A stretch of 64,000 nucleotides of DNA, taken from positions 472,127 to 536,126 of the forward strand of contig NZ_KQ034028.1 of the NCBI RefSeq assembly GCF_000970795.1, read 5' to 3'. The DNA comes from Bombilactobacillus mellifer. Its GTDB lineage: Bacteria > Bacillota > Bacilli > Lactobacillales > Lactobacillaceae. The notes below the pieces were generated by a model, which was given only the letters and a program-made list of their open reading frames with translations, ran no database searches and was not told the DNA's origin. The translations under genes were made by a program, and so were the position numbers. Within the stretch, counting starts at the first letter, position 1. Every line of letters starts with the position of its first letter. This document shows, piece by piece, positions 1-64,000 of this stretch.

Positions 1-12
1 TCGTTGCCACGC
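1..12 (+). rRNA. rrf: 3' end of 5S rRNA (partial)
   Basis: The first dozen bases match the 3' strand of the terminal helix of lactobacillus 5S rRNA (cgttgccacgc). The rest of the gene lies before the window. A tRNA cluster follows 14 bases later, the usual arrangement behind an rrn operon. The piece is too short for certainty. Confidence 0.55.
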
Positions 13-26
13 TGGCTTTGCTTTTT

Positions 27-99
27 GGAAGTTTAGCTCAGTTGGGAGAGCGTCTGCCTTACAAGCAGAGGGTCACAGGTTCGAGCCCTGTAACTTCCA
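27..99 (+). tRNA. tRNA-Val(TAC)
   Basis: Complete cloverleaf: acceptor GGAAGTT/AACTTCC, anticodon loop CTTACAA, T loop TTCGAGC. No encoded CCA, as in most genes of this cluster. First tRNA behind the 5S rRNA. Confidence 0.95.
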
Positions 100-101
100 T
101 T

Positions 102-174
102 GAGTCGCTAGCTCAGCTGGTAGAGCAACGGCCTTTTAAGCCGTGGGTCGTGGGTTCGATCCCCACGCGACTCA
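102..174 (+). tRNA. tRNA-Lys(TTT)
   Basis: Cloverleaf with acceptor GAGTCGC/GCGACTC and anticodon loop CTTTTAA. It lies 2 bases after tRNA-Val, so the two come from one precursor. Confidence 0.95.
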
Positions 175-178
175 TCTT

Positions 179-261
179 GCGGGTGTGGCGGAATTGGCAG
201 ACGCGCTAGATTTAGGTTCTAGTGTCCAATGGACGTATGGGTTCAAGTCCCTTCTCCCGCA
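179..261 (+). tRNA. tRNA-Leu(TAG)
   Basis: Class II tRNA with long variable arm; anticodon stem CTAGA/TCTAG around loop TTTAGGT. The 3' half reads CCCTT CTCCCGC, giving two T.T mismatches (T-stem position 50:64 and acceptor position 6:67). The fold is otherwise complete. Confidence 0.9.
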
Positions 262-310
262 CTTGTAATATTTTAATAATATAATATTGAAAGCAACCAA
301 CGCATTACAT

Positions 311-383
311 GCCGACTTAGCTCAGCTGGCAGAGCATCTGTCTTGTAAACAGAGGGTCGGAGGTTCGAATCCTCTAGTCGGCA
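311..383 (+). tRNA. tRNA-Thr(TGT)
   Basis: Acceptor GCCGACT/AGTCGGC, anticodon loop CTTGTAA, T loop TTCGAAT. Full cloverleaf. Confidence 0.95.
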
Positions 384-386
384 TTT

Positions 387-458
387 GCGGAAGTAGTTCA
401 GTGGTAGAACATCACCTTGCCATGGTGGGGGTCGCGGGTTCGAATCCCGTCTTCCGCT
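387..458 (+). tRNA. tRNA-Gly(GCC)
   Basis: Acceptor GCGGAAG/CTTCCGC, anticodon loop CTTGCCA, discriminator T. The second glycine tRNA (TCC) is at 1173. Confidence 0.95.
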
Positions 459-469
459 TTCATTATTTT

Positions 470-555
470 GCCGGGGTGGCGGAACTGGCAGACGCACAGG
501 ACTTAAAATCCTGCGGTAAGTGATTACCGTACCGGTTCGATTCCGGTCCTCGGCA
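470..555 (+). tRNA. tRNA-Leu(TAA)
   Basis: Class II tRNA; acceptor GCCGGGG/CCTCGGC, anticodon loop CTTAAAA, long variable arm before T loop TTCGATT. Confidence 0.95.
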
Positions 556-568
556 TTATAATGAATAT

Positions 569-642
569 GCACCTATAGCGCAATTGGATAGAGTGTCTGA
601 CTACGAATCAGAAGGTTGTAGGTTCGACTCCTACTAGGTGCA
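569..642 (+). tRNA. tRNA-Arg(ACG)
   Basis: Acceptor GCACCTA/TAGGTGC; anticodon loop CTACGAA. ACG is read as inosine-CG after deamination, so this gene covers three CGN codons; tRNA-Arg(CCG) at 55117 reads CGG. Confidence 0.95.
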
Positions 643-647
643 TTGTT

Positions 648-721
648 CGGGAAGTAGCTCAGCTTGGTAGAGCACCTGGTTTGGGACCAGGGGGTCGCAG
701 GTTCGAATCCTGTCTTCCCGA
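648..721 (+). tRNA. tRNA-Pro(TGG)
   Basis: Acceptor CGGGAAG/CTTCCCG, anticodon loop TTTGGGA. Full cloverleaf. Confidence 0.95.
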
Positions 722-741
722 TTTAGCGAAATGCTAATCTT

Positions 742-815
742 GGCGGTGTAGCTCAGCTGGCTAGAGCGTCCGGTTCATACCCGGGAGGTCGGGGGTTCGA
801 TCCCCTTCGCCGCTA
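742..815 (+). tRNA. tRNA-Met(CAT), probable elongator
   Basis: Acceptor GGCGGTG pairs with CGCCGCT; anticodon loop TTCATAC. Of the three kinds of CAT tRNA here this most resembles the elongator methionine tRNA of Firmicutes; the identity against the Ile(k2C) type at 822 is from memory of those sequences. Confidence 0.85.
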
Positions 816-821
816 CTTATC

Positions 822-895
822 GGACCTTTAGCTCAGTTGGTTAGAGCAAACGGCTCATAACCGTTCGGTCGTAGGTTCGAGTCCTACAAGGTCCA
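822..895 (+). tRNA. tRNA with CAT anticodon, probable tRNA-Ile2 (lysidine type)
   Basis: Acceptor GGACCTT/AAGGTCC, anticodon loop CTCATAA. It resembles the Firmicutes isoleucine tRNA whose C34 is changed to lysidine by TilS to read AUA. It could instead be elongator Met. Confidence 0.85.
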
Positions 896-928
896 TCGAT
901 TTATTTTGTTGGGCATTGTTATTATTAT

Positions 929-1002
<74 letters not shown>

Positions 1003-1004
1003 TT

Positions 1005-1078
1005 GGTCCTATGGTGTAGTTGGTTATCACGCCTGCCTGTCACGCAGGAGATCGCCGGTTCAAGTCCGGCTAGGACCG
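1005..1078 (+). tRNA. tRNA-Asp(GTC), copy 1
   Basis: Acceptor GGTCCTA/TAGGACC, anticodon loop CTGTCAC, discriminator G. Second identical copy at 1632. Confidence 0.95.
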
Positions 1079-1084
1079 TCTAAT

Positions 1085-1157
1085 GGCTCGGTAGCTCAGT
1101 CGGTAGAGCAATGGATTGAAGCTCCATGTGTCGGCAGTTCGATTCTGTCCCGCGCCA
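1085..1157 (+). tRNA. tRNA-Phe(GAA), copy 1
   Basis: Anticodon loop TTGAAGC with G37. The acceptor GGCTCGG/CCGCGCC carries a T4:C69 mismatch, shared with copy 2 at 1712. Confidence 0.93.
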
Positions 1158-1172
1158 TTGTGAAAATCCTTT

Positions 1173-1243
1173 GCGGGTGTAGTTTAGTGGTAAAATCACA
1201 GCCTTCCAAGCTGTTGTCGCGAGTTCGATTCTCGTCACCCGCT
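1173..1243 (+). tRNA. tRNA-Gly(TCC)
   Basis: Acceptor GCGGGTG/CACCCGC, anticodon loop CTTCCAA, discriminator T. Confidence 0.95.
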
Positions 1244-1248
1244 TATAT

Positions 1249-1322
<74 letters not shown>

Positions 1323-1324
1323 TT

Positions 1325-1412
1325 GGAGAAGTACTCAAGTGGCTGAAGAGGCGCCCCTGCTAAGGGTGTAGGTCGCGTAAGCGGCGCGAGGGTTCAAATC
1401 CCTCCTTCTCCG
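1325..1412 (+). tRNA. tRNA-Ser(GCT)
   Basis: Class II tRNA with long variable arm; acceptor GGAGAAG/CTTCTCC, anticodon loop CTGCTAA, discriminator G typical of serine. Confidence 0.95.
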
Positions 1413-1455
1413 TTGAAAGACTAGATCTTTCTTAGTTTTGCGGTTAGCTATTCGC

Positions 1456-1543
1456 GGAGGATTACCCAAGTGGCTTAAGGGAACGGTCTTGAAAACCGTC
1501 AGGCGTGTAACAGCGTGCGTGGGTTCAAATCCCACATCCTCCT
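1456..1543 (+). tRNA. tRNA-Ser(TGA)
   Basis: Class II tRNA; acceptor GGAGGAT/ATCCTCC, anticodon loop CTTGAAA, long variable arm. Confidence 0.94.
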
Positions 1544-1555
1544 TTATAATATTAT

Positions 1556-1629
<74 letters not shown>

Positions 1630-1631
1630 TT

Positions 1632-1705
1632 GGTCCTATGGTGTAGTTGGTTATCACGCCTGCCTGTCACGCAGGAGATCGCCGGTTCAAGTCCGGCTAG
1701 GACCG
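1632..1705 (+). tRNA. tRNA-Asp(GTC), copy 2
   Basis: Identical in sequence to the gene at 1005; anticodon loop CTGTCAC. Confidence 0.95.
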
Positions 1706-1711
1706 TCTAAT

Positions 1712-1784
1712 GGCTCGGTAGCTCAGTCGGTAGAGCAATGGATTGAAGCTCCATGTGTCGGCAGTTCGATTCTGTCCCGCGCCA
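1712..1784 (+). tRNA. tRNA-Phe(GAA), copy 2
   Basis: Identical to the gene at 1085, including the acceptor T4:C69 mismatch, so neither copy has a fully paired acceptor stem. Confidence 0.93.
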
Positions 1785-1789
1785 TTTAT

Positions 1790-1872
1790 GGAAGGGTAGC
1801 GAAGTCTGGCTAAACGCGGCGGACTGTAAATCCGCTCCTTCGGGTTCGGTGGTTCGAATCCACTCCCTTCCA
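1790..1872 (+). tRNA. tRNA-Tyr(GTA)
   Basis: Class II-type tRNA with variable arm; acceptor GGAAGGG/CCCTTCC, anticodon loop CTGTAAA. Confidence 0.95.
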
Positions 1873-1881
1873 TTTCATAAT

Positions 1882-1952
1882 AGGGATATAGTTCAATGGT
1901 AGAACAACGGTCTCCAAAACCGTCGATGTGGGTTCAACTCCTACTATCCCTG
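1882..1952 (+). tRNA. tRNA-Trp(CCA)
   Basis: Acceptor AGGGATA/TATCCCT, anticodon loop CTCCAAA, discriminator G. Confidence 0.95.
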
Positions 1953-1962
1953 TTATTATCTT

Positions 1963-2037
1963 GGCGGTATTGGTGAAGTTGGTTAACACACCGGTTTGTG
2001 GCACCGGCATACATGAGTTCGAGTCTCATATACCGCC
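1963..2037 (+). tRNA. tRNA-His(GTG)
   Basis: The eighth acceptor pair typical of histidine tRNA is present: encoded G-1 opposite C73, then GCGGTAT/ATACCGC. Anticodon loop TTGTGGC. Confidence 0.95.
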
Positions 2038-2047
2038 CTTTTATTAA

Positions 2048-2119
2048 TGGGTTATAGCCAAGTGGTAAGGCAATGGACTTTGACTCCATTATGCGCTGGT
2101 TCGAATCCAGCTAACCCAA
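2048..2119 (+). tRNA. tRNA-Gln(TTG)
   Basis: Acceptor TGGGTTA/TAACCCA, anticodon loop CTTTGAC. Confidence 0.95.
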
Positions 2120-2127
2120 TTATTTCT

Positions 2128-2198
<71 letters not shown>

Positions 2199-2223
2199 TT
2201 TGGTTATTGCCAAAGATATTTTT

Positions 2224-2308
2224 GCCGGTGTGGCGGAATTGGCAGACGCGCTGGATTCAAAATCCAGTTCCTGTTGAGGGAGTATCGGTTCGACCCCGAT
2301 CACCGGTA
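2224..2308 (+). tRNA. tRNA-Leu(CAA)
   Basis: Class II tRNA; acceptor GCCGGTG/CACCGGT (G1:T72 wobble), anticodon loop TTCAAAA. Last tRNA of the cluster, followed by the operon terminator. Its 3' end is a possible old integration site (see the degenerate repeat near 3660-3725). Confidence 0.94.
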
Positions 2309-2330
2309 TAGTTTAATAAGATAAATATTT

Positions 2331-2357
2331 AAAGCCTATTCTTTGGATAGGCTTTTT
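2331..2357 (+). terminator. Intrinsic terminator of the rrn-tRNA operon
   Basis: Stem AAGCCTAT/ATAGGCTT around loop TCTTTGG, followed by a T tract. It closes the tRNA cluster. Confidence 0.9.
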
Positions 2358-2844
2358 TATTTCTCAGAAACATATAGAAAAAAGACTTTGTTAAAACACT
2401 AAAAAAATATATTAAATCAAAAAACGGTATTTGGAGATGGTACTAGTCAAAACATTGATATAATAGAGATCATTGATTTTTTATAACCCAAAGCGGAATT
2501 TAACTAACAAACAGCTCTAAAGTACGTTTGATCCCACGTCGCTCACGCTTTGGCATGATCAGTGGATATACTTTAAGGGCGGGATGAATGTGCCGGCTCT
2601 GTTAAAAGCACAAAGCACACTTATACCCATAGATAATAAATAAAAAATATGAGTATTGCTGAAATTATAAAGATAAATATTTTTTAATGCTCAATTTTTA
2701 TGTATTTATCAAAATTCCTTGTTTACACTATCGCTTGAAGTGGGGCGATGATCCATATTTTTGGTAGAAATTAGTTTTTAATTTTTTCTTTGTCATAATC
2801 TGATATAATTTTTTAAAAGCTCTTCTGTTTCAAATACTTTAAGA

Positions 2845-2880
2845 CAGCTAACCTTTTGTCACTGCCACAAAGGTTAGCTG
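2845..2880. repeat. Inverted repeat (hairpin)
   Basis: Arms CAGCTAACCTTTTGT and ACAAAGGTTAGCTG pair over 14 bases with one bulged T and a 7-base loop. No T tract follows on either strand at once, so it is not a clear terminator. It may be an element end or a remnant. Confidence 0.6.
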
Positions 2881-2913
2881 CAGTACAAAATTTTTGCAAT
2901 ATAATTGTCCTCT

Positions 2914-3027
2914 ATTAATGAGAAATTGGATATACATAGAGATTTTTAGGCTGAAGTCATTGATAAAATAGTCAGATGGATTGAAGAAATAGAAGTGCGC
3001 TGTGTAGACGATAACATTGAGGATTAA
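2914..3027 (+). pseudogene. Remnant of an unknown gene, C-terminal part
   Basis: One reading frame gives a well-formed peptide interrupted by a single TAG at 2947: INEKLDIHRDF*AEVIDKIV..., ending ...VRCVDDNIED at TAA 3025. No start codon or ribosome site lies upstream and the frame is closed shortly before. The charged, helical character is coding-like, and the pattern loosely recalls recombinase C-termini, but I cannot assign a family. It ends 11 bases before the gene at 3039. Confidence 0.3.
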
Positions 3028-3038
3028 AGGTGGTTTAA

Positions 3039-3566
3039 ATGTCAGATAAATTGAGTTATTATAAGTCTTTATTAAACTCAGAATATGATGATGCAGTCCA
3101 AAGTTTAATTAAAAAATATGGTACTGTATTAGATGATTATTTTAAAGAAGCATCATATAATAAATTTTTAAGCGGAGAAATTAAATCTCCTACTAAGGGT
3201 AAATTTAGTAGAACAAAAGATGGACTATATTGCCACCATATGGATGAAGATAAATTTTTAAATTTAGGCAATAATAAGTTTATTTTAGATAATAGACCTA
3301 ATTTTCAATATCAAACTAAAGATAGATTGGTATACTGTAATTTAATTGAGCATCTAATTTTGCATGCAATAATTGCTCAAAAAACTAATGGTGAATTTGG
3401 GATACCTGGGTTAATTATATTTTTAATCCCAAAAGTTCAAGAATGGTATATTAATGGAATCAAACCAACCAGGCCTTGGGAAGTTAATTGTTACAACGCT
3501 GCTTTCATATCCTCCGGTGAAGCTAAAGAACTTTTGAATAGTATCAAATTATATTTTAAAGTGTAA
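3039..3566 (+). CDS. Small orphan protein with HNH-like histidine motif, possible nuclease or toxin domain
   Basis: The 175-residue protein starts at an ATG 5 bases behind AAAGGTGG. Two short motifs stand out: YCHHMDEDK (about residues 67-75) and RLVYCNLIEHLILH (about 96-109). This paired His/Asp and Glu-His-His layout is, from memory, characteristic of hypothetical lactic-acid-bacteria and phage proteins and toxin C-termini with an HNH-like fold; no signal peptide or membrane segment is visible. The gene is alone, very AT-rich (Lys, Asn, Ile, Tyr), and sits between remnants and a degenerate terminator copy, which points to horizontal transfer. No adjacent immunity gene is evident. Function is inference only. 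Confidence 0.6.
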   Translation: MSDKLSYYKSLLNSEYDDAVQSLIKKYGTVLDDYFKEASYNKFLSGEIKSPTKGKFSRTKDGLYCHHMDEDKFLNLGNNKFILDNRPNFQYQTKDRLVYCNLIEHLILHAIIAQKTNGEFGIPGLIIFLIPKVQEWYINGIKPTRPWEVNCYNAAFISSGEAKELLNSIKLYFKV

Positions 3567-3685
3567 AAGTAGCACATTAATTTTTATAATGGCTGTTAAG
3601 ACATCACTGACACCTATATATAAATGATCGCTATATATCAATACTTGAACAACATAGTCAATATCGATTACTGATATCGCATAAT

Positions 3686-3727
3686 TATATAAATATTTAA
3701 AAGTCTATTCATTGGATGGACTTTTTC
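3686..3727 (+). repeat. Degenerate second copy of the tRNA-operon 3' end and terminator
   Basis: TAAATATTTAAAAGTCTATT (3690-3709), then CATTGGATGGACTTTTT closely resembles the terminator behind tRNA-Leu(CAA) at 2322-2357 (AAATATTTAAAGCCTATTCTTTGGATAGGCTTTTTT). The stem AAGTCTAT/ATGGACTT still folds with a G.T pair and is followed by Ts, so it can still terminate the gene at 3039. Two related copies flanking 2358-3690 suggest an insertion or tandem duplication. Confidence 0.5.
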
Positions 3728-3779
3728 TTTTTTAAAAATGTTTTATCCGCCAAGTAATTATTGCATTGCCAGAATCAAA

Positions 3780-3929
3780 TTAAAATAAGTTGTTAGTTTC
3801 GAATGGCAGAAAAATAAATATTTCTGCTGTTGGACTCATCCAACTAAATTCAGTCAAGGTTTCTTGATCAGTAACCTCTAATTTGATTCCTGTGTAGGAT
3901 ATAACAAATATTTTTTGTTTTTGTGAAGA
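3780..3929 (-). pseudogene. Remnant resembling the C-terminus of a small hydrolase (possibly NUDIX)
   Basis: The minus strand reads 48 or so clean codons between TAG (3932-3930) and TAA (3782-3780), including KIFVISYTGIKLEV, DQETLTEFSWMSPTAEIF and LPFETNNLF. The composition is protein-like and the ending resembles C-termini of lactobacillus NUDIX proteins that I recall, but the NUDIX box itself is not present. There is no start codon, so this is a broken gene. Confidence 0.35.
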
Positions 3930-3986
3930 CTAGTGTTCTGCAGGGAATAATTTTATAATAGATGATAGTAAGAGGGAGGATTGAAA

Positions 3987-4883
3987 ATGGCAGCTGTCAA
4001 TAACGTTAAGGATTTAATAATTATTTCAGGAATGAGTGGTGCCGGGAAAACAGTTGCTACGCAAGCCTTCGAGGATATGGGGTATTTTTGTATTGATAAT
4101 ATGCCGCCAACCTTATTAGAAAAATTTAGTGAATTAGTACAAAAAGCAGGAACCATTCATAAAATTGCATTAGTTATTGATATTCGTTCCCGCGCTTTTT
4201 ACGATCAAGTGATGAGCATTTTTTCCGATTTTGAAGATATTGAATCGATGCGAACCCGAATTTTATTTTTAGATGCCACTAACGCGGAATTGGTGGCACG
4301 GTATAAAGAAACGCGGCGCACTCATCCTCTAGCAGTAGGAGGCCGATTAATAGAGGGAATTAAGGTCGAACGTGATTTATTACGACCTTTAAAAGAGCAT
4401 GCCCAAGTAGTTATTGATACGACATCATTGTCGCCACGTCAATTGCGGGAGACTATTTTTTCTAAATTTGAAGAGCAACAAGAATCTATTTTTCGGATTG
4501 TAGTTATGTCGTTTGGGTTTAAATATGGCCTACCCATTGATGCTGATGATGTAATGGATGTTCGGTTTTTACCTAATCCTTATTATTTACCAGAATTGCG
4601 GCCACAAACGGGTTTGCAAAAATCAGTTGCCGATTATGTTTTTGCTAGTCAAGAGACGCAAAAATTTTACCAACAATATTTAGCCTTAATGCAGTCCATC
4701 ATTCCCGGTTATGAAAAAGAGGGGAAAACCAGCCTAACCATTGCGATTGGTTGTACAGGTGGACAACACCGGTCAGTAGCTATTGCAGAAAAATTGGGTC
4801 AAGATTTACGACAAAGTGGTTATGTAGTAGATATCAGTCATCGGGATATCAAGCGGCATAAGGAGTCAGTTCAACGTTCATGA
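3987..4883 (+). CDS. rapZ: RNase adapter protein RapZ / nucleotide-binding protein YvcJ
   Basis: 298 residues, normal for the family. The P-loop GMSGAGKT lies at residues 15-22, and the conserved C-terminal domain shows [17 protein letters not shown] and [12 protein letters not shown]. The family binds nucleotides and, in enteric bacteria, RNA that controls amino-sugar synthesis; in Bacillus YvcJ binds and hydrolyses GTP and affects competence. I chose ATG 3987 because GGGAGGA lies six bases upstream; a TTG at 3981 would abut that site. First gene of the conserved rapZ-yvcK-whiA operon; its last 4 bases overlap yvcK (ATGA). Confidence 0.95.
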
Positions 4884-5917
4884 AAATTAACACTAAAACG
4901 ATTAGAGTAATCAAAGGCCGACGTCCTAAAATTACAGTCATTGGTGGTGGAACCGGATTACCCGTGATTTTAAAAAGTTTGCGTAATTTAAATGCTGATT
5001 TAACAGCGGTAGTTACAGTAGCTGATAATGGCGGTTCTTCAGGAATCATTCGTAATTATATTAATGTAGTGCCTCCGGGAGACATTCGCAATGTTTTAGT
5101 ATCCTTATCTAATTGGGACAAATTGCCCTTAGAGGTATTCCAGTATCGTTTTGCCAGTGAAGATTCCTTTTTGGCAGGACATGCCATTGGCAATTTGGTT
5201 ATTGCCGCCCTTTCGGAAATGTATCATGGTAATATTTTTGATGCTGTCCAGGAATTATCACGAATGATGGAAGTGGAAGGCAATGTCTTTCCCGCTTCGA
5301 ATGAGCCTTTGACCTTAAATGCCGAATTTACTGATGGCACAACTTTAGCGGGCGAACACGAAATCACTTATGCACATAAACAAATTAAACGTGTTTGGGT
5401 AACTGATACTAATGATCCACAAGATGAACCCCAGGCAGTGTTCCCTGTCTTGGCCGCAATTATGCAAGCCGATGTTATTGTCTTAGGTCCGGGAAGTTTA
5501 TTTACCAGCATATTACCGAATTTAATGATTGAAAATTTGGGCGAAGCCATTCGGCAAACGAATGCAGAAGTAGTTTATATATGTAATATTATGACCCAGT
5601 TGGGAGAAACGGAAAAATTTACAGATGCCGATCATGTGCGCATTTTAAATGATCATTTAGGTGGTCACTATGTGGATACCGTCTTAATCAACGGGACACC
5701 GGTTCCTTTAAATTATTTGGATCACCATAAGTATAATGAATACTTGATGCAAGTAAAAAATGATTTTCAAGGATTACGCGATTTGGGGTGCCGCGTGATT
5801 ACGGATGACTTTTTGTCTTTACATGATGGAGGTGCCTTTCATGATGGAGATAAAGTGGCACATGAAATAATGAACTTAGCCTTTCAAACTGGTCAACGAA
5901 AAAATGAGGAGCGATAG
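4880..5917 (+). CDS. yvcK: Gluconeogenesis and cell-morphology factor YvcK (GlmR)
   Basis: 345 residues of the CofD/UPF0052 family. The N-terminal glycine-rich motif [10 protein letters not shown] (residues 21-30) and VADNGGSSG followed by PPGDIRN are the family's binding motifs; the B. subtilis homologue binds UDP-GlcNAc and stimulates cell-wall precursor synthesis, and is needed on gluconeogenic carbon sources. The start overlaps rapZ by 4 bases, so translation is coupled. About 15-20 basic N-terminal residues precede the conserved core. Cytosolic; no membrane segment. Confidence 0.95.
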
Positions 5918-5923
5918 ACGAAG

Positions 5924-6877
5924 ATGTCTTATGCTAGTCAAGTTAAAAAAGAATTAACTAATTTAGAAGTCCATCCGGAACATGCCCGGGCTGAATTATC
6001 GGCGCTGATTCGAATGAACGGCAGTTTGTCGTTAGCTCAACATCATTTCATTTTAAATATTCAAACTGAAAACCCAGCAATTGCCCGCCGGATTTATTCT
6101 TTATTGCATCAACTTTATACGGTGGATTCAGAGTTAGTTGTGCGGCGCAAAATGAAATTGCAAAAAAATAAACAATATATTGTTCGTTTGCGTCAGCATG
6201 TGCAGGCAATTTTAGCGGATTTACGCATTGTGCAAAAAGACAGCTTTCAAATTCGAACCGATATTTCAGAGGATATTTGGTCATCACAGCAGCGTGCGCG
6301 CTCGTATTTGCGAGGTGCGTTTTTAGCTGGGGGTAGTGTTAATAATCCGGAAACCTCACGCTATCATTTAGAGATTTATACTTTGTATGAAGATCAAAAT
6401 CAAGGATTAGTTAAATTAATGAATCAATTCCAATTAAATGCCCGGGCTACGCAACGACGAAATGGTTTTATTGTTTATTTAAAAGAGGCGGAAAAAATTT
6501 CTGATTTTCTGCAAATTATTGGCGCCACCGCTTCCATGCTTAAATTTGAAGATATTCGGATTGTTCGTGATATGCGCAATTCTGTGAATCGCTTAGTCAA
6601 TTGCGAAAATGCCAACATTAATAAAACGATTAAAGCGGCAGCCAAACAAGTAGCCAATATTCGATACTATCAGGAAAATTTTGGTTTGGAAAAATTACCG
6701 GTTAAATTAAAAGAAATTGCCGAGTTGCGTTTAGCTAATCCGGAAGTATCGTTAACCGAATTAGCCCAGATGGTCCCGGGGGGTCCAATTTCTAAATCGG
6801 GAATTAACCATCGCTTACGTAAACTCAATACCCTAATTGAGCAAAAACGCTCAACTTCTGAGGCTTCTGATCATTAA
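5924..6877 (+). CDS. whiA: DNA-binding protein WhiA
   Basis: 317 residues, full length. The N-terminal two thirds is the degenerate LAGLIDADG homing-endonuclease fold (for example [14 protein letters not shown] near residue 125), and the C-terminus carries the helix-turn-helix with [13 protein letters not shown]. WhiA affects cell division and chromosome segregation in Firmicutes and sporulation genes in actinomycetes. Six bases after yvcK. In lactobacilli clpP usually follows closely; here the next genes are the pdu cluster and clpP is 45 kb away. Confidence 0.95.
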
Positions 6878-6899
6878 AATTTGCAATAAATAGATGACT

Positions 6900-7997
6900 T
6901 TAAAAAATTTCATCCGTGTAAAGCCATTGAATCATGAGTTTGTCATTAATACTAATTTTACTGGCAGGGGTGGAAGGTTGTTCACAGTCGACTAGATAAA
7001 TCCAGCCGGCATTTTTTTGTAAGTCGTCTAAATCAGCAATAGCATAAATATAAGGATATCCATTAACATTGCGGATCATAAAGTCAATATTATTTTGGGA
7101 AAAATAAGCTTTGGAAATATCGTAAACCGATAAATTGGGTTGCCACGTCAGGTTGCGGGATAAAGTATAGATTTTTTTAATATGTGCGTATTGCTTACGA
7201 AATTTAAGCGGTGTCAGACCGGTTTTTTGTTTGAAGAGCTTAGTAAAATAGCTGGATTGCGCAAAACCGGTTTTTTGGGAAATTTGACTAATAGAATCCG
7301 TAGTTAAGAGTAAATTTTCTTGTGCACGCGCAATTTTTCGCATATTAATGTAATTAATAAAAGTTGTATGGACACATTTTTTAAAAATTCTACTCAAATA
7401 GGAAGGTGAAACATATAGCGCCTGAGCCACATTATTTAGATTTAAGTTTTTATCAATATTCTTATCAATATAATTAATAGTAGATTCGACAATTTTTTCA
7501 ACGCGACTGGGATTAGATACCGTCAATTGAGGAATTTCCGCCACTGGTTGATTATTTTCAACCAGCGGCTTTTTTTGAAAGGATTGAACCGCTTTCGAAG
7601 TGAGGACTTTAAAGAAGATCTGGAGATCATAAATAATCACTGGATCAAGGACCAATAATTGTTCAGTGTTCTGTTGGAAACCATAATGAGTAACATTATC
7701 CAAGTAATTTCGAAAGAGCACCAGAAAGTGGTGATTAGTACTTTTGCTGTTTGGTAACAAATAAAAACCCTCTAAATGATAGTTGCGAATGAGCGGGAAG
7801 CCGTACAATGTTTTGTTACCTATCAAGCTAGTCAAATGACCCCGGGCCAAATTAGGATCTTGGATAATAGAATCTTTGTCCACCAAATTGAGGCTTTGAT
7901 TGAGAAAAATTATTCTGCGTTGGCTAATCGCAAAAATATTTTTTAATACTATTTTTACTTGAATTAATAAATTTACTGTTTTATCCGTTTTATCCAT
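6900..7997 (-). CDS. pocR: PocR-type AraC-family activator of the pdu/cob genes
   Basis: 365 residues. Residues about 20-125 correspond to a PocR-like sensory domain; residues about 170-272 form the double AraC helix-turn-helix (VAQALYVSPSYLSRIFKKC and ISQKTGFAQSSYFTKLFKQ). A further 90 residues follow the DNA-binding domain (275-365, ending ...MIQWLYTDEIF); an extension at this place is unusual because the AraC domain is normally C-terminal. The gene is divergent from pduA, as expected for the regulator that senses 1,2-propanediol or glycerol and activates pdu and cob transcription. ATG start with AAGGAGA upstream. It converges on whiA with 22 bases between. Confidence 0.85.
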   Translation of the reverse strand: MDKTDKTVNLLIQVKIVLKNIFAISQRRIIFLNQSLNLVDKDSIIQDPNLARGHLTSLIGNKTLYGFPLIRNYHLEGFYLLPNSKSTNHHFLVLFRNYLDNVTHYGFQQNTEQLLVLDPVIIYDLQIFFKVLTSKAVQSFQKKPLVENNQPVAEIPQLTVSNPSRVEKIVESTINYIDKNIDKNLNLNNVAQALYVSPSYLSRIFKKCVHTTFINYINMRKIARAQENLLLTTDSISQISQKTGFAQSSYFTKLFKQKTGLTPLKFRKQYAHIKKIYTLSRNLTWQPNLSVYDISKAYFSQNNIDFMIRNVNGYPYIYAIADLDDLQKNAGWIYLVDCEQPSTPASKISINDKLMIQWLYTDEIF

Positions 7998-8013
7998 TCA
8001 TTATCTCCTTACA

Positions 8014-8030
8014 TAGAATAAGAATAATAT
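8014..8030 (+). promoter_or_regulatory. Motif shared with the cobD leader (possible operator)
   Basis: TAGAATAAGAATAATAT lies in the pocR-pduA divergent region; TAGAATGAGAATAATTT occurs at 26834-26850 ahead of the cob operon (15 of 17 bases equal). A shared regulator such as PocR is possible. In AT-rich DNA the match may be chance. Confidence 0.25.
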
Positions 8031-8170
8031 AAAAATGTAAATTATCAATCACTAATTTCTAGGTAATCGGTAGCAAATCCGGAGCTTTCGAAAATATTTA
8101 GTATTATTTTGTTATCTTTTTTTTAAAAAGACTATAAAAATTACAGCAAGAAAGTATAAATAAATTGTTA

Positions 8171-8176
8171 TAGAAT
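8171..8176 (+). promoter_or_regulatory. Candidate -10 element of the pdu promoter
   Basis: TAGAAT matches five of six bases of the -10 consensus, 55 bases ahead of pduA. No fitting -35 is seen 16-18 bases upstream, which would agree with an activator-dependent promoter. Confidence 0.3.
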
Positions 8177-8190
8177 TAACATGTATGGAA

Positions 8191-8205
8191 AGTTAAACGC
8201 TTTCT
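8191..8205 (+). promoter_or_regulatory. Catabolite-responsive element (cre) in front of pduA
   Basis: AGTTAAACGCTTTCT matches 13 of 15 positions of the cre consensus WTGWAARCGYTWNCW, including the central AAACGCTT. It lies 26 bases before the pduA start and just behind the candidate -10, where CcpA binding would block transcription in the presence of preferred sugars. Confidence 0.6.
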
Positions 8206-8230
8206 TAACTATATCTGAGGAGGATTTACC

Positions 8231-8509
8231 ATGGAACAAGAAGCATTAGGATTAATTGAAACAAAAGGCTTGGTGGCCTCCATTGAAGCTGCCGATGCAA
8301 TGGTTAAAGCCGCTAATGTGGAATTAATTGGTCAAGAGAAAATTGGACACGGTTTGGTAACAGTAATGGTACGTGGTGATGTGGGAGCTGTGAAAGCTTC
8401 TGTAGATGCTGGAGTACAAGCTGCTGAGAATATCGGCGAAGTACTGTCTAATTATGTAATTCCACGTCCACATACTGATGTTGAAAAAATTCTCCCGCAT
8501 AAAGAATAA
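8231..8509 (+). CDS. pduA: Microcompartment shell protein PduA (BMC-H hexamer)
   Basis: 92 residues, one BMC domain covering almost the whole chain ([20 protein letters not shown], then [13 protein letters not shown] and [14 protein letters not shown]). PduA hexamers tile the shell facets and their pore passes substrate while retaining propionaldehyde. GAGGAGG lies 8 bases before ATG. First gene of the pdu operon, under the cre site. Close to PduJ at 15024; differences are mostly in the termini. Confidence 0.95.
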
Positions 8510-8563
8510 TAACTATCATTTATTAATCGAAAAGGTTAACAAAGGATAGGCGGTTAGGAGGTA

Positions 8564-9289
8564 GTGATTAGATTGGATAATTTTTTAAATTCAACCAGTG
8601 TAGTGCCAGAATTTGTTGGTGCCAGCAAGGCCGGGGACACAATTGGTATGTGCATTCCTAGTGTAGATCCATTGTTGCTCGATCAACTTCACGTTGAAAA
8701 AAAGTATTCCGTAATTGGGCTCTTGAGTGCTCGAACTGGCGCTGGTCCCCAAATTATGGCTATGGATGAAGGGGTCAAGGCAACTAATACTGAGTGTATT
8801 GATGTTGAATGGCCGCGTGATACTAAAGGCGGCGGTGGTCATGGCTCTTTAATTATTATTGGAGGTTATGATCCATCGGATGTACGCCAAGCTATTACAG
8901 TTGCCTTGGATAATTTACATCGAACCTTGGGTGATGTTTATAACTCCGCTGCAGGTCACTTGGAATTACAATATACGGCTCGTGCTGCAGGCGCGGCGCA
9001 CCTTGGCTTAGGAGCAGTAGAAGGCAAAGCTTATGGTTTGATTTGTGGCTGTCCTTCTGGCATTGGTGTGGTCATGGCGGATACAGCTTTGAAAACCGCA
9101 GGGGTTCATGTCATTTCTTTTGCTTCGCCTAGTCATGGAACCAGTTTTTCAAATGAAGGAACTCTGCATATTTATGGCGATTCAGGTGCCGTTCGTCAGT
9201 CAGTCATTGCTGGTCGTGAAGTAGGGCTAAAATTATTGAGCCAATTAGGCGATACGCCAGTTAATGATTTTCCTGCATATATTCACTAA
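8564..9289 (+). CDS. pduB: Microcompartment shell protein PduB (BMC-T, short form)
   Basis: 241 residues with two tandem BMC domains (first around TIGMCIPSVDPLLLDQL, second around AYGLICGCPSGIGVVMADTAL). BMC-T trimers are major shell parts. The start is open: GTG 8564 lies only 2 bases behind AGGAGG (8556-8561), while in-frame TTG 8573 lies 11 behind it and would give MDNFLNSTS. Either way the roughly 37-residue N-terminal extension of Salmonella PduB, which ties cargo to the shell, is missing and the product corresponds to PduB-prime. Confidence 0.93.
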   Translation: MIRLDNFLNSTSVVPEFVGASKAGDTIGMCIPSVDPLLLDQLHVEKKYSVIGLLSARTGAGPQIMAMDEGVKATNTECIDVEWPRDTKGGGGHGSLIIIGGYDPSDVRQAITVALDNLHRTLGDVYNSAAGHLELQYTARAAGAAHLGLGAVEGKAYGLICGCPSGIGVVMADTALKTAGVHVISFASPSHGTSFSNEGTLHIYGDSGAVRQSVIAGREVGLKLLSQLGDTPVNDFPAYIH

Positions 9290-9311
9290 TTGCGAAAGGA
9301 GGAATTAGTGC

Positions 9312-10988
9312 ATGAAACGTCAAAAACGTTTTGAAGAATTAGAAAAGCGTCCGGTTCATTTAGATGGTTTTGTTAAAGAATGGCCGGATGAAGGTTTCGT
9401 AGCAATGATGGGACCGAATGATCCCAAACCAAGTATTAAGATTGAAAATGGTGTGGTCACGGAGTTAGATAGCAAAAAACGGGCCGATTTTGATCTGATT
9501 GATTTATACATTGCCAAATATGGCATTAATTTGGATAAAGCTGAAGAAGTTATGGCGATGGACTCCACGAAGATTGCCAATATGTTAGTTGATCCTAATG
9601 TAGCTCGCAAGGATTTAATTGAAATTACGACTGCTATGACCCCGGCAAAAGCCGAAGAAGTGATTAGTAAATTGGACTTTGGCGAAATGATCATGGCTAC
9701 CAAAAAAATGCGACCGCGTCGGACGCCAGCGACTCAGTGTCATGTTACCAACACCTTAGATAATCCCGTGGAAATTGCTGCCGATGCTGCCGATGCTGCT
9801 TTGCGGGGATTTCCTGAACAAGAAACGACGACTGCAGTAGCACGTTATGCACCTTTAAATGCGATTTCGATTTTAGTAGGCTCACAAACCGGACGTCCAG
9901 GGGTATTAACACAATGTTCCGTGGAAGAAGCTGCCGAATTAAGTCTAGGTATGCGGGGATTTACTAGTTATGCCGAAACCGTTAGCGTGTACGGAACCGA
10001 TCGGGTCTTTACCGATGGTGATGATACTCCATGGTCCAAGGGCTTCTTAGCTTCTTGTTATGCTTCCCGGGGATTGAAGATGCGGTTTACTTCTGGTTCC
10101 GGTTCGGAAGTATTAATGGGTTATACCGAAGGCAAGTCCATGTTATATTTGGAAGCTCGTTGTATTTATATTACAAAAGCTTCCGGTGTACAAGGTTTAC
10201 AAAACGGTGGTGTTAGTTGTATTGGTATCCCAGGAGCTGTACCTTCAGGCATTCGGTCCGTTCTAGGTGAAAACCTATTATGTATGATGGTTGATTTGGA
10301 ATGTGCTTCCGGTAATGATCAAACCTTTTCTCACTCCGATATGCGGCGGACCGAACGGATGCTGGGTCAATTCATTGCTGGAACGGATTATATTTCTTCG
10401 GGTTATTCTTCAGTACCTAATTATGATAATACTTTTGCTGGTTCTAATGTGGATGCCATGGACTACGATGATTATTATGTCATGGAACGTGATTTATGCA
10501 TCAATGGTGGAATCCATCCCGCAAAAGAAAGCGATATTATTAAGGCTCGGAATAAAGCAGCTAAAGCATTACAGGCGGTTTTTGATGACTTAGGGTTACC
10601 AAAAATTACAGACGAAGAAGTAGAAGCTGCCACCTATGCCAACACACATGATGATATGCCTAAGCGGGACATGGTTACTGATATGAAGGCCGCACAAGAT
10701 ATATTAGCGCATGATACTACAGCGGTGGACATTATTAAAGCTTTGTATAACCATGGTTTCAAAGATGTAGCCCAAGCCATCTTGAACTTACAAAAACAAA
10801 AAGTTGCGGGTGACTTTTTACAAACTTCTTCAATTTTTGATAAAGACTGGAATATCATTTCTGCAATTAATGATGCTAATGATTATCAAGGCCCTGGTAC
10901 CGGCTATCGTTTGGAAAATGATCACGACGAATGGGAGCGCATTAAAAATCTTCCTTTTGCCATAGATCCACAAAACATGGAATATTAA
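9312..10988 (+). CDS. pduC: Propanediol/glycerol dehydratase, large (alpha) subunit
   Basis: 558 residues, the length of known alpha subunits. Family segments include KRFEELEKRPVHLDGFVKEW at the N-terminus, FVAMMGPNDPKPSI, and the TIM-barrel stretch RGLKMRFTSGSGSE. Adenosylcobalamin-dependent radical enzyme converting 1,2-propanediol to propionaldehyde, or glycerol to 3-hydroxypropionaldehyde (reuterin). Acts in the microcompartment lumen with PduD and PduE. Strong AAAGGAGG site before ATG. Glycerol inactivates this enzyme class, which explains the reactivase PduGH downstream. Confidence 0.97.
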   Translation: MKRQKRFEELEKRPVHLDGFVKEWPDEGFVAMMGPNDPKPSIKIENGVVTELDSKKRADFDLIDLYIAKYGINLDKAEEVMAMDSTKIANMLVDPNVARKDLIEITTAMTPAKAEEVISKLDFGEMIMATKKMRPRRTPATQCHVTNTLDNPVEIAADAADAALRGFPEQETTTAVARYAPLNAISILVGSQTGRPGVLTQCSVEEAAELSLGMRGFTSYAETVSVYGTDRVFTDGDDTPWSKGFLASCYASRGLKMRFTSGSGSEVLMGYTEGKSMLYLEARCIYITKASGVQGLQNGGVSCIGIPGAVPSGIRSVLGENLLCMMVDLECASGNDQTFSHSDMRRTERMLGQFIAGTDYISSGYSSVPNYDNTFAGSNVDAMDYDDYYVMERDLCINGGIHPAKESDIIKARNKAAKALQAVFDDLGLPKITDEEVEAATYANTHDDMPKRDMVTDMKAAQDILAHDTTAVDIIKALYNHGFKDVAQAILNLQKQKVAGDFLQTSSIFDKDWNIISAINDANDYQGPGTGYRLENDHDEWERIKNLPFAIDPQNMEY

Positions 10989-11009
10989 TTTGAAAGAGGT
11001 GATTTTGTA

Positions 11010-11708
11010 ATGGCTGAAAAAATTGATGAAACATTAATTCGTAAAATTGTTCAAGAAGTCTTAACGGAAACTAATCAAATTGATGTCCCAATTGATTTCA
11101 ATCAATCCACAGCATCCCCAACTACTCAAGCAACACCCGCAGCCAATGCTGATACTCCGCAAACGGTAGATTGGTTTGAACATGTAGGACCTGCCAAAAT
11201 GGGTGTTTCTAAAGACGAAGTAGTGATTGCTGTAGCTCCGGCTTTTGCGGAAGTGTTAACAAAAACTATTGTCGGCATTCCTCATAAAGACGTGATTCGA
11301 CAAATTATCGCGGGCATTGAAGAGGAAGGTCTCAAAGCCCGGGTTATTAAAGTCTATCGGACGTCAGATGTTTCTTTCTGCAGTGCAGCGGGGGATAAAT
11401 TATCAGGTTCAGGTATTGCCATTGGTTTGCAATCCAAAGGGACAGCGGTGATTCATCAAAAAGATCAAGATCCTTTAACTAATCTGGAATTGTTCCCACA
11501 AGCACCGGTCTTGGATTTGGAAACTTATCGGGCAATTGGGAAAAACGCTGCGATGTATGCTGAAGGCAAAGCCCCCGAACCAGTACCAGCAGTGAATGAT
11601 CAAATGGCTCGGGCTCAATATATTGCTCTAGCAGCCTTACTGCATATTAAAGAAACCCACCAAGTAGTTATTGGTAAACCTGAAGAAGAAATTAAGATAA
11701 ATTTATAA
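11010..11708 (+). CDS. pduD: Propanediol/glycerol dehydratase, medium (beta) subunit
   Basis: 232 residues. The N-terminus [19 protein letters not shown] is an amphipathic helix followed by a Pro/Ala/Thr-rich linker (to about residue 50), the layout of the known PduD encapsulation peptide; the catalytic core begins near [20 protein letters not shown]. With PduC it encloses the corrin cofactor. AAAGAGGTG precedes the ATG; 21 bases after pduC. Confidence 0.96.
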
Positions 11709-11723
11709 AAAGGAGGCTTATAG

Positions 11724-12239
11724 ATGAGTGAAGTTGACGATTTAGTAGCTAAAATTATGAAACAAGTTAGCGCTAATACTAATCAAAATGCTAACGCAAC
11801 TGCAACTACTAGTGCAGCGGAAAAATCTTTAACAGCTGAAGATTATCCGTTGTATTCTAAACATCCAGAGTTAGTGCATTCACCTTCTGGGAAAAAATTG
11901 GATGAAATCACTTTGGACAAAGTCTTGAATCAAGAAATTGATTCCAAAGATTTGCGAATCACTGCAGATACGTTGAAATTACAAGGCCAAATTGCTGCTA
12001 GCGCTGGTCGACCTGCTATTCAAAAGAATTTACAGCGGGCAGCAGAATTAACTCGAATCCCTGATGAACGGGTATTGCAGATGTATAACTCCTTGCGGCC
12101 TTATCGGTCTACTAAACAAGAATTGTTGGATATTTCTGAGGAATTAAAAACTAAATACAATGCACCTGTATGTTCAGATTGGTTCAAAGAAGCTGCTGAA
12201 TACTATGAAAGCCGGAAAAAGTTAAAAGGCGATAACTAA
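11724..12239 (+). CDS. pduE: Propanediol/glycerol dehydratase, small (gamma) subunit
   Basis: 171 residues. Begins with amphipathic helix VDDLVAKIMKQVS and an Asn/Thr/Ala linker to about residue 35, then the family core from YPLYSKHPELVHSPSGK to RPYRSTKQELLDISEEL. Completes the (alpha-beta-gamma)2 holoenzyme. AAGGAGG precedes ATG; 15 bases after pduD. Confidence 0.96.
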   Translation: MSEVDDLVAKIMKQVSANTNQNANATATTSAAEKSLTAEDYPLYSKHPELVHSPSGKKLDEITLDKVLNQEIDSKDLRITADTLKLQGQIAASAGRPAIQKNLQRAAELTRIPDERVLQMYNSLRPYRSTKQELLDISEELKTKYNAPVCSDWFKEAAEYYESRKKLKGDN

Positions 12240-12260
12240 TTAAGTTGAGGAGTTGGCAAT

Positions 12261-14454
<2,194 letters not shown>

Positions 14455-14465
14455 AAGGTGATTTC

Positions 14466-15011
14466 ATGAGAGCGTTAGGATATGTAGAATGTTTGGGATT
14501 GTCTGGCGCGATTGTGGCAGCCGATAAAATGTTAAAAACTGCGGAAATTGAATTAAAGACTATTCAGAATACCAAAGGTAACGGTTGGATTACGTTAGAA
14601 ATTGCCGGCGACATTGCTGCAGTGAAAGTTGCTGTCGATAGTGTCAAGCAAGATTTGCCTAAAGTATTTGTTTCAGCAGCCGTATTTGGTAGCCCTGCAC
14701 CCGGATTAGATTCCTTAGGTGCAACTGATGTTTTTCAATCAGCTGTGGCAGCTAACGCAAATAACCATTCGGATACACAATTAGCAACAGACCCAAAATC
14801 AGAAACAAGTAATGAAACCACAATAACGCAGGAGCCTTCCGTAGACTCTTCGGTCGTAGATTCAGAAGTGGATGCTACAGACGTCAACGAAAATACTTCT
14901 GCAGCAACCAAGACTGCGACTTGTAATTTGTGTGGTGATCCGAATTGCCCTCGCAAATTAGGTGAACCGCATAAGATGTGTATTCATTATGACGAATTAA
15001 ATAACAAATAG
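14466..15011 (+). CDS. pduK: Microcompartment shell protein PduK with cysteine-rich tail
   Basis: 181 residues: an N-terminal BMC domain (about 1-90; ALGYVECLGLSGAIVAADKM), a long Ser/Thr/Glu-rich linker (about 95-150) and a C-terminal segment with four cysteines in CX2CX4CX10C spacing (CNLCGDPNCP ... HKMC). The tail may hold an Fe-S cluster or zinc, as proposed for PduK homologues; the metal is not decided by sequence. A minor shell protein. AAAAGGTGA lies before ATG; 11 bases after pduH. Confidence 0.92.
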   Translation: MRALGYVECLGLSGAIVAADKMLKTAEIELKTIQNTKGNGWITLEIAGDIAAVKVAVDSVKQDLPKVFVSAAVFGSPAPGLDSLGATDVFQSAVAANANNHSDTQLATDPKSETSNETTITQEPSVDSSVVDSEVDATDVNENTSAATKTATCNLCGDPNCPRKLGEPHKMCIHYDELNNK

Positions 15012-15023
15012 GAGGAATAAATT

Positions 15024-15314
15024 ATGAATAATGCACTAGGAATGATTGAAACGAAAGGTTTAGTAGCTTCTATTGAAGCTGCCGATCAAATGGTGAAGGC
15101 TGCTAATGTTCATATGATGGGACAGGAAAAAATTGGTAGTGGTTTAGTAACAGTTATGATTCGTGGAGATGTCGGCGCCGTTAAAGCTGCTGTGGAAGCT
15201 GGAGTACAGGCTGCTGAAAATGTGGGCGAAGTTATTTCTTCGTATGTCATTCCACGTCCTCATGAAGAAGTTGAAAAAATTTTGCCAAATACAAACAAGA
15301 ATACTGAAGAATAA
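15024..15314 (+). CDS. pduJ: Microcompartment shell protein PduJ (BMC-H hexamer)
   Basis: 96 residues, one BMC domain, very like PduA (shared [20 protein letters not shown] core, [27 protein letters not shown]). PduJ is normally the most abundant facet protein. AGGAGG precedes ATG by 8 bases. The naming PduA versus PduJ rests on gene order: A opens the operon, J follows K. Confidence 0.93.
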
Positions 15315-15341
15315 TTAAATAAATAAAAGGAAGATTTTTAT

Positions 15342-15989
15342 ATGGACGATGAACATTTAAAAGCAGTTATTCGCAGAATTGTTCAAGAAACATTAAATCC
15401 CAATTTAGTACCGATTGGGGTATCGAATCACCATGTGCATTTAAGCCAGACTGATTTTCATAAATTATTTCCCAATCAAGAAATGACCGTTTTCAAGCAT
15501 TTAAAGCAGCATGCTGATTTTGCTTCCAATGAAACAGTGGATATTATTGGTCCCAAAGGTGAAATTGATCATGTACGTGTTTTGGGACCTTATCGCAAGC
15601 ACTCACAAGTCGAAATTGCTCGTTCTGAGAACTTTCAATTGGGAGTGGATGCCCCCGTTCGGCTTTCTGGGAATCTAGATAATACACCAACCGTTAAATT
15701 ACGGAGTGCTAATGCTGAAATTGAAGTTTCAGGAGTGATTGTAGCTAAGCGCCATATCCATATGAGTTTAGATGACGCCAAAAGATTAGGCGTTAAGCTA
15801 GGTGATACTTTACGCGTCGAAATTGATGGCGAAGGTGAACGGAAAACAATTTTTGACGATGTGGTTGCTCGTCCGCGGGAAGATTTCATTTTAGAAATGC
15901 ATATTGATACTGATGAAGCGAATGCAGCTAATGTTGGCATGGGCAAAACTTCTTATGGCAAAATATTAGTTCAAAAAAATGAAAAATAA
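15342..15989 (+). CDS. pduL: Phosphate propanoyltransferase PduL
   Basis: 215 residues. Converts propionyl-CoA to propionyl phosphate in the lumen, recycling CoA. Two similar halves each with zinc-binding histidines: GVSNHHVHLS (about 27-36) and VAKRHIHMS (about 137-145). The N-terminal helix LKAVIRRIVQETL is the known type of encapsulation peptide for PduL. Works with PduP upstream and the kinase PduW downstream. Confidence 0.95.
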   Translation: MDDEHLKAVIRRIVQETLNPNLVPIGVSNHHVHLSQTDFHKLFPNQEMTVFKHLKQHADFASNETVDIIGPKGEIDHVRVLGPYRKHSQVEIARSENFQLGVDAPVRLSGNLDNTPTVKLRSANAEIEVSGVIVAKRHIHMSLDDAKRLGVKLGDTLRVEIDGEGERKTIFDDVVARPREDFILEMHIDTDEANAANVGMGKTSYGKILVQKNEK

Positions 15990-16019
15990 TTCAAAAAAAT
16001 AAGGGGGAGGGTGTATTTA

Positions 16020-16523
16020 ATGGATAACCTTGTTGCCCAGGTTATGAAAAAGCTAGATGAAAGAGATCAAACAATCTTCCGTTGCGCTTATGTTAAGAAT
16101 ATAACTCCACCGGATAATGATATTTTTTTGGATCACGGACAAGTCTTTTTGCAAAATGTGGCAATTAATTTAGTTTTTAATTTATATTCGATGAATCAAC
16201 AGGATTTATGGGTTGCCTGGATACTAGATGGAATTAGTTACGATGTTAATTTCCGTTTAATGATTACCCAACAAATGATTAATTTTATTCCGCGCATGAT
16301 GGTTTTGGATTGGCCAATGTTATTTGTTGTTGACAATAAGCGGCCCTTGATTGCCAGCAGAAACCGGATTATTAGTCGTGCTGAATTAGCTGCTTTTCCA
16401 GATGAATCGATAATTATTCAATCTCAAAATCAAAAAATGACTGCAGATGCTATTGATATCTGTAGAATTAAAAATCTCAAAATTAAAATGAGGACTGAAG
16501 AAAATTGTATATGGCAAAAGTAA
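16020..16523 (+). CDS. pduM: Microcompartment assembly protein PduM
   Basis: 167 residues. Position between pduL and pduN and overall sequence fit PduM, a minor component required for proper compartment assembly in Salmonella; its biochemical role is unknown. The N-terminus MDNLVAQVMKKLDER forms an amphipathic helix like the cargo-targeting helices of PduD, PduE and PduP. ATG 16020 has GGGAGG 9 bases upstream; the in-frame GTG 16011 would abut that site. The gene's end overlaps pduN. Confidence 0.8.
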   Translation: MDNLVAQVMKKLDERDQTIFRCAYVKNITPPDNDIFLDHGQVFLQNVAINLVFNLYSMNQQDLWVAWILDGISYDVNFRLMITQQMINFIPRMMVLDWPMLFVVDNKRPLIASRNRIISRAELAAFPDESIIIQSQNQKMTADAIDICRIKNLKIKMRTEENCIWQK

Positions 16524-16786
16524 TTGGCAGCGTAGTTTCTACTCAAAAAGATCCTTCGCTTGTGGGTAAGAAATTAATGATTGTTCAACCAATTGATTCT
16601 AATAAAAATCCAATCCGCTCCGAAGAAATTGCTGCTGATTCGGTCAATGCCGGCATTGGTGAATATGTGTTAATTGTTAAAGGTGCTGGTGCGCGGAAAG
16701 CTGATGCCAAGAATAAGGATAATAACCGCGTACGCGATGTTAATGATTGTTCAATTGTTGGAATTATTGATCGTTTCGACAAGTGA
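16511..16786 (+). CDS. pduN: Microcompartment vertex protein PduN (BMC-P pentamer)
   Basis: 91 residues of the EutN/CcmL family: MAKVIGSVVSTQKDPSLVGKK at the start and a C-terminal IVGIIDRFD. Pentamers close the 12 vertices of the shell. ATG 16511 lies inside the end of pduM (13-base overlap) with no close ribosome site, so translation is probably coupled; TTG 16505 is an alternative. Confidence 0.92.
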   Translation: MAKVIGSVVSTQKDPSLVGKKLMIVQPIDSNKNPIRSEEIAADSVNAGIGEYVLIVKGAGARKADAKNKDNNRVRDVNDCSIVGIIDRFDK

Positions 16787-16803
16787 ATCTAAGGAGGTCT
16801 GCC

Positions 16804-17379
16804 ATGGCCATTTATACTAGGGGTGGCGATCATGGTAAAACCAGTTTGTTTGATGGGGCCCGAGTAGACAAATATTCTTTACGGGTTTCTACTTATGGGA
16901 CTTTTGATGAGTTAAATGCCAATATTAGTGTGGCCGAAAAACTTTGTCATAAAGTTGATAATCAAAAACTTCTCCAGCGAATTGAATATCGTATGTTCTT
17001 TTTACAGGGAGAAATTGCAACAGAAAATTCTCAATTATTTCAACAAAAAAGTCAAATAATCACCAACGAAGATGTAGATTTTTTAGAAAAAATAATTGAT
17101 CAATATCTGTTTGAACTACCGCCAGTTAATAGTTTTATTTTGCCGGGTTCCAGTTTGGCGGGAGCTCAATTACATGTTTGCCGGACCGTTTGTCGACGGG
17201 CGGAGCGACTGTTTACTCAATTATCACAAAAAATCAGTTTTCGACCTGAATTAGAAAAGTATATTAATCGACTATCTGACTTTCTTTATATAATTGCCAG
17301 ATCAGAAGACCAAGAAGCATTAATTGATCAAGTCACAGACCGGGTTTATCAAAAGTATCTGAATAAAGGAATGCCATAA
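16804..17379 (+). CDS. pduO: Cob(I)alamin adenosyltransferase PduO, N-terminal domain type
   Basis: 191 residues. ATP:cob(I)alamin adenosyltransferase of the PduO family: TRGGDHGKTSLFDG at the N-terminus binds ATP, and the C-terminal helices hold CRTVCRRAERL and INRLSDFLYI. It makes adenosylcobalamin for the dehydratase. AAGGAGGT (16791-16798) fits ATG 16804. Salmonella PduO carries a second, GlcG-like domain; here that domain is the next gene, 3 bases on. A second adenosyltransferase lies at 26017. Confidence 0.93.
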   Translation: MAIYTRGGDHGKTSLFDGARVDKYSLRVSTYGTFDELNANISVAEKLCHKVDNQKLLQRIEYRMFFLQGEIATENSQLFQQKSQIITNEDVDFLEKIIDQYLFELPPVNSFILPGSSLAGAQLHVCRTVCRRAERLFTQLSQKISFRPELEKYINRLSDFLYIIARSEDQEALIDQVTDRVYQKYLNKGMP

Positions 17380-17382
17380 GCG

Positions 17383-17856
17383 ATGAATGAAGAACAAGTT
17401 AGTAAAATCATACAAAAAGTAATCCAAGAAAATGATCAACAAGATTTATTTAATCTTCATAATATGGAACAAACGATTGCGGCCGCGGTCGCAAAAGCTA
17501 ACGAATTAAAAGTGGGGGTAACGATTGCCATTATGAAAGCGGACCAAGTGGTTCAAATGAGCTATCATATGCCCAATGCCAATCTCGTTAGTTGTACTTT
17601 AGCACCTAAAAAGGCTTGGTCAGCGCTTGCTATGAAAGAACCTACAAAAGATATTAGTAAGGATATCCAGCCTGGAGCAAGTTTATATCAAATGGAAACA
17701 ATGCTCGAGGGTAAATTAGCTTCTTTTGCTGGTGGTATTCCGGTGACAATTAATGGCAAAATCATTGGAGCCATTGGCGTTAGTGGTGGTCTCGTAGAAG
17801 AAGATCAAGCTATTTGTGAGGCCGCAGTTAAAGAATTTGTGAAAGAGAGTAATTAG
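17383..17856 (+). CDS. GlcG/HbpS-like protein (PduO C-terminal domain as a separate gene)
   Basis: 157 residues of the DUF336/GlcG family: VAKANELKVGVTIAIMKADQ, then GAIGVSGG with the conserved C-terminal part. In Salmonella PduO this domain is fused to the adenosyltransferase and can bind heme or corrinoid; free versions occur in other operons. The first 20 residues (NEEQVSKIIQKVIQEND) form an amphipathic helix resembling the cargo helices of PduD, PduL and PduP, so I infer it is enclosed in the compartment. Weak ribosome site; 3 bases after pduO and 3 before pduP. Confidence 0.85.
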   Translation: MNEEQVSKIIQKVIQENDQQDLFNLHNMEQTIAAAVAKANELKVGVTIAIMKADQVVQMSYHMPNANLVSCTLAPKKAWSALAMKEPTKDISKDIQPGASLYQMETMLEGKLASFAGGIPVTINGKIIGAIGVSGGLVEEDQAICEAAVKEFVKESN

Positions 17857-17859
17857 AAT

Positions 17860-19281
17860 ATGGAAATAGCTGAAATTGAAAAAACAGTACGGAAAATCTT
17901 AAGCGAAGAATTAAATAATGATTCTGCTACGCTTTCCTCTGATGATGGGCACCATGGTATCTTTAGTGATGTCGATGATGCGATTGCGGCTGCTAAAAAA
18001 GCTCAAGAAATATATGTGGATCAACCTTTTTCAGTGCGTAATCAAGTAATCCAAGCCATCAAAGATGGATTTCGTCCGTACTTAAAGAAAATTGCTACCG
18101 ACATTAAAGAAGAAACGGGAATGGGAACCGTTGAAGCCAAGGTCGCCAAATTAAAGAACGCTTTGTACAATACTCCTGGCCCGGAAATTTTACAACCCGA
18201 AGCCGAAACTGGCGATGGCGGCCTGGTTATGTATGAATATTCACCTTTTGGAGTAATTGGGGCTGTTGGACCAAGTACTAATCCCGCAGAAACAGTGATT
18301 GCTAATTCCATTATGATGTTGGCTGGGGGCAATACACTGTATTTTGGAGCCCATCCGGGTGCTAAAAATATTACACGCTGGACGATTGAAAAGTTAAATG
18401 ACTTTGTTGCCGAAGCTACTGGTTTGCATAATTTGGTAGTTGGAATTGAAGAACCAACGATTGAATCAGTACAGCATATGATGCAACATCCCGACATTGC
18501 TATGTTATCCATTACCGGCGGTCCTGCTGTTGTGCACCAAGCGCTCATTAGTGGAAAAAAGGCCGTGGGAGCTGGAGCTGGGAACCCTCCAGCAATTGTG
18601 GATGCTACGGCAAACCTTGATTTAGCTGCGCATAATATTGTTACCTCGGCGGCTTTTGATAATAATATTTTATGTACTGCCGAAAAAGAAGTAGTGGTTG
18701 AACAAAGTGTTAAAGATGAATTAATTGCCAAGATGCAACAAAAGGGTGCCTTTTTGGTTAAGGATTCTGCCCAAATTGAGCACTTGGCAGAAATGACTAT
18801 TCAAGATAATGGTACTCCGGATCGAAAATATATTGGCAAGGATGCCACCTTCATTTTAGATGCAGCTCATATCCCTTATGAAGGTGATCCTAAAGTGGTA
18901 ATTTTTGAAGCACCTAAAGATCACCCATTAGTTATGACAGAAATGTTGATGCCTTTATTGCCGATTGTTTGTTGTCCCGACTTCACCAGCGTTTTGAAGA
19001 CCGCGGTCGAAGTTGAAAAAGGCTGCCACCATACCGCTTCTATTCATTCTGAAAATTTACCACATATTAATCAAGCAGCTCATCGAATGAATACTTCTAT
19101 TTTTGTAGTAAATGGGCCGACATTTTGTGGGACCGGTGTTACCGAAGATGGGACCAACTCTGGGGCTTCAGCCTTAACAATTGCAACTCCAACGGGTGAA
19201 GGAACCTGTACTGCTAAAACTTTCACTCGCCGGCGGCGGCTTAATTCTCCGGAAGGCTTTTCATTACGTAGTTGGAAATAA
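17860..19281 (+). CDS. pduP: CoA-acylating propionaldehyde dehydrogenase PduP
   Basis: 473 residues, full length. Converts propionaldehyde plus CoA and NAD+ to propionyl-CoA. N-terminal 18 residues IEKTVRKILSEEL form the classic encapsulation peptide, followed by a linker to about 35. Aldehyde dehydrogenase core with catalytic Cys272 in FDNNILCTAEKE and the glycine-rich segments SITGGPAVV and GAGAGNPPAIVD. Its NADH is used by PduQ. Confidence 0.96.
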   Translation: MEIAEIEKTVRKILSEELNNDSATLSSDDGHHGIFSDVDDAIAAAKKAQEIYVDQPFSVRNQVIQAIKDGFRPYLKKIATDIKEETGMGTVEAKVAKLKNALYNTPGPEILQPEAETGDGGLVMYEYSPFGVIGAVGPSTNPAETVIANSIMMLAGGNTLYFGAHPGAKNITRWTIEKLNDFVAEATGLHNLVVGIEEPTIESVQHMMQHPDIAMLSITGGPAVVHQALISGKKAVGAGAGNPPAIVDATANLDLAAHNIVTSAAFDNNILCTAEKEVVVEQSVKDELIAKMQQKGAFLVKDSAQIEHLAEMTIQDNGTPDRKYIGKDATFILDAAHIPYEGDPKVVIFEAPKDHPLVMTEMLMPLLPIVCCPDFTSVLKTAVEVEKGCHHTASIHSENLPHINQAAHRMNTSIFVVNGPTFCGTGVTEDGTNSGASALTIATPTGEGTCTAKTFTRRRRLNSPEGFSLRSWK

Positions 19282-19299
19282 GGAGGCATCGAATAGTTT

Positions 19300-20421
19300 A
19301 TGGAACAATTTAGTATGCCCACGAACATTTATTCGGGAACAGATAGTTTAAATCGATTAGATAATTTAAAAAATGAAAAAATTTTATTGGTTTGCGATGC
19401 ATTTTTGCCTGGGACCGACACTTTAAAGCAAATTGAAAGCCATATTAATTCCAGTAATCAATGTGTAGTCTTTTCCGATGTGAAACCGGATCCACCATTG
19501 ACAAATGTTATGAAAGGTGTTCAAGAATTTGTCAAACTCCAACCAACTATTATTGTCGGCATTGGCGGCGGGTCCGCGATGGATACCGGTAAGGGAATTA
19601 GATTTTTTGGTGAAAAAATTGCACATTGCCAAATTAAAAAATACATTGGCATTCCGACAACAAGTGGTACAGGCTCAGAAGTAACCAATACGACCGTGAT
19701 TTCAGATACTGAAAATCAAAAGAAAATTCCAATTCTGGAAGATTACTTAACTCCAGATTGTGCCTTGTTGGATCCACAATTGGTTTTGACAGCTCCGAAA
19801 AGTGTTACGGCCTATTCCGGAATGGATGTTTTAACGCATTCTCTGGAATCTTTAGTAGCTAAAAATGCAACGCTTATGTCGGATGCTTTGGCTGAAAAAG
19901 CGATTGATGTGATTGTACATCATTTAGTAGATTGTTTCCGGCATGGCGAAGATCTGGAGTCCCGGAAAATTGTACATGAAGCTTCGTGTATTGCTGGTGT
20001 TGCCTTCAATAATGCGGGTTTAGGTATTTGTCATGCGTTGGCACACCAATTGGGAGCTAATTTTCATGTACCTCATGGTTTAGCTAATACGATGTTATTA
20101 CCTTATGTCGTAGCTTATAACGCCCAAAAATGTCCTTTAGCCATGCAAAAATTTGCAGTAGCTGTTAAAAAGGCTGGTATTGCTGCTCCCGGAGTTAGCG
20201 ATCGGTTAGCAGTTAAGCGTTTAATCGCCAAAATTCGGGAAATGGCCCGGCAAATGAATTGTCCATTAACTTTGCAGGCTTTTGGTGTTGAGCCACAAAA
20301 AGCACAAGAATTAACCGCAACAGTCATAAAAAATGCACGGATAGATGCTACCTTCAGCACTAATCCGGTAGATCCGTCCGATGCCGATCTGCAAGCTATC
20401 TATGAGTCCGTAATTAAATAG
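19300..20421 (+). CDS. pduQ: Propanol dehydrogenase PduQ (iron-dependent alcohol dehydrogenase)
   Basis: 373 residues. Type III iron-containing alcohol dehydrogenase: GIGGGSAMDTGKGIRFF (NAD-binding, near 87-103) and the metal site GICHALAHQLGANFHVPHG with three histidines. Reduces propionaldehyde to 1-propanol (or 3-HPA to 1,3-propanediol), regenerating NAD+ inside the compartment. AGGAGG is 13 bases before ATG; no nearer in-frame start exists because a TAG lies between. Confidence 0.94.
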   Translation: MEQFSMPTNIYSGTDSLNRLDNLKNEKILLVCDAFLPGTDTLKQIESHINSSNQCVVFSDVKPDPPLTNVMKGVQEFVKLQPTIIVGIGGGSAMDTGKGIRFFGEKIAHCQIKKYIGIPTTSGTGSEVTNTTVISDTENQKKIPILEDYLTPDCALLDPQLVLTAPKSVTAYSGMDVLTHSLESLVAKNATLMSDALAEKAIDVIVHHLVDCFRHGEDLESRKIVHEASCIAGVAFNNAGLGICHALAHQLGANFHVPHGLANTMLLPYVVAYNAQKCPLAMQKFAVAVKKAGIAAPGVSDRLAVKRLIAKIREMARQMNCPLTLQAFGVEPQKAQELTATVIKNARIDATFSTNPVDPSDADLQAIYESVIK

Positions 20422-20451
20422 CAAATAACAAGAGTAAATGGAGTAGTGTTA

Positions 20452-21636
20452 ATGTCAAATAAAATTCTAGCGGTCAATGCTGGAAGTTCTTCGATTAAAT
20501 TTAAATTATATTTAATGCCTGAAGAAGAACTCTTGATTTCTGGAGAGGCCGAAAATATCGGTCAAAGTACCAGTCAAATTGCCTATACAATTAATAAGAA
20601 GCGCCAGTCTGAATCTTTGCCCTTGACAGATCATGCAAGTGCCATTGAAAATATTATTCAGATTTTAGAGAATAGCGGTATTATTAAAGAAAAAGCAGAA
20701 ATTACAGGTGTTGGTCATCGAATTTCTCATGGTGGTAATTATTATACGCAGGCAGTACAAGTTGATGCCGATGTGGAAGCCAAAATCGATGAGTTAAAAG
20801 TATTATCACCGCTGCATAATCCCAATGGCTTAGCTGGGATTAAAGCTTTTGAAAAATTTTTACCGCAGGCTTTGGAAGTAGTGTCTTTTGATACTTCTTT
20901 TCATCAGACTCTGCCTGAGAAGGCTTTCGTCTACGCATTGCCGTATGAATATTATGAAAAGTATCATATTCGCAAATACGGGTTTCACGGACAATCGCAT
21001 TATTATGTTTCCCAAGAAGCTCGGCGCTTGTTTGGTTTGGAAAATACCCGTAAAATTATTTCTTGTCATTTGGGTAATGGCAGCAGTATTACCGCAATTC
21101 GTGATGGTCATTCTATTAATACTTCGATGGGTTTCACTCCGTTAGCGGGTGTTGTGATGGGAACGCGCAGCGGTGATATTGATCCGGAAATTTTACCGTA
21201 TCTGGAAGAAACTTTGAATCTGGATTCTCATCAGATTCGGGATATTTTAAATACGCAATCGGGGTTATATGGTATCTCCGGAATTTCCAATGATGTTCGG
21301 CAAATCCAGACTGCAGCAACTCAGGGCAACCAACGCGCACAATTAGCTTTAACCATTTTTACGCACTCCATTCAACAATACATTGGTGCTTATGCAACCG
21401 ACCTCAATGGGTTAGATACGCTCATTTTCACAGCCGGAATTGGGGAACATTCAGCAACGGTTAGGGAAATGATTTGTCGACAATTAGGTTATTTGGGCGT
21501 GCAAATAGATCCAGACAAAAATGCTCATGACGAGTTAGTCATTAGTCGTCCTGATAGTCCGGTCAAGGTAGCGGTAATTCCCACCAATGAAGAATTAGTC
21601 ATTGCGCGTGACGTAATGAAGTTCATTAATAACTAA
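20452..21636 (+). CDS. pduW: Propionate kinase PduW (acetate kinase family)
   Basis: 394 residues. Acetate/propionate kinase: [13 protein letters not shown] at the N-terminus, [22 protein letters not shown] and [14 protein letters not shown]. Forms ATP and propionate from propionyl phosphate in the cytosol. ATG 20452 has GGAG 8 bases upstream. An in-frame GTG at 20446 is less well placed. Confidence 0.94.
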
Positions 21637-21649
21637 TGGGGGAATTTTG

Positions 21650-21994
21650 ATGGGGAGAAAAATTGAACGTAGTATTCAAGAATACGTCCCTGGTAAGCAA
21701 GTGACTTTGGCACATATTGTAGCTAATCCCACCACCGATATTTATGAAAAACTGGGAATTCAAGCTCCCAGGAATGCTTTAGGTATTTTAACTATTACCC
21801 CCAGTGAAGCCTCCATTATTGCCGGAGATATTGCTTCTAAGGCTAGTAATGTGACTTTAGGGTTTATTGATCGCTTTAGTGGCTCGGTAGTAATTGTCGG
21901 TGAAGTCGCGGAAGTGCAATCTGCTTTAAGACAAGTAATTGATAAGTTGCATGAACTTTTAGGTTTTGATATTCCGCCCATCACAAGTACCTAA
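21650..21994 (+). CDS. pduU: Microcompartment shell protein PduU (permuted BMC domain)
   Basis: 114 residues; N-terminal segment [21 protein letters not shown] followed by [18 protein letters not shown] matches the circularly permuted BMC domain of PduU/EutS, whose N-terminal strands form a small barrel over the pore. ATG 21650 follows GGGGGA by 7 bases. Last shell gene; a strong terminator follows at 22013. Confidence 0.92.
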
Positions 21995-22012
21995 GGCTAA
22001 TTCATGACAGTG

Positions 22013-22053
22013 ACATTCATTTACATTAATCATAGTAAATGAATGTTTTTTTT
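22013..22053 (+). terminator. Intrinsic terminator after pduU
   Basis: A 12-base perfect stem ACATTCATTTAC/GTAAATGAATGT with a 10-base loop, then eight Ts. It ends the main pdu operon, so the genes from 22071 on need read-through or their own promoter. Confidence 0.92.
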
Positions 22054-22070
22054 AGAGAGGTGAATTTACA

Positions 22071-22865
22071 ATTTCTCATGAACGCATTATAAAACTTCCG
22101 CATATTTTTAATTGTCGCGAGTTAGGGGGGTATCGCACTAATACAGGTTATTCCATTAAATGGCATAAATTCTTGCGGTCTGCCCATTTAAATGATTTAA
22201 CGGCTTTAGAATTAGATTATTTATATAATTACGGTGTTCGTGTGGTGATTGATTTAAGATCTCCCTCGGAAACAACAACTTTTCCGGATGTTTTAGATTC
22301 CCGATTCCGATATTTAAAAATCCCTGTTTTTACTACTGATTGGACTGCTAGCAATAGTAATTCACAAGATATCCGTACTAACTTTAGTCAAAATCCGCAA
22401 GCAGGTTATTTACGGATGTTACAAGTTTATCGAAGGTTGATAATTACGTCTGAAGCGCAAGCTGCCTATCGTAAATTCCTTGCGATTTTATTAGCTAATG
22501 CAGGTAAAGCTGGGATTCTGTTTCACTGTTCCGCTGGCAAAGATCGTACCGGTTTTGCAGCTATTTTGATCTTAAATTTGTTAGGGGTTAGTGAAGCTAC
22601 AATTCAAAGTGATTATTTGTTAACCAACGCAGCTTCCCAAAAACGAATTAATCAGCGCTTACAAGACGTTCGTGCTCATCATATGAGTGCTTGCTATCAA
22701 AATTCTATTTATGATTTATCGACCGTTAAGTTTGATTATTATGAACAAGCCCTGTCTTTAATTAATTATGAATACGGGGGTATGAGGACATATTTACGGG
22801 AAGTTTTACAAATCAGTCAGCAACAACAGCAAGAATTACAACAGCATTACTTATTGAAGTTATGA
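22071..22865 (+). CDS. Protein-tyrosine/serine phosphatase, probable AUU start
   Basis: 264 residues if translated from ATT 22071. Y_phosphatase3-like: FNCRELGGYRTNTGYSIKW at the N-terminus and the catalytic P-loop FHCSAGKDRTGFAA (Cys nucleophile, Arg). The conserved N-terminal region lies upstream of the first TTG (22173), and the frame there has no ATG, GTG or TTG before the stop at 22054. AGAGAGGTG ends 8 bases before ATT 22071, giving (M)SHERIIKLPH. An AUU start is the simplest reading; a frameshift after ATG 22078 is the alternative. Role in the pdu locus unknown. Overlaps the next gene by 4 bases. Confidence 0.8.
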   Translation: MSHERIIKLPHIFNCRELGGYRTNTGYSIKWHKFLRSAHLNDLTALELDYLYNYGVRVVIDLRSPSETTTFPDVLDSRFRYLKIPVFTTDWTASNSNSQDIRTNFSQNPQAGYLRMLQVYRRLIITSEAQAAYRKFLAILLANAGKAGILFHCSAGKDRTGFAAILILNLLGVSEATIQSDYLLTNAASQKRINQRLQDVRAHHMSACYQNSIYDLSTVKFDYYEQALSLINYEYGGMRTYLREVLQISQQQQQELQQHYLLKL

Positions 22866-23473
22866 CAATTTTTTATTTATTACGGCATGGGCAAACTTAT
22901 GCCAACCAAAAAGGTATTTTACAAGGATGCTTAAATACATCTTTAACTTACTTGACCCCGGCAGCTCGTCAGGCAACACAGCGGTATCAAAGTTTTTTAG
23001 ATAGTCGAAAAATTGATCAGGTATTTTCCAGCCCTTTGATTCGGGCAGTGCAAACTAGTCAAATAATTTGCTATCATGATCCTCAAATTTTACACTTCGA
23101 TAATCGACTAACGGAACTATCTTATGGTCAATGGAATGGAATGGCTTTGACGGAAATAAAACAGCGTTTTGCCCGCTATTTTGATCCTTTTTTCCAAGAA
23201 GTAGTTGTATCTTCCAGTGAGATTAGTCAGGGTGAGTCCTTTGCACATGCGCAAGCGCGGGTGTATGACTTTTTACAAACGCAAAGTGTCAGTTTTCCGC
23301 AGCAACGATTATTACTGGTCACTCATGGCTGGATTATTAAAACCATTGTGGCTCACTGTTTTGAACAAGTTGCGGGCAATATTTTTTTGACACCTGCGAA
23401 TTTGAGTGTTACAAAAATTGAAATTACTCCCGGCAACAGCTGTGGGCGGGTGATTTATTTTAATCAATTCTAG
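22862..23473 (+). CDS. Histidine phosphatase family protein (phosphoglycerate mutase-like)
   Basis: 203 residues. RHG motif YLLRHGQTYANQKG at the N-terminus, SSPLIRAVQTSQ and the second catalytic His in LLVTHGWIIKTI. The family includes alpha-ribazole phosphatase CobC, but also many sugar-phosphate phosphatases; the better CobC candidate is at 46482 within the cob genes. ATGA overlap with the tyrosine phosphatase gene shows coupled expression. Confidence 0.85.
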   Translation: MTIFYLLRHGQTYANQKGILQGCLNTSLTYLTPAARQATQRYQSFLDSRKIDQVFSSPLIRAVQTSQIICYHDPQILHFDNRLTELSYGQWNGMALTEIKQRFARYFDPFFQEVVVSSSEISQGESFAHAQARVYDFLQTQSVSFPQQRLLLVTHGWIIKTIVAHCFEQVAGNIFLTPANLSVTKIEITPGNSCGRVIYFNQF

Positions 23474-23481
23474 GTATTGTT

Positions 23482-24057
23482 ATGATGAGTATTTTTTGGG
23501 TCAATTTACTAACATTTTTGGGTTTGAATATTGATACTTTTACGGTGCTCTTATTGCTTATTGGGCACACGAATTTACGATCAGTATTGATTGGTTATTG
23601 TACGGCTAATATGGTTATTTGGGGAGCCGGGGTCTTAATCGGTCGGATTTTGGTTTCCTATTTTCCCAGTTGGATTACTGGGTTTTTAGGCATCATTTTA
23701 CTAGGCCTGGCATTATTTTCATCATCGCGTAATTCAGATCTCCCAAATCGATCTTCCTCTATTCCTTGGTGGGCAATTTTTTGGCTTTGTTTAAGCTTAA
23801 GTGGTGATAATTTAGCCGCCTATATTCCTTTAGCCAATAACTTAACGCCGCTGTTATTTGTAAGCTTGACAGTAGTCTATTTCTTCGTGACAGTCTTATT
23901 AGTGCTTTTAGGACGTCAGATTTTAAAAGTGGGTGTTTTAACGCGCTTGATTGAGCATTTAGGTCCGTATAGTACACGGGGAGTTTATTGTTTAGCTGGC
24001 ATTTATGTAATTATCAAAAGTGGATTGCTTCCACATTTGATGCACTTAATGAGTTAA
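23482..24057 (+). CDS. CadD-like membrane protein (possible metal ion transporter)
   Basis: 191 residues with five or six hydrophobic segments. FLGLNIDTFTVLLLLI near the N-terminus and LSGDNLAAYIPL in the middle match the hallmark motifs of the cadmium-resistance transporter CadD family. In this setting a divalent cation such as cobalt or nickel is conceivable, but that is inference. Eight bases after the histidine phosphatase, so part of the same three-gene unit; it converges on pduV with a 4-base overlap. Confidence 0.7.
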   Translation: MMSIFWVNLLTFLGLNIDTFTVLLLLIGHTNLRSVLIGYCTANMVIWGAGVLIGRILVSYFPSWITGFLGIILLGLALFSSSRNSDLPNRSSSIPWWAIFWLCLSLSGDNLAAYIPLANNLTPLLFVSLTVVYFFVTVLLVLLGRQILKVGVLTRLIEHLGPYSTRGVYCLAGIYVIIKSGLLPHLMHLMS

Positions 24058-24482
24058 GCTAAAAGTTTTTTTAACGCTTTTAAGTTGTGCCCCGTTACTG
24101 CAGAAACGGCTAACACCTGTTGCACGCCTGCAGCTAACAACATTTTTTGCGAATAAGCTATTTGTTGAGGATCATTACTTAAATCAATTTTGGTAATGAG
24201 ACCTAGACAAGGTTTATTGAACATACTACAAAAGCCGGCGGGGAAAATAAGCCGATTATCAATCGCGCTTTGCAAAAGCACAACCAGATCTGCTTCCACA
24301 GAGGTAGTTTCCAAAGTGTTAATCATTCGATGATGTTCCATATATTCGCCCGGGGTATCAATAATATTAGCAGAAAATTCAATTGCTTGGGTTTTGTTAT
24401 ATTTTAATTCTTGAGCTTTTAATCTTTGAGTCAGTGTGGTTTTGCCACACCCAATTGCTCCTACCAACATTGCACGTTTCAT
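24054..24482 (-). CDS. pduV: PduV/EutP-type small GTPase
   Basis: 142 residues. Walker A in MLVGAIGCGKTTL (residues about 5-17), switch region IIDTPGEYMEHHR and a G4-like LITKIDLS. PduV/EutP proteins associate with the microcompartment surface and affect its movement in the cell. I take ATG 24482 over GTG 24491. Unlike in related clusters, where it follows pduU in the same direction, it is on the opposite strand and separated by three foreign genes. Confidence 0.85.
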   Translation of the reverse strand: MKRAMLVGAIGCGKTTLTQRLKAQELKYNKTQAIEFSANIIDTPGEYMEHHRMINTLETTSVEADLVVLLQSAIDNRLIFPAGFCSMFNKPCLGLITKIDLSNDPQQIAYSQKMLLAAGVQQVLAVSAVTGHNLKALKKLLA

Positions 24483-24571
24483 AATAATCACTCTATTCTA
24501 ATTAGTTTTAAATTAATTTTAACAAAGATAAACAAGGTTATTACCTTAAATGAAGGAAGTTTTAGTCAAGA

Positions 24572-25030
24572 ATGTTAACGGCGCATATTGTTTTTGCTAC
24601 GATTACTGGAAATAGTGAAGAAATTGCGGATATTTTGGCGGATCGATTAGCGTTTCGCGGCGTGGCGGTGCAAGAAACGGAAATTTCTCAAACTGATGCT
24701 TATGAATTTATTCAAAGTGATCTCTTAATCGCCAGTATTTATACTTATGATCAAGGTAAATTACCCGAAGAAAGTTTAGATTTCTGTGCAGATTTACAAA
24801 CTTTAAAGCTTACCAATAAGATATATGGTGTCACAGGTTCGGGGGATAAATATTATGGTCAATATTACAATATCGCTGTGGATCAATTTGCTGAACTTTT
24901 TGAAAAATTAGGCGCCCAAGCAGGAACCGCGCGGTTAAAGATTGAGCTGGAGCCTGATGAGCAAGACATTGAAGATTTAGATCGATTTGCCCACAATTTA
25001 GTTTGGACGGCTAATAATCGACAGAAGTGA
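24572..25030 (+). CDS. Flavodoxin
   Basis: 152 residues. FMN-binding loop TITGNSEEIAD near the N-terminus, and GSGDKYYGQYYN for the isoalloxazine side; acidic C-terminus. Electron carrier. Reduced flavodoxin can convert cob(II)alamin bound to an adenosyltransferase into cob(I)alamin; with no pduS in view this is a plausible electron donor for PduO and its paralogue at 26017. Pairs with the flavin reductase 16 bases downstream. Confidence 0.88.
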   Translation: MLTAHIVFATITGNSEEIADILADRLAFRGVAVQETEISQTDAYEFIQSDLLIASIYTYDQGKLPEESLDFCADLQTLKLTNKIYGVTGSGDKYYGQYYNIAVDQFAELFEKLGAQAGTARLKIELEPDEQDIEDLDRFAHNLVWTANNRQK

Positions 25031-25046
25031 CAGGGGGGCCTACTGC

Positions 25047-25898
25047 ATGATCAAAATTGGTGTTTTTATTGGAAGCTTAAGTGTCCATGCTTATTGTTAT
25101 AAATTAGCGCAAGTGTTAAAAACAAATTATCAAGCACAGGTTCGTTTTTTTCAGATTAATTACAGCACCTTACCTCTTTACAATCCGGATTTAGAAGAAG
25201 CTGATTTACCTATTGAATGGCAGACTTTACGTTCCATTGTGGCACAATTAGACGCGTTGCTATTTATTACACCGGAATATAATTATTCTTTGCCCGGTGG
25301 TTTAAAAAATGCTTTGGATGTTTTGTCAGTCCCTTATCCGCCAACTTATTTAGCAAATAAACCGGCGATGATTATTACAGCTTCTGCAGGTCAACGTGGT
25401 GGTTTATTAGCTAATGTGCAATTACAACAAGTTCTGCAATCTTTACAAATGCGGGTATTTAAAGATGAAGTAACGTTTTCGGAAATTCATGATAAATTTA
25501 ACGCTCAATCTCAGTTAATTGATAATCAGGTTAAACAGTTTTTGTTGACAGAATTTCAGTCCTTTTTAGCCTTTATTCCAGGAAAAACCGTGGTGCAGCC
25601 GGCTGTACCAGTGCCGTTGGATCATTTACAATATTGCTGGTCGCCGCAGGAACTCATTATTTTAAATTCCAGTCATCAAGCTATTGCAAATATTGAGTTG
25701 GAAATTCAACAGCAAGTAGTATGTATTCAAGCCGTCAATGTGAAAGCCAGTTACCGCGGGCAACACTTAGGAACTAAGGCTTTAAAATTGTTGTTGATGC
25801 TTATTAGTCAGGCCAATTATCAGGTAGTGGCGCAATGTCCTTTTGCAAAGCAATTTTTAGCCCAGCATCCCGAATATGCCTCTTTAGTTGCCCAATAA
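25047..25898 (+). CDS. NAD(P)H-dependent FMN reductase fused to a YidJ-type GNAT domain
   Basis: 283 residues in two parts. Residues 1-178 are an NADPH-dependent FMN reductase fold (GVFIGSLSVHAYCYKL; FITPEYNYSLPGGLKNALD). Residues about 200-283 resemble the small GNAT-like acetyltransferase domain: YRGQHLGTKALKL at 236-248 and CPFAKQFLAQHPEY at 264-277, the signature of YidJ/Acetyltransf_CG proteins. The reductase could reduce flavodoxin or free flavin for cobalamin reduction; the role of the acetyltransferase part is unknown. GGGGGG-rich ribosome site before ATG. A single-domain relative lies at 52358. Confidence 0.82.
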   Translation: MIKIGVFIGSLSVHAYCYKLAQVLKTNYQAQVRFFQINYSTLPLYNPDLEEADLPIEWQTLRSIVAQLDALLFITPEYNYSLPGGLKNALDVLSVPYPPTYLANKPAMIITASAGQRGGLLANVQLQQVLQSLQMRVFKDEVTFSEIHDKFNAQSQLIDNQVKQFLLTEFQSFLAFIPGKTVVQPAVPVPLDHLQYCWSPQELIILNSSHQAIANIELEIQQQVVCIQAVNVKASYRGQHLGTKALKLLLMLISQANYQVVAQCPFAKQFLAQHPEYASLVAQ

Positions 25899-25906
25899 AA
25901 AATTTA

Positions 25907-25953
25907 AAATCCAGGAATGATTGCTTGACGCAAACTTTCCTGGATTTTTTATT
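25907..25953 (+). terminator. Intrinsic terminator after flavin reductase fusion
   Basis: Stem AATCCAGGAA/TTTCCTGGATT with an 18-base loop followed by Ts. On the minus strand the A tract at the other end allows it to serve the gene at 26017 as well. Confidence 0.85.
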
Positions 25954-26016
25954 AATTTAAAAAGACCGTTCAAACATACATAATTGGCCCTGTTAAGGGA
26001 AATAAACCATTAACCA

Positions 26017-26583
26017 TTAGTTTCGAAAAACTTCTTTACTGTGTCGATATAAAATGTCCGGCTGGTTTGCCAAAAAATTAGCGTAGCGCGCAGCAATGAA
26101 AAAGTAATCCGACAAGCGATTAATAAAGACTAGCACTTCGGTATTGATGGGTTGCACTTCTTGCAAGGCCACAATGGTTCTTTCCGTTCTGCGGGTGATC
26201 GTGCGGGCCACGTGTAGTGCCCCGGCTAATTGAGTTCCACCAGGTAAAATAAATTTTTTAACCGCGGGAACTTGAGGCGAATAATCATCAATTTTCTTTT
26301 CTAACCAAGTAATAAATTGGGATTGAAAAATATACGGTGGGGTCTCACCACTAGTATCGCGTGCTAAATCGGAACTGCAGTCAAAGAGAATCTGTTGAAT
26401 TTCTTGTAAATCCGATTGCAGTATTTGAGTTTGTGCAGTTATTAATGAACTAGTAAAGCCCACCCAGGAATTTAATTCATCTACTTGGCCATAGGCTTGA
26501 ACTTGAACGTTACTTTTCGAAACAGTCTTGTTACCGATAATTTTAGTTTGGCCGTGATCGCCATTTTTGGTATATATTTTCAT
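26017..26583 (-). CDS. Second PduO-type cobalamin adenosyltransferase
   Basis: 188 residues, PduO family: TKNGDHGQTKIIG, a central FILPGGTQLAGALH and ARTITRRTERTIVAL with the conserved Arg/Glu, then INRLSDYFFIAARYAN. It is a paralogue of the enzyme at 16804, from which it differs widely. It probably serves the biosynthetic pathway, since it stands before the cob operon, while PduO serves the compartment. ATG 26583 is preferred; AAGGAAG lies upstream. Confidence 0.9.
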   Translation of the reverse strand: MKIYTKNGDHGQTKIIGNKTVSKSNVQVQAYGQVDELNSWVGFTSSLITAQTQILQSDLQEIQQILFDCSSDLARDTSGETPPYIFQSQFITWLEKKIDDYSPQVPAVKKFILPGGTQLAGALHVARTITRRTERTIVALQEVQPINTEVLVFINRLSDYFFIAARYANFLANQPDILYRHSKEVFRN

Positions 26584-26735
26584 ACCCCAATTCACTTCCT
26601 TTACTTAATTATATAGTAAGTCGAGATAAATTGCTGAAGCACGCCAGATCATTTGAAAAAAATCAGCTAAAAAAAGTTCATCCTACCAAAAAATTAATTT
26701 TTTTATGGAATGCTATTTTAGAAATTATTAAAACA

Positions 26736-26768
26736 ACCAATTTATCTTTGTAAATTGGTATTTTTTTT
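26736..26768 (+). terminator. Terminator-like hairpin in the cob operon leader
   Basis: Stem ACCAATTTA/TAAATTGGT, 6-base loop, then ATTTTTTTT. The upstream + strand gene already has its own terminator, so this could attenuate a cob transcript or simply stop stray transcription. Confidence 0.75.
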
Positions 26769-26833
26769 AAAGGAAAGTTTGTTTGTCTTTCAAAATAATG
26801 AAGGAAAATATCTTTTTCTAGTCGAAACTAAAT

Positions 26834-26850
26834 TAGAATGAGAATAATTT
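26834..26850 (+). promoter_or_regulatory. Motif shared with the pocR-pduA region
   Basis: TAGAATGAGAATAATTT equals the sequence at 8014-8030 in 15 of 17 bases; a candidate common operator, position about 100 bases before cobD. Confidence 0.25.
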
Positions 26851-26947
26851 GTCGGACAAAAGAACCCTTATTGTTTTTTAAAAGTGAAAGCTGTAACTTA
26901 TATTTTAAAGGCAAGAGCGCTTCCATTGGGAGCTATTAAGGATGTTG

Positions 26948-28039
26948 ATGAACATGAAAACAGTTATTCATGGGGGCAATACGCTCAGCGCGGCACTTAA
27001 AGCCAAGATCGCGCCCACTTCATTATTAGATTTTAGTGCTAATATTAACCCCCTGGGTGTGCCGTCTGAATTAAAAAAAGTGTTGACAGCGGCATTGGAC
27101 GAAATCAATGTTTATCCGGATCCGGAGTATCGCTTGTTAAAGCAAAGTTTGGCCCAACATTTTCAAATTACTGACAAGTCCGTTTTTGTGGGCAATGGGG
27201 CTACGCAATTAATTTTTCAAATTGCTTGTTCTTTAAGGCAAAAAGTAGCTTTGGTATTAGCTCCCACTTTTGGCGAATATGAGCGTGCCTTACAACAAGC
27301 ACAGTTCCAGGTTGAACATTATTACTTAGAAGCTAAAAATAATTTTACTTTAAATATGGATGATTTTATTTATTTTTTAAAAGCTACACCGCAAATTAAA
27401 GTCATTTGTTTAGCCAATCCTAATAACCCGACTGGCTGCGTGCTGGCTTTTGCCGATTTACAAAAGTTAGTGGCTTTTTGCAATCAGACCCAGCGGTATT
27501 TAATTTTGGACGAAGCCTTTATTGCGTTAACTTGGCCTACTGCTCAAAGTTATGTCAATCAATTAACCAGTAATGATAATGTGTACTTAATTCACTCTGC
27601 TACGAAATTTTTTGCGATTCCCGGGTTACGTTTAGGCTATTGTTTTGTGAAAAAACCGCAACTGCAGACATTGTTAAGACAATATTCGGAACCTTGGTCA
27701 GTGAATATTTTAGCTGCTCGTTTTGGGGCAGCGATGTTTCAAGCACAGCAGTATATTGCCGAGACACAGCATTGGCTGCAAACGGAGTTAGGCTGGATGT
27801 TTCAACAACTTAGCCATATTCGGGATTTGACTGTTTTTCCTTCACGGACTAATTTTTTTCTCCTCAAAACAAAACACCTGGATCTCCAAACGGCTTTATT
27901 AACACACCGGCTGCTCATTCGGCAATGTAGTGATTATGAGGGGTTAGATGAGCACTATTTCCGCATAGCTGTTAGGAGCCATCAGGATAATCAACGGTTA
28001 ATTAAATATTTACAACTTCTCATGACAAAGGAGGGTTAA
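26948..28039 (+). CDS. cobD: L-threonine-O-3-phosphate decarboxylase CobD
   Basis: 363 residues. PLP-dependent aminotransferase-fold enzyme: HGGNTLSAAL near the start, LDFSANINPLGVP, CLANPNNPTGCV, and the PLP lysine in HSATKFFAIPGLRLGY. It makes (R)-1-amino-2-propanol phosphate for the nucleotide loop. Three Met codons lie close together; AAGGA (26938-26942) overlaps the first, so ATG 26948 (or 26954) is likelier. One base separates it from cbiA. Confidence 0.93.
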   Translation: MNMKTVIHGGNTLSAALKAKIAPTSLLDFSANINPLGVPSELKKVLTAALDEINVYPDPEYRLLKQSLAQHFQITDKSVFVGNGATQLIFQIACSLRQKVALVLAPTFGEYERALQQAQFQVEHYYLEAKNNFTLNMDDFIYFLKATPQIKVICLANPNNPTGCVLAFADLQKLVAFCNQTQRYLILDEAFIALTWPTAQSYVNQLTSNDNVYLIHSATKFFAIPGLRLGYCFVKKPQLQTLLRQYSEPWSVNILAARFGAAMFQAQQYIAETQHWLQTELGWMFQQLSHIRDLTVFPSRTNFFLLKTKHLDLQTALLTHRLLIRQCSDYEGLDEHYFRIAVRSHQDNQRLIKYLQLLMTKEG

Positions 28040-28040
28040 G

Positions 28041-29396
28041 GTGCGTAAAATTTTAATTGCGGGAGTTACTAGCGGTTCGGGCAAGACAACGGTGACTTTA
28101 GGTTTGCTGGCAGCGTTACGAGAACATTATCAGATTCAAGCTTATAAAGTGGGCCCGGATTATGTAGATACCAAATTCCATACGCGGATTACAGGTCGTC
28201 CTTCCCGGAATCTGGATAATTTTTTAGTACCCGATCCCAAGATGTTGAATTATTTATTTTTAAAAGATACCCAGGGCATTGATCTGGCTGTCATAGAAGG
28301 AGTAATGGGGTTATATGATGGCCTAGGTACTGATAAAGATGCTTATTCCACAGCCAGTGTTGCTAAGCAACTGAATATTCCAGTAATCTTAGTCATCGAT
28401 GCTCGGGCCATTTCTACTTCTGCCGCAGCCATAGTGCAGGGGTTTCAAGAATTTGATCGGGAAGTAAATATTGTGGGGGTTATTGTCAATCATGTTATGA
28501 GCGCTAATCATTACGAGCTTGTGCGCCAGGCGATTCATAAGTATACCCACCTGCCGGTAGTCGGCTATCTGCCTTTTAAAAAGGAAGTAGCTTTACCGTC
28601 AAGACAATTGGGCTTGGTTCCTGATCAAGAATTGCCGACGATTGATCATAAAATTGAACAATTAAAACAATTAGTTCAAACACATATCGATTTAAATCAG
28701 TTGATCAAGTTAAGTGCGCCGATAACATCCCGTCCTCCTGCACCCCTAGTTTTGCCTGTGACACATTTACGTTTAGGTATAGCTCAAGATCAGGCTTTTA
28801 ATTTTTATTATGCAGATAATTTGGATCTTTTACAGCAAATGGGGGCGACCTTGGTTCCCTTCAGCCCCCTAACTGATTCACACTTACCAGCAGTTGATGC
28901 GCTGTATTTAGGAGGTGGTTATCCGGAGGAATTTGCAGCCCAATTGGCTGCTAATACAACTCTCAAACAAGAAATTTTAGCATTTTCTCAGGCGGGCAAA
29001 CCTATTTATGCAGAATGTGGTGGTTTGATGTATTTGGGGCAATTTTTAGATGATGGTCAGCATTCCTATCCAATGGTCGGGGTTTTTGCGGGGGTCAGTC
29101 ACATGACGCCGCGTTTAAAAAAATTTGGTTATTGTTTTGCCAAAACCCAGTGTGACACCTTATTAGCTCCAGCGGATCAAGTAATAGTTGGACATGAATT
29201 CCATCATTCCACGTTTCAAACGCAACTACCGACAGTATTTGAGATGACTAAAGTACGGGATCAACAAGTGGTGGCCACTTGGAAAGGAGGTTATCAAGTA
29301 CGGCACACGTTTGCCAGCTATCTTCATGTTCATTTTTACCAAAATGTTCAGTTTGCGACTAATTTTGTTCACAGGTTGGAAGGGTTTGGTACATGA
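28041..29396 (+). CDS. cbiA: Cobyrinic acid a,c-diamide synthase CbiA
   Basis: 451 residues, GTG start behind GGAGGG. N-terminal P-loop GVTSGSGKTTVTLGLL, KVGPDYVDTKFH, and a C-terminal class I glutamine amidotransferase domain with nucleophile Cys in AECGGLMYLG. Amidates cobyrinate at a and c with glutamine and ATP. Overlaps cbiB by 4 bases. Confidence 0.95.
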   Translation: MRKILIAGVTSGSGKTTVTLGLLAALREHYQIQAYKVGPDYVDTKFHTRITGRPSRNLDNFLVPDPKMLNYLFLKDTQGIDLAVIEGVMGLYDGLGTDKDAYSTASVAKQLNIPVILVIDARAISTSAAAIVQGFQEFDREVNIVGVIVNHVMSANHYELVRQAIHKYTHLPVVGYLPFKKEVALPSRQLGLVPDQELPTIDHKIEQLKQLVQTHIDLNQLIKLSAPITSRPPAPLVLPVTHLRLGIAQDQAFNFYYADNLDLLQQMGATLVPFSPLTDSHLPAVDALYLGGGYPEEFAAQLAANTTLKQEILAFSQAGKPIYAECGGLMYLGQFLDDGQHSYPMVGVFAGVSHMTPRLKKFGYCFAKTQCDTLLAPADQVIVGHEFHHSTFQTQLPTVFEMTKVRDQQVVATWKGGYQVRHTFASYLHVHFYQNVQFATNFVHRLEGFGT

Positions 29397-30358
29397 CAGT
29401 TATTTGGGTAACTTGTGTTGGTTTTATTTTAGATTTATTATTGGGCGATCCACCCAATTGGCCCCACCCAGTCAAAATGCTGGGAAATTTAATTAGTTAT
29501 TTGACACGTCATTTGAATCGTCCCACGGCTACTTCGCAACAAAAGAGGCTGGGGGGGATCATTACCGTCTTTGTAACTATTGGACTGGCTAGTGGTCTGG
29601 TGGCTTTATTGTTAAAACTAGTTCAACCTGTCCCGGTACTGGCTTATTTAATCGGAATTTATTTTAGTTATACTTGTATTTCTACTAAGCAATTGGCGAT
29701 TGAAGCACGAAAAGTAATCAAGTATGTCAACCAAGGTGATTTGTCGCATGCACGACAACAATTGGGAACGATTGTCGGTCGGGACACCAGCCAGTTGAAT
29801 AGCAATGAAATCATCAAAGCTGCAATTGAGACGGTAGCCGAAAACACCAGTGATGGTGTCATTGCACCTTTATGTTACTTACTACTAGCAGGACCTGTGG
29901 GCGGTATAGCCTATAAAGCAGTGAATACATTAGATTCAATGATTGGTTATCAAAACCAGCAATATCAAGATTTTGGTAAATTTGCAGCTAAATTAGATGA
30001 TTGGGTTAATTACTTGCCAGCCCGTTTGACTTGGTGTTTGTTGCTAGTGGCTAGTTGGGGATTGCGTTTGGATTATCGTAAAGCTTTTCAAATTGGGAAG
30101 AGTGATCGTAAAAAACATTTAAGCCCTAATAGTGCCTTTGCGGAGGCCGTAGTAGCAGGTGCCTTACATTTACAATTAGGTGGGCCACATACTTATTTTG
30201 GACAAAGAGTTGATAAACCTTATATTGGTGATGATGCGCAGCAAATTGCAGGGGCTCAAGATCTGTCCCAGACCATTAAAATGCTATATGTAACAGCTTG
30301 TTTAGGCTTAGCCTTTTTAGTATTAATCAGATTTATTGTGATTCTTAGTTGGAAGTGA
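29393..30358 (+). CDS. cbiB: Adenosylcobinamide-phosphate synthase CbiB
   Basis: 321 residues, integral membrane protein with several hydrophobic segments. GDPPNWPHPVKMLGNLI near the N-terminus, AAIETVAENTSDGVIAPL and NTLDSMIGY are family landmarks. Joins aminopropanol phosphate (from CobD) to adenosylcobyric acid. Confidence 0.95.
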   Translation: MTVIWVTCVGFILDLLLGDPPNWPHPVKMLGNLISYLTRHLNRPTATSQQKRLGGIITVFVTIGLASGLVALLLKLVQPVPVLAYLIGIYFSYTCISTKQLAIEARKVIKYVNQGDLSHARQQLGTIVGRDTSQLNSNEIIKAAIETVAENTSDGVIAPLCYLLLAGPVGGIAYKAVNTLDSMIGYQNQQYQDFGKFAAKLDDWVNYLPARLTWCLLLVASWGLRLDYRKAFQIGKSDRKKHLSPNSAFAEAVVAGALHLQLGGPHTYFGQRVDKPYIGDDAQQIAGAQDLSQTIKMLYVTACLGLAFLVLIRFIVILSWK

Positions 30359-30362
30359 AGTT

Positions 30363-31055
30363 ATGGCAGAAGAAAAAGAACAATATCTGACGGTACCAGA
30401 TAAAATTACCGATAGAAGTTTTCAGATTATTCAACAAGAAATAGAACAAATAATGCCGGGCAAAACTTTTGATAGTCCCTTACAAGAAGCGGTGGTCAAA
30501 CGCGCCATTCATACTACAGCCGATTTTGATTATTTAAAAAATTTAAAATTTACGCACAACGTATTAGAGCGGATCCAGCAAGCTTTTATGACGCACGCTA
30601 CGATTTATACCGATACAACGATGGCGTTAGCTGGGATGAATAAAAGACGTTTAGACGCTCTTCAGGTTTCATATCAGTGTTTAATACGTGATGAGCGAGT
30701 GCAAAAGCTGGCGCAAACCAAACAAATTACGCGTTCGATGGCGGCTATTGAAATAGCGGCCCAGCAGCCAGGTAAAAAAATTTTTGTGGTGGGCAATGCG
30801 CCTACGGCCTTATATAAAATTATCGAAATGGTGCAAAAACAAACATTACAAGTAGAAGCAGTGATTGGCGTGCCGGTAGGTTTTGTGGAAGCGGCAGAAA
30901 GTAAAGCTGCTTTAATGCACTCTGCAATTCCCTCTATTGTGGCCTTAGGTCGAAAGGGTGGCAGTAATTTAGCGGCAGCCTTAGTCAATGCCATTATTTA
31001 TAATACGGATGTTCAGAATTTAGGTGATGAATATGGCCGCAACTCCCGACAATAA
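30363..31055 (+). CDS. cbiC: Cobalt-precorrin-8 methylmutase CbiC
   Basis: 230 residues. VVKRAIHTTADFDY (the motif around the catalytic His), TDTTMALAGMNK and GVPVGFVEAAESK. Moves a methyl group from C11 to C12, giving cobyrinate. Its end overlaps cbiD by 23 bases. Confidence 0.95.
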   Translation: MAEEKEQYLTVPDKITDRSFQIIQQEIEQIMPGKTFDSPLQEAVVKRAIHTTADFDYLKNLKFTHNVLERIQQAFMTHATIYTDTTMALAGMNKRRLDALQVSYQCLIRDERVQKLAQTKQITRSMAAIEIAAQQPGKKIFVVGNAPTALYKIIEMVQKQTLQVEAVIGVPVGFVEAAESKAALMHSAIPSIVALGRKGGSNLAAALVNAIIYNTDVQNLGDEYGRNSRQ

Positions 31056-32184
31056 TTCCGAAGATAACTATGTTTATTATAATGGCAAACGCCTGCGCAA
31101 GGGTTTTACCACTGGAACCACTGCGACGGCGGCGAGTGTAGCTGCCATCCGTACTTTATTAACGCAGCAACCGCAAACAGAAGTTCAAGTTCAGGCAGCC
31201 AATGGCAAAACGGCTATTTTTGAAGTCAAAACCACAAAATTTGATCAACATCAAGCCACTTGCGGAATTGTCAAAGATGGTGGCGATGATCAAGATGCTA
31301 CGGATGGGTTGTTAATTTGTGCAACGGTCACTTTGCGCTCGGATAAGCAAATTATTTTAACTGGCGGACCGGGAGTGGGTGTGGTTACGCAAAAAGGATT
31401 AGCTAATGATCCCGGGATGCCGGCAATTAATCCCACACCACGCAAAGTGATCACAAAGGCTGCACGCCAAGAATTGGGCGCGCAACGCGGAGCGCAAATT
31501 GAAATTTCCGTGCCGGATGGAGAAAAAGTGGCGCCTTTAACCTATAATCCTAAGCTGGGCATCAAAGGCGGGATTTCTATTTTAGGGACTAGCGGTGTGG
31601 TTACGCCAATGTCTGAATCCAGTTGGAAGCACTCCATTTCGATTGAAATGAATATCCATCGTCAACGCGGAGACACAGCTTTAATTTTGACACCGGGAAA
31701 TTATGGTGAGGATTTCTTAGTCCAAGAAATGGGTATTGCACCCACCAAGCAAGTGCAAATGAGTAACTTTGTCGGTTATGTTTTAAAAGAAAGTCAACGA
31801 TTAGGCTTTACTAAACTCTTGTTAGTGGGCGATTTGGGCAAGATGATTAAAGTTTCTGCGGGCATTTTTTCTACGCATAGCAAAGATGCTGATGCCCGGG
31901 CGGAAATTATGGTAGCCAATTTAGCACTCTTGGGGGATGTGCCTACAGCTTTTTTACGCAAAATCTATAATTGTTTAACTACAGTTTCTATGATCGATCT
32001 GATTGAAGCAGCGGGTTATCAAGCAGTTTATCAAGCAATTGTTGATAAAATCAAACAACGATGTGAAAAACTTTTAGCCCATAAACAGCCGCACATTGAT
32101 ATAGATGCCGTCATTTTTTCTCGGCAACATGGATTTTTAGCGGCCACCAAACCATTAACAGAGATTGAGGCGGAATGGGCATGA
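31033..32184 (+). CDS. cbiD: Cobalt-precorrin-5B C1-methyltransferase CbiD
   Basis: 383 residues. LRKGFTTGTTATAAS at the N-terminus and GGPGVGVVTQKGL are typical of CbiD, which methylates C1 in the anaerobic path. ATG 31033 follows AGGTGA by 5 bases within the end of cbiC; earlier in-frame GTG 31024 and ATG 31027 overlap that site. Confidence 0.94.
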   Translation: MAATPDNNSEDNYVYYNGKRLRKGFTTGTTATAASVAAIRTLLTQQPQTEVQVQAANGKTAIFEVKTTKFDQHQATCGIVKDGGDDQDATDGLLICATVTLRSDKQIILTGGPGVGVVTQKGLANDPGMPAINPTPRKVITKAARQELGAQRGAQIEISVPDGEKVAPLTYNPKLGIKGGISILGTSGVVTPMSESSWKHSISIEMNIHRQRGDTALILTPGNYGEDFLVQEMGIAPTKQVQMSNFVGYVLKESQRLGFTKLLLVGDLGKMIKVSAGIFSTHSKDADARAEIMVANLALLGDVPTAFLRKIYNCLTTVSMIDLIEAAGYQAVYQAIVDKIKQRCEKLLAHKQPHIDIDAVIFSRQHGFLAATKPLTEIEAEWA

Positions 32185-32783
32185 TTACAGTTCTAGGGAT
32201 TGGACCTGGCGCTCCTGATTTACAACTGATTAAAAGTCGCCAAGTGTTAACTACCGCGCAGGTAGTAATCGGATCTCCCCGTCAATTAGCATTATTTCCA
32301 GATGTTGCTAGTGATAAAAAAATGATACTACCACATTTGCCACAATTAAAAATCTTTTTACAAAAAAATCAAACAAAGTCAGTGGTCTTATTAGCTTCCG
32401 GTGATCCGTTATTGTATGGGATTGGTAAATGGATACAAACTGTGCTACCTGCAGATCAAATTTGTATCATTCCTGGTATTAGTTCGATTCAATATTTCTT
32501 TAATAAATTACATTTGTCTATGAACGATTGCTACTTAACTAGCAGTCATGGTAAGAATCCAAATTTCGATTTTTTGCTTTTGCATGACAAGGTCGCAATG
32601 GTGACAGATCAGCGATGGGGACCCTTTCAAATTGCACAAGCGATCCTAAGTCGGCAGCAGTCACGACGTTTATACATTGGTGAAAATTTAAGTTATCCAA
32701 CTGAAAAAATTTCAGTGTATGCTGCCGCTGCTGTTCCCGATCGACATTATGAAATGAACGTGGTGATTATTACTAATGCGTGA
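32175..32783 (+). CDS. cbiE: Cobalt-precorrin-7 C5-methyltransferase CbiE
   Basis: 202 residues, tetrapyrrole methylase fold: VLGIGPGAPDLQLIKSRQVL and LLASGDPLLYGIGKWI. Methylates C5; partner of CbiT, which is fused to it in some bacteria as CobL. Two starts are possible (ATG 32175, 4 bases after GAGG, or ATG 32181). Overlaps cbiD by 10 bases and cbiT by 8. Confidence 0.92.
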   Translation: MGMITVLGIGPGAPDLQLIKSRQVLTTAQVVIGSPRQLALFPDVASDKKMILPHLPQLKIFLQKNQTKSVVLLASGDPLLYGIGKWIQTVLPADQICIIPGISSIQYFFNKLHLSMNDCYLTSSHGKNPNFDFLLLHDKVAMVTDQRWGPFQIAQAILSRQQSRRLYIGENLSYPTEKISVYAAAAVPDRHYEMNVVIITNA

Positions 32784-33357
32784 TGAAGAATTTTTGCGAA
32801 ATAAAGTACCGATGACTAAATCGGAAGTTCGGGCTATTAGTCTGGATAAATTGGACCTCAGCGGTAAAAAGCGTTTGTTAGATATTGGAGCGGGCACTGG
32901 AAGTGTAAGTATACAAGCAGCGCGGCAATTTCCCCAGCTTCAGGTAACAGCGATTGAACGTAATCCGCAGGGCATCGACATTATTCAACAAAATTTAAAC
33001 CGCTTTCAGCTGTCTAATTTTCACTTGATAGCCGGTGAAGCTCCTAAAGATTTACCCCTGCAAGCCTTTGATGCCATTTTTGTTGGTGGTAGCGGCAAGC
33101 ATTTAGCGGAGATCATTCAATATGCCGCGCAAACATTAACAAATCAGGGAACATTAGTTTTGAATTTTATTTTATTGGAAAATGCACTTCAAGCGCAGGA
33201 CATTTTGGAACAATATCAGTTTCAAAAATTGGAAATAGTAGAAATTAATGTGGCAAAGTGGCATCAATTAGGTTCTGGACATTATTTTAAACCTAATAAT
33301 CCCACTATTGTCATGGCAGCTTGTCAAGGAGGTCAAAGCAAAAATGAAGAAAATTAG
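32776..33357 (+). CDS. cbiT: Cobalt-precorrin-6B C15-methyltransferase (decarboxylating) CbiT
   Basis: 193 residues. Class I methyltransferase: [21 protein letters not shown] is the SAM-binding motif I, after the family opening [19 protein letters not shown]. Methylates C15 and decarboxylates the acetate on C12. Confidence 0.93.
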
Positions 33358-34105
33358 TTTTGTCGGGGCGGGCCCCGGCGATAAAGAATTGATTACCTTA
33401 AAAGGTTATGAGCGTCTACGACAAGCCGATGTGGTGATTTATGCGGGTTCGCTGGTTAATACAGAATTATTAGATTATTGTCAACCTAAGGCGCAAAAAT
33501 ATGACAGTGCGCCAATGACTTTGGAACAAATTGTCGATTTAATGGAGCAATCAGTACATGCGGATCAAGCAGTGGTCCGATTACAAACAGGTGATTTTTC
33601 AATTTATGGTTCCATTCGAGAACAAATTGAGGAACTAAATCGTCGCCAGTTACCATTTGAATGTATTCCTGGTGTTAGTTCGTTTTTAGGTGCTGCGTCT
33701 AGTCTGGGAGTAGAATATACGGTACCCGAAGTGGCTCAAAGTGTCATTATTACTCGAATGGCCGGCAATACTCCGGTACCTACAAAAGAATCGATTGCTT
33801 CATTAGCCCAGCATCAAACCTCAATGGTGATTTTTCTTTCCATTCAAGGTATCAGTCAAGTAGTGGAACAGCTAGTGGCGGGGGGATATCCACAACAAAC
33901 ACCAGCTACAGTAATTTATAAAGCTACTTGGCCTGATGAAAAAGTCGTCACTGGAACCTTAGAAGATATTGCCGCGAAAGTAACTGCAGCACATATCAAT
34001 CGTACGGCATTGATTATGGTAGGACGTTTTTTAGGTGCCGAATATAATTATTCGCACTTGTATAATGCTGCTTTTAGTAATATGTATCGTGAAAAGAGTA
34101 AATAA
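33344..34105 (+). CDS. cbiF: Cobalt-precorrin-4 C11-methyltransferase CbiF
   Basis: 253 residues, class III tetrapyrrole methylase: [35 protein letters not shown], and [25 protein letters not shown] lies 10 bases before ATG 33344, which makes this start better than an in-frame GTG-type codon 36 bases upstream. 14-base overlap with cbiT. Confidence 0.95.
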
Positions 34106-35178
34106 TGGCCTCAAAGTTTGCGATTGTTGCTTTAACCCAGCAAGGGGCGCGCACAGCAGTGGAATTAGCCCAGCTTTTACACGCTCAATCCAATTATCAA
34201 GTAACAGTTTTCTTAGCAGCCAAAGTTCAGGCACAATGGCCTCAGACTCATAGTTTTGGCTCAGGGGAAATGCCTAAGTTATTACAACAATTGTTTCGAC
34301 AACAAGATTGTGTCATTTGTATTATGGCTACCGGAATTGTAGTCCGAATACTGGCACCGGTCATTCAAGATAAGACGTTGGATCCGGCAGTGATTGTGCT
34401 CGATGAAAAAGCCCACCATGTGATCAGTTTATTATCAGGTCATGTGGGTAGAGCTAACCAATGGACATTAGAAATTAGCTCTTTATTGCATAGTCAAGCA
34501 GTGATTACAACAGCGACCGACACTGAGAATGTGCAAGCTCTGGATGTGATGGCCCAAAAAGTTCATGGCTGGTATCCCAATTTCAAAGCGAATACTAAGT
34601 GGATCAATGGTCTATTAGCCAATCATGAAACGGTTTACTTATATATTGAACCTTATTTGGAATCTTACTTTGATAATTTCAATGGCCTAACCCGCGTGGA
34701 GAGTTGGGACCAAATTCCAGATACGGCACCCTTAGTTATTTTATCGGATCATATCAATTTTCCCAAACGCGAACGAGTTGTGCATGTCATTCCTCAAATC
34801 AATGTTTTAGGTATTGGTTGTCGTAAAAATATCACTTATCAAATGTTACAGCAGGCGTTTACAGAATTTTGTGATTTTTATCAATTAGCCAGTTTATCAT
34901 TTTGTGCCATGGCTTCCATTGATTTGAAGCAATCTGAGCCGGCAATTCAATATTTGAGTCGACAGTTAGGGATCCCGGTAACTTTTTATACAGCAACCCA
35001 ACTGCAGCACACTCATCAACAATACTCGGCTTCGTCTTTTGTTCAACGAGTAACCGGTGTTGGCAATGTGGCTTGTGCCGCTGCGGATGTAAAAAGTCAA
35101 CAACCAGCTTTGACAGACAAATTTGTCAAAAATCAGGTAACTTTAGCTTTAGGAAGAAAACAAATAAAGGAGAAATAA
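34105..35178 (+). CDS. cbiG: Cobalt-precorrin-5A hydrolase CbiG
   Basis: 357 residues. N-terminal domain with CIMATGIVVRILAPVIQDK and HVISLLSGHVGRANQW, C-terminal domain with VLGIGCRKNITYQML. Opens the lactone ring with loss of acetaldehyde, the ring-contraction step special to the anaerobic path. Shares one base with cbiF (TAATG). Confidence 0.95.
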   Translation: MASKFAIVALTQQGARTAVELAQLLHAQSNYQVTVFLAAKVQAQWPQTHSFGSGEMPKLLQQLFRQQDCVICIMATGIVVRILAPVIQDKTLDPAVIVLDEKAHHVISLLSGHVGRANQWTLEISSLLHSQAVITTATDTENVQALDVMAQKVHGWYPNFKANTKWINGLLANHETVYLYIEPYLESYFDNFNGLTRVESWDQIPDTAPLVILSDHINFPKRERVVHVIPQINVLGIGCRKNITYQMLQQAFTEFCDFYQLASLSFCAMASIDLKQSEPAIQYLSRQLGIPVTFYTATQLQHTHQQYSASSFVQRVTGVGNVACAAADVKSQQPALTDKFVKNQVTLALGRKQIKEK

Positions 35179-35904
35179 ATGTTATATGTGATTGGTTTGG
35201 GTCCTGGAGATCAGAACCTATTGACAGCTGAAGCGCGTCAAATTATTCAACAAACCCCTATCATTGTGGGTTACGCCACATACATTAAATTGGTTTCCAA
35301 TCTTTTAAAAGGCAAAACGGTGATTCAAAATGGCATGCACGGCGAAGTGGAACGATGTCAAAAAGCTTTAGATTTAGCCTCTGAAGGACAGGATGTAGTA
35401 ATCATTTCCAGTGGAGATGCTGGCATTTACGGTATGGCGGGTTTGATTTGGGAATTAAAAAGCAAGCAGCAGCTCGATATATCAGTGAAAGTCATTCCCG
35501 GCATCACTGCCAGCATTGCGGCCGCCGCGCATTTAGGCGCCCCTTTAATGAATGATTTTTGTCATATAAGTCTGAGTGATTTGATGACTCCTTGGGAAGT
35601 AGTGGCCCAACGTGTTGAGGCGGCGGCGCAAGCCGATTTTGTTATCTGTCTTTACAATCCGCGTAGTAACCATCGCCCTCATAAATTACGTCAAGCTTTG
35701 GATATTATTTTAAAATATAAAGCCCCTACGACCGTTGTCGGTGTTGGTACAGATGTGGCACGATTAAATGAAGTCGATCAAGTGACCACCATTGCTGATT
35801 TAGATGAAACAACGATTGGTATGACGTCAATTGTCATCATCGGTAATAAAAATACCTATGCCTATCAAGGTAAAATGATTACTCCGCGAGGTTATCAACT
35901 GTGA
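35179..35904 (+). CDS. cbiH: Cobalt-factor III C17-methyltransferase CbiH
   Basis: 241 residues. MLYVIGLGPGDQNLLTAEAR, IISSGDAGIYGMAGLIWE and CLYNPRSNHRP. Methylates C17 with ring contraction. Directly abuts cbiG; AAAGGAG in the end of cbiG. Confidence 0.95.
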   Translation: MLYVIGLGPGDQNLLTAEARQIIQQTPIIVGYATYIKLVSNLLKGKTVIQNGMHGEVERCQKALDLASEGQDVVIISSGDAGIYGMAGLIWELKSKQQLDISVKVIPGITASIAAAAHLGAPLMNDFCHISLSDLMTPWEVVAQRVEAAAQADFVICLYNPRSNHRPHKLRQALDIILKYKAPTTVVGVGTDVARLNEVDQVTTIADLDETTIGMTSIVIIGNKNTYAYQGKMITPRGYQL

Positions 35905-36653
35905 TTTTGCTATTAGGTGGTACTTCGGAAAGCTTGGACATTGCGGATTTATTAGATCAACAATCATGGCCGTATATTTTGACAGTAGTGAGTGACTATG
36001 GGCAGACTTTGGCGGCAAAACCGGGCCGTCAAGTACAGGAATTAGCTTTTTCACCGACGAGTTTCATTCAATTTTGCCACGAGCATCAGATTCAATTAGT
36101 GATTGATGCTACACATCCTTTTGCAAAGAATATTTCACAGTTAGTGATCGAACAAACACAACACTTACAAATACCCTATATTAGATTTGAACGAGCTAAT
36201 TCTTATCAATCTAATGAACATTTTTTGTTTTATGACGATGCAGCCGCTGCTTGTGAGTATTTGCAAACCACTACTGGTCAAATTTATCTGTCAACGGGTA
36301 GTAATACGGCAGCACAATACGCCGAGGCTTTAGGTGTACAACGCTTACATGTCCGAATTTTACCTACATTAACAGCTCTTTCGAAAATACAGCAAGCAGG
36401 CTTTCATGCTAATCAAATTGATGCTTTGCAAGGACCATTTTCTAAAAAACTAAATATTGAACTCTTTCAACGGGCACAAGCTAAATTTGTGCTCACAAAG
36501 GAAAGTGGTACCCGTGGCGGAATACAAGAAAAAATGGCAGCTTGTGTAGCTTTGAAAATCGTCTGCATCATAATTAAGCGCCCACAAATTAATTATCCTC
36601 GGCAAGTGAATACACTCAGGGATTTAAAAGAGGAAGTGAAGCAGTTCCTATGA
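35901..36653 (+). CDS. cbiJ: Cobalt-precorrin-6A reductase CbiJ
   Basis: 250 residues, GTG start overlapping cbiH by 4 bases. LLLGGTSESLDIADLL at the N-terminus, VIDATHPFAKNISQ, and TKESGTRGGIQEKM near the C-terminus. NADH-dependent reduction of the corrin ring. Confidence 0.93.
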   Translation: MILLLGGTSESLDIADLLDQQSWPYILTVVSDYGQTLAAKPGRQVQELAFSPTSFIQFCHEHQIQLVIDATHPFAKNISQLVIEQTQHLQIPYIRFERANSYQSNEHFLFYDDAAAACEYLQTTTGQIYLSTGSNTAAQYAEALGVQRLHVRILPTLTALSKIQQAGFHANQIDALQGPFSKKLNIELFQRAQAKFVLTKESGTRGGIQEKMAACVALKIVCIIIKRPQINYPRQVNTLRDLKEEVKQFL

Positions 36654-38044
36654 CAGGAAGAGTTACTCTATTAGGCGCCGGTCCAGGAGATCCCGACTTG
36701 TTAACCTTATTAGGTTGGCGTCGTTTACAGGAAGCCACTGTGGTTTTATATGATCGGTTAGTTAATCCTTCACTATTATTAATTCCTGATGTCAACACTA
36801 AATTGATCAACGTTGGTAAAGCGCGGGGGACAGAGCGTTTAAGTCAGGATCAAATTAATGCTTTATTAGTTCAATATGCGCAGGCTGGTGAAGTAGTAGT
36901 CCGCTTAAAGGCTGGGGATCCCTATGTTTTTGGTCGCGGTGGCGAAGAAGCCCAGTATTTAGCAGCACATCATATTAACTTTGAAGTTGTTCCCGGCTTG
37001 ACTAGTGCAATAACCGGTTTAAGTGCCGCCGGTATTCCCATCACGAATCGGCAGTATGCTTCCAGTTTTCATGTCATTACGGGTCAAAAGCGGCATGGAG
37101 ATCAACAGTTAGATTGGGCTAATTTAGCACAGTTAGAAGGAACTTTAGTTTTTCTTATGGGCATGGCTGAATTACCAGAAATTTGCCGGCAATTAATCGC
37201 TCACGGTAAAAATCCAAAAACGCCTACGGCAGTGATTCAGTGGGCTACCCAATGGCGGCAAAAAATGGCGCTCGGTGATTTGGATAATATTGAAACAGCT
37301 GTAAAGCAAAAGCGCTTAGCAGCGCCTGCATTAATTGTTATTGGTGAAGTTGTTCCTTTAGCACATCAATTGCAGGTAAAACGAAGCTTATCAGCCCGCC
37401 ATATATTAGCACCTAGCAATTTAGATCGGAGCTTATTATTTAAATTACAAGATTTAGGTGCGACCGTTGATTTTTATGTCACAAGTCAGCCGCAACGAGT
37501 AAAAAAACCATTACCGGATTTTTCCAAATTTCGGCAGTTGACTCTGAAGGATTATTTTAGTTATCAGTATTTGATACAAGCACTCAATGCACAGCAATTA
37601 GATATTAGAGCCTTGGCGGGTTTGCAATTAAGTACGAGTGATTCATTACTCAAGCAAACTTTACAGCGACAAGGCCTGCAGATAGCTGACGACGCAAGTT
37701 CAACTAACTTTTTGAATGACGCTAAAACTTTAATCATAGGACCACAAGATCTTCAAATTACAGCAGCTAATTATTATGGTATTTATACGTATCAAAGACG
37801 GGAATTAACTTTAGAGCAAAATTTAGCAGATTTTCAGGCGGTGATTTTTACTTGTTCACAAGATGTGCTTGATTTTCGCAGAGATTTTTCTAAGCCAGAA
37901 TCGGCATCATGGATGGTGGCTTTTGTGACTTCTTCAAAAATGCAAGCAGCAGTAAAGACCTTAGCCTTTAAAAAAGTCGTCGTGCTCAATGGTGATCTGT
38001 TAAATATGGAACAATTAATTCTGGAGGAGTTAAAACATGAATAA
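36650..38044 (+). CDS. cobA-hemD: Fused uroporphyrinogen-III C-methyltransferase / uroporphyrinogen-III synthase
   Basis: 464 residues. Residues about 1-240 are the SUMT domain: LLGAGPGDPDLLTLLGW, VVRLKAGDPYVFGRGGEEA, GLTSAITGLSAAGIPIT; it makes precorrin-2 with two SAM. Residues about 245-464 are a diverged HemD-type domain (starting near RSLSARHILAPSNL, later IIGPQDLQITAANYYGI). The same two-domain layout is known from L. reuteri. The window also has a stand-alone hemD at 47104, so the fused domain may be redundant or impaired. Overlaps cbiJ by 4 and cbiK by 8 bases. Confidence 0.9.
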   Translation: MTGRVTLLGAGPGDPDLLTLLGWRRLQEATVVLYDRLVNPSLLLIPDVNTKLINVGKARGTERLSQDQINALLVQYAQAGEVVVRLKAGDPYVFGRGGEEAQYLAAHHINFEVVPGLTSAITGLSAAGIPITNRQYASSFHVITGQKRHGDQQLDWANLAQLEGTLVFLMGMAELPEICRQLIAHGKNPKTPTAVIQWATQWRQKMALGDLDNIETAVKQKRLAAPALIVIGEVVPLAHQLQVKRSLSARHILAPSNLDRSLLFKLQDLGATVDFYVTSQPQRVKKPLPDFSKFRQLTLKDYFSYQYLIQALNAQQLDIRALAGLQLSTSDSLLKQTLQRQGLQIADDASSTNFLNDAKTLIIGPQDLQITAANYYGIYTYQRRELTLEQNLADFQAVIFTCSQDVLDFRRDFSKPESASWMVAFVTSSKMQAAVKTLAFKKVVVLNGDLLNMEQLILEELKHE

Positions 38045-38807
38045 AAAAGCCATTATCGTCGTCAGTTTTGGGACCACTTATCCCCAGACCCGCAAACAAA
38101 ATCTGTGGGCGACACAACAAGCCATTCAGACTGCTTTTCCGGAATATCAAACTTATAACGCTTATACCTCGCAAGTAGTCATTAATCGGGTGGCCCAACA
38201 AGAAAATATCCAAATGCATACGCCGCGAGAAGTTTTAATCCAGTTGGTTCAACAACAAGTAACCGAAGTCATAATTCAGCCGTTGCATATTATTCCCGGT
38301 TGGGAATTCAATTCTTTGAAAACATTAGTCCAAGAATTTAAAGATCAATTTAACCAATTACGACTGGGAGAACCTTTATTAGTTAAAATTAAAGATTTTC
38401 AGAGATTAATCACTTTTATAAAGGACCAAGCCGCTCCACTGGCACCAGATGAAGCCAATTTATGGATGGGACATGGTAGTTCGCATAGTTCCTTTACCGA
38501 ATATGCTTGTTTGGATCATATGTTGTGGCAAACTAATAGTTTTGTGGGCGCTGTGGAAAGTTATCCTGAAATCACAGTGGAATTGCCGCGTATGCAGCAA
38601 CAGCATATAGCCCGAGTTTATTTACATCCTTTAATGATGGTTGCCGGCAATCATGCTCATCATGATATGGCTGCAGCTACTGCCAATTCTTGGCAGACTA
38701 TTCTGGAACAACATCAAATAGCCGTGGTACCCGTTCTGAAAGGTTTGGGGCAGTATCCTGAAATTCAGGCTATGTTTATTGATAAAATTAAAGCTTTATT
38801 ACAATAG
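38037..38807 (+). CDS. cbiK: Sirohydrochlorin cobaltochelatase CbiK
   Basis: 256 residues. AIIVVSFGTTYPQTRKQN at the N-terminus, a metal-binding His in WMGHGSSHSS and a second in LMMVAGNHAHHDMA. Inserts Co2+ into sirohydrochlorin, committing it to cobalamin. No signal peptide, so cytosolic. GGAGGAG before ATG. Confidence 0.95.
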   Translation: MNKKAIIVVSFGTTYPQTRKQNLWATQQAIQTAFPEYQTYNAYTSQVVINRVAQQENIQMHTPREVLIQLVQQQVTEVIIQPLHIIPGWEFNSLKTLVQEFKDQFNQLRLGEPLLVKIKDFQRLITFIKDQAAPLAPDEANLWMGHGSSHSSFTEYACLDHMLWQTNSFVGAVESYPEITVELPRMQQQHIARVYLHPLMMVAGNHAHHDMAAATANSWQTILEQHQIAVVPVLKGLGQYPEIQAMFIDKIKALLQ

Positions 38808-38816
38808 GAGAAAATA

Positions 38817-39536
38817 GTGACATATTTTGTAGGCATTGGTGTAGGCCCAGGTGATAGTGAGCTATTGACGCTGAAGGCTGTTCAGACACTGAAACAGTTA
38901 GATACTTTATATGTTCCCCATGCTCATAGCGGGCAGGTTAGTTTAGCAGAAACAATTGCTCAACCTTATTTAAAAACCACCATAGAGATTAAATCGCGCC
39001 GTTTCCCCATGGTTCGTAGTCAAACAGTTAAGGCACAGGAATGGCAAAAGATTGCGGATGAAATTATCGCGGATGTCAATGCCGGTCAAGAAGTCGGGTT
39101 TTTAACCTTGGGAGATCCTGCCATTTACAGTACTTTTAGTTACTTATGTAATTATTTGCAAGGGAAAATTCCTATCCGCAGCGTCGCGGGCATTTCTTCC
39201 TTTAGTCAAATTGCTTCCATCTTAGTTCAACCCTTAATTTTAGATAATGAGTCCTTAGCTATAATTCCGGCCAATAAGGATCCTCAGCAACTAGAACAAT
39301 TGATTGATCTTAATGATAATGTAGTTTTGATGAAGTTGGCGGTTAATTTTGCCAAAATTTATCAGATTTTAGCCCAGCGCAATTTATTAGCTCAAACAAC
39401 AGTTATTGAGCGTGCTTCAATGGAACAACAAGTAATTAAAACTATGAATCAATATCATCCAGAGGATAAAGTGCCTTATTTTACGACAGCCGTTTTAAGA
39501 AAGGAGCACACAGATGCAATTCAAAAAAATACTTAA
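38817..39536 (+). CDS. cbiL: Cobalt-factor II C20-methyltransferase CbiL
   Basis: 239 residues; GTG start behind AGGAGA. GIGVGPGDSELLTLKAVQTL and FLTLGDPAIYSTFSYL are class III methylase motifs. Methylates C20. Overlaps cbiM by 23 bases. Confidence 0.94.
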   Translation: MTYFVGIGVGPGDSELLTLKAVQTLKQLDTLYVPHAHSGQVSLAETIAQPYLKTTIEIKSRRFPMVRSQTVKAQEWQKIADEIIADVNAGQEVGFLTLGDPAIYSTFSYLCNYLQGKIPIRSVAGISSFSQIASILVQPLILDNESLAIIPANKDPQQLEQLIDLNDNVVLMKLAVNFAKIYQILAQRNLLAQTTVIERASMEQQVIKTMNQYHPEDKVPYFTTAVLRKEHTDAIQKNT

Positions 39537-40257
39537 GACCTTGTTGGCCATTACCGGTGCCATGATTTTTTTCTTGTTAGCTTTTCCAACGCGGGTGCAG
39601 GCCATGCATATTATGGAAGGGATGTTGCCGCCTAGTTGGTGTATTAATTGGTACGTAATTTCGGCACCCTTTTTCATCTATGGTTTGTATCGATTACAAA
39701 AAATTATTCAATCCAGTCAAAAAAATGCCAAAGTAATGTTAGCTTTATGTGGTGCATTTGTCTTTGTGTTATCTTCTTTAAAATTGCCATCGGTAACGGG
39801 ATCATGTTCCCACCCTACAGGAGTAGGTTTAGGCACTGTCATGTTCGGCCCCGGGGTAATGTCCGTTATTGGCGTTATTGTGTTATTATTTCAAGCACTA
39901 TTACTGGCTCATGGAGGCCTGACTACGCTCGGTGCTAATGAGTTCTCGATGACTATTATAGGACCAATCGTTGGTTTTTTGGTTTATAAATTGTGCCGGC
40001 GTTTCAAGGTTAATCGTTCGGTATCGATTTTCTTATGTGCGATGCTGGCGGATTGGTCAACTTATATTACGACTGCTTTTCAGTTAGCCATTGTCTTTCC
40101 GGATCCGCATGCGGGGGTGATGGCTGCGTTAATTAAATTTTTAGGTATCTTTGCGATTACTCAAATTCCTTTAGCAATTGCAGAAGGTTTATTGACGGTT
40201 ATTGTTTATAACTTGGTAATTAGTAATGATTTATGGAAGGAGACCGCCTTACAATGA
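39514..40257 (+). CDS. cbiM: Cobalt ECF transporter, substrate-binding protein CbiM
   Basis: 247 residues. An N-terminal hydrophobic signal-like segment (about 8-30) ends in VQAMHIMEGMLPPSWC; the new N-terminus MHIMEG is the metal-binding sequence of CbiM. Six or so further membrane segments. Co2+ recognition in the membrane. AAAGGAG precedes ATG. Confidence 0.95.
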   Translation: MQFKKILKTLLAITGAMIFFLLAFPTRVQAMHIMEGMLPPSWCINWYVISAPFFIYGLYRLQKIIQSSQKNAKVMLALCGAFVFVLSSLKLPSVTGSCSHPTGVGLGTVMFGPGVMSVIGVIVLLFQALLLAHGGLTTLGANEFSMTIIGPIVGFLVYKLCRRFKVNRSVSIFLCAMLADWSTYITTAFQLAIVFPDPHAGVMAALIKFLGIFAITQIPLAIAEGLLTVIVYNLVISNDLWKETALQ

Positions 40258-40583
40258 ATAAAAGAACGAAAACCAATATTATCTTATTAGTTATCGTCTT
40301 ACTACTAATCATTTTTCCGTTCGTTTTTGTTCATGGCGAATATGGCGGTAGTGATGATCAAGGCACTGAACAAATTAAAAAATTTGCGCCGCATTACAAA
40401 GTCTGGGCCCATCCGATTTGGGAGCCACCTTCTGGAGAAATTGAAAGTTTATTATTTACAGTCCAAGGTTCTTTAGGTACCGGGATTATTGCTTATGTGA
40501 TTGGTAATGCCCATGGCAGGAAAAAAGCTTTAAAAGAATTGGAACATCCTTCGCAAAAAACGTCGGCATCAGCCAAAAAATAA
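40254..40583 (+). CDS. cbiN: Cobalt ECF transporter subunit CbiN
   Basis: 109 residues: membrane helix about 8-28, an extracytoplasmic part with EYGGSDDQG and WEPPSGEIESLLF, then a second helix (GTGIIAYVIG). CbiN inserts a loop into CbiM and is needed for cobalt uptake. ATG 40254 overlaps the cbiM stop (ATGA); AAGGAGA lies 10 bases upstream. Confidence 0.93.
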   Translation: MNKRTKTNIILLVIVLLLIIFPFVFVHGEYGGSDDQGTEQIKKFAPHYKVWAHPIWEPPSGEIESLLFTVQGSLGTGIIAYVIGNAHGRKKALKELEHPSQKTSASAKK

Positions 40584-40598
40584 AGAGGTGCTGCTTTG

Positions 40599-41279
40599 AT
40601 GTTGAGTATCGATAAATACGCTTATTCAAATCGCTGGGCTGAATGGTCACCTCTGACAAAGGCCGGAATTTGGTTAGGATTAATGATTTTAGCATTTCAA
40701 CCTTTACTCTGGCTGAAGTTCAGTATGTTAGTTTGTGTAGCCATTATTACTGTAAGAATAACGCAAGTTTCCTGGCGGCAATATGTGAAGTGGTTTTATG
40801 CAATTTTGCCATTTTTATTCTTAAGCATTCTGGGTATTGTCTTTACGGTCTCCCAGCAAAAACAAGACTTACTTATTGCTTGTCATTTGGGCCAGACCTA
40901 TTTTGGGTTGTCTAAAACGATGTTGCCCGTGGGTGCCAAAATTGGAATTCAAGCGTTCAGCGCGATTATCGGCACTTATTGGTTTGCTTTATCAACGCCC
41001 TTTACGCAAATCATTTCCCTGCTGCATCGACTTCACCTCCCAGATAATTTAATTGAAATTACGATGTTAATGTATCGCTTCATTTTTATTTTTATTGAAT
41101 CCTGTGAGCAAATTTATCACGCACAAAAATTACGCTTTGGTTATGATACAATAGGGCTGACATTACATTCTTCGGGCATTTTAGCGCAAATGCTCTTTCA
41201 GCAAGTAATTGTTAATTATCGAAAAATGGAATTAGCTTTGGCTGCGAAATTATATGATGGCGAATTTCGAATCTCATAA
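40599..41279 (+). CDS. cbiQ: Cobalt ECF transporter, transmembrane coupling protein CbiQ
   Basis: 226 residues with about five membrane segments. MLSIDKYAYSNRWAEWSPLTK at the N-terminus is typical of CbiQ, and the C-terminal part carries the Ala-Arg coupling region (around AQKLRFG and ELALAAKLYDG). AGAGGTG is 8 bases before ATG 40599. Confidence 0.92.
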   Translation: MLSIDKYAYSNRWAEWSPLTKAGIWLGLMILAFQPLLWLKFSMLVCVAIITVRITQVSWRQYVKWFYAILPFLFLSILGIVFTVSQQKQDLLIACHLGQTYFGLSKTMLPVGAKIGIQAFSAIIGTYWFALSTPFTQIISLLHRLHLPDNLIEITMLMYRFIFIFIESCEQIYHAQKLRFGYDTIGLTLHSSGILAQMLFQQVIVNYRKMELALAAKLYDGEFRIS

Positions 41280-41291
41280 TGGAGGCTGACT

Positions 41292-42101
41292 GTGGTGTTA
41301 GAGTTAAAGAATCTTTCTTTTGGTTATGAACCGCAACATTTAATTCTCAAAAATATTTCGCTGCAGTTGGGAAATAACCACCAACACGTTATTGGCTTAA
41401 TTGGTCCCAATGGTTCGGGAAAATCAACCTTATTTTTAAATTTGGTGGGAGTCTTACGTCCAACCTCAGGGCAAATTATTGTCGATGGTCAACCAGTCAA
41501 ATATCACAAACACAATTTGCAAGCTTTACGCCAAAAAATTGGGATTGTGTTTCAAGATTCTGATCAACAATTATTTTATTCTATTGTTCAAGATGATGTA
41601 GCTTTTGCGTTAAATAATTTGAAATATGATACTACCGAAATTCAGCGCCGAGTCCAGGAAGTTCTGGAAGAATTGGATATTTGGCCATTACGTAAGTCGC
41701 CAATCCAATACCTCAGTGGGGGTCAAAAAAAGCGTGTGGCTATTGCTGGGATCTTGGTTTTGCAATCCGAATGGTTATTATTAGATGAACCCACAGCCGG
41801 TTTAGATCCTGATGGTCGGAAACGGATGGCTCAATTAATTAGCCATTTAGTGGCTCGTGGCCAGAAAATTATTTTGTCGAGTCATGATATGGATTTTATG
41901 TATGATGTTTGCGATTATTTCTATTTGTTAAATGCCGGACAAATTATTGCCGAAGGCACGAAAAAAACGGTTTTTACAAATCAACAATTATTAGAGAATA
42001 ATAAATTAGAACAGCCTTGGCTAGTGAAGTTGCACCAAAAATTGGGTTTGCCTTTATATAATAATGCCCAAGAACTATTTGATCAGCATGATTCAATGTA
42101 G
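41292..42101 (+). CDS. cbiO: Cobalt ECF transporter, ATPase CbiO
   Basis: 269 residues. ABC ATPase: Walker A GPNGSGKSTL, Q-loop FQDSDQQL, signature YLSGGQKKRVAIAG, Walker B WLLLDEPTAGLD and switch His in LSSHDMDF. Drives CbiMNQ. GTG start 6 bases after GGAGG. Confidence 0.95.
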   Translation: MVLELKNLSFGYEPQHLILKNISLQLGNNHQHVIGLIGPNGSGKSTLFLNLVGVLRPTSGQIIVDGQPVKYHKHNLQALRQKIGIVFQDSDQQLFYSIVQDDVAFALNNLKYDTTEIQRRVQEVLEELDIWPLRKSPIQYLSGGQKKRVAIAGILVLQSEWLLLDEPTAGLDPDGRKRMAQLISHLVARGQKIILSSHDMDFMYDVCDYFYLLNAGQIIAEGTKKTVFTNQQLLENNKLEQPWLVKLHQKLGLPLYNNAQELFDQHDSM

Positions 42102-42137
42102 GTTGCAATGAACTAGTTATAAACGGAGTTATTGAAC

Positions 42138-43649
42138 ATGACAAAAGCAATTATGTTTCAGGGAACCGCTTCCGATGCGGGCAAAAGTTGGATTGTTGCT
42201 GCGGCTTGTCGGTGGTTAGTACAACAGGGTTATAAGGTAGCCCCCTTTAAATCACAAAATATGGCGTTAAATTCTTTTATTACCCAAACCGGTGCCGAAA
42301 TGGGCCGGGCTCAGGTTTTCCAAGCTGAAGCAGCGCAGAAAGAACCTGATGTGCGGATGAATCCGGTGTTATTAAAGCCGTCAACTGATCAAACTTCTCA
42401 AGTAATAGTTATGGGCCAAATCTTGGCTGATATGAGTGCCCAAAAGTACTATCAATTTAAAAAGCAGTTAAAACCTCAGATCATGCAAGCTTATCGCGGT
42501 TTGGCTCAAGAAAATGATGTGATTGTTTTAGAGGGTGCCGGCAGCCCAGCGGAAATTAATTTAAACGAAAATGATATTGTCAATATGGGCATGGCCCGCT
42601 GGGCACAAGCGCCGGTGATTTTGGTGGCAGACATTGACAAAGGCGGTGTATTCGCCTCAATTTATGGTACGATTAAGTTGTTGGAACCGACCGATCAAAA
42701 ACGCGTATGTGGGATTATCATCAATAAATTTCGGGGTGATAAACAGCTTTTAGAGCCGGGTATTCGGATGATTGAACAACTAACTCATGTTCCCGTTTTA
42801 GGGGTTATTCCCTTAGCGGATGTGGATTTAGATGAAGAAGACAGTGTGGTACTCAGTCGCAAACGTCAAATACCTGATAATACTAAAGCCTTAGATATTG
42901 CAGTGATTGACTTAAAGCATATTTCTAATTTTACCGATTTTCATAGTTTAGAAATTCAACCGGATGTTTCTTTGCGTTATGTGTTGAAATCACAACAGCT
43001 AGGGCAACCGGATTTAATTATTCTTCCGGGAAGTAAAAATACCAATGAAGATCTGGCAGCTTTAAAAAAAGAACAGTTAGATCAAGCGATTGTACAAGCA
43101 CATCAGCAGGGAAGTTGGGTCGTTGGCATTTGTGGCGGCTATCAGATTTTAGGTCGGGACTTATTGGATCCTGACCAGGTGGAATCGACTATTCGCACAC
43201 AGGCAGGTTTAGGTCTGTTGGATATTGCGACTACTTTTAATCAACAAAAAACGACCACGCAGGTTATGGCCCAACGCGGTGACTACCAGCTCCATGGTTA
43301 TGAGATTCATATGGGTGAAACCAAGCTGGGGACGCAAGTACAACCATTTGCTCAAATTTTAACAGTGAATGGTCAAGCCTGCCAACGTTGGGATGGGGCG
43401 ATTAATTTAGAGCAGCGGGTTTTTGGCACTTATTTACATGGCCTTTTTGATAATCCGCTGTGGACCAGGCATTTTCTCAATCTCTTGCGGCAACAAAAGG
43501 GATTAGCTCCTTTCCAAGCTGCCACCCCCGCATTAGATCAATATAAAGAAACACAGTATCAAAAATTGGCACAAGTCTTTGCGGATAACGTTGATTTATC
43601 GAAGTTTATGGCACTTTTACAGCAATCTGAACAAGGAAGTCAACTATGA
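42138..43649 (+). CDS. cbiP: Adenosylcobyric acid synthase CbiP (CobQ)
   Basis: 503 residues. P-loop-like FQGTASDAGKSWIVAA, KSQNMALNSF, and a C-terminal glutamine amidotransferase domain with Cys in VVGICGGYQILG. Amidates positions b, d, e and g of adenosylcobyrinate diamide. ATG 42138 with CGGAG 9 bases upstream; TTG 42132 is less likely. ATGA overlap with the next gene. Confidence 0.95.
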   Translation: MTKAIMFQGTASDAGKSWIVAAACRWLVQQGYKVAPFKSQNMALNSFITQTGAEMGRAQVFQAEAAQKEPDVRMNPVLLKPSTDQTSQVIVMGQILADMSAQKYYQFKKQLKPQIMQAYRGLAQENDVIVLEGAGSPAEINLNENDIVNMGMARWAQAPVILVADIDKGGVFASIYGTIKLLEPTDQKRVCGIIINKFRGDKQLLEPGIRMIEQLTHVPVLGVIPLADVDLDEEDSVVLSRKRQIPDNTKALDIAVIDLKHISNFTDFHSLEIQPDVSLRYVLKSQQLGQPDLIILPGSKNTNEDLAALKKEQLDQAIVQAHQQGSWVVGICGGYQILGRDLLDPDQVESTIRTQAGLGLLDIATTFNQQKTTTQVMAQRGDYQLHGYEIHMGETKLGTQVQPFAQILTVNGQACQRWDGAINLEQRVFGTYLHGLFDNPLWTRHFLNLLRQQKGLAPFQAATPALDQYKETQYQKLAQVFADNVDLSKFMALLQQSEQGSQL

Positions 43650-44092
43650 CGTCATTATATCCGATAATGTTAAATTTAGCTGATCAAGCTGTAGGTGTCA
43701 TCGGCGGCGGTCAAGTAGCAGCACGCAAAATCAAAACTTTAAATTTATTAGGCATTATTCCGGTCGTGGTCAGTCCGCAATTAAATCCACAAATTAATCG
43801 CTCGCAGATTAAATGGATTGCTGATACTTATCACTATCACTATGTACAAGATTTGCGGCTTTTATTAGCATGTACTGATAATCGGAGGGTTAACCATCAA
43901 ATTCGTTTAGATGCTAGTTCCAAACAAATTGTGAATAACGTCAGTGATCAGCAGGATTCTGATTTTTTTAATATGGCCACCATTGTCCAGTCGGATTTAG
44001 TGGTCACAGTCTCAACGCGCGGACATTCACCGGCCCGCGCCAAACACGTAAAACAGGTTTTAGAAAGATTATTACAACAACAAAAACTATAA
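43646..44092 (+). CDS. Precorrin-2 dehydrogenase (siroheme synthase N-terminal domain type)
   Basis: 148 residues. Rossmann motif VGVIGGGQVAARK at 17-29, ACTDNRRVNHQI, FFNMATIVQSDLVVTVSTRGHSPA. NAD+-dependent oxidation of precorrin-2 to sirohydrochlorin, the substrate of CbiK. Shorter than CysG-N or Met8p (about 200) but the catalytic part is complete. In L. reuteri the corresponding gene is followed, as I recall, by hemA; here hemC follows after 55 bases. Confidence 0.88.
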   Translation: MTSLYPIMLNLADQAVGVIGGGQVAARKIKTLNLLGIIPVVVSPQLNPQINRSQIKWIADTYHYHYVQDLRLLLACTDNRRVNHQIRLDASSKQIVNNVSDQQDSDFFNMATIVQSDLVVTVSTRGHSPARAKHVKQVLERLLQQQKL

Positions 44093-44147
44093 CTCAACAT
44101 TATTTTGGACAAAATTAGGTACACAAGTTTATTGGAGAGCAAAATTA

Positions 44148-45089
44148 ATGAGAAACCAAATAGTTGTCGGTAGTCGTAAGAGTAAATTAGCTTTAATTCA
44201 GACGCAGATTGTGATTGCGGCATTACAAAAATACTATCCAAAAACCCAGTTTAAAATTCAATATGTAACAACAGAAGGTGATCGTAATTTGCAAGCGAGC
44301 CTTACCCAAATTGGGGGTAAGGGGGTGTTTGTGAAAGAAATTGAACAGCAGCTTTTAGATCATCAAATTGATTTGGCCGTCCATAGTTTGAAAGATGTTT
44401 TGCCAGTCTTGCCGGAACAGTTAACTATCGGAGCCTATCCGCAAAGAGATTGTCCGTTTGACTGTTTAATTAGTCGCCAGCCTTTATCCAGCATTTGGGA
44501 TTTGCCGGAGCACAGTATTATTGGTACAAGTAGCTCCCGCCGCCAAAGTCAGTTACTCCATCAACGTCCTGATTTGCAGGTTGTTTCAATTCGCGGTAAT
44601 TTAGATTCACGTTTGCATAAAATTGCTACTGATAATTTAGATGGCATTATCGTAGCCCAGGCGGGGTTAAATCGATTACAGCCCCGCATTCAGCCATATT
44701 ATGTTTTAAATTTAGAAGATGTTATTTTACCAGCCGTGGGTCAGGGATGTTTAGCCGTGGAATGTCGACAACAAGACTTGAAAATGCGGCGGATGCTCCA
44801 GCAAATTAATGACACGAGGACTGAATTATGTGTAGAAATTGAACGAGAATTTTTACGGGAATTAGGCGGCGATTGTACTTTTCCCATTGGTGGTTATGCT
44901 CGTGTGGTGAATCAAGAACTAACTTTTACGGGTTTGATCGCTACTAATGATGGTCAACACCTCATACAAGCTGAAACACGCACGACTGCGCCACAACCCC
45001 AGATCGGTCGCCAATTGGCGCAAAAATTACGCCAGAAAGATCAATATCAGATCATTCAAAATGCGAATGTCGATGATGCCGCTTTATGA
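44148..45089 (+). CDS. hemC: Porphobilinogen deaminase (hydroxymethylbilane synthase) HemC
   Basis: 313 residues. VVGSRKSKLALIQTQIV, GVFVKEIEQQLL, AVHSLKDVLP, GTSSSRRQSQL, and the dipyrromethane-cofactor Cys in ELGGDCTFPIGGYA. Polymerises four porphobilinogens. It is the first enzyme of the pathway visible here: hemA, hemL and hemB are not in the window. GGAGAG precedes ATG. Confidence 0.95.
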   Translation: MRNQIVVGSRKSKLALIQTQIVIAALQKYYPKTQFKIQYVTTEGDRNLQASLTQIGGKGVFVKEIEQQLLDHQIDLAVHSLKDVLPVLPEQLTIGAYPQRDCPFDCLISRQPLSSIWDLPEHSIIGTSSSRRQSQLLHQRPDLQVVSIRGNLDSRLHKIATDNLDGIIVAQAGLNRLQPRIQPYYVLNLEDVILPAVGQGCLAVECRQQDLKMRRMLQQINDTRTELCVEIEREFLRELGGDCTFPIGGYARVVNQELTFTGLIATNDGQHLIQAETRTTAPQPQIGRQLAQKLRQKDQYQIIQNANVDDAAL

Positions 45090-45120
45090 AAAAGTTATTC
45101 AGCAAAAGGAAAGATAAGTA

Positions 45121-45708
45121 ATGGTTAATGAATTAGTCTTAGTTCTCGGCGGCGCGCGCAGCGGTAAATCAGAATTTGCCGAAAGTCTCTATGCTAACAC
45201 GGCCAACATTTATTATATTGCTACCGGAGTTTTAAAAACTCATGATCCAGAAATGCAAGCGCGGATTCAAAAACATCAACAACGTCGTCCTGCTAGCTGG
45301 CACACTTTTGAACAGTATCAGGGATTAGAGACCTTAATTGCCCAGCATCAAGTGGATGGTTATTTTGTTGATGATGCGACAATGTTAGTTACTAATTTGT
45401 TTTACGATCAATTATTGCAACAAACGACGGCTTCTGAACTAGATAGTTACTTAGCACAAATGAGTGCCGATCAATTACTGACAATTGAAACAACGATTTT
45501 AAACGCGTGGCAAAAAATTTTGCACGCCCGCCAGCACTATCAACAGTCCATGGTAATTGTTAGTAATGAAGTAGGCTTGGGGGTTGTTCCCGCCACGAAA
45601 CAAACGCGGGTTTTACGCGATATTTATGGCAAAGTTAATCAACTCTTAGCCCGGCAAGCTACGAAAGTTTATTTTGTTATTAGTGGCATTGCCACGCAGA
45701 TAAAGTAG
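45121..45708 (+). CDS. cobU: Adenosylcobinamide kinase / guanylyltransferase CobU
   Basis: 195 residues. P-loop LGGARSGKSEFAE; HQQRRPASWHTFE contains the guanylylated His; SNEVGLGVVPAT. Activates cobinamide to GDP-cobinamide. Six bases before cobS. Confidence 0.94.
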   Translation: MVNELVLVLGGARSGKSEFAESLYANTANIYYIATGVLKTHDPEMQARIQKHQQRRPASWHTFEQYQGLETLIAQHQVDGYFVDDATMLVTNLFYDQLLQQTTASELDSYLAQMSADQLLTIETTILNAWQKILHARQHYQQSMVIVSNEVGLGVVPATKQTRVLRDIYGKVNQLLARQATKVYFVISGIATQIK

Positions 45709-45714
45709 GAGAAA

Positions 45715-46476
45715 ATGTTTACAGCACTTGTGTTATTTACTCAATTTTTTACAAAACTCAATATCCCCATTGCCATACCTGAACCTACTAATAAATTTCG
45801 AAGTAGTATTCAATATTTGACGCTGTTTAGTTTTTTATTAGGTTGCTTGGAGGCGGGGATCGTGGGTCTTTTCATGTTTATCTTGCCTAAGTGGTTAGTT
45901 TGGATTTTTTATTGGATTATTGATGGCTTAATTACCGGCGGCTTTCATTTAGATGCCTTGGCGGATACGGCAGATGGTTTATTTTCTTCACGCCAACCTG
46001 CGAAAATTTTAGATATTATGAAGGATAGTCGAATTGGGACTATGGGGGCTTTAGCCTTGATTTATTATTATATTTTGGCGATAGCTTTAGGTATCAATTT
46101 AGCGCGGATACTGTCACCTTGGTGTTTGTTGGCTTTAGTGGTTACTTGTACGATGGTGACTAAAACAGGACTATCACTCTTATTTTATCGGATGGTTTAT
46201 GCGGGTAAAAAAAATGGTTTGTCGGTGATTTGGTTACATATTGCCCCTTGGCGTATTGTGATTGCCCAAATATTTTCCGTCATAATCATCGGCTGGTTTT
46301 TCTCATGGTCGGGCTTAATTAGTTACGGTTTAATTATTGTTAGTGCTTATTTTTATCGTAGAAAAATTGTCCAAATTTTGGGAGGCTTTTCAGGCGATAC
46401 CTTAGGGGCCTTTGCCAGTTTAACCCCGGTGATCTTCTTATTCTGTCTAAATTTAACTTTTCAGCTGCTGAGGTAG
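45715..46476 (+). CDS. cobS: Adenosylcobinamide-GDP ribazoletransferase CobS
   Basis: 253 residues, polytopic membrane protein. Signature GGFHLDALADTADGLFSS and KDSRIGTMGALAL carry the metal-binding acidic residues of the CDP-alcohol-transferase-like family. Joins GDP-cobinamide to the alpha-ribazole type nucleoside. TAGGAGAAA before ATG. Confidence 0.95.
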   Translation: MFTALVLFTQFFTKLNIPIAIPEPTNKFRSSIQYLTLFSFLLGCLEAGIVGLFMFILPKWLVWIFYWIIDGLITGGFHLDALADTADGLFSSRQPAKILDIMKDSRIGTMGALALIYYYILAIALGINLARILSPWCLLALVVTCTMVTKTGLSLLFYRMVYAGKKNGLSVIWLHIAPWRIVIAQIFSVIIIGWFFSWSGLISYGLIIVSAYFYRRKIVQILGGFSGDTLGAFASLTPVIFLFCLNLTFQLLR

Positions 46477-46481
46477 TAGGA

Positions 46482-47072
46482 ATGAAATTAATTGTGGCCC
46501 GACATGGGGAAACCCTTATGAATCAACAACGCAAATTTTATGGCAGTTTGAATGTAGTCTTGGATAAAGTTGGTCAACAACAAGCCCAACTTTTAGCTGA
46601 AAAAGTGCTTCCTTTAAAGCCAACTTTATTAGTCCAAACTAATTTAAGACGAACGCAACAAACTTTAGTACCGTTGCGTCAAAGCCTTCCGCAAGTTCCA
46701 GTACTTACTTTGCCGGATTTGGCCGAAAAAGGATTTGGTCGCTGGGAAGGACTAGATGCTAATCAAATTCAGGCGCAAGATCCTGATCATTGGCAACGTT
46801 GGTTAGCGGCTCCCTTAACTTATACGCCCCCGTCGGTAGAACCTTTTCATGATTTTGAAACTCGTGTGGATCGCGGATTAAAGTGGCTAAAACAACACGC
46901 TGTAGCCACAGAGGTGATTTTTTTGGTGGCCCATTTAGGCACCTTAAGAGTCATTGATCAGCTCCTGTTGCAAGATCAGACTTATTTTTATGATCGTCAA
47001 TTTCAAAGTGCCTGTTATACGTTATACGAGTGGGACGCGCGACAAGTTCCGTTGGTGGTACGAAATCAATAA
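46482..47072 (+). CDS. cobC: Alpha-ribazole phosphatase CobC (histidine phosphatase family)
   Basis: 196 residues. RHG motif VARHGETLMNQQRKFYG, TNLRRTQQTL, EKGFGRWEG and second His in VAHLGTLRVI. Its place between cobS and hemD/cobT supports dephosphorylation of the lower-ligand nucleotide or adenosylcobamide phosphate. A second histidine phosphatase is at 22862. Confidence 0.88.
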   Translation: MKLIVARHGETLMNQQRKFYGSLNVVLDKVGQQQAQLLAEKVLPLKPTLLVQTNLRRTQQTLVPLRQSLPQVPVLTLPDLAEKGFGRWEGLDANQIQAQDPDHWQRWLAAPLTYTPPSVEPFHDFETRVDRGLKWLKQHAVATEVIFLVAHLGTLRVIDQLLLQDQTYFYDRQFQSACYTLYEWDARQVPLVVRNQ

Positions 47073-47103
47073 TTTTTAAAAAGAAAGTGGTGACTGAACG
47101 TTT

Positions 47104-47844
47104 ATGGCGTTATTGATCACTTATGCGCAAACAAAAATTCCACAATTGTATCAAAAACAACTGGCCCAATGGACGAAGGTCATTTATTTACCATTGATTT
47201 ATTTACAACCGCGGACTTTAACTTTGAATGAGATACACTGCTTGCAACAAGCAACAGATATCGCAATTACTAGCAATTATGGGGCCTATTTATTTCAAAC
47301 CAAATATGCTCATTATAATCCCACGGCGACACTTCATGTTTTAAGTGCAAAGACAAAACAAAAACTGCAGCTGCAAGTACCTAACGCGATTCAAATTAGT
47401 GATCGTGAGAATCGCGCAGCTTTAGTGGATCAAATGCACCAAATCAATCCTGCGACCACTTGCTGGTTATTAAGCGATCGAGTCAGCCCTTCTGAAGCAC
47501 ACTTACCAGGAAAGCCCCTGGTAATTTATTACAATACTTGGACACGTAGCTTACAAAAAAAAGCCCTCACGATGTTATCAGGACAGCAAATTGATTGGGC
47601 TTTGGTCACTAGCGGTTCTAATTTTCAACGGTTGCTTACTTTGAAAACCAGATTAGATGATCAAGATTGGCAACATACAGTGTATTATGTTTTAGGACAC
47701 AAAACTGGTTCAGTCATTGCAGCACATCATTATCCGGTAGTTTATCCCGGACAGTCAACCCAAGTTTTAGAACAAATCCTTAAAAAGTTGGTACGTCAAA
47801 TTAAAATGGAGGCCAATCATGGACTGGACAAGTTTACCCATTGA
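47104..47844 (+). CDS. hemD: Uroporphyrinogen-III synthase HemD
   Basis: 246 residues. Low overall conservation as usual for HemD, but two similar halves, VTSGSNFQRLL near 181 and a C-terminal HHYPVVYPGQSTQVLEQIL fit the family. Cyclises hydroxymethylbilane. 31 bases after cobC; the last 26 bases overlap cobT. A HemD-like domain is also fused to the methyltransferase at 36650. Confidence 0.82.
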   Translation: MALLITYAQTKIPQLYQKQLAQWTKVIYLPLIYLQPRTLTLNEIHCLQQATDIAITSNYGAYLFQTKYAHYNPTATLHVLSAKTKQKLQLQVPNAIQISDRENRAALVDQMHQINPATTCWLLSDRVSPSEAHLPGKPLVIYYNTWTRSLQKKALTMLSGQQIDWALVTSGSNFQRLLTLKTRLDDQDWQHTVYYVLGHKTGSVIAAHHYPVVYPGQSTQVLEQILKKLVRQIKMEANHGLDKFTH

Positions 47845-48868
47845 ACCGCTAGATAAGCTAGCACAAACAAAAATGCAAACCAAATTAGATCAACTCGCTA
47901 AACCTATTAATAGTTTAGGTCGTTTGGAAGAATTGGCTGATCATTTAGCAGGCATTTACCATTCAACAGAATTGGACTTACAATCACGCAAATGCCTTGT
48001 CTTTGCTGCGGACAATGGGGTGGCCCAAGAAGGGGTGTCAGCCACGCCACAAAAGGTAACAGCTATTCAAGCACTGAATATGCTGGCTGGTCATACCGTT
48101 GTGGCAACTTTAGCGCAAACCTATCATTGCGATATTCAGGTGATCGATGTCGGAATTAAATCAGACTTGGATTCTGCTGCTATTGTTCAAAAAAAAATTA
48201 GATGCGGGACTGCCGATATGTTGGTGCAACCGGCGATGACTTATGCACAGGCACAACAAGCTATCCAAGTGGGTTTTGATCAAGCACAGCAAGCTATTGA
48301 GGCTGGATATCAGTTATTGGCGGTAGGAGAATTAGGTATTGGCAATACGACAGCAGCTTCGGCAATGGTTGCAGCACTATTACATACCAACGGTAGCGCC
48401 GTTGTGGGTAAGGGCTCGAATATTTCATCACAACGCTTGAAACATAAAATTAAGGTGGTAGACGGTGCTTTATCTCGTGCAGCTTTACCCTTTCCCCTGC
48501 CTGATCCCTTAGTGGTTTTACAACAGGTGGGAGCTTTAGAATTGGGAGCTATGACCGGAGCAATTTTAGGAGCTGCTGCTTATCAAAAACCGGTTTTATT
48601 AGATGGCTTTTTATCTTATGCTTCAGCTTTATTAGCTCAAAAGCTGAGACCGACAGTCCTTGATTACGTGATTCCTACTCATATTTCGCATGAGCAGGGA
48701 TCGCAATTAGTACTGCAAGCCTTGGGACTTAAACCTTATATTGATTTAGAAATGTGCGTAGGAGAAGGTAGTGGAGCTATGATGATTCTACCGTGGCTCG
48801 ATGGTCTGCAAACTATTTTGCAGCAAATGAATACTCAAATAGATATGGACTTTACTTATTTTCCGTAA
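47819..48868 (+). CDS. cobT: Nicotinate-nucleotide:dimethylbenzimidazole phosphoribosyltransferase CobT
   Basis: 349 residues. LAKPINSLGRLEELADHLAG, FAADNGVAQEGVSATPQ, GELGIGNTTAASAM and VLLDGFLSYASALLA are the family landmarks; the catalytic Glu is in the C-terminal ...MCVGEGSGAMM region. Makes the alpha-ribotide of the lower base. No bluB or other 5,6-dimethylbenzimidazole gene is present; lactobacilli use adenine and make pseudocobalamin. Last gene of the cob operon. Confidence 0.95.
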   Translation: MDWTSLPIEPLDKLAQTKMQTKLDQLAKPINSLGRLEELADHLAGIYHSTELDLQSRKCLVFAADNGVAQEGVSATPQKVTAIQALNMLAGHTVVATLAQTYHCDIQVIDVGIKSDLDSAAIVQKKIRCGTADMLVQPAMTYAQAQQAIQVGFDQAQQAIEAGYQLLAVGELGIGNTTAASAMVAALLHTNGSAVVGKGSNISSQRLKHKIKVVDGALSRAALPFPLPDPLVVLQQVGALELGAMTGAILGAAAYQKPVLLDGFLSYASALLAQKLRPTVLDYVIPTHISHEQGSQLVLQALGLKPYIDLEMCVGEGSGAMMILPWLDGLQTILQQMNTQIDMDFTYFP

Positions 48869-48896
48869 AACCATTTTAATACTCGCAATTAGTACT

Positions 48897-49832
48897 CTAA
48901 GAAACACTCCCTAGCGATTCAAAATAGTGAGTGATTTTTTGGATTTCCGGTAAATAAGTTGTGCAGCAGCCCCCGATCAGATGGGCGCCAGCTTGATACC
49001 ATTGCGGCACTAATTGCGCAAAATCAACTGGCGGCATTATCGGCTGCCATTTTTTTATAACAGGATTATACTGACTGCCTAAATTCGGATAAATAATGAT
49101 GTCTTTATTAGTTAAAGCAGTGAGAGTTTGAATAGCTGGCAATACTAATTGCGGGGCGCAACAATTACAACCGACAGCAAAAACTTGCGGATTTTGATTT
49201 AACAAGGGAATGACTGCTTGTAAAGGCGTACCACTGCTGAGTGTATGCGCATCTCGTAAAGTAAAACTCACATAAACTGGCATTTGGGGAGCATGACACT
49301 GCAGCCAATCTAATAAAGTTTTTGCTTCAAGCCATTGGGGTTGGGTTTCAATGCCTATACAATCTGGCCGCTCTTGGAGAATTGCTTGAAGACGGGGTAA
49401 ATGAAAAGCCAAAAACTCACTACGGCTTAATTGATAATCGCCGCGGTATTCACTGCCATCTGCCAAATAAGCACCATAAGGGCCAATGGTTCCTGAAACA
49501 AAATTATAATGACCAGTTTGATCGTAAAAATCATCACGCGCTTTTTGGGCTGTTTGCACAGCTGATCTGATAAAAGTTACTGCTTGGTCTTTCGAATAGC
49601 CAACCCGCTCAAAAGCAGACAGATTAGCTTGATAGGTATCAGTAATCGCTAATTGAGCCCCTGCTTGAAAATATTGATAATGAACTTGGTAAACTTGTTG
49701 TAGATTATGAATTAAGGCATTAGCAGTCCAGAGCTCATTGTTGGTGGTTACACCTAATTTTTCCAAAGCTGTGGACATGGCGCCATCTAGAATTAAGCCC
49801 CTGCTTTGGACGGTCTGTAAAAAATTTATCAT
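48897..49832 (-). CDS. mmuM: Homocysteine S-methyltransferase
   Basis: 311 residues. Zinc-binding cysteines in VGCNCCAPQ and IGGCCTTYLPEI, with LILDGAMSTALEKLG at the N-terminus. Transfers a methyl group from S-methylmethionine (or SAM) to homocysteine; independent of cobalamin. I take ATG 49832; a TTG 18 bases upstream is possible. Converges with cobT, 28 bases between, and no clear terminator. Confidence 0.9.
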   Translation of the reverse strand: MINFLQTVQSRGLILDGAMSTALEKLGVTTNNELWTANALIHNLQQVYQVHYQYFQAGAQLAITDTYQANLSAFERVGYSKDQAVTFIRSAVQTAQKARDDFYDQTGHYNFVSGTIGPYGAYLADGSEYRGDYQLSRSEFLAFHLPRLQAILQERPDCIGIETQPQWLEAKTLLDWLQCHAPQMPVYVSFTLRDAHTLSSGTPLQAVIPLLNQNPQVFAVGCNCCAPQLVLPAIQTLTALTNKDIIIYPNLGSQYNPVIKKWQPIMPPVDFAQLVPQWYQAGAHLIGGCCTTYLPEIQKITHYFESLGSVS

Positions 49833-50330
49833 AATTGGTTTGAACCTCAAATTATATTTGCAGCTGTCTTTTTTAACTAATAATATTTTACTTATATGCT
49901 AACACACATTCAAAACCAATTAGAAGTGCGTGTAAGACAAGATCCAATCCTTTTGCAACGTCCAATGAAAGTTTCCTTTGTTCAAATAAGATTTTTAGGA
50001 AGAATTTATTGTTAAATTCTGGTTAGCACATTCATGTAGTCTTGATTTGAGTAATGCTCAAGCGATCATTGAGAAGTTACTTGTATTATCTGAATGAAAT
50101 GTTCACCGGTCATTTGAAAGCCTCGGCGTAGTCAAAACTCAATGAGAGAGAAAAATAATTAACTGTGTCGCTTCAGGGGCACTGCCAAGCACTGCTTTTA
50201 ATAGTCTGAGAAAATTTTAAATATCTAATTGTACTTTTCGAATTTCTGTGCTAATCTAAATAAAATTTATTAATTATTAACTGTTGCTATAATACAATAA
50301 GTGTCTTGTCTGATGAGAGGAGAATGTTGA
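49833..50330. other. Intergenic region without identified gene
   Basis: About 500 bases. No ORF with ribosome site; short frame fragments only. A perfect TATAAT at 50288-50293 lies 38 bases before the amidohydrolase gene and is its likely -10; no good -35 is seen. ATTAATTATTAA just upstream is AT-rich. Confidence 0.45.
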
Positions 50331-51500
50331 ATGGATAAATCTTGGGTGGATTTAATCCCTGAAACAGAAATGATTCAATGGCGGCGGCATTTGCATCGTC
50401 ATCCTGAAAGATCATTTCATGAAGAAAAAACTTGTGCCTATATTATTAAAAAGCTCCAATCTTTTGGGAATATCGAGATTGAACAGCCAACGGCGACTAG
50501 TGTGTTAGGAACAATCCAGGGCCAACAACCTGGTAAAAAAATCTTAATTCGTGCAGATATTGATGCCTTGCCAGTGCAAGAGGATACTGGTTTGGAATTT
50601 GCTTCCGAAAATCCAGGTTTAATGCACGCCTGTGGTCATGACACCCATACTGCGATTTTATTGGCAACTGCGCAAGTATTAGTTAAGTTACGCGAACAAT
50701 TTTCTGGGACAGTGCAAGTTTTATTTCAGCATGCGGAAGAATTGCCGCCTGGTGGTGCGCGTGAAATTGTAGCAAGTGGTTATTTACATGATTTAGATGC
50801 AGCCATTGGTTTACATATCATGTCAATGGCACCAACTGGAAGTATCCAAATTGTCCCTGAAGGGGCCTGGTCGACTTATTCTGATACTTTAGAATTAACT
50901 ATTCATGGTCGGGGGAGTCATGGGACTATGCCCCAAAATGGGGTTGATCCAATTATTGTTGGGACAGAGATTGTCAATCAATTTCAAACGGTAATCTCTC
51001 GATTTGCGGCACCAGATGATGTTGTAGTCATTAATGTCGGTGAATTTCAAGCAGGGCATGCTGCCAATGTCATTCCGGAAACAGCTCATTTAAGTGCTTC
51101 CATTCGGACCATCGATCAGCAAACTCGTGAAAAAGTGGCGCAACGAATTCAAGATATCGTTAAGAACACCTGCGCGACTTATGGAGCTACTCCGGAAATG
51201 GAGTATGATTTTTATTATGATGCGGTTATGAATGATCCGGCAGTTACTAAAGTAGTCTGGCAAAGTGCAGAGGATGTTCTCGGGCCTGAGTTTGTACACA
51301 AGTCTAAACGCAATAGTGGTAGTGAAGATTTCTCAGCCTATGGAAAAGTAGCTCCGTTATGTTATTTTGTATTAGGAGGGGGCACAGCTGCTGATGGTTA
51401 CCAATATGCCAACCACAGTTCCAAATTTGTGATAGATGAAGCTTCCTTAATTAATGGTGTAAAAACAGAAGTTGCGGCTACATTAAATCTATTAAAATAA
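50331..51500 (+). CDS. M20 family metallo-amidohydrolase (N-acyl-amino acid / hippurate hydrolase type)
   Basis: 389 residues. Metal ligands in HACGHDTHTAIL (His-Asp), EELPPGGAREI (Glu-Glu), GLHIMSMAP and C-terminal GSEDFSAYG / ANHSSKF. Hydrolyses N-acylated amino acids or similar amides in the cytosol; exact substrate not decided. AGAGGAGAA lies 9 bases before ATG. Stands alone with its own terminator. Confidence 0.9.
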   Translation: MDKSWVDLIPETEMIQWRRHLHRHPERSFHEEKTCAYIIKKLQSFGNIEIEQPTATSVLGTIQGQQPGKKILIRADIDALPVQEDTGLEFASENPGLMHACGHDTHTAILLATAQVLVKLREQFSGTVQVLFQHAEELPPGGAREIVASGYLHDLDAAIGLHIMSMAPTGSIQIVPEGAWSTYSDTLELTIHGRGSHGTMPQNGVDPIIVGTEIVNQFQTVISRFAAPDDVVVINVGEFQAGHAANVIPETAHLSASIRTIDQQTREKVAQRIQDIVKNTCATYGATPEMEYDFYYDAVMNDPAVTKVVWQSAEDVLGPEFVHKSKRNSGSEDFSAYGKVAPLCYFVLGGGTAADGYQYANHSSKFVIDEASLINGVKTEVAATLNLLK

Positions 51501-51507
51501 AAATTAC

Positions 51508-51548
51508 AAAAAAGCCTAGTTCGATTATCGAACTTAGGCTTTTTAGTT
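51508..51548. terminator. Bidirectional terminator between amidohydrolase and clpP side
   Basis: Stem AAAAGCCTA-GTTCGAT/ATCGAAC-TTAGGCTTTT with A tract on one side and T tract on the other, so it can act in both directions. Confidence 0.88.
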
Positions 51549-51620
51549 TATTCTAAAGCAGTGTTTTCGCAATAATATAAATCGCTGCTTAGCGTCAATT
51601 TATTCTAAAGGTTATCTAAA

Positions 51621-52208
51621 TTATTTTTTGTCTTGGTTAGTCATAATTTCATCAATCAGACCATAATCTTTAGCTTCTTGCGCGGTCAAATAATTATCGC
51701 GTTCCGTATCCCGCTTAATAGTTTCAATGTCTTGTCCAGTGTTATCAGCTAAAATTTTATTCAAACGCTGTCGTGTCTTTAAAATTTCTTCAGCTACAAT
51801 TTCAATTTCGGTTTGCTGACCTTGGGCTCCACCTGATGGTTGGTGAATTAAAACGGTGGAATTAGGTAACGCAAAACGCTTACCCTTGGTACCGGAAGAT
51901 AGCAGGACACTAGCCATGGAAGCGGCCATTCCCATTGCGATGGTTTGAACATCGGAATGTACAAAATTCATGGTATCCATAATCGCTAATCCAGCGGTTA
52001 CGGAGCCACCCGGTGAATTAATATACATATAAATATCCTTTTTAGTATCTTGGGCATCTAAAAATAATAATTGTGCAATGACCGTGTTTGCTAAGTCGTC
52101 CGTTACTTCGCCAGACAACATAATGATGCGATCTTTTAATAAGCGTGAATAAATATCATAAGCCCGTTCGCCACGGGGACTTTGTTCAATAACTGTAGGA
52201 ACTAACAT
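51621..52208 (-). CDS. clpP: ATP-dependent Clp protease proteolytic subunit ClpP
   Basis: 195 residues, full length. Catalytic Ser in [14 protein letters not shown], His in [11 protein letters not shown] and Asp in [18 protein letters not shown]. Forms the 14-subunit chamber with ClpC/ClpX/ClpE. AGAGGAGGC is upstream of ATG. In many lactobacilli it lies between whiA and cggR in the same direction; here it is reversed and the pdu-cob block separates it from whiA. Confidence 0.97.
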
Positions 52209-52268
52209 GCAAAAGCCTCCTCTGTAAAATTAGCACTCCAGCTGTTACTCTGCTAATTTACCACATTT

Positions 52269-52283
52269 GGTCAAAAAGTCAAC
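52269..52283 (-). promoter_or_regulatory. CtsR-like site overlapping the clpP -35
   Basis: On the minus strand GTTGACTTTTTGACC contains two TTGAC-type half sites close together, like the CtsR operator (RGTCAAANANRGTCAAA on the other strand) but with shortened spacing. TTGACT could be the -35, with TAAATT 16 bases on as -10. Confidence 0.4.
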
Positions 52284-52357
52284 GTTAAACTTAAGTGGCA
52301 AGGAAAAAGACTGGTAAAAAAGTTTCAGCACTAACTGTAAAAATTATTGGGAACTGT

Positions 52358-52912
52358 TTAGTAACGTTCAATTAATTGAACAAAGGCGTTAACAATTGAC
52401 TGCAGAAAATCTTTCGTACCTTGATTGTTAACCTCGCCCTTAGCAGTATCGATAAATTGATCCACATGACTGAGATAAGCTTCGGGTTGTTGCAAGGTTG
52501 GCATATTAAGAAAAACGAGCGCTTGGCGCAGATGATGATTAGCACCAAATCCACCCATTGTACCTGGGGAAAGAGAGACAATCGCAGCGGGTTTTCCATC
52601 CCAGACATTAGCGCCGTAAGGACGCGAAGCAACATCGAGAGCATTTTTTAAGACGGCAGGCACGCTACGGTTATACTCAGGGGTGACGAAAAGAGCGGCA
52701 TCGAGTTTTTGTACAGCGGTACGGAACTGAACATATTCCGTCGGTACTGGTCCCAAATCGTCAAAATCTTGATTGTATAACGGCAAATTACCGATCTCAA
52801 GGAATTGCGTCGTATAGTCAGCAGGGAATAACTTGGCCAGTTCTTGCGCAATAATTCTTGAATAAGATCCCTTGCGTAAACTACCTACAAAAATACCAAC
52901 ATTTTTAGTCAT
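52358..52912 (-). CDS. NADPH-dependent FMN reductase family protein
   Basis: 184 residues. FVGSLRKGSYSRIIAQ is the FMN phosphate loop, and FVTPEYNRSVPAVLKNALD the conserved core segment. Reduces flavin or quinone/azo substrates with NAD(P)H. Start ATG 52912 with AGAGGTG 5 bases upstream; codons upstream in frame lack a site. Related to the N-terminal half of the protein at 25047. Confidence 0.9.
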   Translation of the reverse strand: MTKNVGIFVGSLRKGSYSRIIAQELAKLFPADYTTQFLEIGNLPLYNQDFDDLGPVPTEYVQFRTAVQKLDAALFVTPEYNRSVPAVLKNALDVASRPYGANVWDGKPAAIVSLSPGTMGGFGANHHLRQALVFLNMPTLQQPEAYLSHVDQFIDTAKGEVNNQGTKDFLQSIVNAFVQLIERY

Positions 52913-53014
52913 GAAACACACCTCTTTTGAAATTTTAGTTATCCTCATATCCAGTATAACTAAATTACGACAACTAAGCTCAAATTTATTTTTCAGTCTT
53001 TCACTAATTACCTT

Positions 53015-54340
53015 TTACAAAGAATCATGTTTTTGATGCCATGCTTGAATTTGCTGTAAGCGTTCTTTAAAGCGGGATTCGTGTCCTTGATCACTAGGAT
53101 AATAATATCGATGTCCTTGTATCTCGGGGGGCATAGTTTTCATGGAAGTTAATTTGTCAGCTGTGTTGTGAGCCAATTGATAATTTTGACCGTACCCTAA
53201 ATCTTTCATCAACTTGGTTGGAGCATTGCGAATTTGTAAAGGGACGGGCGCATTCAGCGTTTTTTGGGCATCTTTTTGAGCAGCTAACCGGGCTTGATAA
53301 ATCGCGTTAGATTTGGGAGCCAATGCGAGATAGGTCACCGCTTCAACCAAGTGGACATCACATTCCGGCAGACCAATAAATTGGCATGCCGAAAAAACAT
53401 TAACCGTCACATTTAAGGCATTAACGTCGGCCAAACCGATATCTTCACTGGCAAAACGAATCAATCTGCGGGCAATATAGAGAGGGTCTTCGCCGCCTTC
53501 CAACATTCGCGTTAGCCAATAAATCGCCGCATCCACATCGCTATTACGCATCGCTTTATGCAGGGCTGAGATGAGATTATAATGTTCATCACCTTTTTTG
53601 TCGTAATTCATGAATTTCTTGCTAATTAATTGTTGCAGATTTTGGTGAGTAATAGTAATCACATTATTCTGCTGCTGGCCATTTAAAACAGCCATTTCTA
53701 AAGTATTTAAAGCAGTACGGGCATCGCCACTGGCAAATTCCGCGATAGCTTTTAAGGAATTTTCATCAATATTAATTTTTTTCTGGGGAAAAGCTTGAGG
53801 ATTTTGCAAAGCATTATGCAGTAATTGCAGAATGTCAGCAGCTTGGAGAGCTTTGAGAACAAAAACTTTACAACGCGATAATAAAGCAGAATTAATTTCA
53901 AAGGAAGGGTTTTCGGTAGTGGCTCCAATGAGGATAATGCTTCCTTTTTCAACATAGGGCAAAAAAGCATCCTGTTGGGCTTTATTAAAACGATGAATTT
54001 CATCTACAAAAACGATGGTCTGGCGACCTAATTGGCGTTGAGTTTCAGCTTGTTGCATAATTTTTTTAATTTTGCTAATGCTGCTATCCACGGCACTAAA
54101 GCTCAAAAAATGGGCTTGGGTTTGGCGGGCAATTATCTCCGCGAGAGTGGTTTTGCCCACGCCTGGTGGTCCCCAAAAGATCATAGAAGATACTTGATCT
54201 TTGGCAATAATTTCCCGCAAGATTTTTCCGGGCCCTAATAAATGTTGCTGTCCGACGAATTGTTCTAAAGTTTGCGGTCGGACCCGGGCCGCTAACGGCT
54301 CTGTCTGCGCCGCTTGAGCAAATAATGATTCTTGTTTCAT
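53015..54340 (-). CDS. rarA: Replication-associated recombination protein RarA (MgsA), AAA+ ATPase
   Basis: 441 residues. Walker A WGPPGVGKTTLAEI, Walker B IVFVDEIHRFNKAQQD, sensor TTENPSFEINSALLSR, and the C-terminal tetramerisation region (ending DQGHESRFKERLQQI). Acts at stalled replication forks with SSB. It follows the acetyltransferase gene on the same strand by 22 bases. Confidence 0.95.
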   Translation of the reverse strand: MKQESLFAQAAQTEPLAARVRPQTLEQFVGQQHLLGPGKILREIIAKDQVSSMIFWGPPGVGKTTLAEIIARQTQAHFLSFSAVDSSISKIKKIMQQAETQRQLGRQTIVFVDEIHRFNKAQQDAFLPYVEKGSIILIGATTENPSFEINSALLSRCKVFVLKALQAADILQLLHNALQNPQAFPQKKINIDENSLKAIAEFASGDARTALNTLEMAVLNGQQQNNVITITHQNLQQLISKKFMNYDKKGDEHYNLISALHKAMRNSDVDAAIYWLTRMLEGGEDPLYIARRLIRFASEDIGLADVNALNVTVNVFSACQFIGLPECDVHLVEAVTYLALAPKSNAIYQARLAAQKDAQKTLNAPVPLQIRNAPTKLMKDLGYGQNYQLAHNTADKLTSMKTMPPEIQGHRYYYPSDQGHESRFKERLQQIQAWHQKHDSL

Positions 54341-54362
54341 TAAAGATCATCTCTTTGATTTT

Positions 54363-54818
54363 TTAGTGCAAAGTTTTTTGCAACCGAATTAAATCTTTTA
54401 AGATTAACTTGTTTTCCCAAATTGTTTGGGGGTAGTGTTGGCTAAAAAAGTCGCGTTCAATGCTGGTAATTCGGAAGCCTTGCTTTTGGTAAAGATATAA
54501 TGGGCCGAAGCTGGTACTACCGGTAGCTATTTCGAGAGTTCGATAGTGTTTTTGGTGGGCCCAATTTTCAGCAAATTGCAAAAGTTGGGTACCAATTCCC
54601 TGATTTTGATGACACTGGCTGACTGCTAAATTAACGATCTCTAAGGTTTGGGGATGAGTCGGTAAGAGCAGAAGAACACCTACTAGTTTATGATCTATTT
54701 GGGCCGCAAACTTCAACGCACGGTTGACATAACTGGCAACCATTACCGGACTAGGGTCGGCACTTAGTAATAATTCATATTGGGCTGCAGACACGCTGGT
54801 CAAAGATTGAATATTCAT
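54363..54818 (-). CDS. GNAT family N-acetyltransferase
   Basis: 151 residues. Acetyl-CoA binding motif A in LAVSQCHQNQGIGTQLLQFAEN (Q-x-x-G-I-G) and YQKQGFRITSI. Substrate unknown. AAGGAG is upstream of ATG 54818. First gene of a unit with rarA. Confidence 0.85.
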   Translation of the reverse strand: MNIQSLTSVSAAQYELLLSADPSPVMVASYVNRALKFAAQIDHKLVGVLLLLPTHPQTLEIVNLAVSQCHQNQGIGTQLLQFAENWAHQKHYRTLEIATGSTSFGPLYLYQKQGFRITSIERDFFSQHYPQTIWENKLILKDLIRLQKTLH

Positions 54819-55075
54819 GGGATTGGCTCCTTTGTTTTGCCTTGAGTAAAGTTGGAATCCGATATTTTAGCAGTTGTTCCTGTTATTGATCCCTTTCTTT
54901 TGTCGTTGTTTTTGTAGAATTTAGCAGAATTCAAATTATTATCAAGGCTAACGTAATTATAGTCCAATTGTAACGGGCTTAGCTGTACTTATGGGATCGT
55001 TTTGGGAAAATATTTCTTATGTATCTGGAGTAATTGTCTGAGACCAGTTGTCTAAGTAAAATTACAAATTTAGTC
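54819..55075. other. Intergenic region upstream of the acetyltransferase-rarA unit
   Basis: No gene seen. On the minus strand TTGATA (54945-54940) and TAAATT (54923-54918) with 16 bases between are a weak promoter candidate for the acetyltransferase-rarA pair. Confidence 0.35.
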
Positions 55076-55104
55076 TTGCCAAAACTAAAAACCCACGGTA
55101 CAAT
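55076..55104 (+). promoter_or_regulatory. Promoter of tRNA-Arg(CCG)
   Basis: TTGCCA and TACAAT separated by exactly 17 bases, with the tRNA beginning 12 bases after the -10. Confidence 0.8.
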
Positions 55105-55116
55105 ATAAAACGTGTT

Positions 55117-55188
55117 GCGCCGCTAGTGTAATGGATAGCACACAAGATTCCGGTTCTTGGGATCTGGGTTCGACTCCCAGGTGGCGCA
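55117..55188 (+). tRNA. tRNA-Arg(CCG)
   Basis: Acceptor GCGCCGC/GTGGCGC (one G.T), anticodon stem CAAGA/TCTTG around loop TTCCGGT, T loop TTCGACT. Single gene with its own promoter and terminator. Confidence 0.95.
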
Positions 55189-55196
55189 TAATTGTC

Positions 55197-55230
55197 AGCA
55201 CTGGTTGTTTAAACAGCCAGTGCTTTTTTG
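55197..55230 (+). terminator. Terminator of tRNA-Arg
   Basis: AGCACTGG...CCAGTGCT with an inner TGTTTAAACA palindrome, followed by TTTTTT. Confidence 0.9.
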
Positions 55231-55323
55231 TTTTTAAAACTCAAGCATTTCTAAATATGCGGGAAGCATGAGGTTAACCCAAATTAGGCTAGCGTTCGCT
55301 GTAATTAACGCCAAACCGGATAG

Positions 55324-55352
55324 TTGCATTTTCTGGAGCAACTTGCTATAAT
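55324..55352 (+). promoter_or_regulatory. Promoter of the cggR-gap-pgk-tpi-eno operon
   Basis: TTGCAT and a perfect TATAAT separated by 17 bases, leaving a leader of about 100 bases before cggR that contains the putative CggR operator. Confidence 0.75.
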
Positions 55353-55410
55353 TTCAAATGTGAGCTAAGGATTTTAGCTTGCATATATTTTTTGATTTGA
55401 TGGGTCTGAA

Positions 55411-55455
55411 TGTGACACACAGGGACGTTTTAGATCCCACCGTCAGGACGTGCTC
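55411..55455 (+). promoter_or_regulatory. Putative CggR operator
   Basis: TGTGACACACAGGGACG, a GGGAC/ATCCC inverted pair (55422-55438) and a second AGGACG at 55445 (23 bases after the first). B. subtilis CggR binds tandem CGGGAC-N6-TGTC repeats between promoter and gene; position and core GGGAC agree, spacing is not identical. Confidence 0.5.
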
Positions 55456-55460
55456 TTATA

Positions 55461-56501
55461 ATGGATAATTGGGATTGGATTAATACTGTGGCGCCTGATT
55501 TTTGGCAAGAAATTCAGCAGCGTTATCGTATTTTGCAGCGCATTCACTGGATGCAACCCATTGGTCGGCGAGTTTTAGCTGCCGAATTAGATTTATCCGA
55601 GCGGGTTTTACGACGTGAAACGGATCTTTTCCGCCAAACGGGTTTAATCGAAATGTCTAAGTCCGGGATGTTGTTAACAGAACTAGGAGTTCAAGTAACA
55701 CAACAACTGGATCATTTGTTGCGCAATGTAAATGACAATTCGATGATGGGCGAGCAACTGGCTAAACATTTGGGAATTAAGCAAGCAATAATTGTTCCTG
55801 GAAATAGTGAGCGCCATGCTAAAGTTTTGGATTTAATGGGACGCGAATTAAATCGTCTTTTAAATCAATGTTTGCCTCCCGGTTGCAATACGGTGGCCGT
55901 TATGGGAGGCACCACAATGGCAGCAGTCGCCCAGCAGTTATTGCCTAGTTTAACGCAGAATCGACAGTTATTGTTTGTTCCCGCTCGCGGAGGTCTAGGT
56001 GAATCAGTTGCCATTCAGGCAAATACAGTTTGTGCCGAAATGGCTGCCCATAGTGGTGGTCGTTATCGCGCGCTTTATGTTCCTGAGGATATTAGTTCCC
56101 AAAGTGTTAAACCACTGCTCAAAGAGCCGGTGGTGAAGGCAGTTTTGGATTTAATTAATCAGGCTAATGTGGTGATTAATGGCATTGGCCGCGCTCAGGT
56201 AATGGCGCAGCGGCGACATATGTCATCTGCTGAAATTCAGTATTTGGAAGAAAAAAAAGCAGTTTCCGAAGCTTTTGGTAACTTTTTAAATGCTGCAGGT
56301 GAAGTAGTCTACCGCGTTCCGAAAATTGGCTTACAAGTTTCGGATTTAATTAACATTTCGTATGTGATTACTATTGCCGGCGGACCGCAAAAAGTTCAGG
56401 CAATCGAATCATATATGAAAATCGCACCTCAGCAGACAATTTTGATTACTGATGAGGCAGCAGCAAAATTGATTTTAAGGGGTCAAGAACCTTTAAAATA
56501 A
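55461..56501 (+). CDS. cggR: Central glycolytic genes regulator CggR
   Basis: 346 residues, SorC/DeoR-type. N-terminal winged helix (ILQRIHWMQPIGRRVLAAEL, ERVLRRETDLFRQTGL) and a C-terminal effector domain with VAVMGGTTMAAVAQQ and GIGRAQVM. Represses the operon it opens and is relieved by fructose-1,6-bisphosphate. The ribosome site before ATG is weak. 30 bases before gap. Confidence 0.94.
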   Translation: MDNWDWINTVAPDFWQEIQQRYRILQRIHWMQPIGRRVLAAELDLSERVLRRETDLFRQTGLIEMSKSGMLLTELGVQVTQQLDHLLRNVNDNSMMGEQLAKHLGIKQAIIVPGNSERHAKVLDLMGRELNRLLNQCLPPGCNTVAVMGGTTMAAVAQQLLPSLTQNRQLLFVPARGGLGESVAIQANTVCAEMAAHSGGRYRALYVPEDISSQSVKPLLKEPVVKAVLDLINQANVVINGIGRAQVMAQRRHMSSAEIQYLEEKKAVSEAFGNFLNAAGEVVYRVPKIGLQVSDLINISYVITIAGGPQKVQAIESYMKIAPQQTILITDEAAAKLILRGQEPLK

Positions 56502-56531
56502 AACATTTTTCCTGAAGGAGGAAATCTAAAC

Positions 56532-57551
56532 ATGGCTACAAAAGTAGGTATTAATGGTTTCGGACGTATTGGTCGTTTGGCTTTACGTCGTATTTATGAA
56601 GTTGCAAATGATGATTTGGAAGTTGTTGCAATTAACGACTTAACATCACCAGATATGTTGGCACATTTGCTTAAATATGATACAGCTCATGGTAATTTCC
56701 AACATGAAGTATCAGCTGCAGATAATGCTATTGTAGTAGATGGCAAAACAATCCCGGTTTATGCTGAATCCGATGCACGCAATATTCCTTGGGTAAAGAA
56801 CGACGGCGTAGAACTAGTTTTGGAAAGTACTGGTTTTTACACTTCCAAAGAAAAGGCTCAAGCTCATTTAGATGCTGGTGCTAAGAAAGTCTTGATCTCA
56901 GCTCCTGCAGGTGATTTGAAGACGGTGGTTTATGGTGTTAACGACGATACCATTACTAAAGATGATCAAATTATTTCTGCTGCTTCTTGCACAACCAACT
57001 GCTTGGCTCCAGCAGCTAAAGCTTTGAATGATGCTTTTGGCATTCAAACAGGAACAATGACGACAATTCATGCTTATACAGCTACGCAAAAATTGCAAGA
57101 TGGTCCTGATCGTGGTGGCAACAAGCGTAATGCGCGGGCTGCTGCACAAAACATTATTCCACATTCAACCGGGGCTGCTAAAGCTATTGGTTTAGTTATT
57201 CCAGAATTAAAGGGCAAATTAGACGGTCATGCACAACGTGTACCAGTAATTACCGGTTCTTTGACTGAGTTAGTAGCAGTCTTGGACAAGAAAGTTACTG
57301 CTGACGAAGTTAATGCTGCTGTGAAGAAAGTTACTGAAGGCAATGAATCCTTTGGTTACAACGATGACGAAATTGTTTCTTCCGATATTATTGGTACTGA
57401 ATTTGGTTCGGTATTCGATCCAACTCAAACCCAAGTGGTTGAAGGTGCTAATGGTGCCCAAGTAGTCAAAGTAGTTGCTTGGTACGACAATGAATCTGGT
57501 TTTACTGCACAAATGATCCGTACTTTACAAAAATTTGCTAGCTTATTGTAA
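56532..57551 (+). CDS. gap: Glyceraldehyde-3-phosphate dehydrogenase
   Basis: 339 residues. NAD-binding [17 protein letters not shown] and the catalytic Cys in [16 protein letters not shown]. Strong AAGGAGGAAA site and codon choice typical of high expression. A terminator-like hairpin follows before pgk. Confidence 0.97.
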
Positions 57552-57592
57552 TCGATAATTCAATTTATTGTATTAGTTTTGATTACGTGATG

Positions 57593-57628
57593 AAGGCGGA
57601 GGGAGGCTCACTCCTTCGGCCTTTTTTG
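57593..57628 (+). terminator. Terminator or attenuator between gap and pgk
   Basis: AAGGC-GGAGGGAG pairs with CTCCTTC-GGCCTT, followed by TTTTTT. Partial termination here would give more gap than pgk-tpi-eno transcript. The ribosome site of pgk lies just beyond. Confidence 0.8.
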
Positions 57629-57651
57629 TTGAAAATTAGGAGGCTGTTTGA

Positions 57652-58866
57652 ATGGCAAAAATGATTGTTTCGGACATTGATCTCAAGAATAAAAAAGTTC
57701 TAATGCGGGCAGATTTCAATGTACCGGTCAAAGATAACCAAATTACCAATGATAATCGTATTGTAGCAGCTTTGCCCACGATTAAATATATTATTGAGCA
57801 TCAGGGTAAACTGATTTTACTATCGCACTTAGGGCGCGTGAAAAGTGATGCGGATAAACAAGCTTTGACTTTAGCTCCTGTAGCACAACGTCTAGGCGAA
57901 TTATTAAATCAGGAAGTCAAATTTGTACCGGTCAATGAAGGTGCCGAATTAGAAGCTGCGATTAACGCTATGCAAGCGGGTGAAGTTATTTTAATGGAAA
58001 ACACCCGTTTTCAAGATATTGATAACGATTTTGGAAAACGTGAAAGCAAAAATGATCCTAAGTTAGGTCAATATTGGGCTTCTTTAGGTGACGTTTTTGT
58101 CAATGATGCTTTTGGAACTGCTCATCGGGCTCATGCTTCCAATGTCGGCATTTCTCAAGCCATGCAAGCAGCCGGCAAACCCGTTGCAGCCGGTTTCTTA
58201 ATGGAAAAAGAAATCAAATTCTTAGGTAACGCTGTGGAAAATCCCGTACATCCTTTCGTGACGATTTTAGGTGGTGCCAAGGTTTCTGATAAAATCGCGG
58301 TGATTGAAAACTTAATCCCTAAGTCTGATCATATTTTAATCGGTGGGGGTATGGCTTATACCTTTTTAGCTGCGCAAGGACACCAGATTGGAAAATCCTT
58401 ATTTGAAGAAGACCGAGTGCCAATGGCTAAAGATTTATTAGCTAAAGCTGGGGATAAAATTGTGTTACCAGTTGATCACGTGGTAGCGGCTGAATTTTCC
58501 AATGATGCTCCACATACAACCACTCCGGATGTGGAAATTCCTGCCGATCAGATGGCCTTAGATATTGGACCGAAGACAATTCAATTATTTGAAGATAAAT
58601 TAGCAGGTGCTAAAACTGTCGTTTGGAATGGACCAATGGGTGCTTTTGAAATGAGCAACTTTGCTAATGGTACTTTACAAGTGGGTCGTGCTTTGGGTGA
58701 TTTACAAGGTGCGACGACAATTGTTGGCGGCGGTGATTCCACTGCTGCAGCACAACAATTAGGTATTGCCGATAAGCTGACTCATATTTCTACCGGCGGT
58801 GGGGCTTCTCTGGAATACCTAGAAGGTAAAGAATTGCCGGGAATTGCTTCCATTTCTGATAAATAA
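57652..58866 (+). CDS. pgk: Phosphoglycerate kinase
   Basis: 404 residues. [42 protein letters not shown] and [11 protein letters not shown] are the family motifs. First ATP-forming step of lower glycolysis. AGGAGG upstream of ATG. Confidence 0.97.
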
Positions 58867-58886
58867 AGCAAAGGAGAGTTACACAT

Positions 58887-59642
58887 ATGCGAACACCAAT
58901 TATTGCGGGCAACTGGAAAATGAATAATAATCCAGAAGCTACGACACAATTTGTGAATGCAGTAAAAGATCATTTGCCAGCTAGTGATCAAGTAGAAGCA
59001 GTGATTGCTGCACCAGCGGTCGATTTGCCGGCTTTACTTGCTGCTGCTCAGGGCAGTAATTTAAAAACAGCGGCTGAAAATTGTTATTTTGAAAATTCCG
59101 GAGCGTTTACCGGAGAAACGAGTCCTCAGGTTTTACAAGAAATGGGGATTAATTATGTAGTCATTGGGCATTCGGAACGACGTGATTATTTCCATGAAAC
59201 AGATGCCGATGTCAATCGGAAGGCTCAGGCCGTTTTTGCCAACCAGATGATTCCTATTATTTGCTGTGGTGAAAGCTTAGCCAAGCGTGAAGCTGGGGAA
59301 GCACAAACTTGGGTTCAAAGTCAAGTTACTGCCGCTTTAAAGGACTTAAGTGCCGACCAAGTATCCCAATTAGTCATTGCCTATGAACCGATTTGGGCAA
59401 TTGGAACGGGCAAGACAGCGACTGCCGATCAGGCGCAAGAGATTTGTCAAGTGATTCGCCAAACCGTAGAGAAGCTTTATGACAAGACCGTAGCAGACCA
59501 AGTCCGAATTCAATATGGCGGTTCAGTTAAACCGGCTAATATCAAAGAACTAATGAGTAAGCCGGACATTGATGGCGGTTTAGTCGGAGGAGCCAGTTTA
59601 GATCCCGATTCTTATTTACAATTGGTGAATTATCAAGCGTAA
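58887..59642 (+). CDS. tpiA: Triosephosphate isomerase
   Basis: 251 residues. GNWKMN (substrate Lys), catalytic His in [10 protein letters not shown], catalytic Glu in [14 protein letters not shown] and phosphate loop [12 protein letters not shown]. 20 bases after pgk. Confidence 0.97.
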
Positions 59643-59712
59643 TGTATTTATTTAGATTTCTTGAAATGCTAAAATTAAGTTATCAAACAAACAATCAAAG
59701 GAGATTAATTAA

Positions 59713-61008
<1,296 letters not shown>

Positions 61009-61025
61009 CTAAAAGTCAGTTGTTA

Positions 61026-61060
61026 AAAAAAGCAATTTCGTAATTGAAATTGCTTTTTTC
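61026..61060. terminator. Terminator after eno
   Basis: AAAAGCAATTTC/GAAATTGCTTTT with a 6-base loop and flanking A and T tracts; usable from both sides, also for the minus-strand gene at 61082. Confidence 0.9.
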
Positions 61061-61081
61061 TTTATCTAATAGAAACTCAAT

Positions 61082-61747
61082 TTAAAAACTAAGCAGCAAG
61101 ACTAAAATGATTCTTAAAAGACTAAAATAAGCTAAATTACGGGAATGCCGACCCCACTTTTGGAGAAAAAACATACTGCCGGTTCCGATAAAAAAGACTA
61201 TGCTTTGCTGCAGTGTAAGTTGTTTAAGCCCCAGTAAAGCTAAAATTACCAAACTCAGACACACTATTGCTAAAAGAATTTGCCCCCGCGATTTGACTAA
61301 GTGAACAATGACCACTAAAACATTGATTAATAAAAGGTTTAGAATCATCTGAGCTGAAACGAAATGTAACAGCGAAAAAATTAACATTGCACTGGTGAAA
61401 AAGGGGAGCACTAAATTGCCGACAATAGCGCGCATGGGTGATTTTTGAACAAGAAAGCAAAGCAGTAATTGGCACACAAACAAACACAATAAATAAAATG
61501 AGGGCTTAATGGCTTGATGGCAGAGAATTAAAATAATGGCTAAAATACTATATAAAACATTAAAATATTTGTTTGGATGAAAAGGGCCGATCAATGCGTA
61601 ATAAATAACTAACAACGCAACTAAGATAAAGGTGAATTTTGTTGGTGGATCCAGATGATAGGGATAATGCTGCATTAATAACACAGGATAGGCCGCGATG
61701 CTTAAAAAATAAAGGCATGTCGTAAGAATAGATTTCCAAATTTTCAT
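61082..61747 (-). CDS. Unknown polytopic membrane protein
   Basis: 221 residues, almost entirely hydrophobic with about seven to eight membrane segments; short charged loops such as QKSPMR, VKSRGQ and KWGRHSRN suggest the topology. No motif I recognise. ATG 61747 follows a short GAGGTAAAA ribosome site. Stands between the glycolytic operon and cfa, divergent from cfa. Confidence 0.75.
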   Translation of the reverse strand: MKIWKSILTTCLYFLSIAAYPVLLMQHYPYHLDPPTKFTFILVALLVIYYALIGPFHPNKYFNVLYSILAIILILCHQAIKPSFYLLCLFVCQLLLCFLVQKSPMRAIVGNLVLPFFTSAMLIFSLLHFVSAQMILNLLLINVLVVIVHLVKSRGQILLAIVCLSLVILALLGLKQLTLQQSIVFFIGTGSMFFLQKWGRHSRNLAYFSLLRIILVLLLSF

Positions 61748-61861
61748 TTTTTTACCTCATTATATAAAGCTGCTTTTATTCTACCTTAAATTAATCTTCG
61801 ATTTGAAGATCAGATTTAAAAGGTGTAGTGTTACTAATTGATAATTATTGAGGTGAATTGA

Positions 61862-63034
61862 ATGTTAGAGAAAACTTTTTATAAAGAATTGTTGAAGAAT
61901 TCATTTAATATCCCGTTAAAGGTAACTTATTGGGATCAAAAGACCGAACAGTATGGCACGGGTGATCCAGACATTCATATTACTATTCACAAACCGATTC
62001 CAATTAAAAGTATCATGAACAACGCTTCCTTGGCTTTAGGGGAAGCTTATATGAATAAGACGATTGAAATTGATGGTAGTATTGAAAAATTGATTTTAGC
62101 AGCTTATCAAAGCCGCAACAGTTTTTTATACAATAAAAAATTCAAACAATTTATGCCGACGCATACCCATTCCAAAAATGATGAGGAAGAGTTCGTCCAA
62201 GATCATTATGATATTGGTAATGATTTTTATAAATTATGGCTCGATGATACGATGACTTACTCTTGTGCTTATTTTGAAAAACCGGACGACACCTTGAAAC
62301 AAGCCCAGCTCAATAAAGTTCATCATATTTTAAAAAAACTCAATCCGCAACCGGGAAAAACTTTAGTAGATATTGGTTGTGGCTGGGGAACTTTGATGCT
62401 TACTGCTGCTCAAGAATATCATTTAAAAGTTACCGGAATCACCTTAAGCGAAGAACAATATGAGTACGTAGTACAGAAAATTAAAGATTTAAAGTTGACT
62501 GATTGTGCCGAGGTAAAATTAGTCGATTATCGGGAAATTAAAGATCAAAAATGGGATTACGTGGTCTCCGTCGGAATGTTTGAACATGTAGGTCATGAGG
62601 ATCTGCCAGAATATTTCCGAGATGTAGCACAGATGTTAGTTGATGGGGGCACAGCTTTAATTCATGGGATTACCCGTCAAGGAAGCGGAGCCTTGAATGC
62701 CTGGATTGATAAGTGGATTTTTCCTGGTGGTTATATTCCGGGTTTGACCGAAAATATTGATAATATTTTAAATGCGGGGCTCCAGTTGAGCGACATGGAA
62801 ATGTTGCGGCGCCATTATCAACGTACCTTAGAAATTTGGGAACAAAATTTTCAAGCTCATCGTGCTGAGGTGACTCAAATGATGGATGAGCGCTTTAGCC
62901 GCATGTGGGAATTGTATCTGCAAGCTTGTGCAGCCTCTTTTGCTTCAGGCAATATTGACGTGGTGCAATATTTAATTAGTAAAGGGCCTTCAGGCACTAA
63001 TTTACCGATGACGAGAGATTACGTTTATCGCTAA
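61862..63034 (+). CDS. cfa: Cyclopropane-fatty-acyl-phospholipid synthase
   Basis: 390 residues. SAM-binding [13 protein letters not shown], the [22 protein letters not shown] substrate region, and [18 protein letters not shown]. Methylenates membrane lipid double bonds (lactobacillic acid formation) and adds acid and stress tolerance. GAGGTGA upstream of ATG. It uses SAM, made by metK next door. Confidence 0.95.
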
Positions 63035-63082
63035 GCAAACCAGCGCGGCTTTGTAAGAACACAGAATAATCAAGCTATAATG

Positions 63083-63125
63083 GCGGTTCATCCTGTTATC
63101 GAAAACAGACAGAACCGCTTTTTTA
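63083..63125 (+). terminator. Terminator after cfa
   Basis: GCGGTTC/GAACCGC outer stem with inner CTGTT/AACAG, followed by TTTTTTAT. Confidence 0.88.
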
Positions 63126-63195
63126 TTTGTGCCAGCGGTTTTTTCTGAAATTATCAAAAAACAATTTTAAAATTGTACTTGTAATATTAAATTTT

Positions 63196-63270
63196 GTGAT
63201 AACATGGTTAAGTTAATTAAATTCCTGATGGAGCAAATTATTTGCTTACCTGTAACCGAATTAAGGGGGA
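63196..63270 (+). promoter_or_regulatory. SMK-box (SAM-III) riboswitch of metK
   Basis: TGTAACCGAATTAAGGGGG at 63251-63269 matches the 3' core of the SMK box, in which the Shine-Dalgarno run is part of the structure. Upstream are AATTCCTGATGG, able to pair with the Shine-Dalgarno, and hairpin GCAA/TTGC. SAM binding hides the ribosome site. This class is typical of metK in Lactobacillales. Confidence 0.8.
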
Positions 63271-63276
63271 AAAATT

Positions 63277-64000
63277 TTGGAAAAAGAAAAACATTTTTTT
63301 ACGTCGGAATCAGTGTCAGAAGGACATCCTGATAAAATGGCAGATCAAATTAGCGACGCCATTTTAGATGCCATTTTAAAAGAAGATCCCAAGGCTCGGG
63401 TAGCTTGTGAAACTACAGTCACTACCGGTTTAGTATTGGTAGCGGGTGAAATAAGTACCAGTGCTTATGTGGATATTCAAAAAATTGTCCGCGATACGAT
63501 TCGAGAAATTGGCTACACGAATTCTGCTTATGGCTTTGATGCTGATACTTGTGCAGTGATTACGGCAATTGATCAACAATCACCGGACATTGCCCAAGGT
63601 GTAGATGATGCCTTGGAACAACGCGAACAAGTCAGCGATGACGATCCGTTCGATCAGATAGGAGCAGGCGATCAAGGCTTGATGTTTGGCTATGCTACAG
63701 ATGAAACACCCGAATATATGCCGCTACCGATCATGTTAGCACATAAATTAATGCGGCAGGTCACTACTGTTCGTAAACAGGGCCAATTAACTTATTTGCG
63801 CCCAGATTCCAAAGCACAAGTCACGGTAGAATACGATGATCAGCATCGGCCATTAAGAGTGGATACCGTGGTTTTAAGCACACAACATGATCCGGAAGTA
63901 TCCTTGACAGATTTAAAGCAAGACATCATTGAACAAGTCATTAAACCGGTTGTCCCGGCGCAGTTTTTAGATGAACAAACCAAATTTTTAATTAATCCTA
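63277..64000 (+). CDS. metK: S-adenosylmethionine synthetase MetK (partial, runs off window)
   Basis: First 241 codons; the gene continues past the end. TTG start behind [28 protein letters not shown] (ATP site), [15 protein letters not shown], and [12 protein letters not shown] (methionine adenosyltransferase signature). Makes SAM, of which corrin synthesis uses eight molecules per ring. Controlled by the SMK box. Confidence 0.95.

Follow-up and report, generated by a model that had tools for sequence, protein, structure and literature searches.

A cobalamin operon without hemA, hemB and hemL in Bombilactobacillus mellifer is predicted to enter the pathway at porphobilinogen

The window, a 64,000-nucleotide stretch of the genome of Bombilactobacillus mellifer (G000), contains a cobalamin operon at ~26.9–48.9 kb in the order cobD, cbiABCDETFGHJ, cobA, cbiKLMNQO, cbiP, sirC, hemC, cobU, cobS, cobC, hemD and cobT (Table 1). 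The cobD-cbiA-cbiB-cbiC orthologs stand in identical order in the operons of relatives. The gene set leading from porphobilinogen (PBG) to cobamide is complete, comprising hemC, hemD, cobA, sirC, cbiK, cbiA to cbiP, cobU, cobS, cobC and cobT. No B12 riboswitch matched Rfam at the gathering score in the window, and nothing credible was found upstream of cobD. The left end of the window (1–2310) holds a dense tRNA array with 26 Rfam tRNA matches.

Table 1 Features of the cobalamin operon in the window and examples of the YjeM-like permease in other genomes.
Feature	Position	Strand	Basis
Cobalamin adenosyltransferase	26017..26595	-	PF01923, 185 bits; adjoins operon
cobD, cbiA, cbiB, cbiC	26942..31055	+	ORFs named from position and homology to relatives' operons
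cbiD, cbiE, cbiT, cbiF, cbiG, cbiH, cbiJ	31024..36653	+	NCBIfam matches
CobA (uroporphyrinogen-III methyltransferase) fused to divergent HemD-like C-terminal half	36650..38044	+	TIGR01469, 306 bits
cbiK (sirohydrochlorin cobaltochelatase), cbiL	38037..39536	+	NCBIfam matches
cbiM, cbiN, cbiQ, cbiO (cobalt ECF transporter)	39514..42101	+	family matches
cbiP, cobyric acid synthase	42132..43649	+	NF001989, 649 bits
Precorrin-2 dehydrogenase, SirC/Met8-like, 148 aa	43646..44092	+	TIGR01470, 83.5 bits (cut-off 62.3); NAD_binding_7
sirC/hemC junction, 55 bp	44093..44147	.	site of hemA in complete operons; remnant-free
hemC, hydroxymethylbilane synthase, 313 aa	44148..45089	+	TIGR00212, 324 bits
hemC/cobU junction, 31 bp	45090..45120	.	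site of hemB-hemL in complete operons; remnant-free
cobU (45121-45708), cobS, cobC	45121..47072	+	family matches
HemD, uroporphyrinogen-III synthase, 246 aa	47104..47844	+	PF02602, 24 bits, below cut-off 27.5
cobT	47819..48868	+	TIGR03160, 356 bits
YjeM-like permease, examples	L176:8404-9888, L181:11462-12955, L189:3804-5312, L033:3066-4547, and others		

Along its full length HemC aligns with PBG deaminases of known structure, for example 4mlq and 1pda, and Asp83, Arg131/132 and the cofactor-type Cys243 are conserved in the alignment, with Asp83 and Cys243, which we take to be the catalytic Asp and the cofactor Cys, being invariant. As a full-length protein keeping both residues, it is predicted from its sequence to be a functional hydroxymethylbilane synthase. 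The family of the separate HemD matched HEM4 in all nine members (best 8e-19), and its profile matched the solved uroporphyrinogen-III synthase 3mw8 (E=1.4e-4). A further HemD-like domain, more divergent and common to relatives, makes up the C-terminal half of CobA; its family matched HEM4 in six of seven members as well as solved HemD structures, the half in the window itself giving no HEM4 match; two HemD-type parts, one fused and one separate, thus coexist in the operon.

The initial annotation held that this operon lacks hemA, hemB and hemL and that its pathway enters at PBG. The boundaries it gave for the precorrin-2 dehydrogenase gene, hemC and cobU are exact, the two gaps beside hemC are indeed too short for any gene, and tblastn with the HemA, HemB and HemL proteins of G284, whose complete operon is the closest, was blank throughout the 64 kb window, with no remnants at either junction. 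Across the whole genome (1.81 Mb, 10 contigs, draft, 99.6% complete), searches that for HemA and HemB read through stop codons gave no match to HemB (PF00490) or HemA (PF05201), and none to HemL (TIGR00713) above the cut-off of 527, the sole match scoring 174 bits. The HemL-like protein at G000:C3:1102516 was rejected as HemL, being another class-III (aspartate-type) aminotransferase (NF006368, 719 bits). A sister species in the same genus (G005; 100% complete, 7 contigs) likewise carries hemC and lacks HemA, HemB and HemL, while the other five congeners sampled lack hemC altogether.

These absences bear on where PBG could come from. The suggestion that the hem genes lie elsewhere in the genome is excluded, as far as 99.6% completeness allows, by their absence from both whole genomes. 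That they exist and fell into assembly gaps or onto a lost plasmid might be entertained for an assembly of 10 contigs, but is extremely unlikely given its completeness, the contiguity of the operon on a 1.3 Mb contig and the matching absence from the 100%-complete assembly of G005. Imported 5-aminolevulinate (ALA), also proposed initially, would not suffice as a source, as the genome has no HemB, the enzyme that turns ALA into PBG.

HemC was found in 23 of 301 Lactobacillaceae genomes, 17 of which have hemA, hemC, hemB and hemL clustered. In complete operons hemA directly follows sirC, giving the order sirC-hemA-hemC-hemB-hemL-cobU; the L. reuteri-type grouping given in the initial annotation was seen in all ten complete Lactobacillaceae operons examined. 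In a midpoint-rooted tree covering 12 operons and based on a concatenation of 13 cob proteins, G000 and G005 form the sister group of the complete G284 operon (support 100) and nest inside complete operons, and a cobT gene 3' of hemD is common to G284 and the window. This nesting indicates losses on both sides of a retained hemC. Most simply, hemA disappeared from one flank of hemC and hemB-hemL from the other before G000 and G005 split; the hem genes could also have been lost separately in the two lineages. Several complete operons carry a ~250-aa gene between hemL and cobU (L041, G029 assembly 21169-21921, and relatives), which has no Pfam match and is absent at that place from the window, G005 and G284, all of which have cobT instead; it is possibly cblS, its SVGVTV motif apparently being encoded by a cblS primer given in PMC6167548. 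One record under the name Bifidobacterium primatium (L065:10001-14441) encodes HemC and HemB that are 54% and 71% identical to the lactobacillar proteins, with no hemA or hemL nearby; either the genes were transferred laterally or the contig is mislabelled.

Between G000 and G005, all 26 cob genes are open and stop-free at ~64% protein identity, with dN of 0.13–0.55 and dS, saturated in several genes including hemC, of at least 1.4 where estimable, a pattern indicating that the 26 genes are under purifying selection in both species. HemC is 58% identical between the two, compared with 60–64% between complete operons, and HemD 45%, compared with 35–41%; in the 13-protein tree the branches of G000 and G005 measure 0.38 and 0.32, against 0.04–0.66 elsewhere. 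This conservation looks like that of a used pathway, from which B12 synthesis itself is predicted. A decaying remnant that has lost the head of the pathway, makes nothing and persists by chance would accord with three consecutive missing steps and with an importer not found in G000, but it is unlikely: dN lies well below dS in open genes, the evolutionary rate is not raised, both species have retained hemC with the genes on its two sides deleted, and three HemB-less lineages that carry cob operons show the same state (Bombilactobacillus, G380 and G389/G449). The inactive pathway that the initial annotation had allowed for is disfavoured on the same grounds. Alternatively, a later intermediate (uroporphyrinogen III or cobinamide) or B12 itself might be imported, with hemC and hemD idle. 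Salvage of later intermediates is common among bacteria (PMC6461909), but this reading is decidedly improbable here, as the conservation of hemC, cobA and hemD between G000 and G005 is similar to that among complete operons.

With genes elsewhere, ALA import and inactivity set aside, entry at PBG, as first annotated, is the reading left. The loss of the PBG-making genes from the whole genome while every later gene is kept indicates that the strain most likely takes PBG from its surroundings, and the persistence of hemC between two deleted flanks, in an operon of open and constrained genes, argues for outside PBG and against decay. We propose, with a probability of about 0.7, that the operon is a working anaerobic adenosylcobalamin pathway that starts at HemC and runs on PBG from other organisms. 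On the way to Bombilactobacillus, an ancestral sirC-hemA-hemC-hemB-hemL-cobU order would have lost hemA, located 5' of hemC, and hemB-hemL, located 3' of it, with hemC and hemD remaining. The first step left would be hydroxymethylbilane synthase, fed with PBG that would enter via a carrier of this genus, so that B12 would be made only when PBG from other organisms is obtained, and would presumably serve the propanediol/glycerol dehydratase of the cell. Counting against this proposal are the draft state of the G000 assembly and the absence from it of the importer candidate of other genomes, described below. We found no report of bacterial PBG uptake in the open-licence literature.

A wider search of the order for HemC, HemB and HemA detected HemC in 93 of 395 Lactobacillales genomes, and HemB was missing from 39 of the 69 HemC-positive genomes tested, which together with five from Lactobacillaceae gives 44 genomes with HemC and without HemB. 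Many of these are mutual relatives and so do not represent 44 independent losses. HemA is missing too in 43 of the 44, the exception being G390, which points to PBG uptake rather than replacement of HemB alone. The hemC loci examined feed four products, the reductases and HemE being named by reading the sequences rather than by family searches: most serve siroheme with a NirB-type nitrite reductase, one siroheme with an AsrC-like sulfite reductase (G569), one heme in a hemC-hemD-hemE locus (G053), and five are of the cobalamin type (G000, G005, G380, G389 and G449). An unrecognised HemB substitute, or a route to PBG unlike HemA/HemL/HemB, would fit the many HemC-positive genomes without HemB; a HemB-only replacement, however, would keep HemA and HemL under selection, so the concurrent loss of HemA counts against it, and the places of hemA and hemB hold no new enzyme gene, making internal PBG synthesis quite unlikely. 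In two lower-completeness genomes (G503:C51 and G507:C12) hemB is split in two frames, as is hemC in G507, which may be sequencing errors.

Uptake of PBG requires a carrier, for which the comparison offers a candidate. An APC-type permease of ~495 aa, whose closest NCBIfam family is E. coli YjeM (NF011775), precedes hemC by 13 bp in G053, adjoins cobA in G569 and follows cobC by a few bases in the cob operon of Vagococcus fessus (G389). A profile built from ten such proteins and run on 80 genomes scored at least 575 bits in 38 of the 44 HemB-less genomes (ten of which had built the profile, leaving 28 independent of it), in none of 32 HemB-positive genomes, where the top score was 513 bits, and in none of four congeners without HemC. 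The association gave a Fisher p of ~2e-15 by genome and 6e-6 by genus (10/13 versus 0/18), both uncorrected for kinship. The gene lies within ~13 kb of hemC in 33 of the 38 genomes, and in two further HemB-less genomes (G553 and G562) the copies next to hemC are degraded or divergent. A long branch (length 0.79, support 100) in a phylogeny of 47 permeases separates all 24 hemC-associated proteins from every ordinary YjeM, and in a 398-genome sample of the phylum the profile never scored above 471 bits. The permease is absent from the HemB-positive siroheme-type loci of G033, G213 and G231 and occurs with four end products, which ties it to the absence of HemB and not to siroheme.

As a small, zwitterionic derivative of an amino acid, PBG is a plausible cargo for this permease superfamily. 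YjeM is reported to suppress, in multicopy, a deficiency in threonine uptake (PMC12003319). From these associations we infer that the YjeM-like subfamily is a candidate PBG importer. Whether Lactobacillales hold a dedicated PBG salvage system, in which hemC-hemD operate without HemA and HemB on PBG imported by this permease while Bombilactobacillus uses a different carrier, we regard as evenly balanced. The profile search found no hemC-linked permease of this type in G000, G005, G046 or G380, and it was accordingly rejected as the importer of G000 itself; the YjeM of G005 is solely of the ordinary type, which a hemC-less congener also has. Among the other membrane proteins in the window and its 20 kb flanks there is no credible importer. 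In G005 an MFS transporter is encoded between pdu and cob (L241:9522-10712, G005:C2:635616-636794), and its ortholog in G000 (49% identical, 354 bits) lies at G000:C4:312573 on another contig, apart from tetrapyrrole genes; the other 18 genomes tested hold at most 30%-identical paralogs, and the protein is a weak lead to the carrier of Bombilactobacillus.

The operon resembles those of L. reuteri, L. coryniformis (PMC6167548) and G284 in gene order and orthologous proteins, with a pdu operon adjoining in several, but those operons hold hemA, hemB and hemL, unlike the window and G005. Supplying ALA or PBG to L. reuteri and L. coryniformis, both of which carry hemALBCD, did not raise corrinoids (PMC6167548), which fits strains with a precursor supply of their own. 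Vagococcus fessus (L066) likewise has sirC-hemC-hemD in a genome without HemA and HemB; it is a separate lineage and, unlike the window, has the YjeM-like permease in its cob operon. Shelton et al. (ISME J 2018, PMC6461909) described tetrapyrrole precursor salvagers in 180 species, mostly Firmicutes and of five types, for which dependence on an outside precursor was predicted, dependence on ALA being proven in three species. Like these, G000 has complete genes for the corrin ring and nucleotide loop and misses the first tetrapyrrole steps. It lacks the HemB of an ALA salvager and the HemA, HemL and HemB of a de novo cobamide producer; all steps before PBG are absent and all later ones present. 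By gene content, G000 is thus a further predicted salvager of the PBG-entry sort, unlike the proven ALA-entry cases, and here the genes missing on either side of hemC can be traced back to an operon that was once complete. This kind of salvager is known in outline; the 44-genome set with HemC and without HemB and the linked permease subfamily go beyond it.

PBG, normally regarded as an internal intermediate, is thereby predicted to be a traded nutrient, and the B12 output of such lactic acid bacteria to depend on neighbours or medium. A B12-negative test in defined medium despite a near-complete cob operon would be explained, the right supplement being PBG and not ALA, and the comparison puts forward one specific candidate for the import of PBG into bacteria. 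Within the same family, the siroheme-type locus of G231 (L038/L039) keeps hemB without hemA and hemL, and genome-wide HemA is absent and HemL below cut-off, so that G231 is likely a case of entry at ALA.
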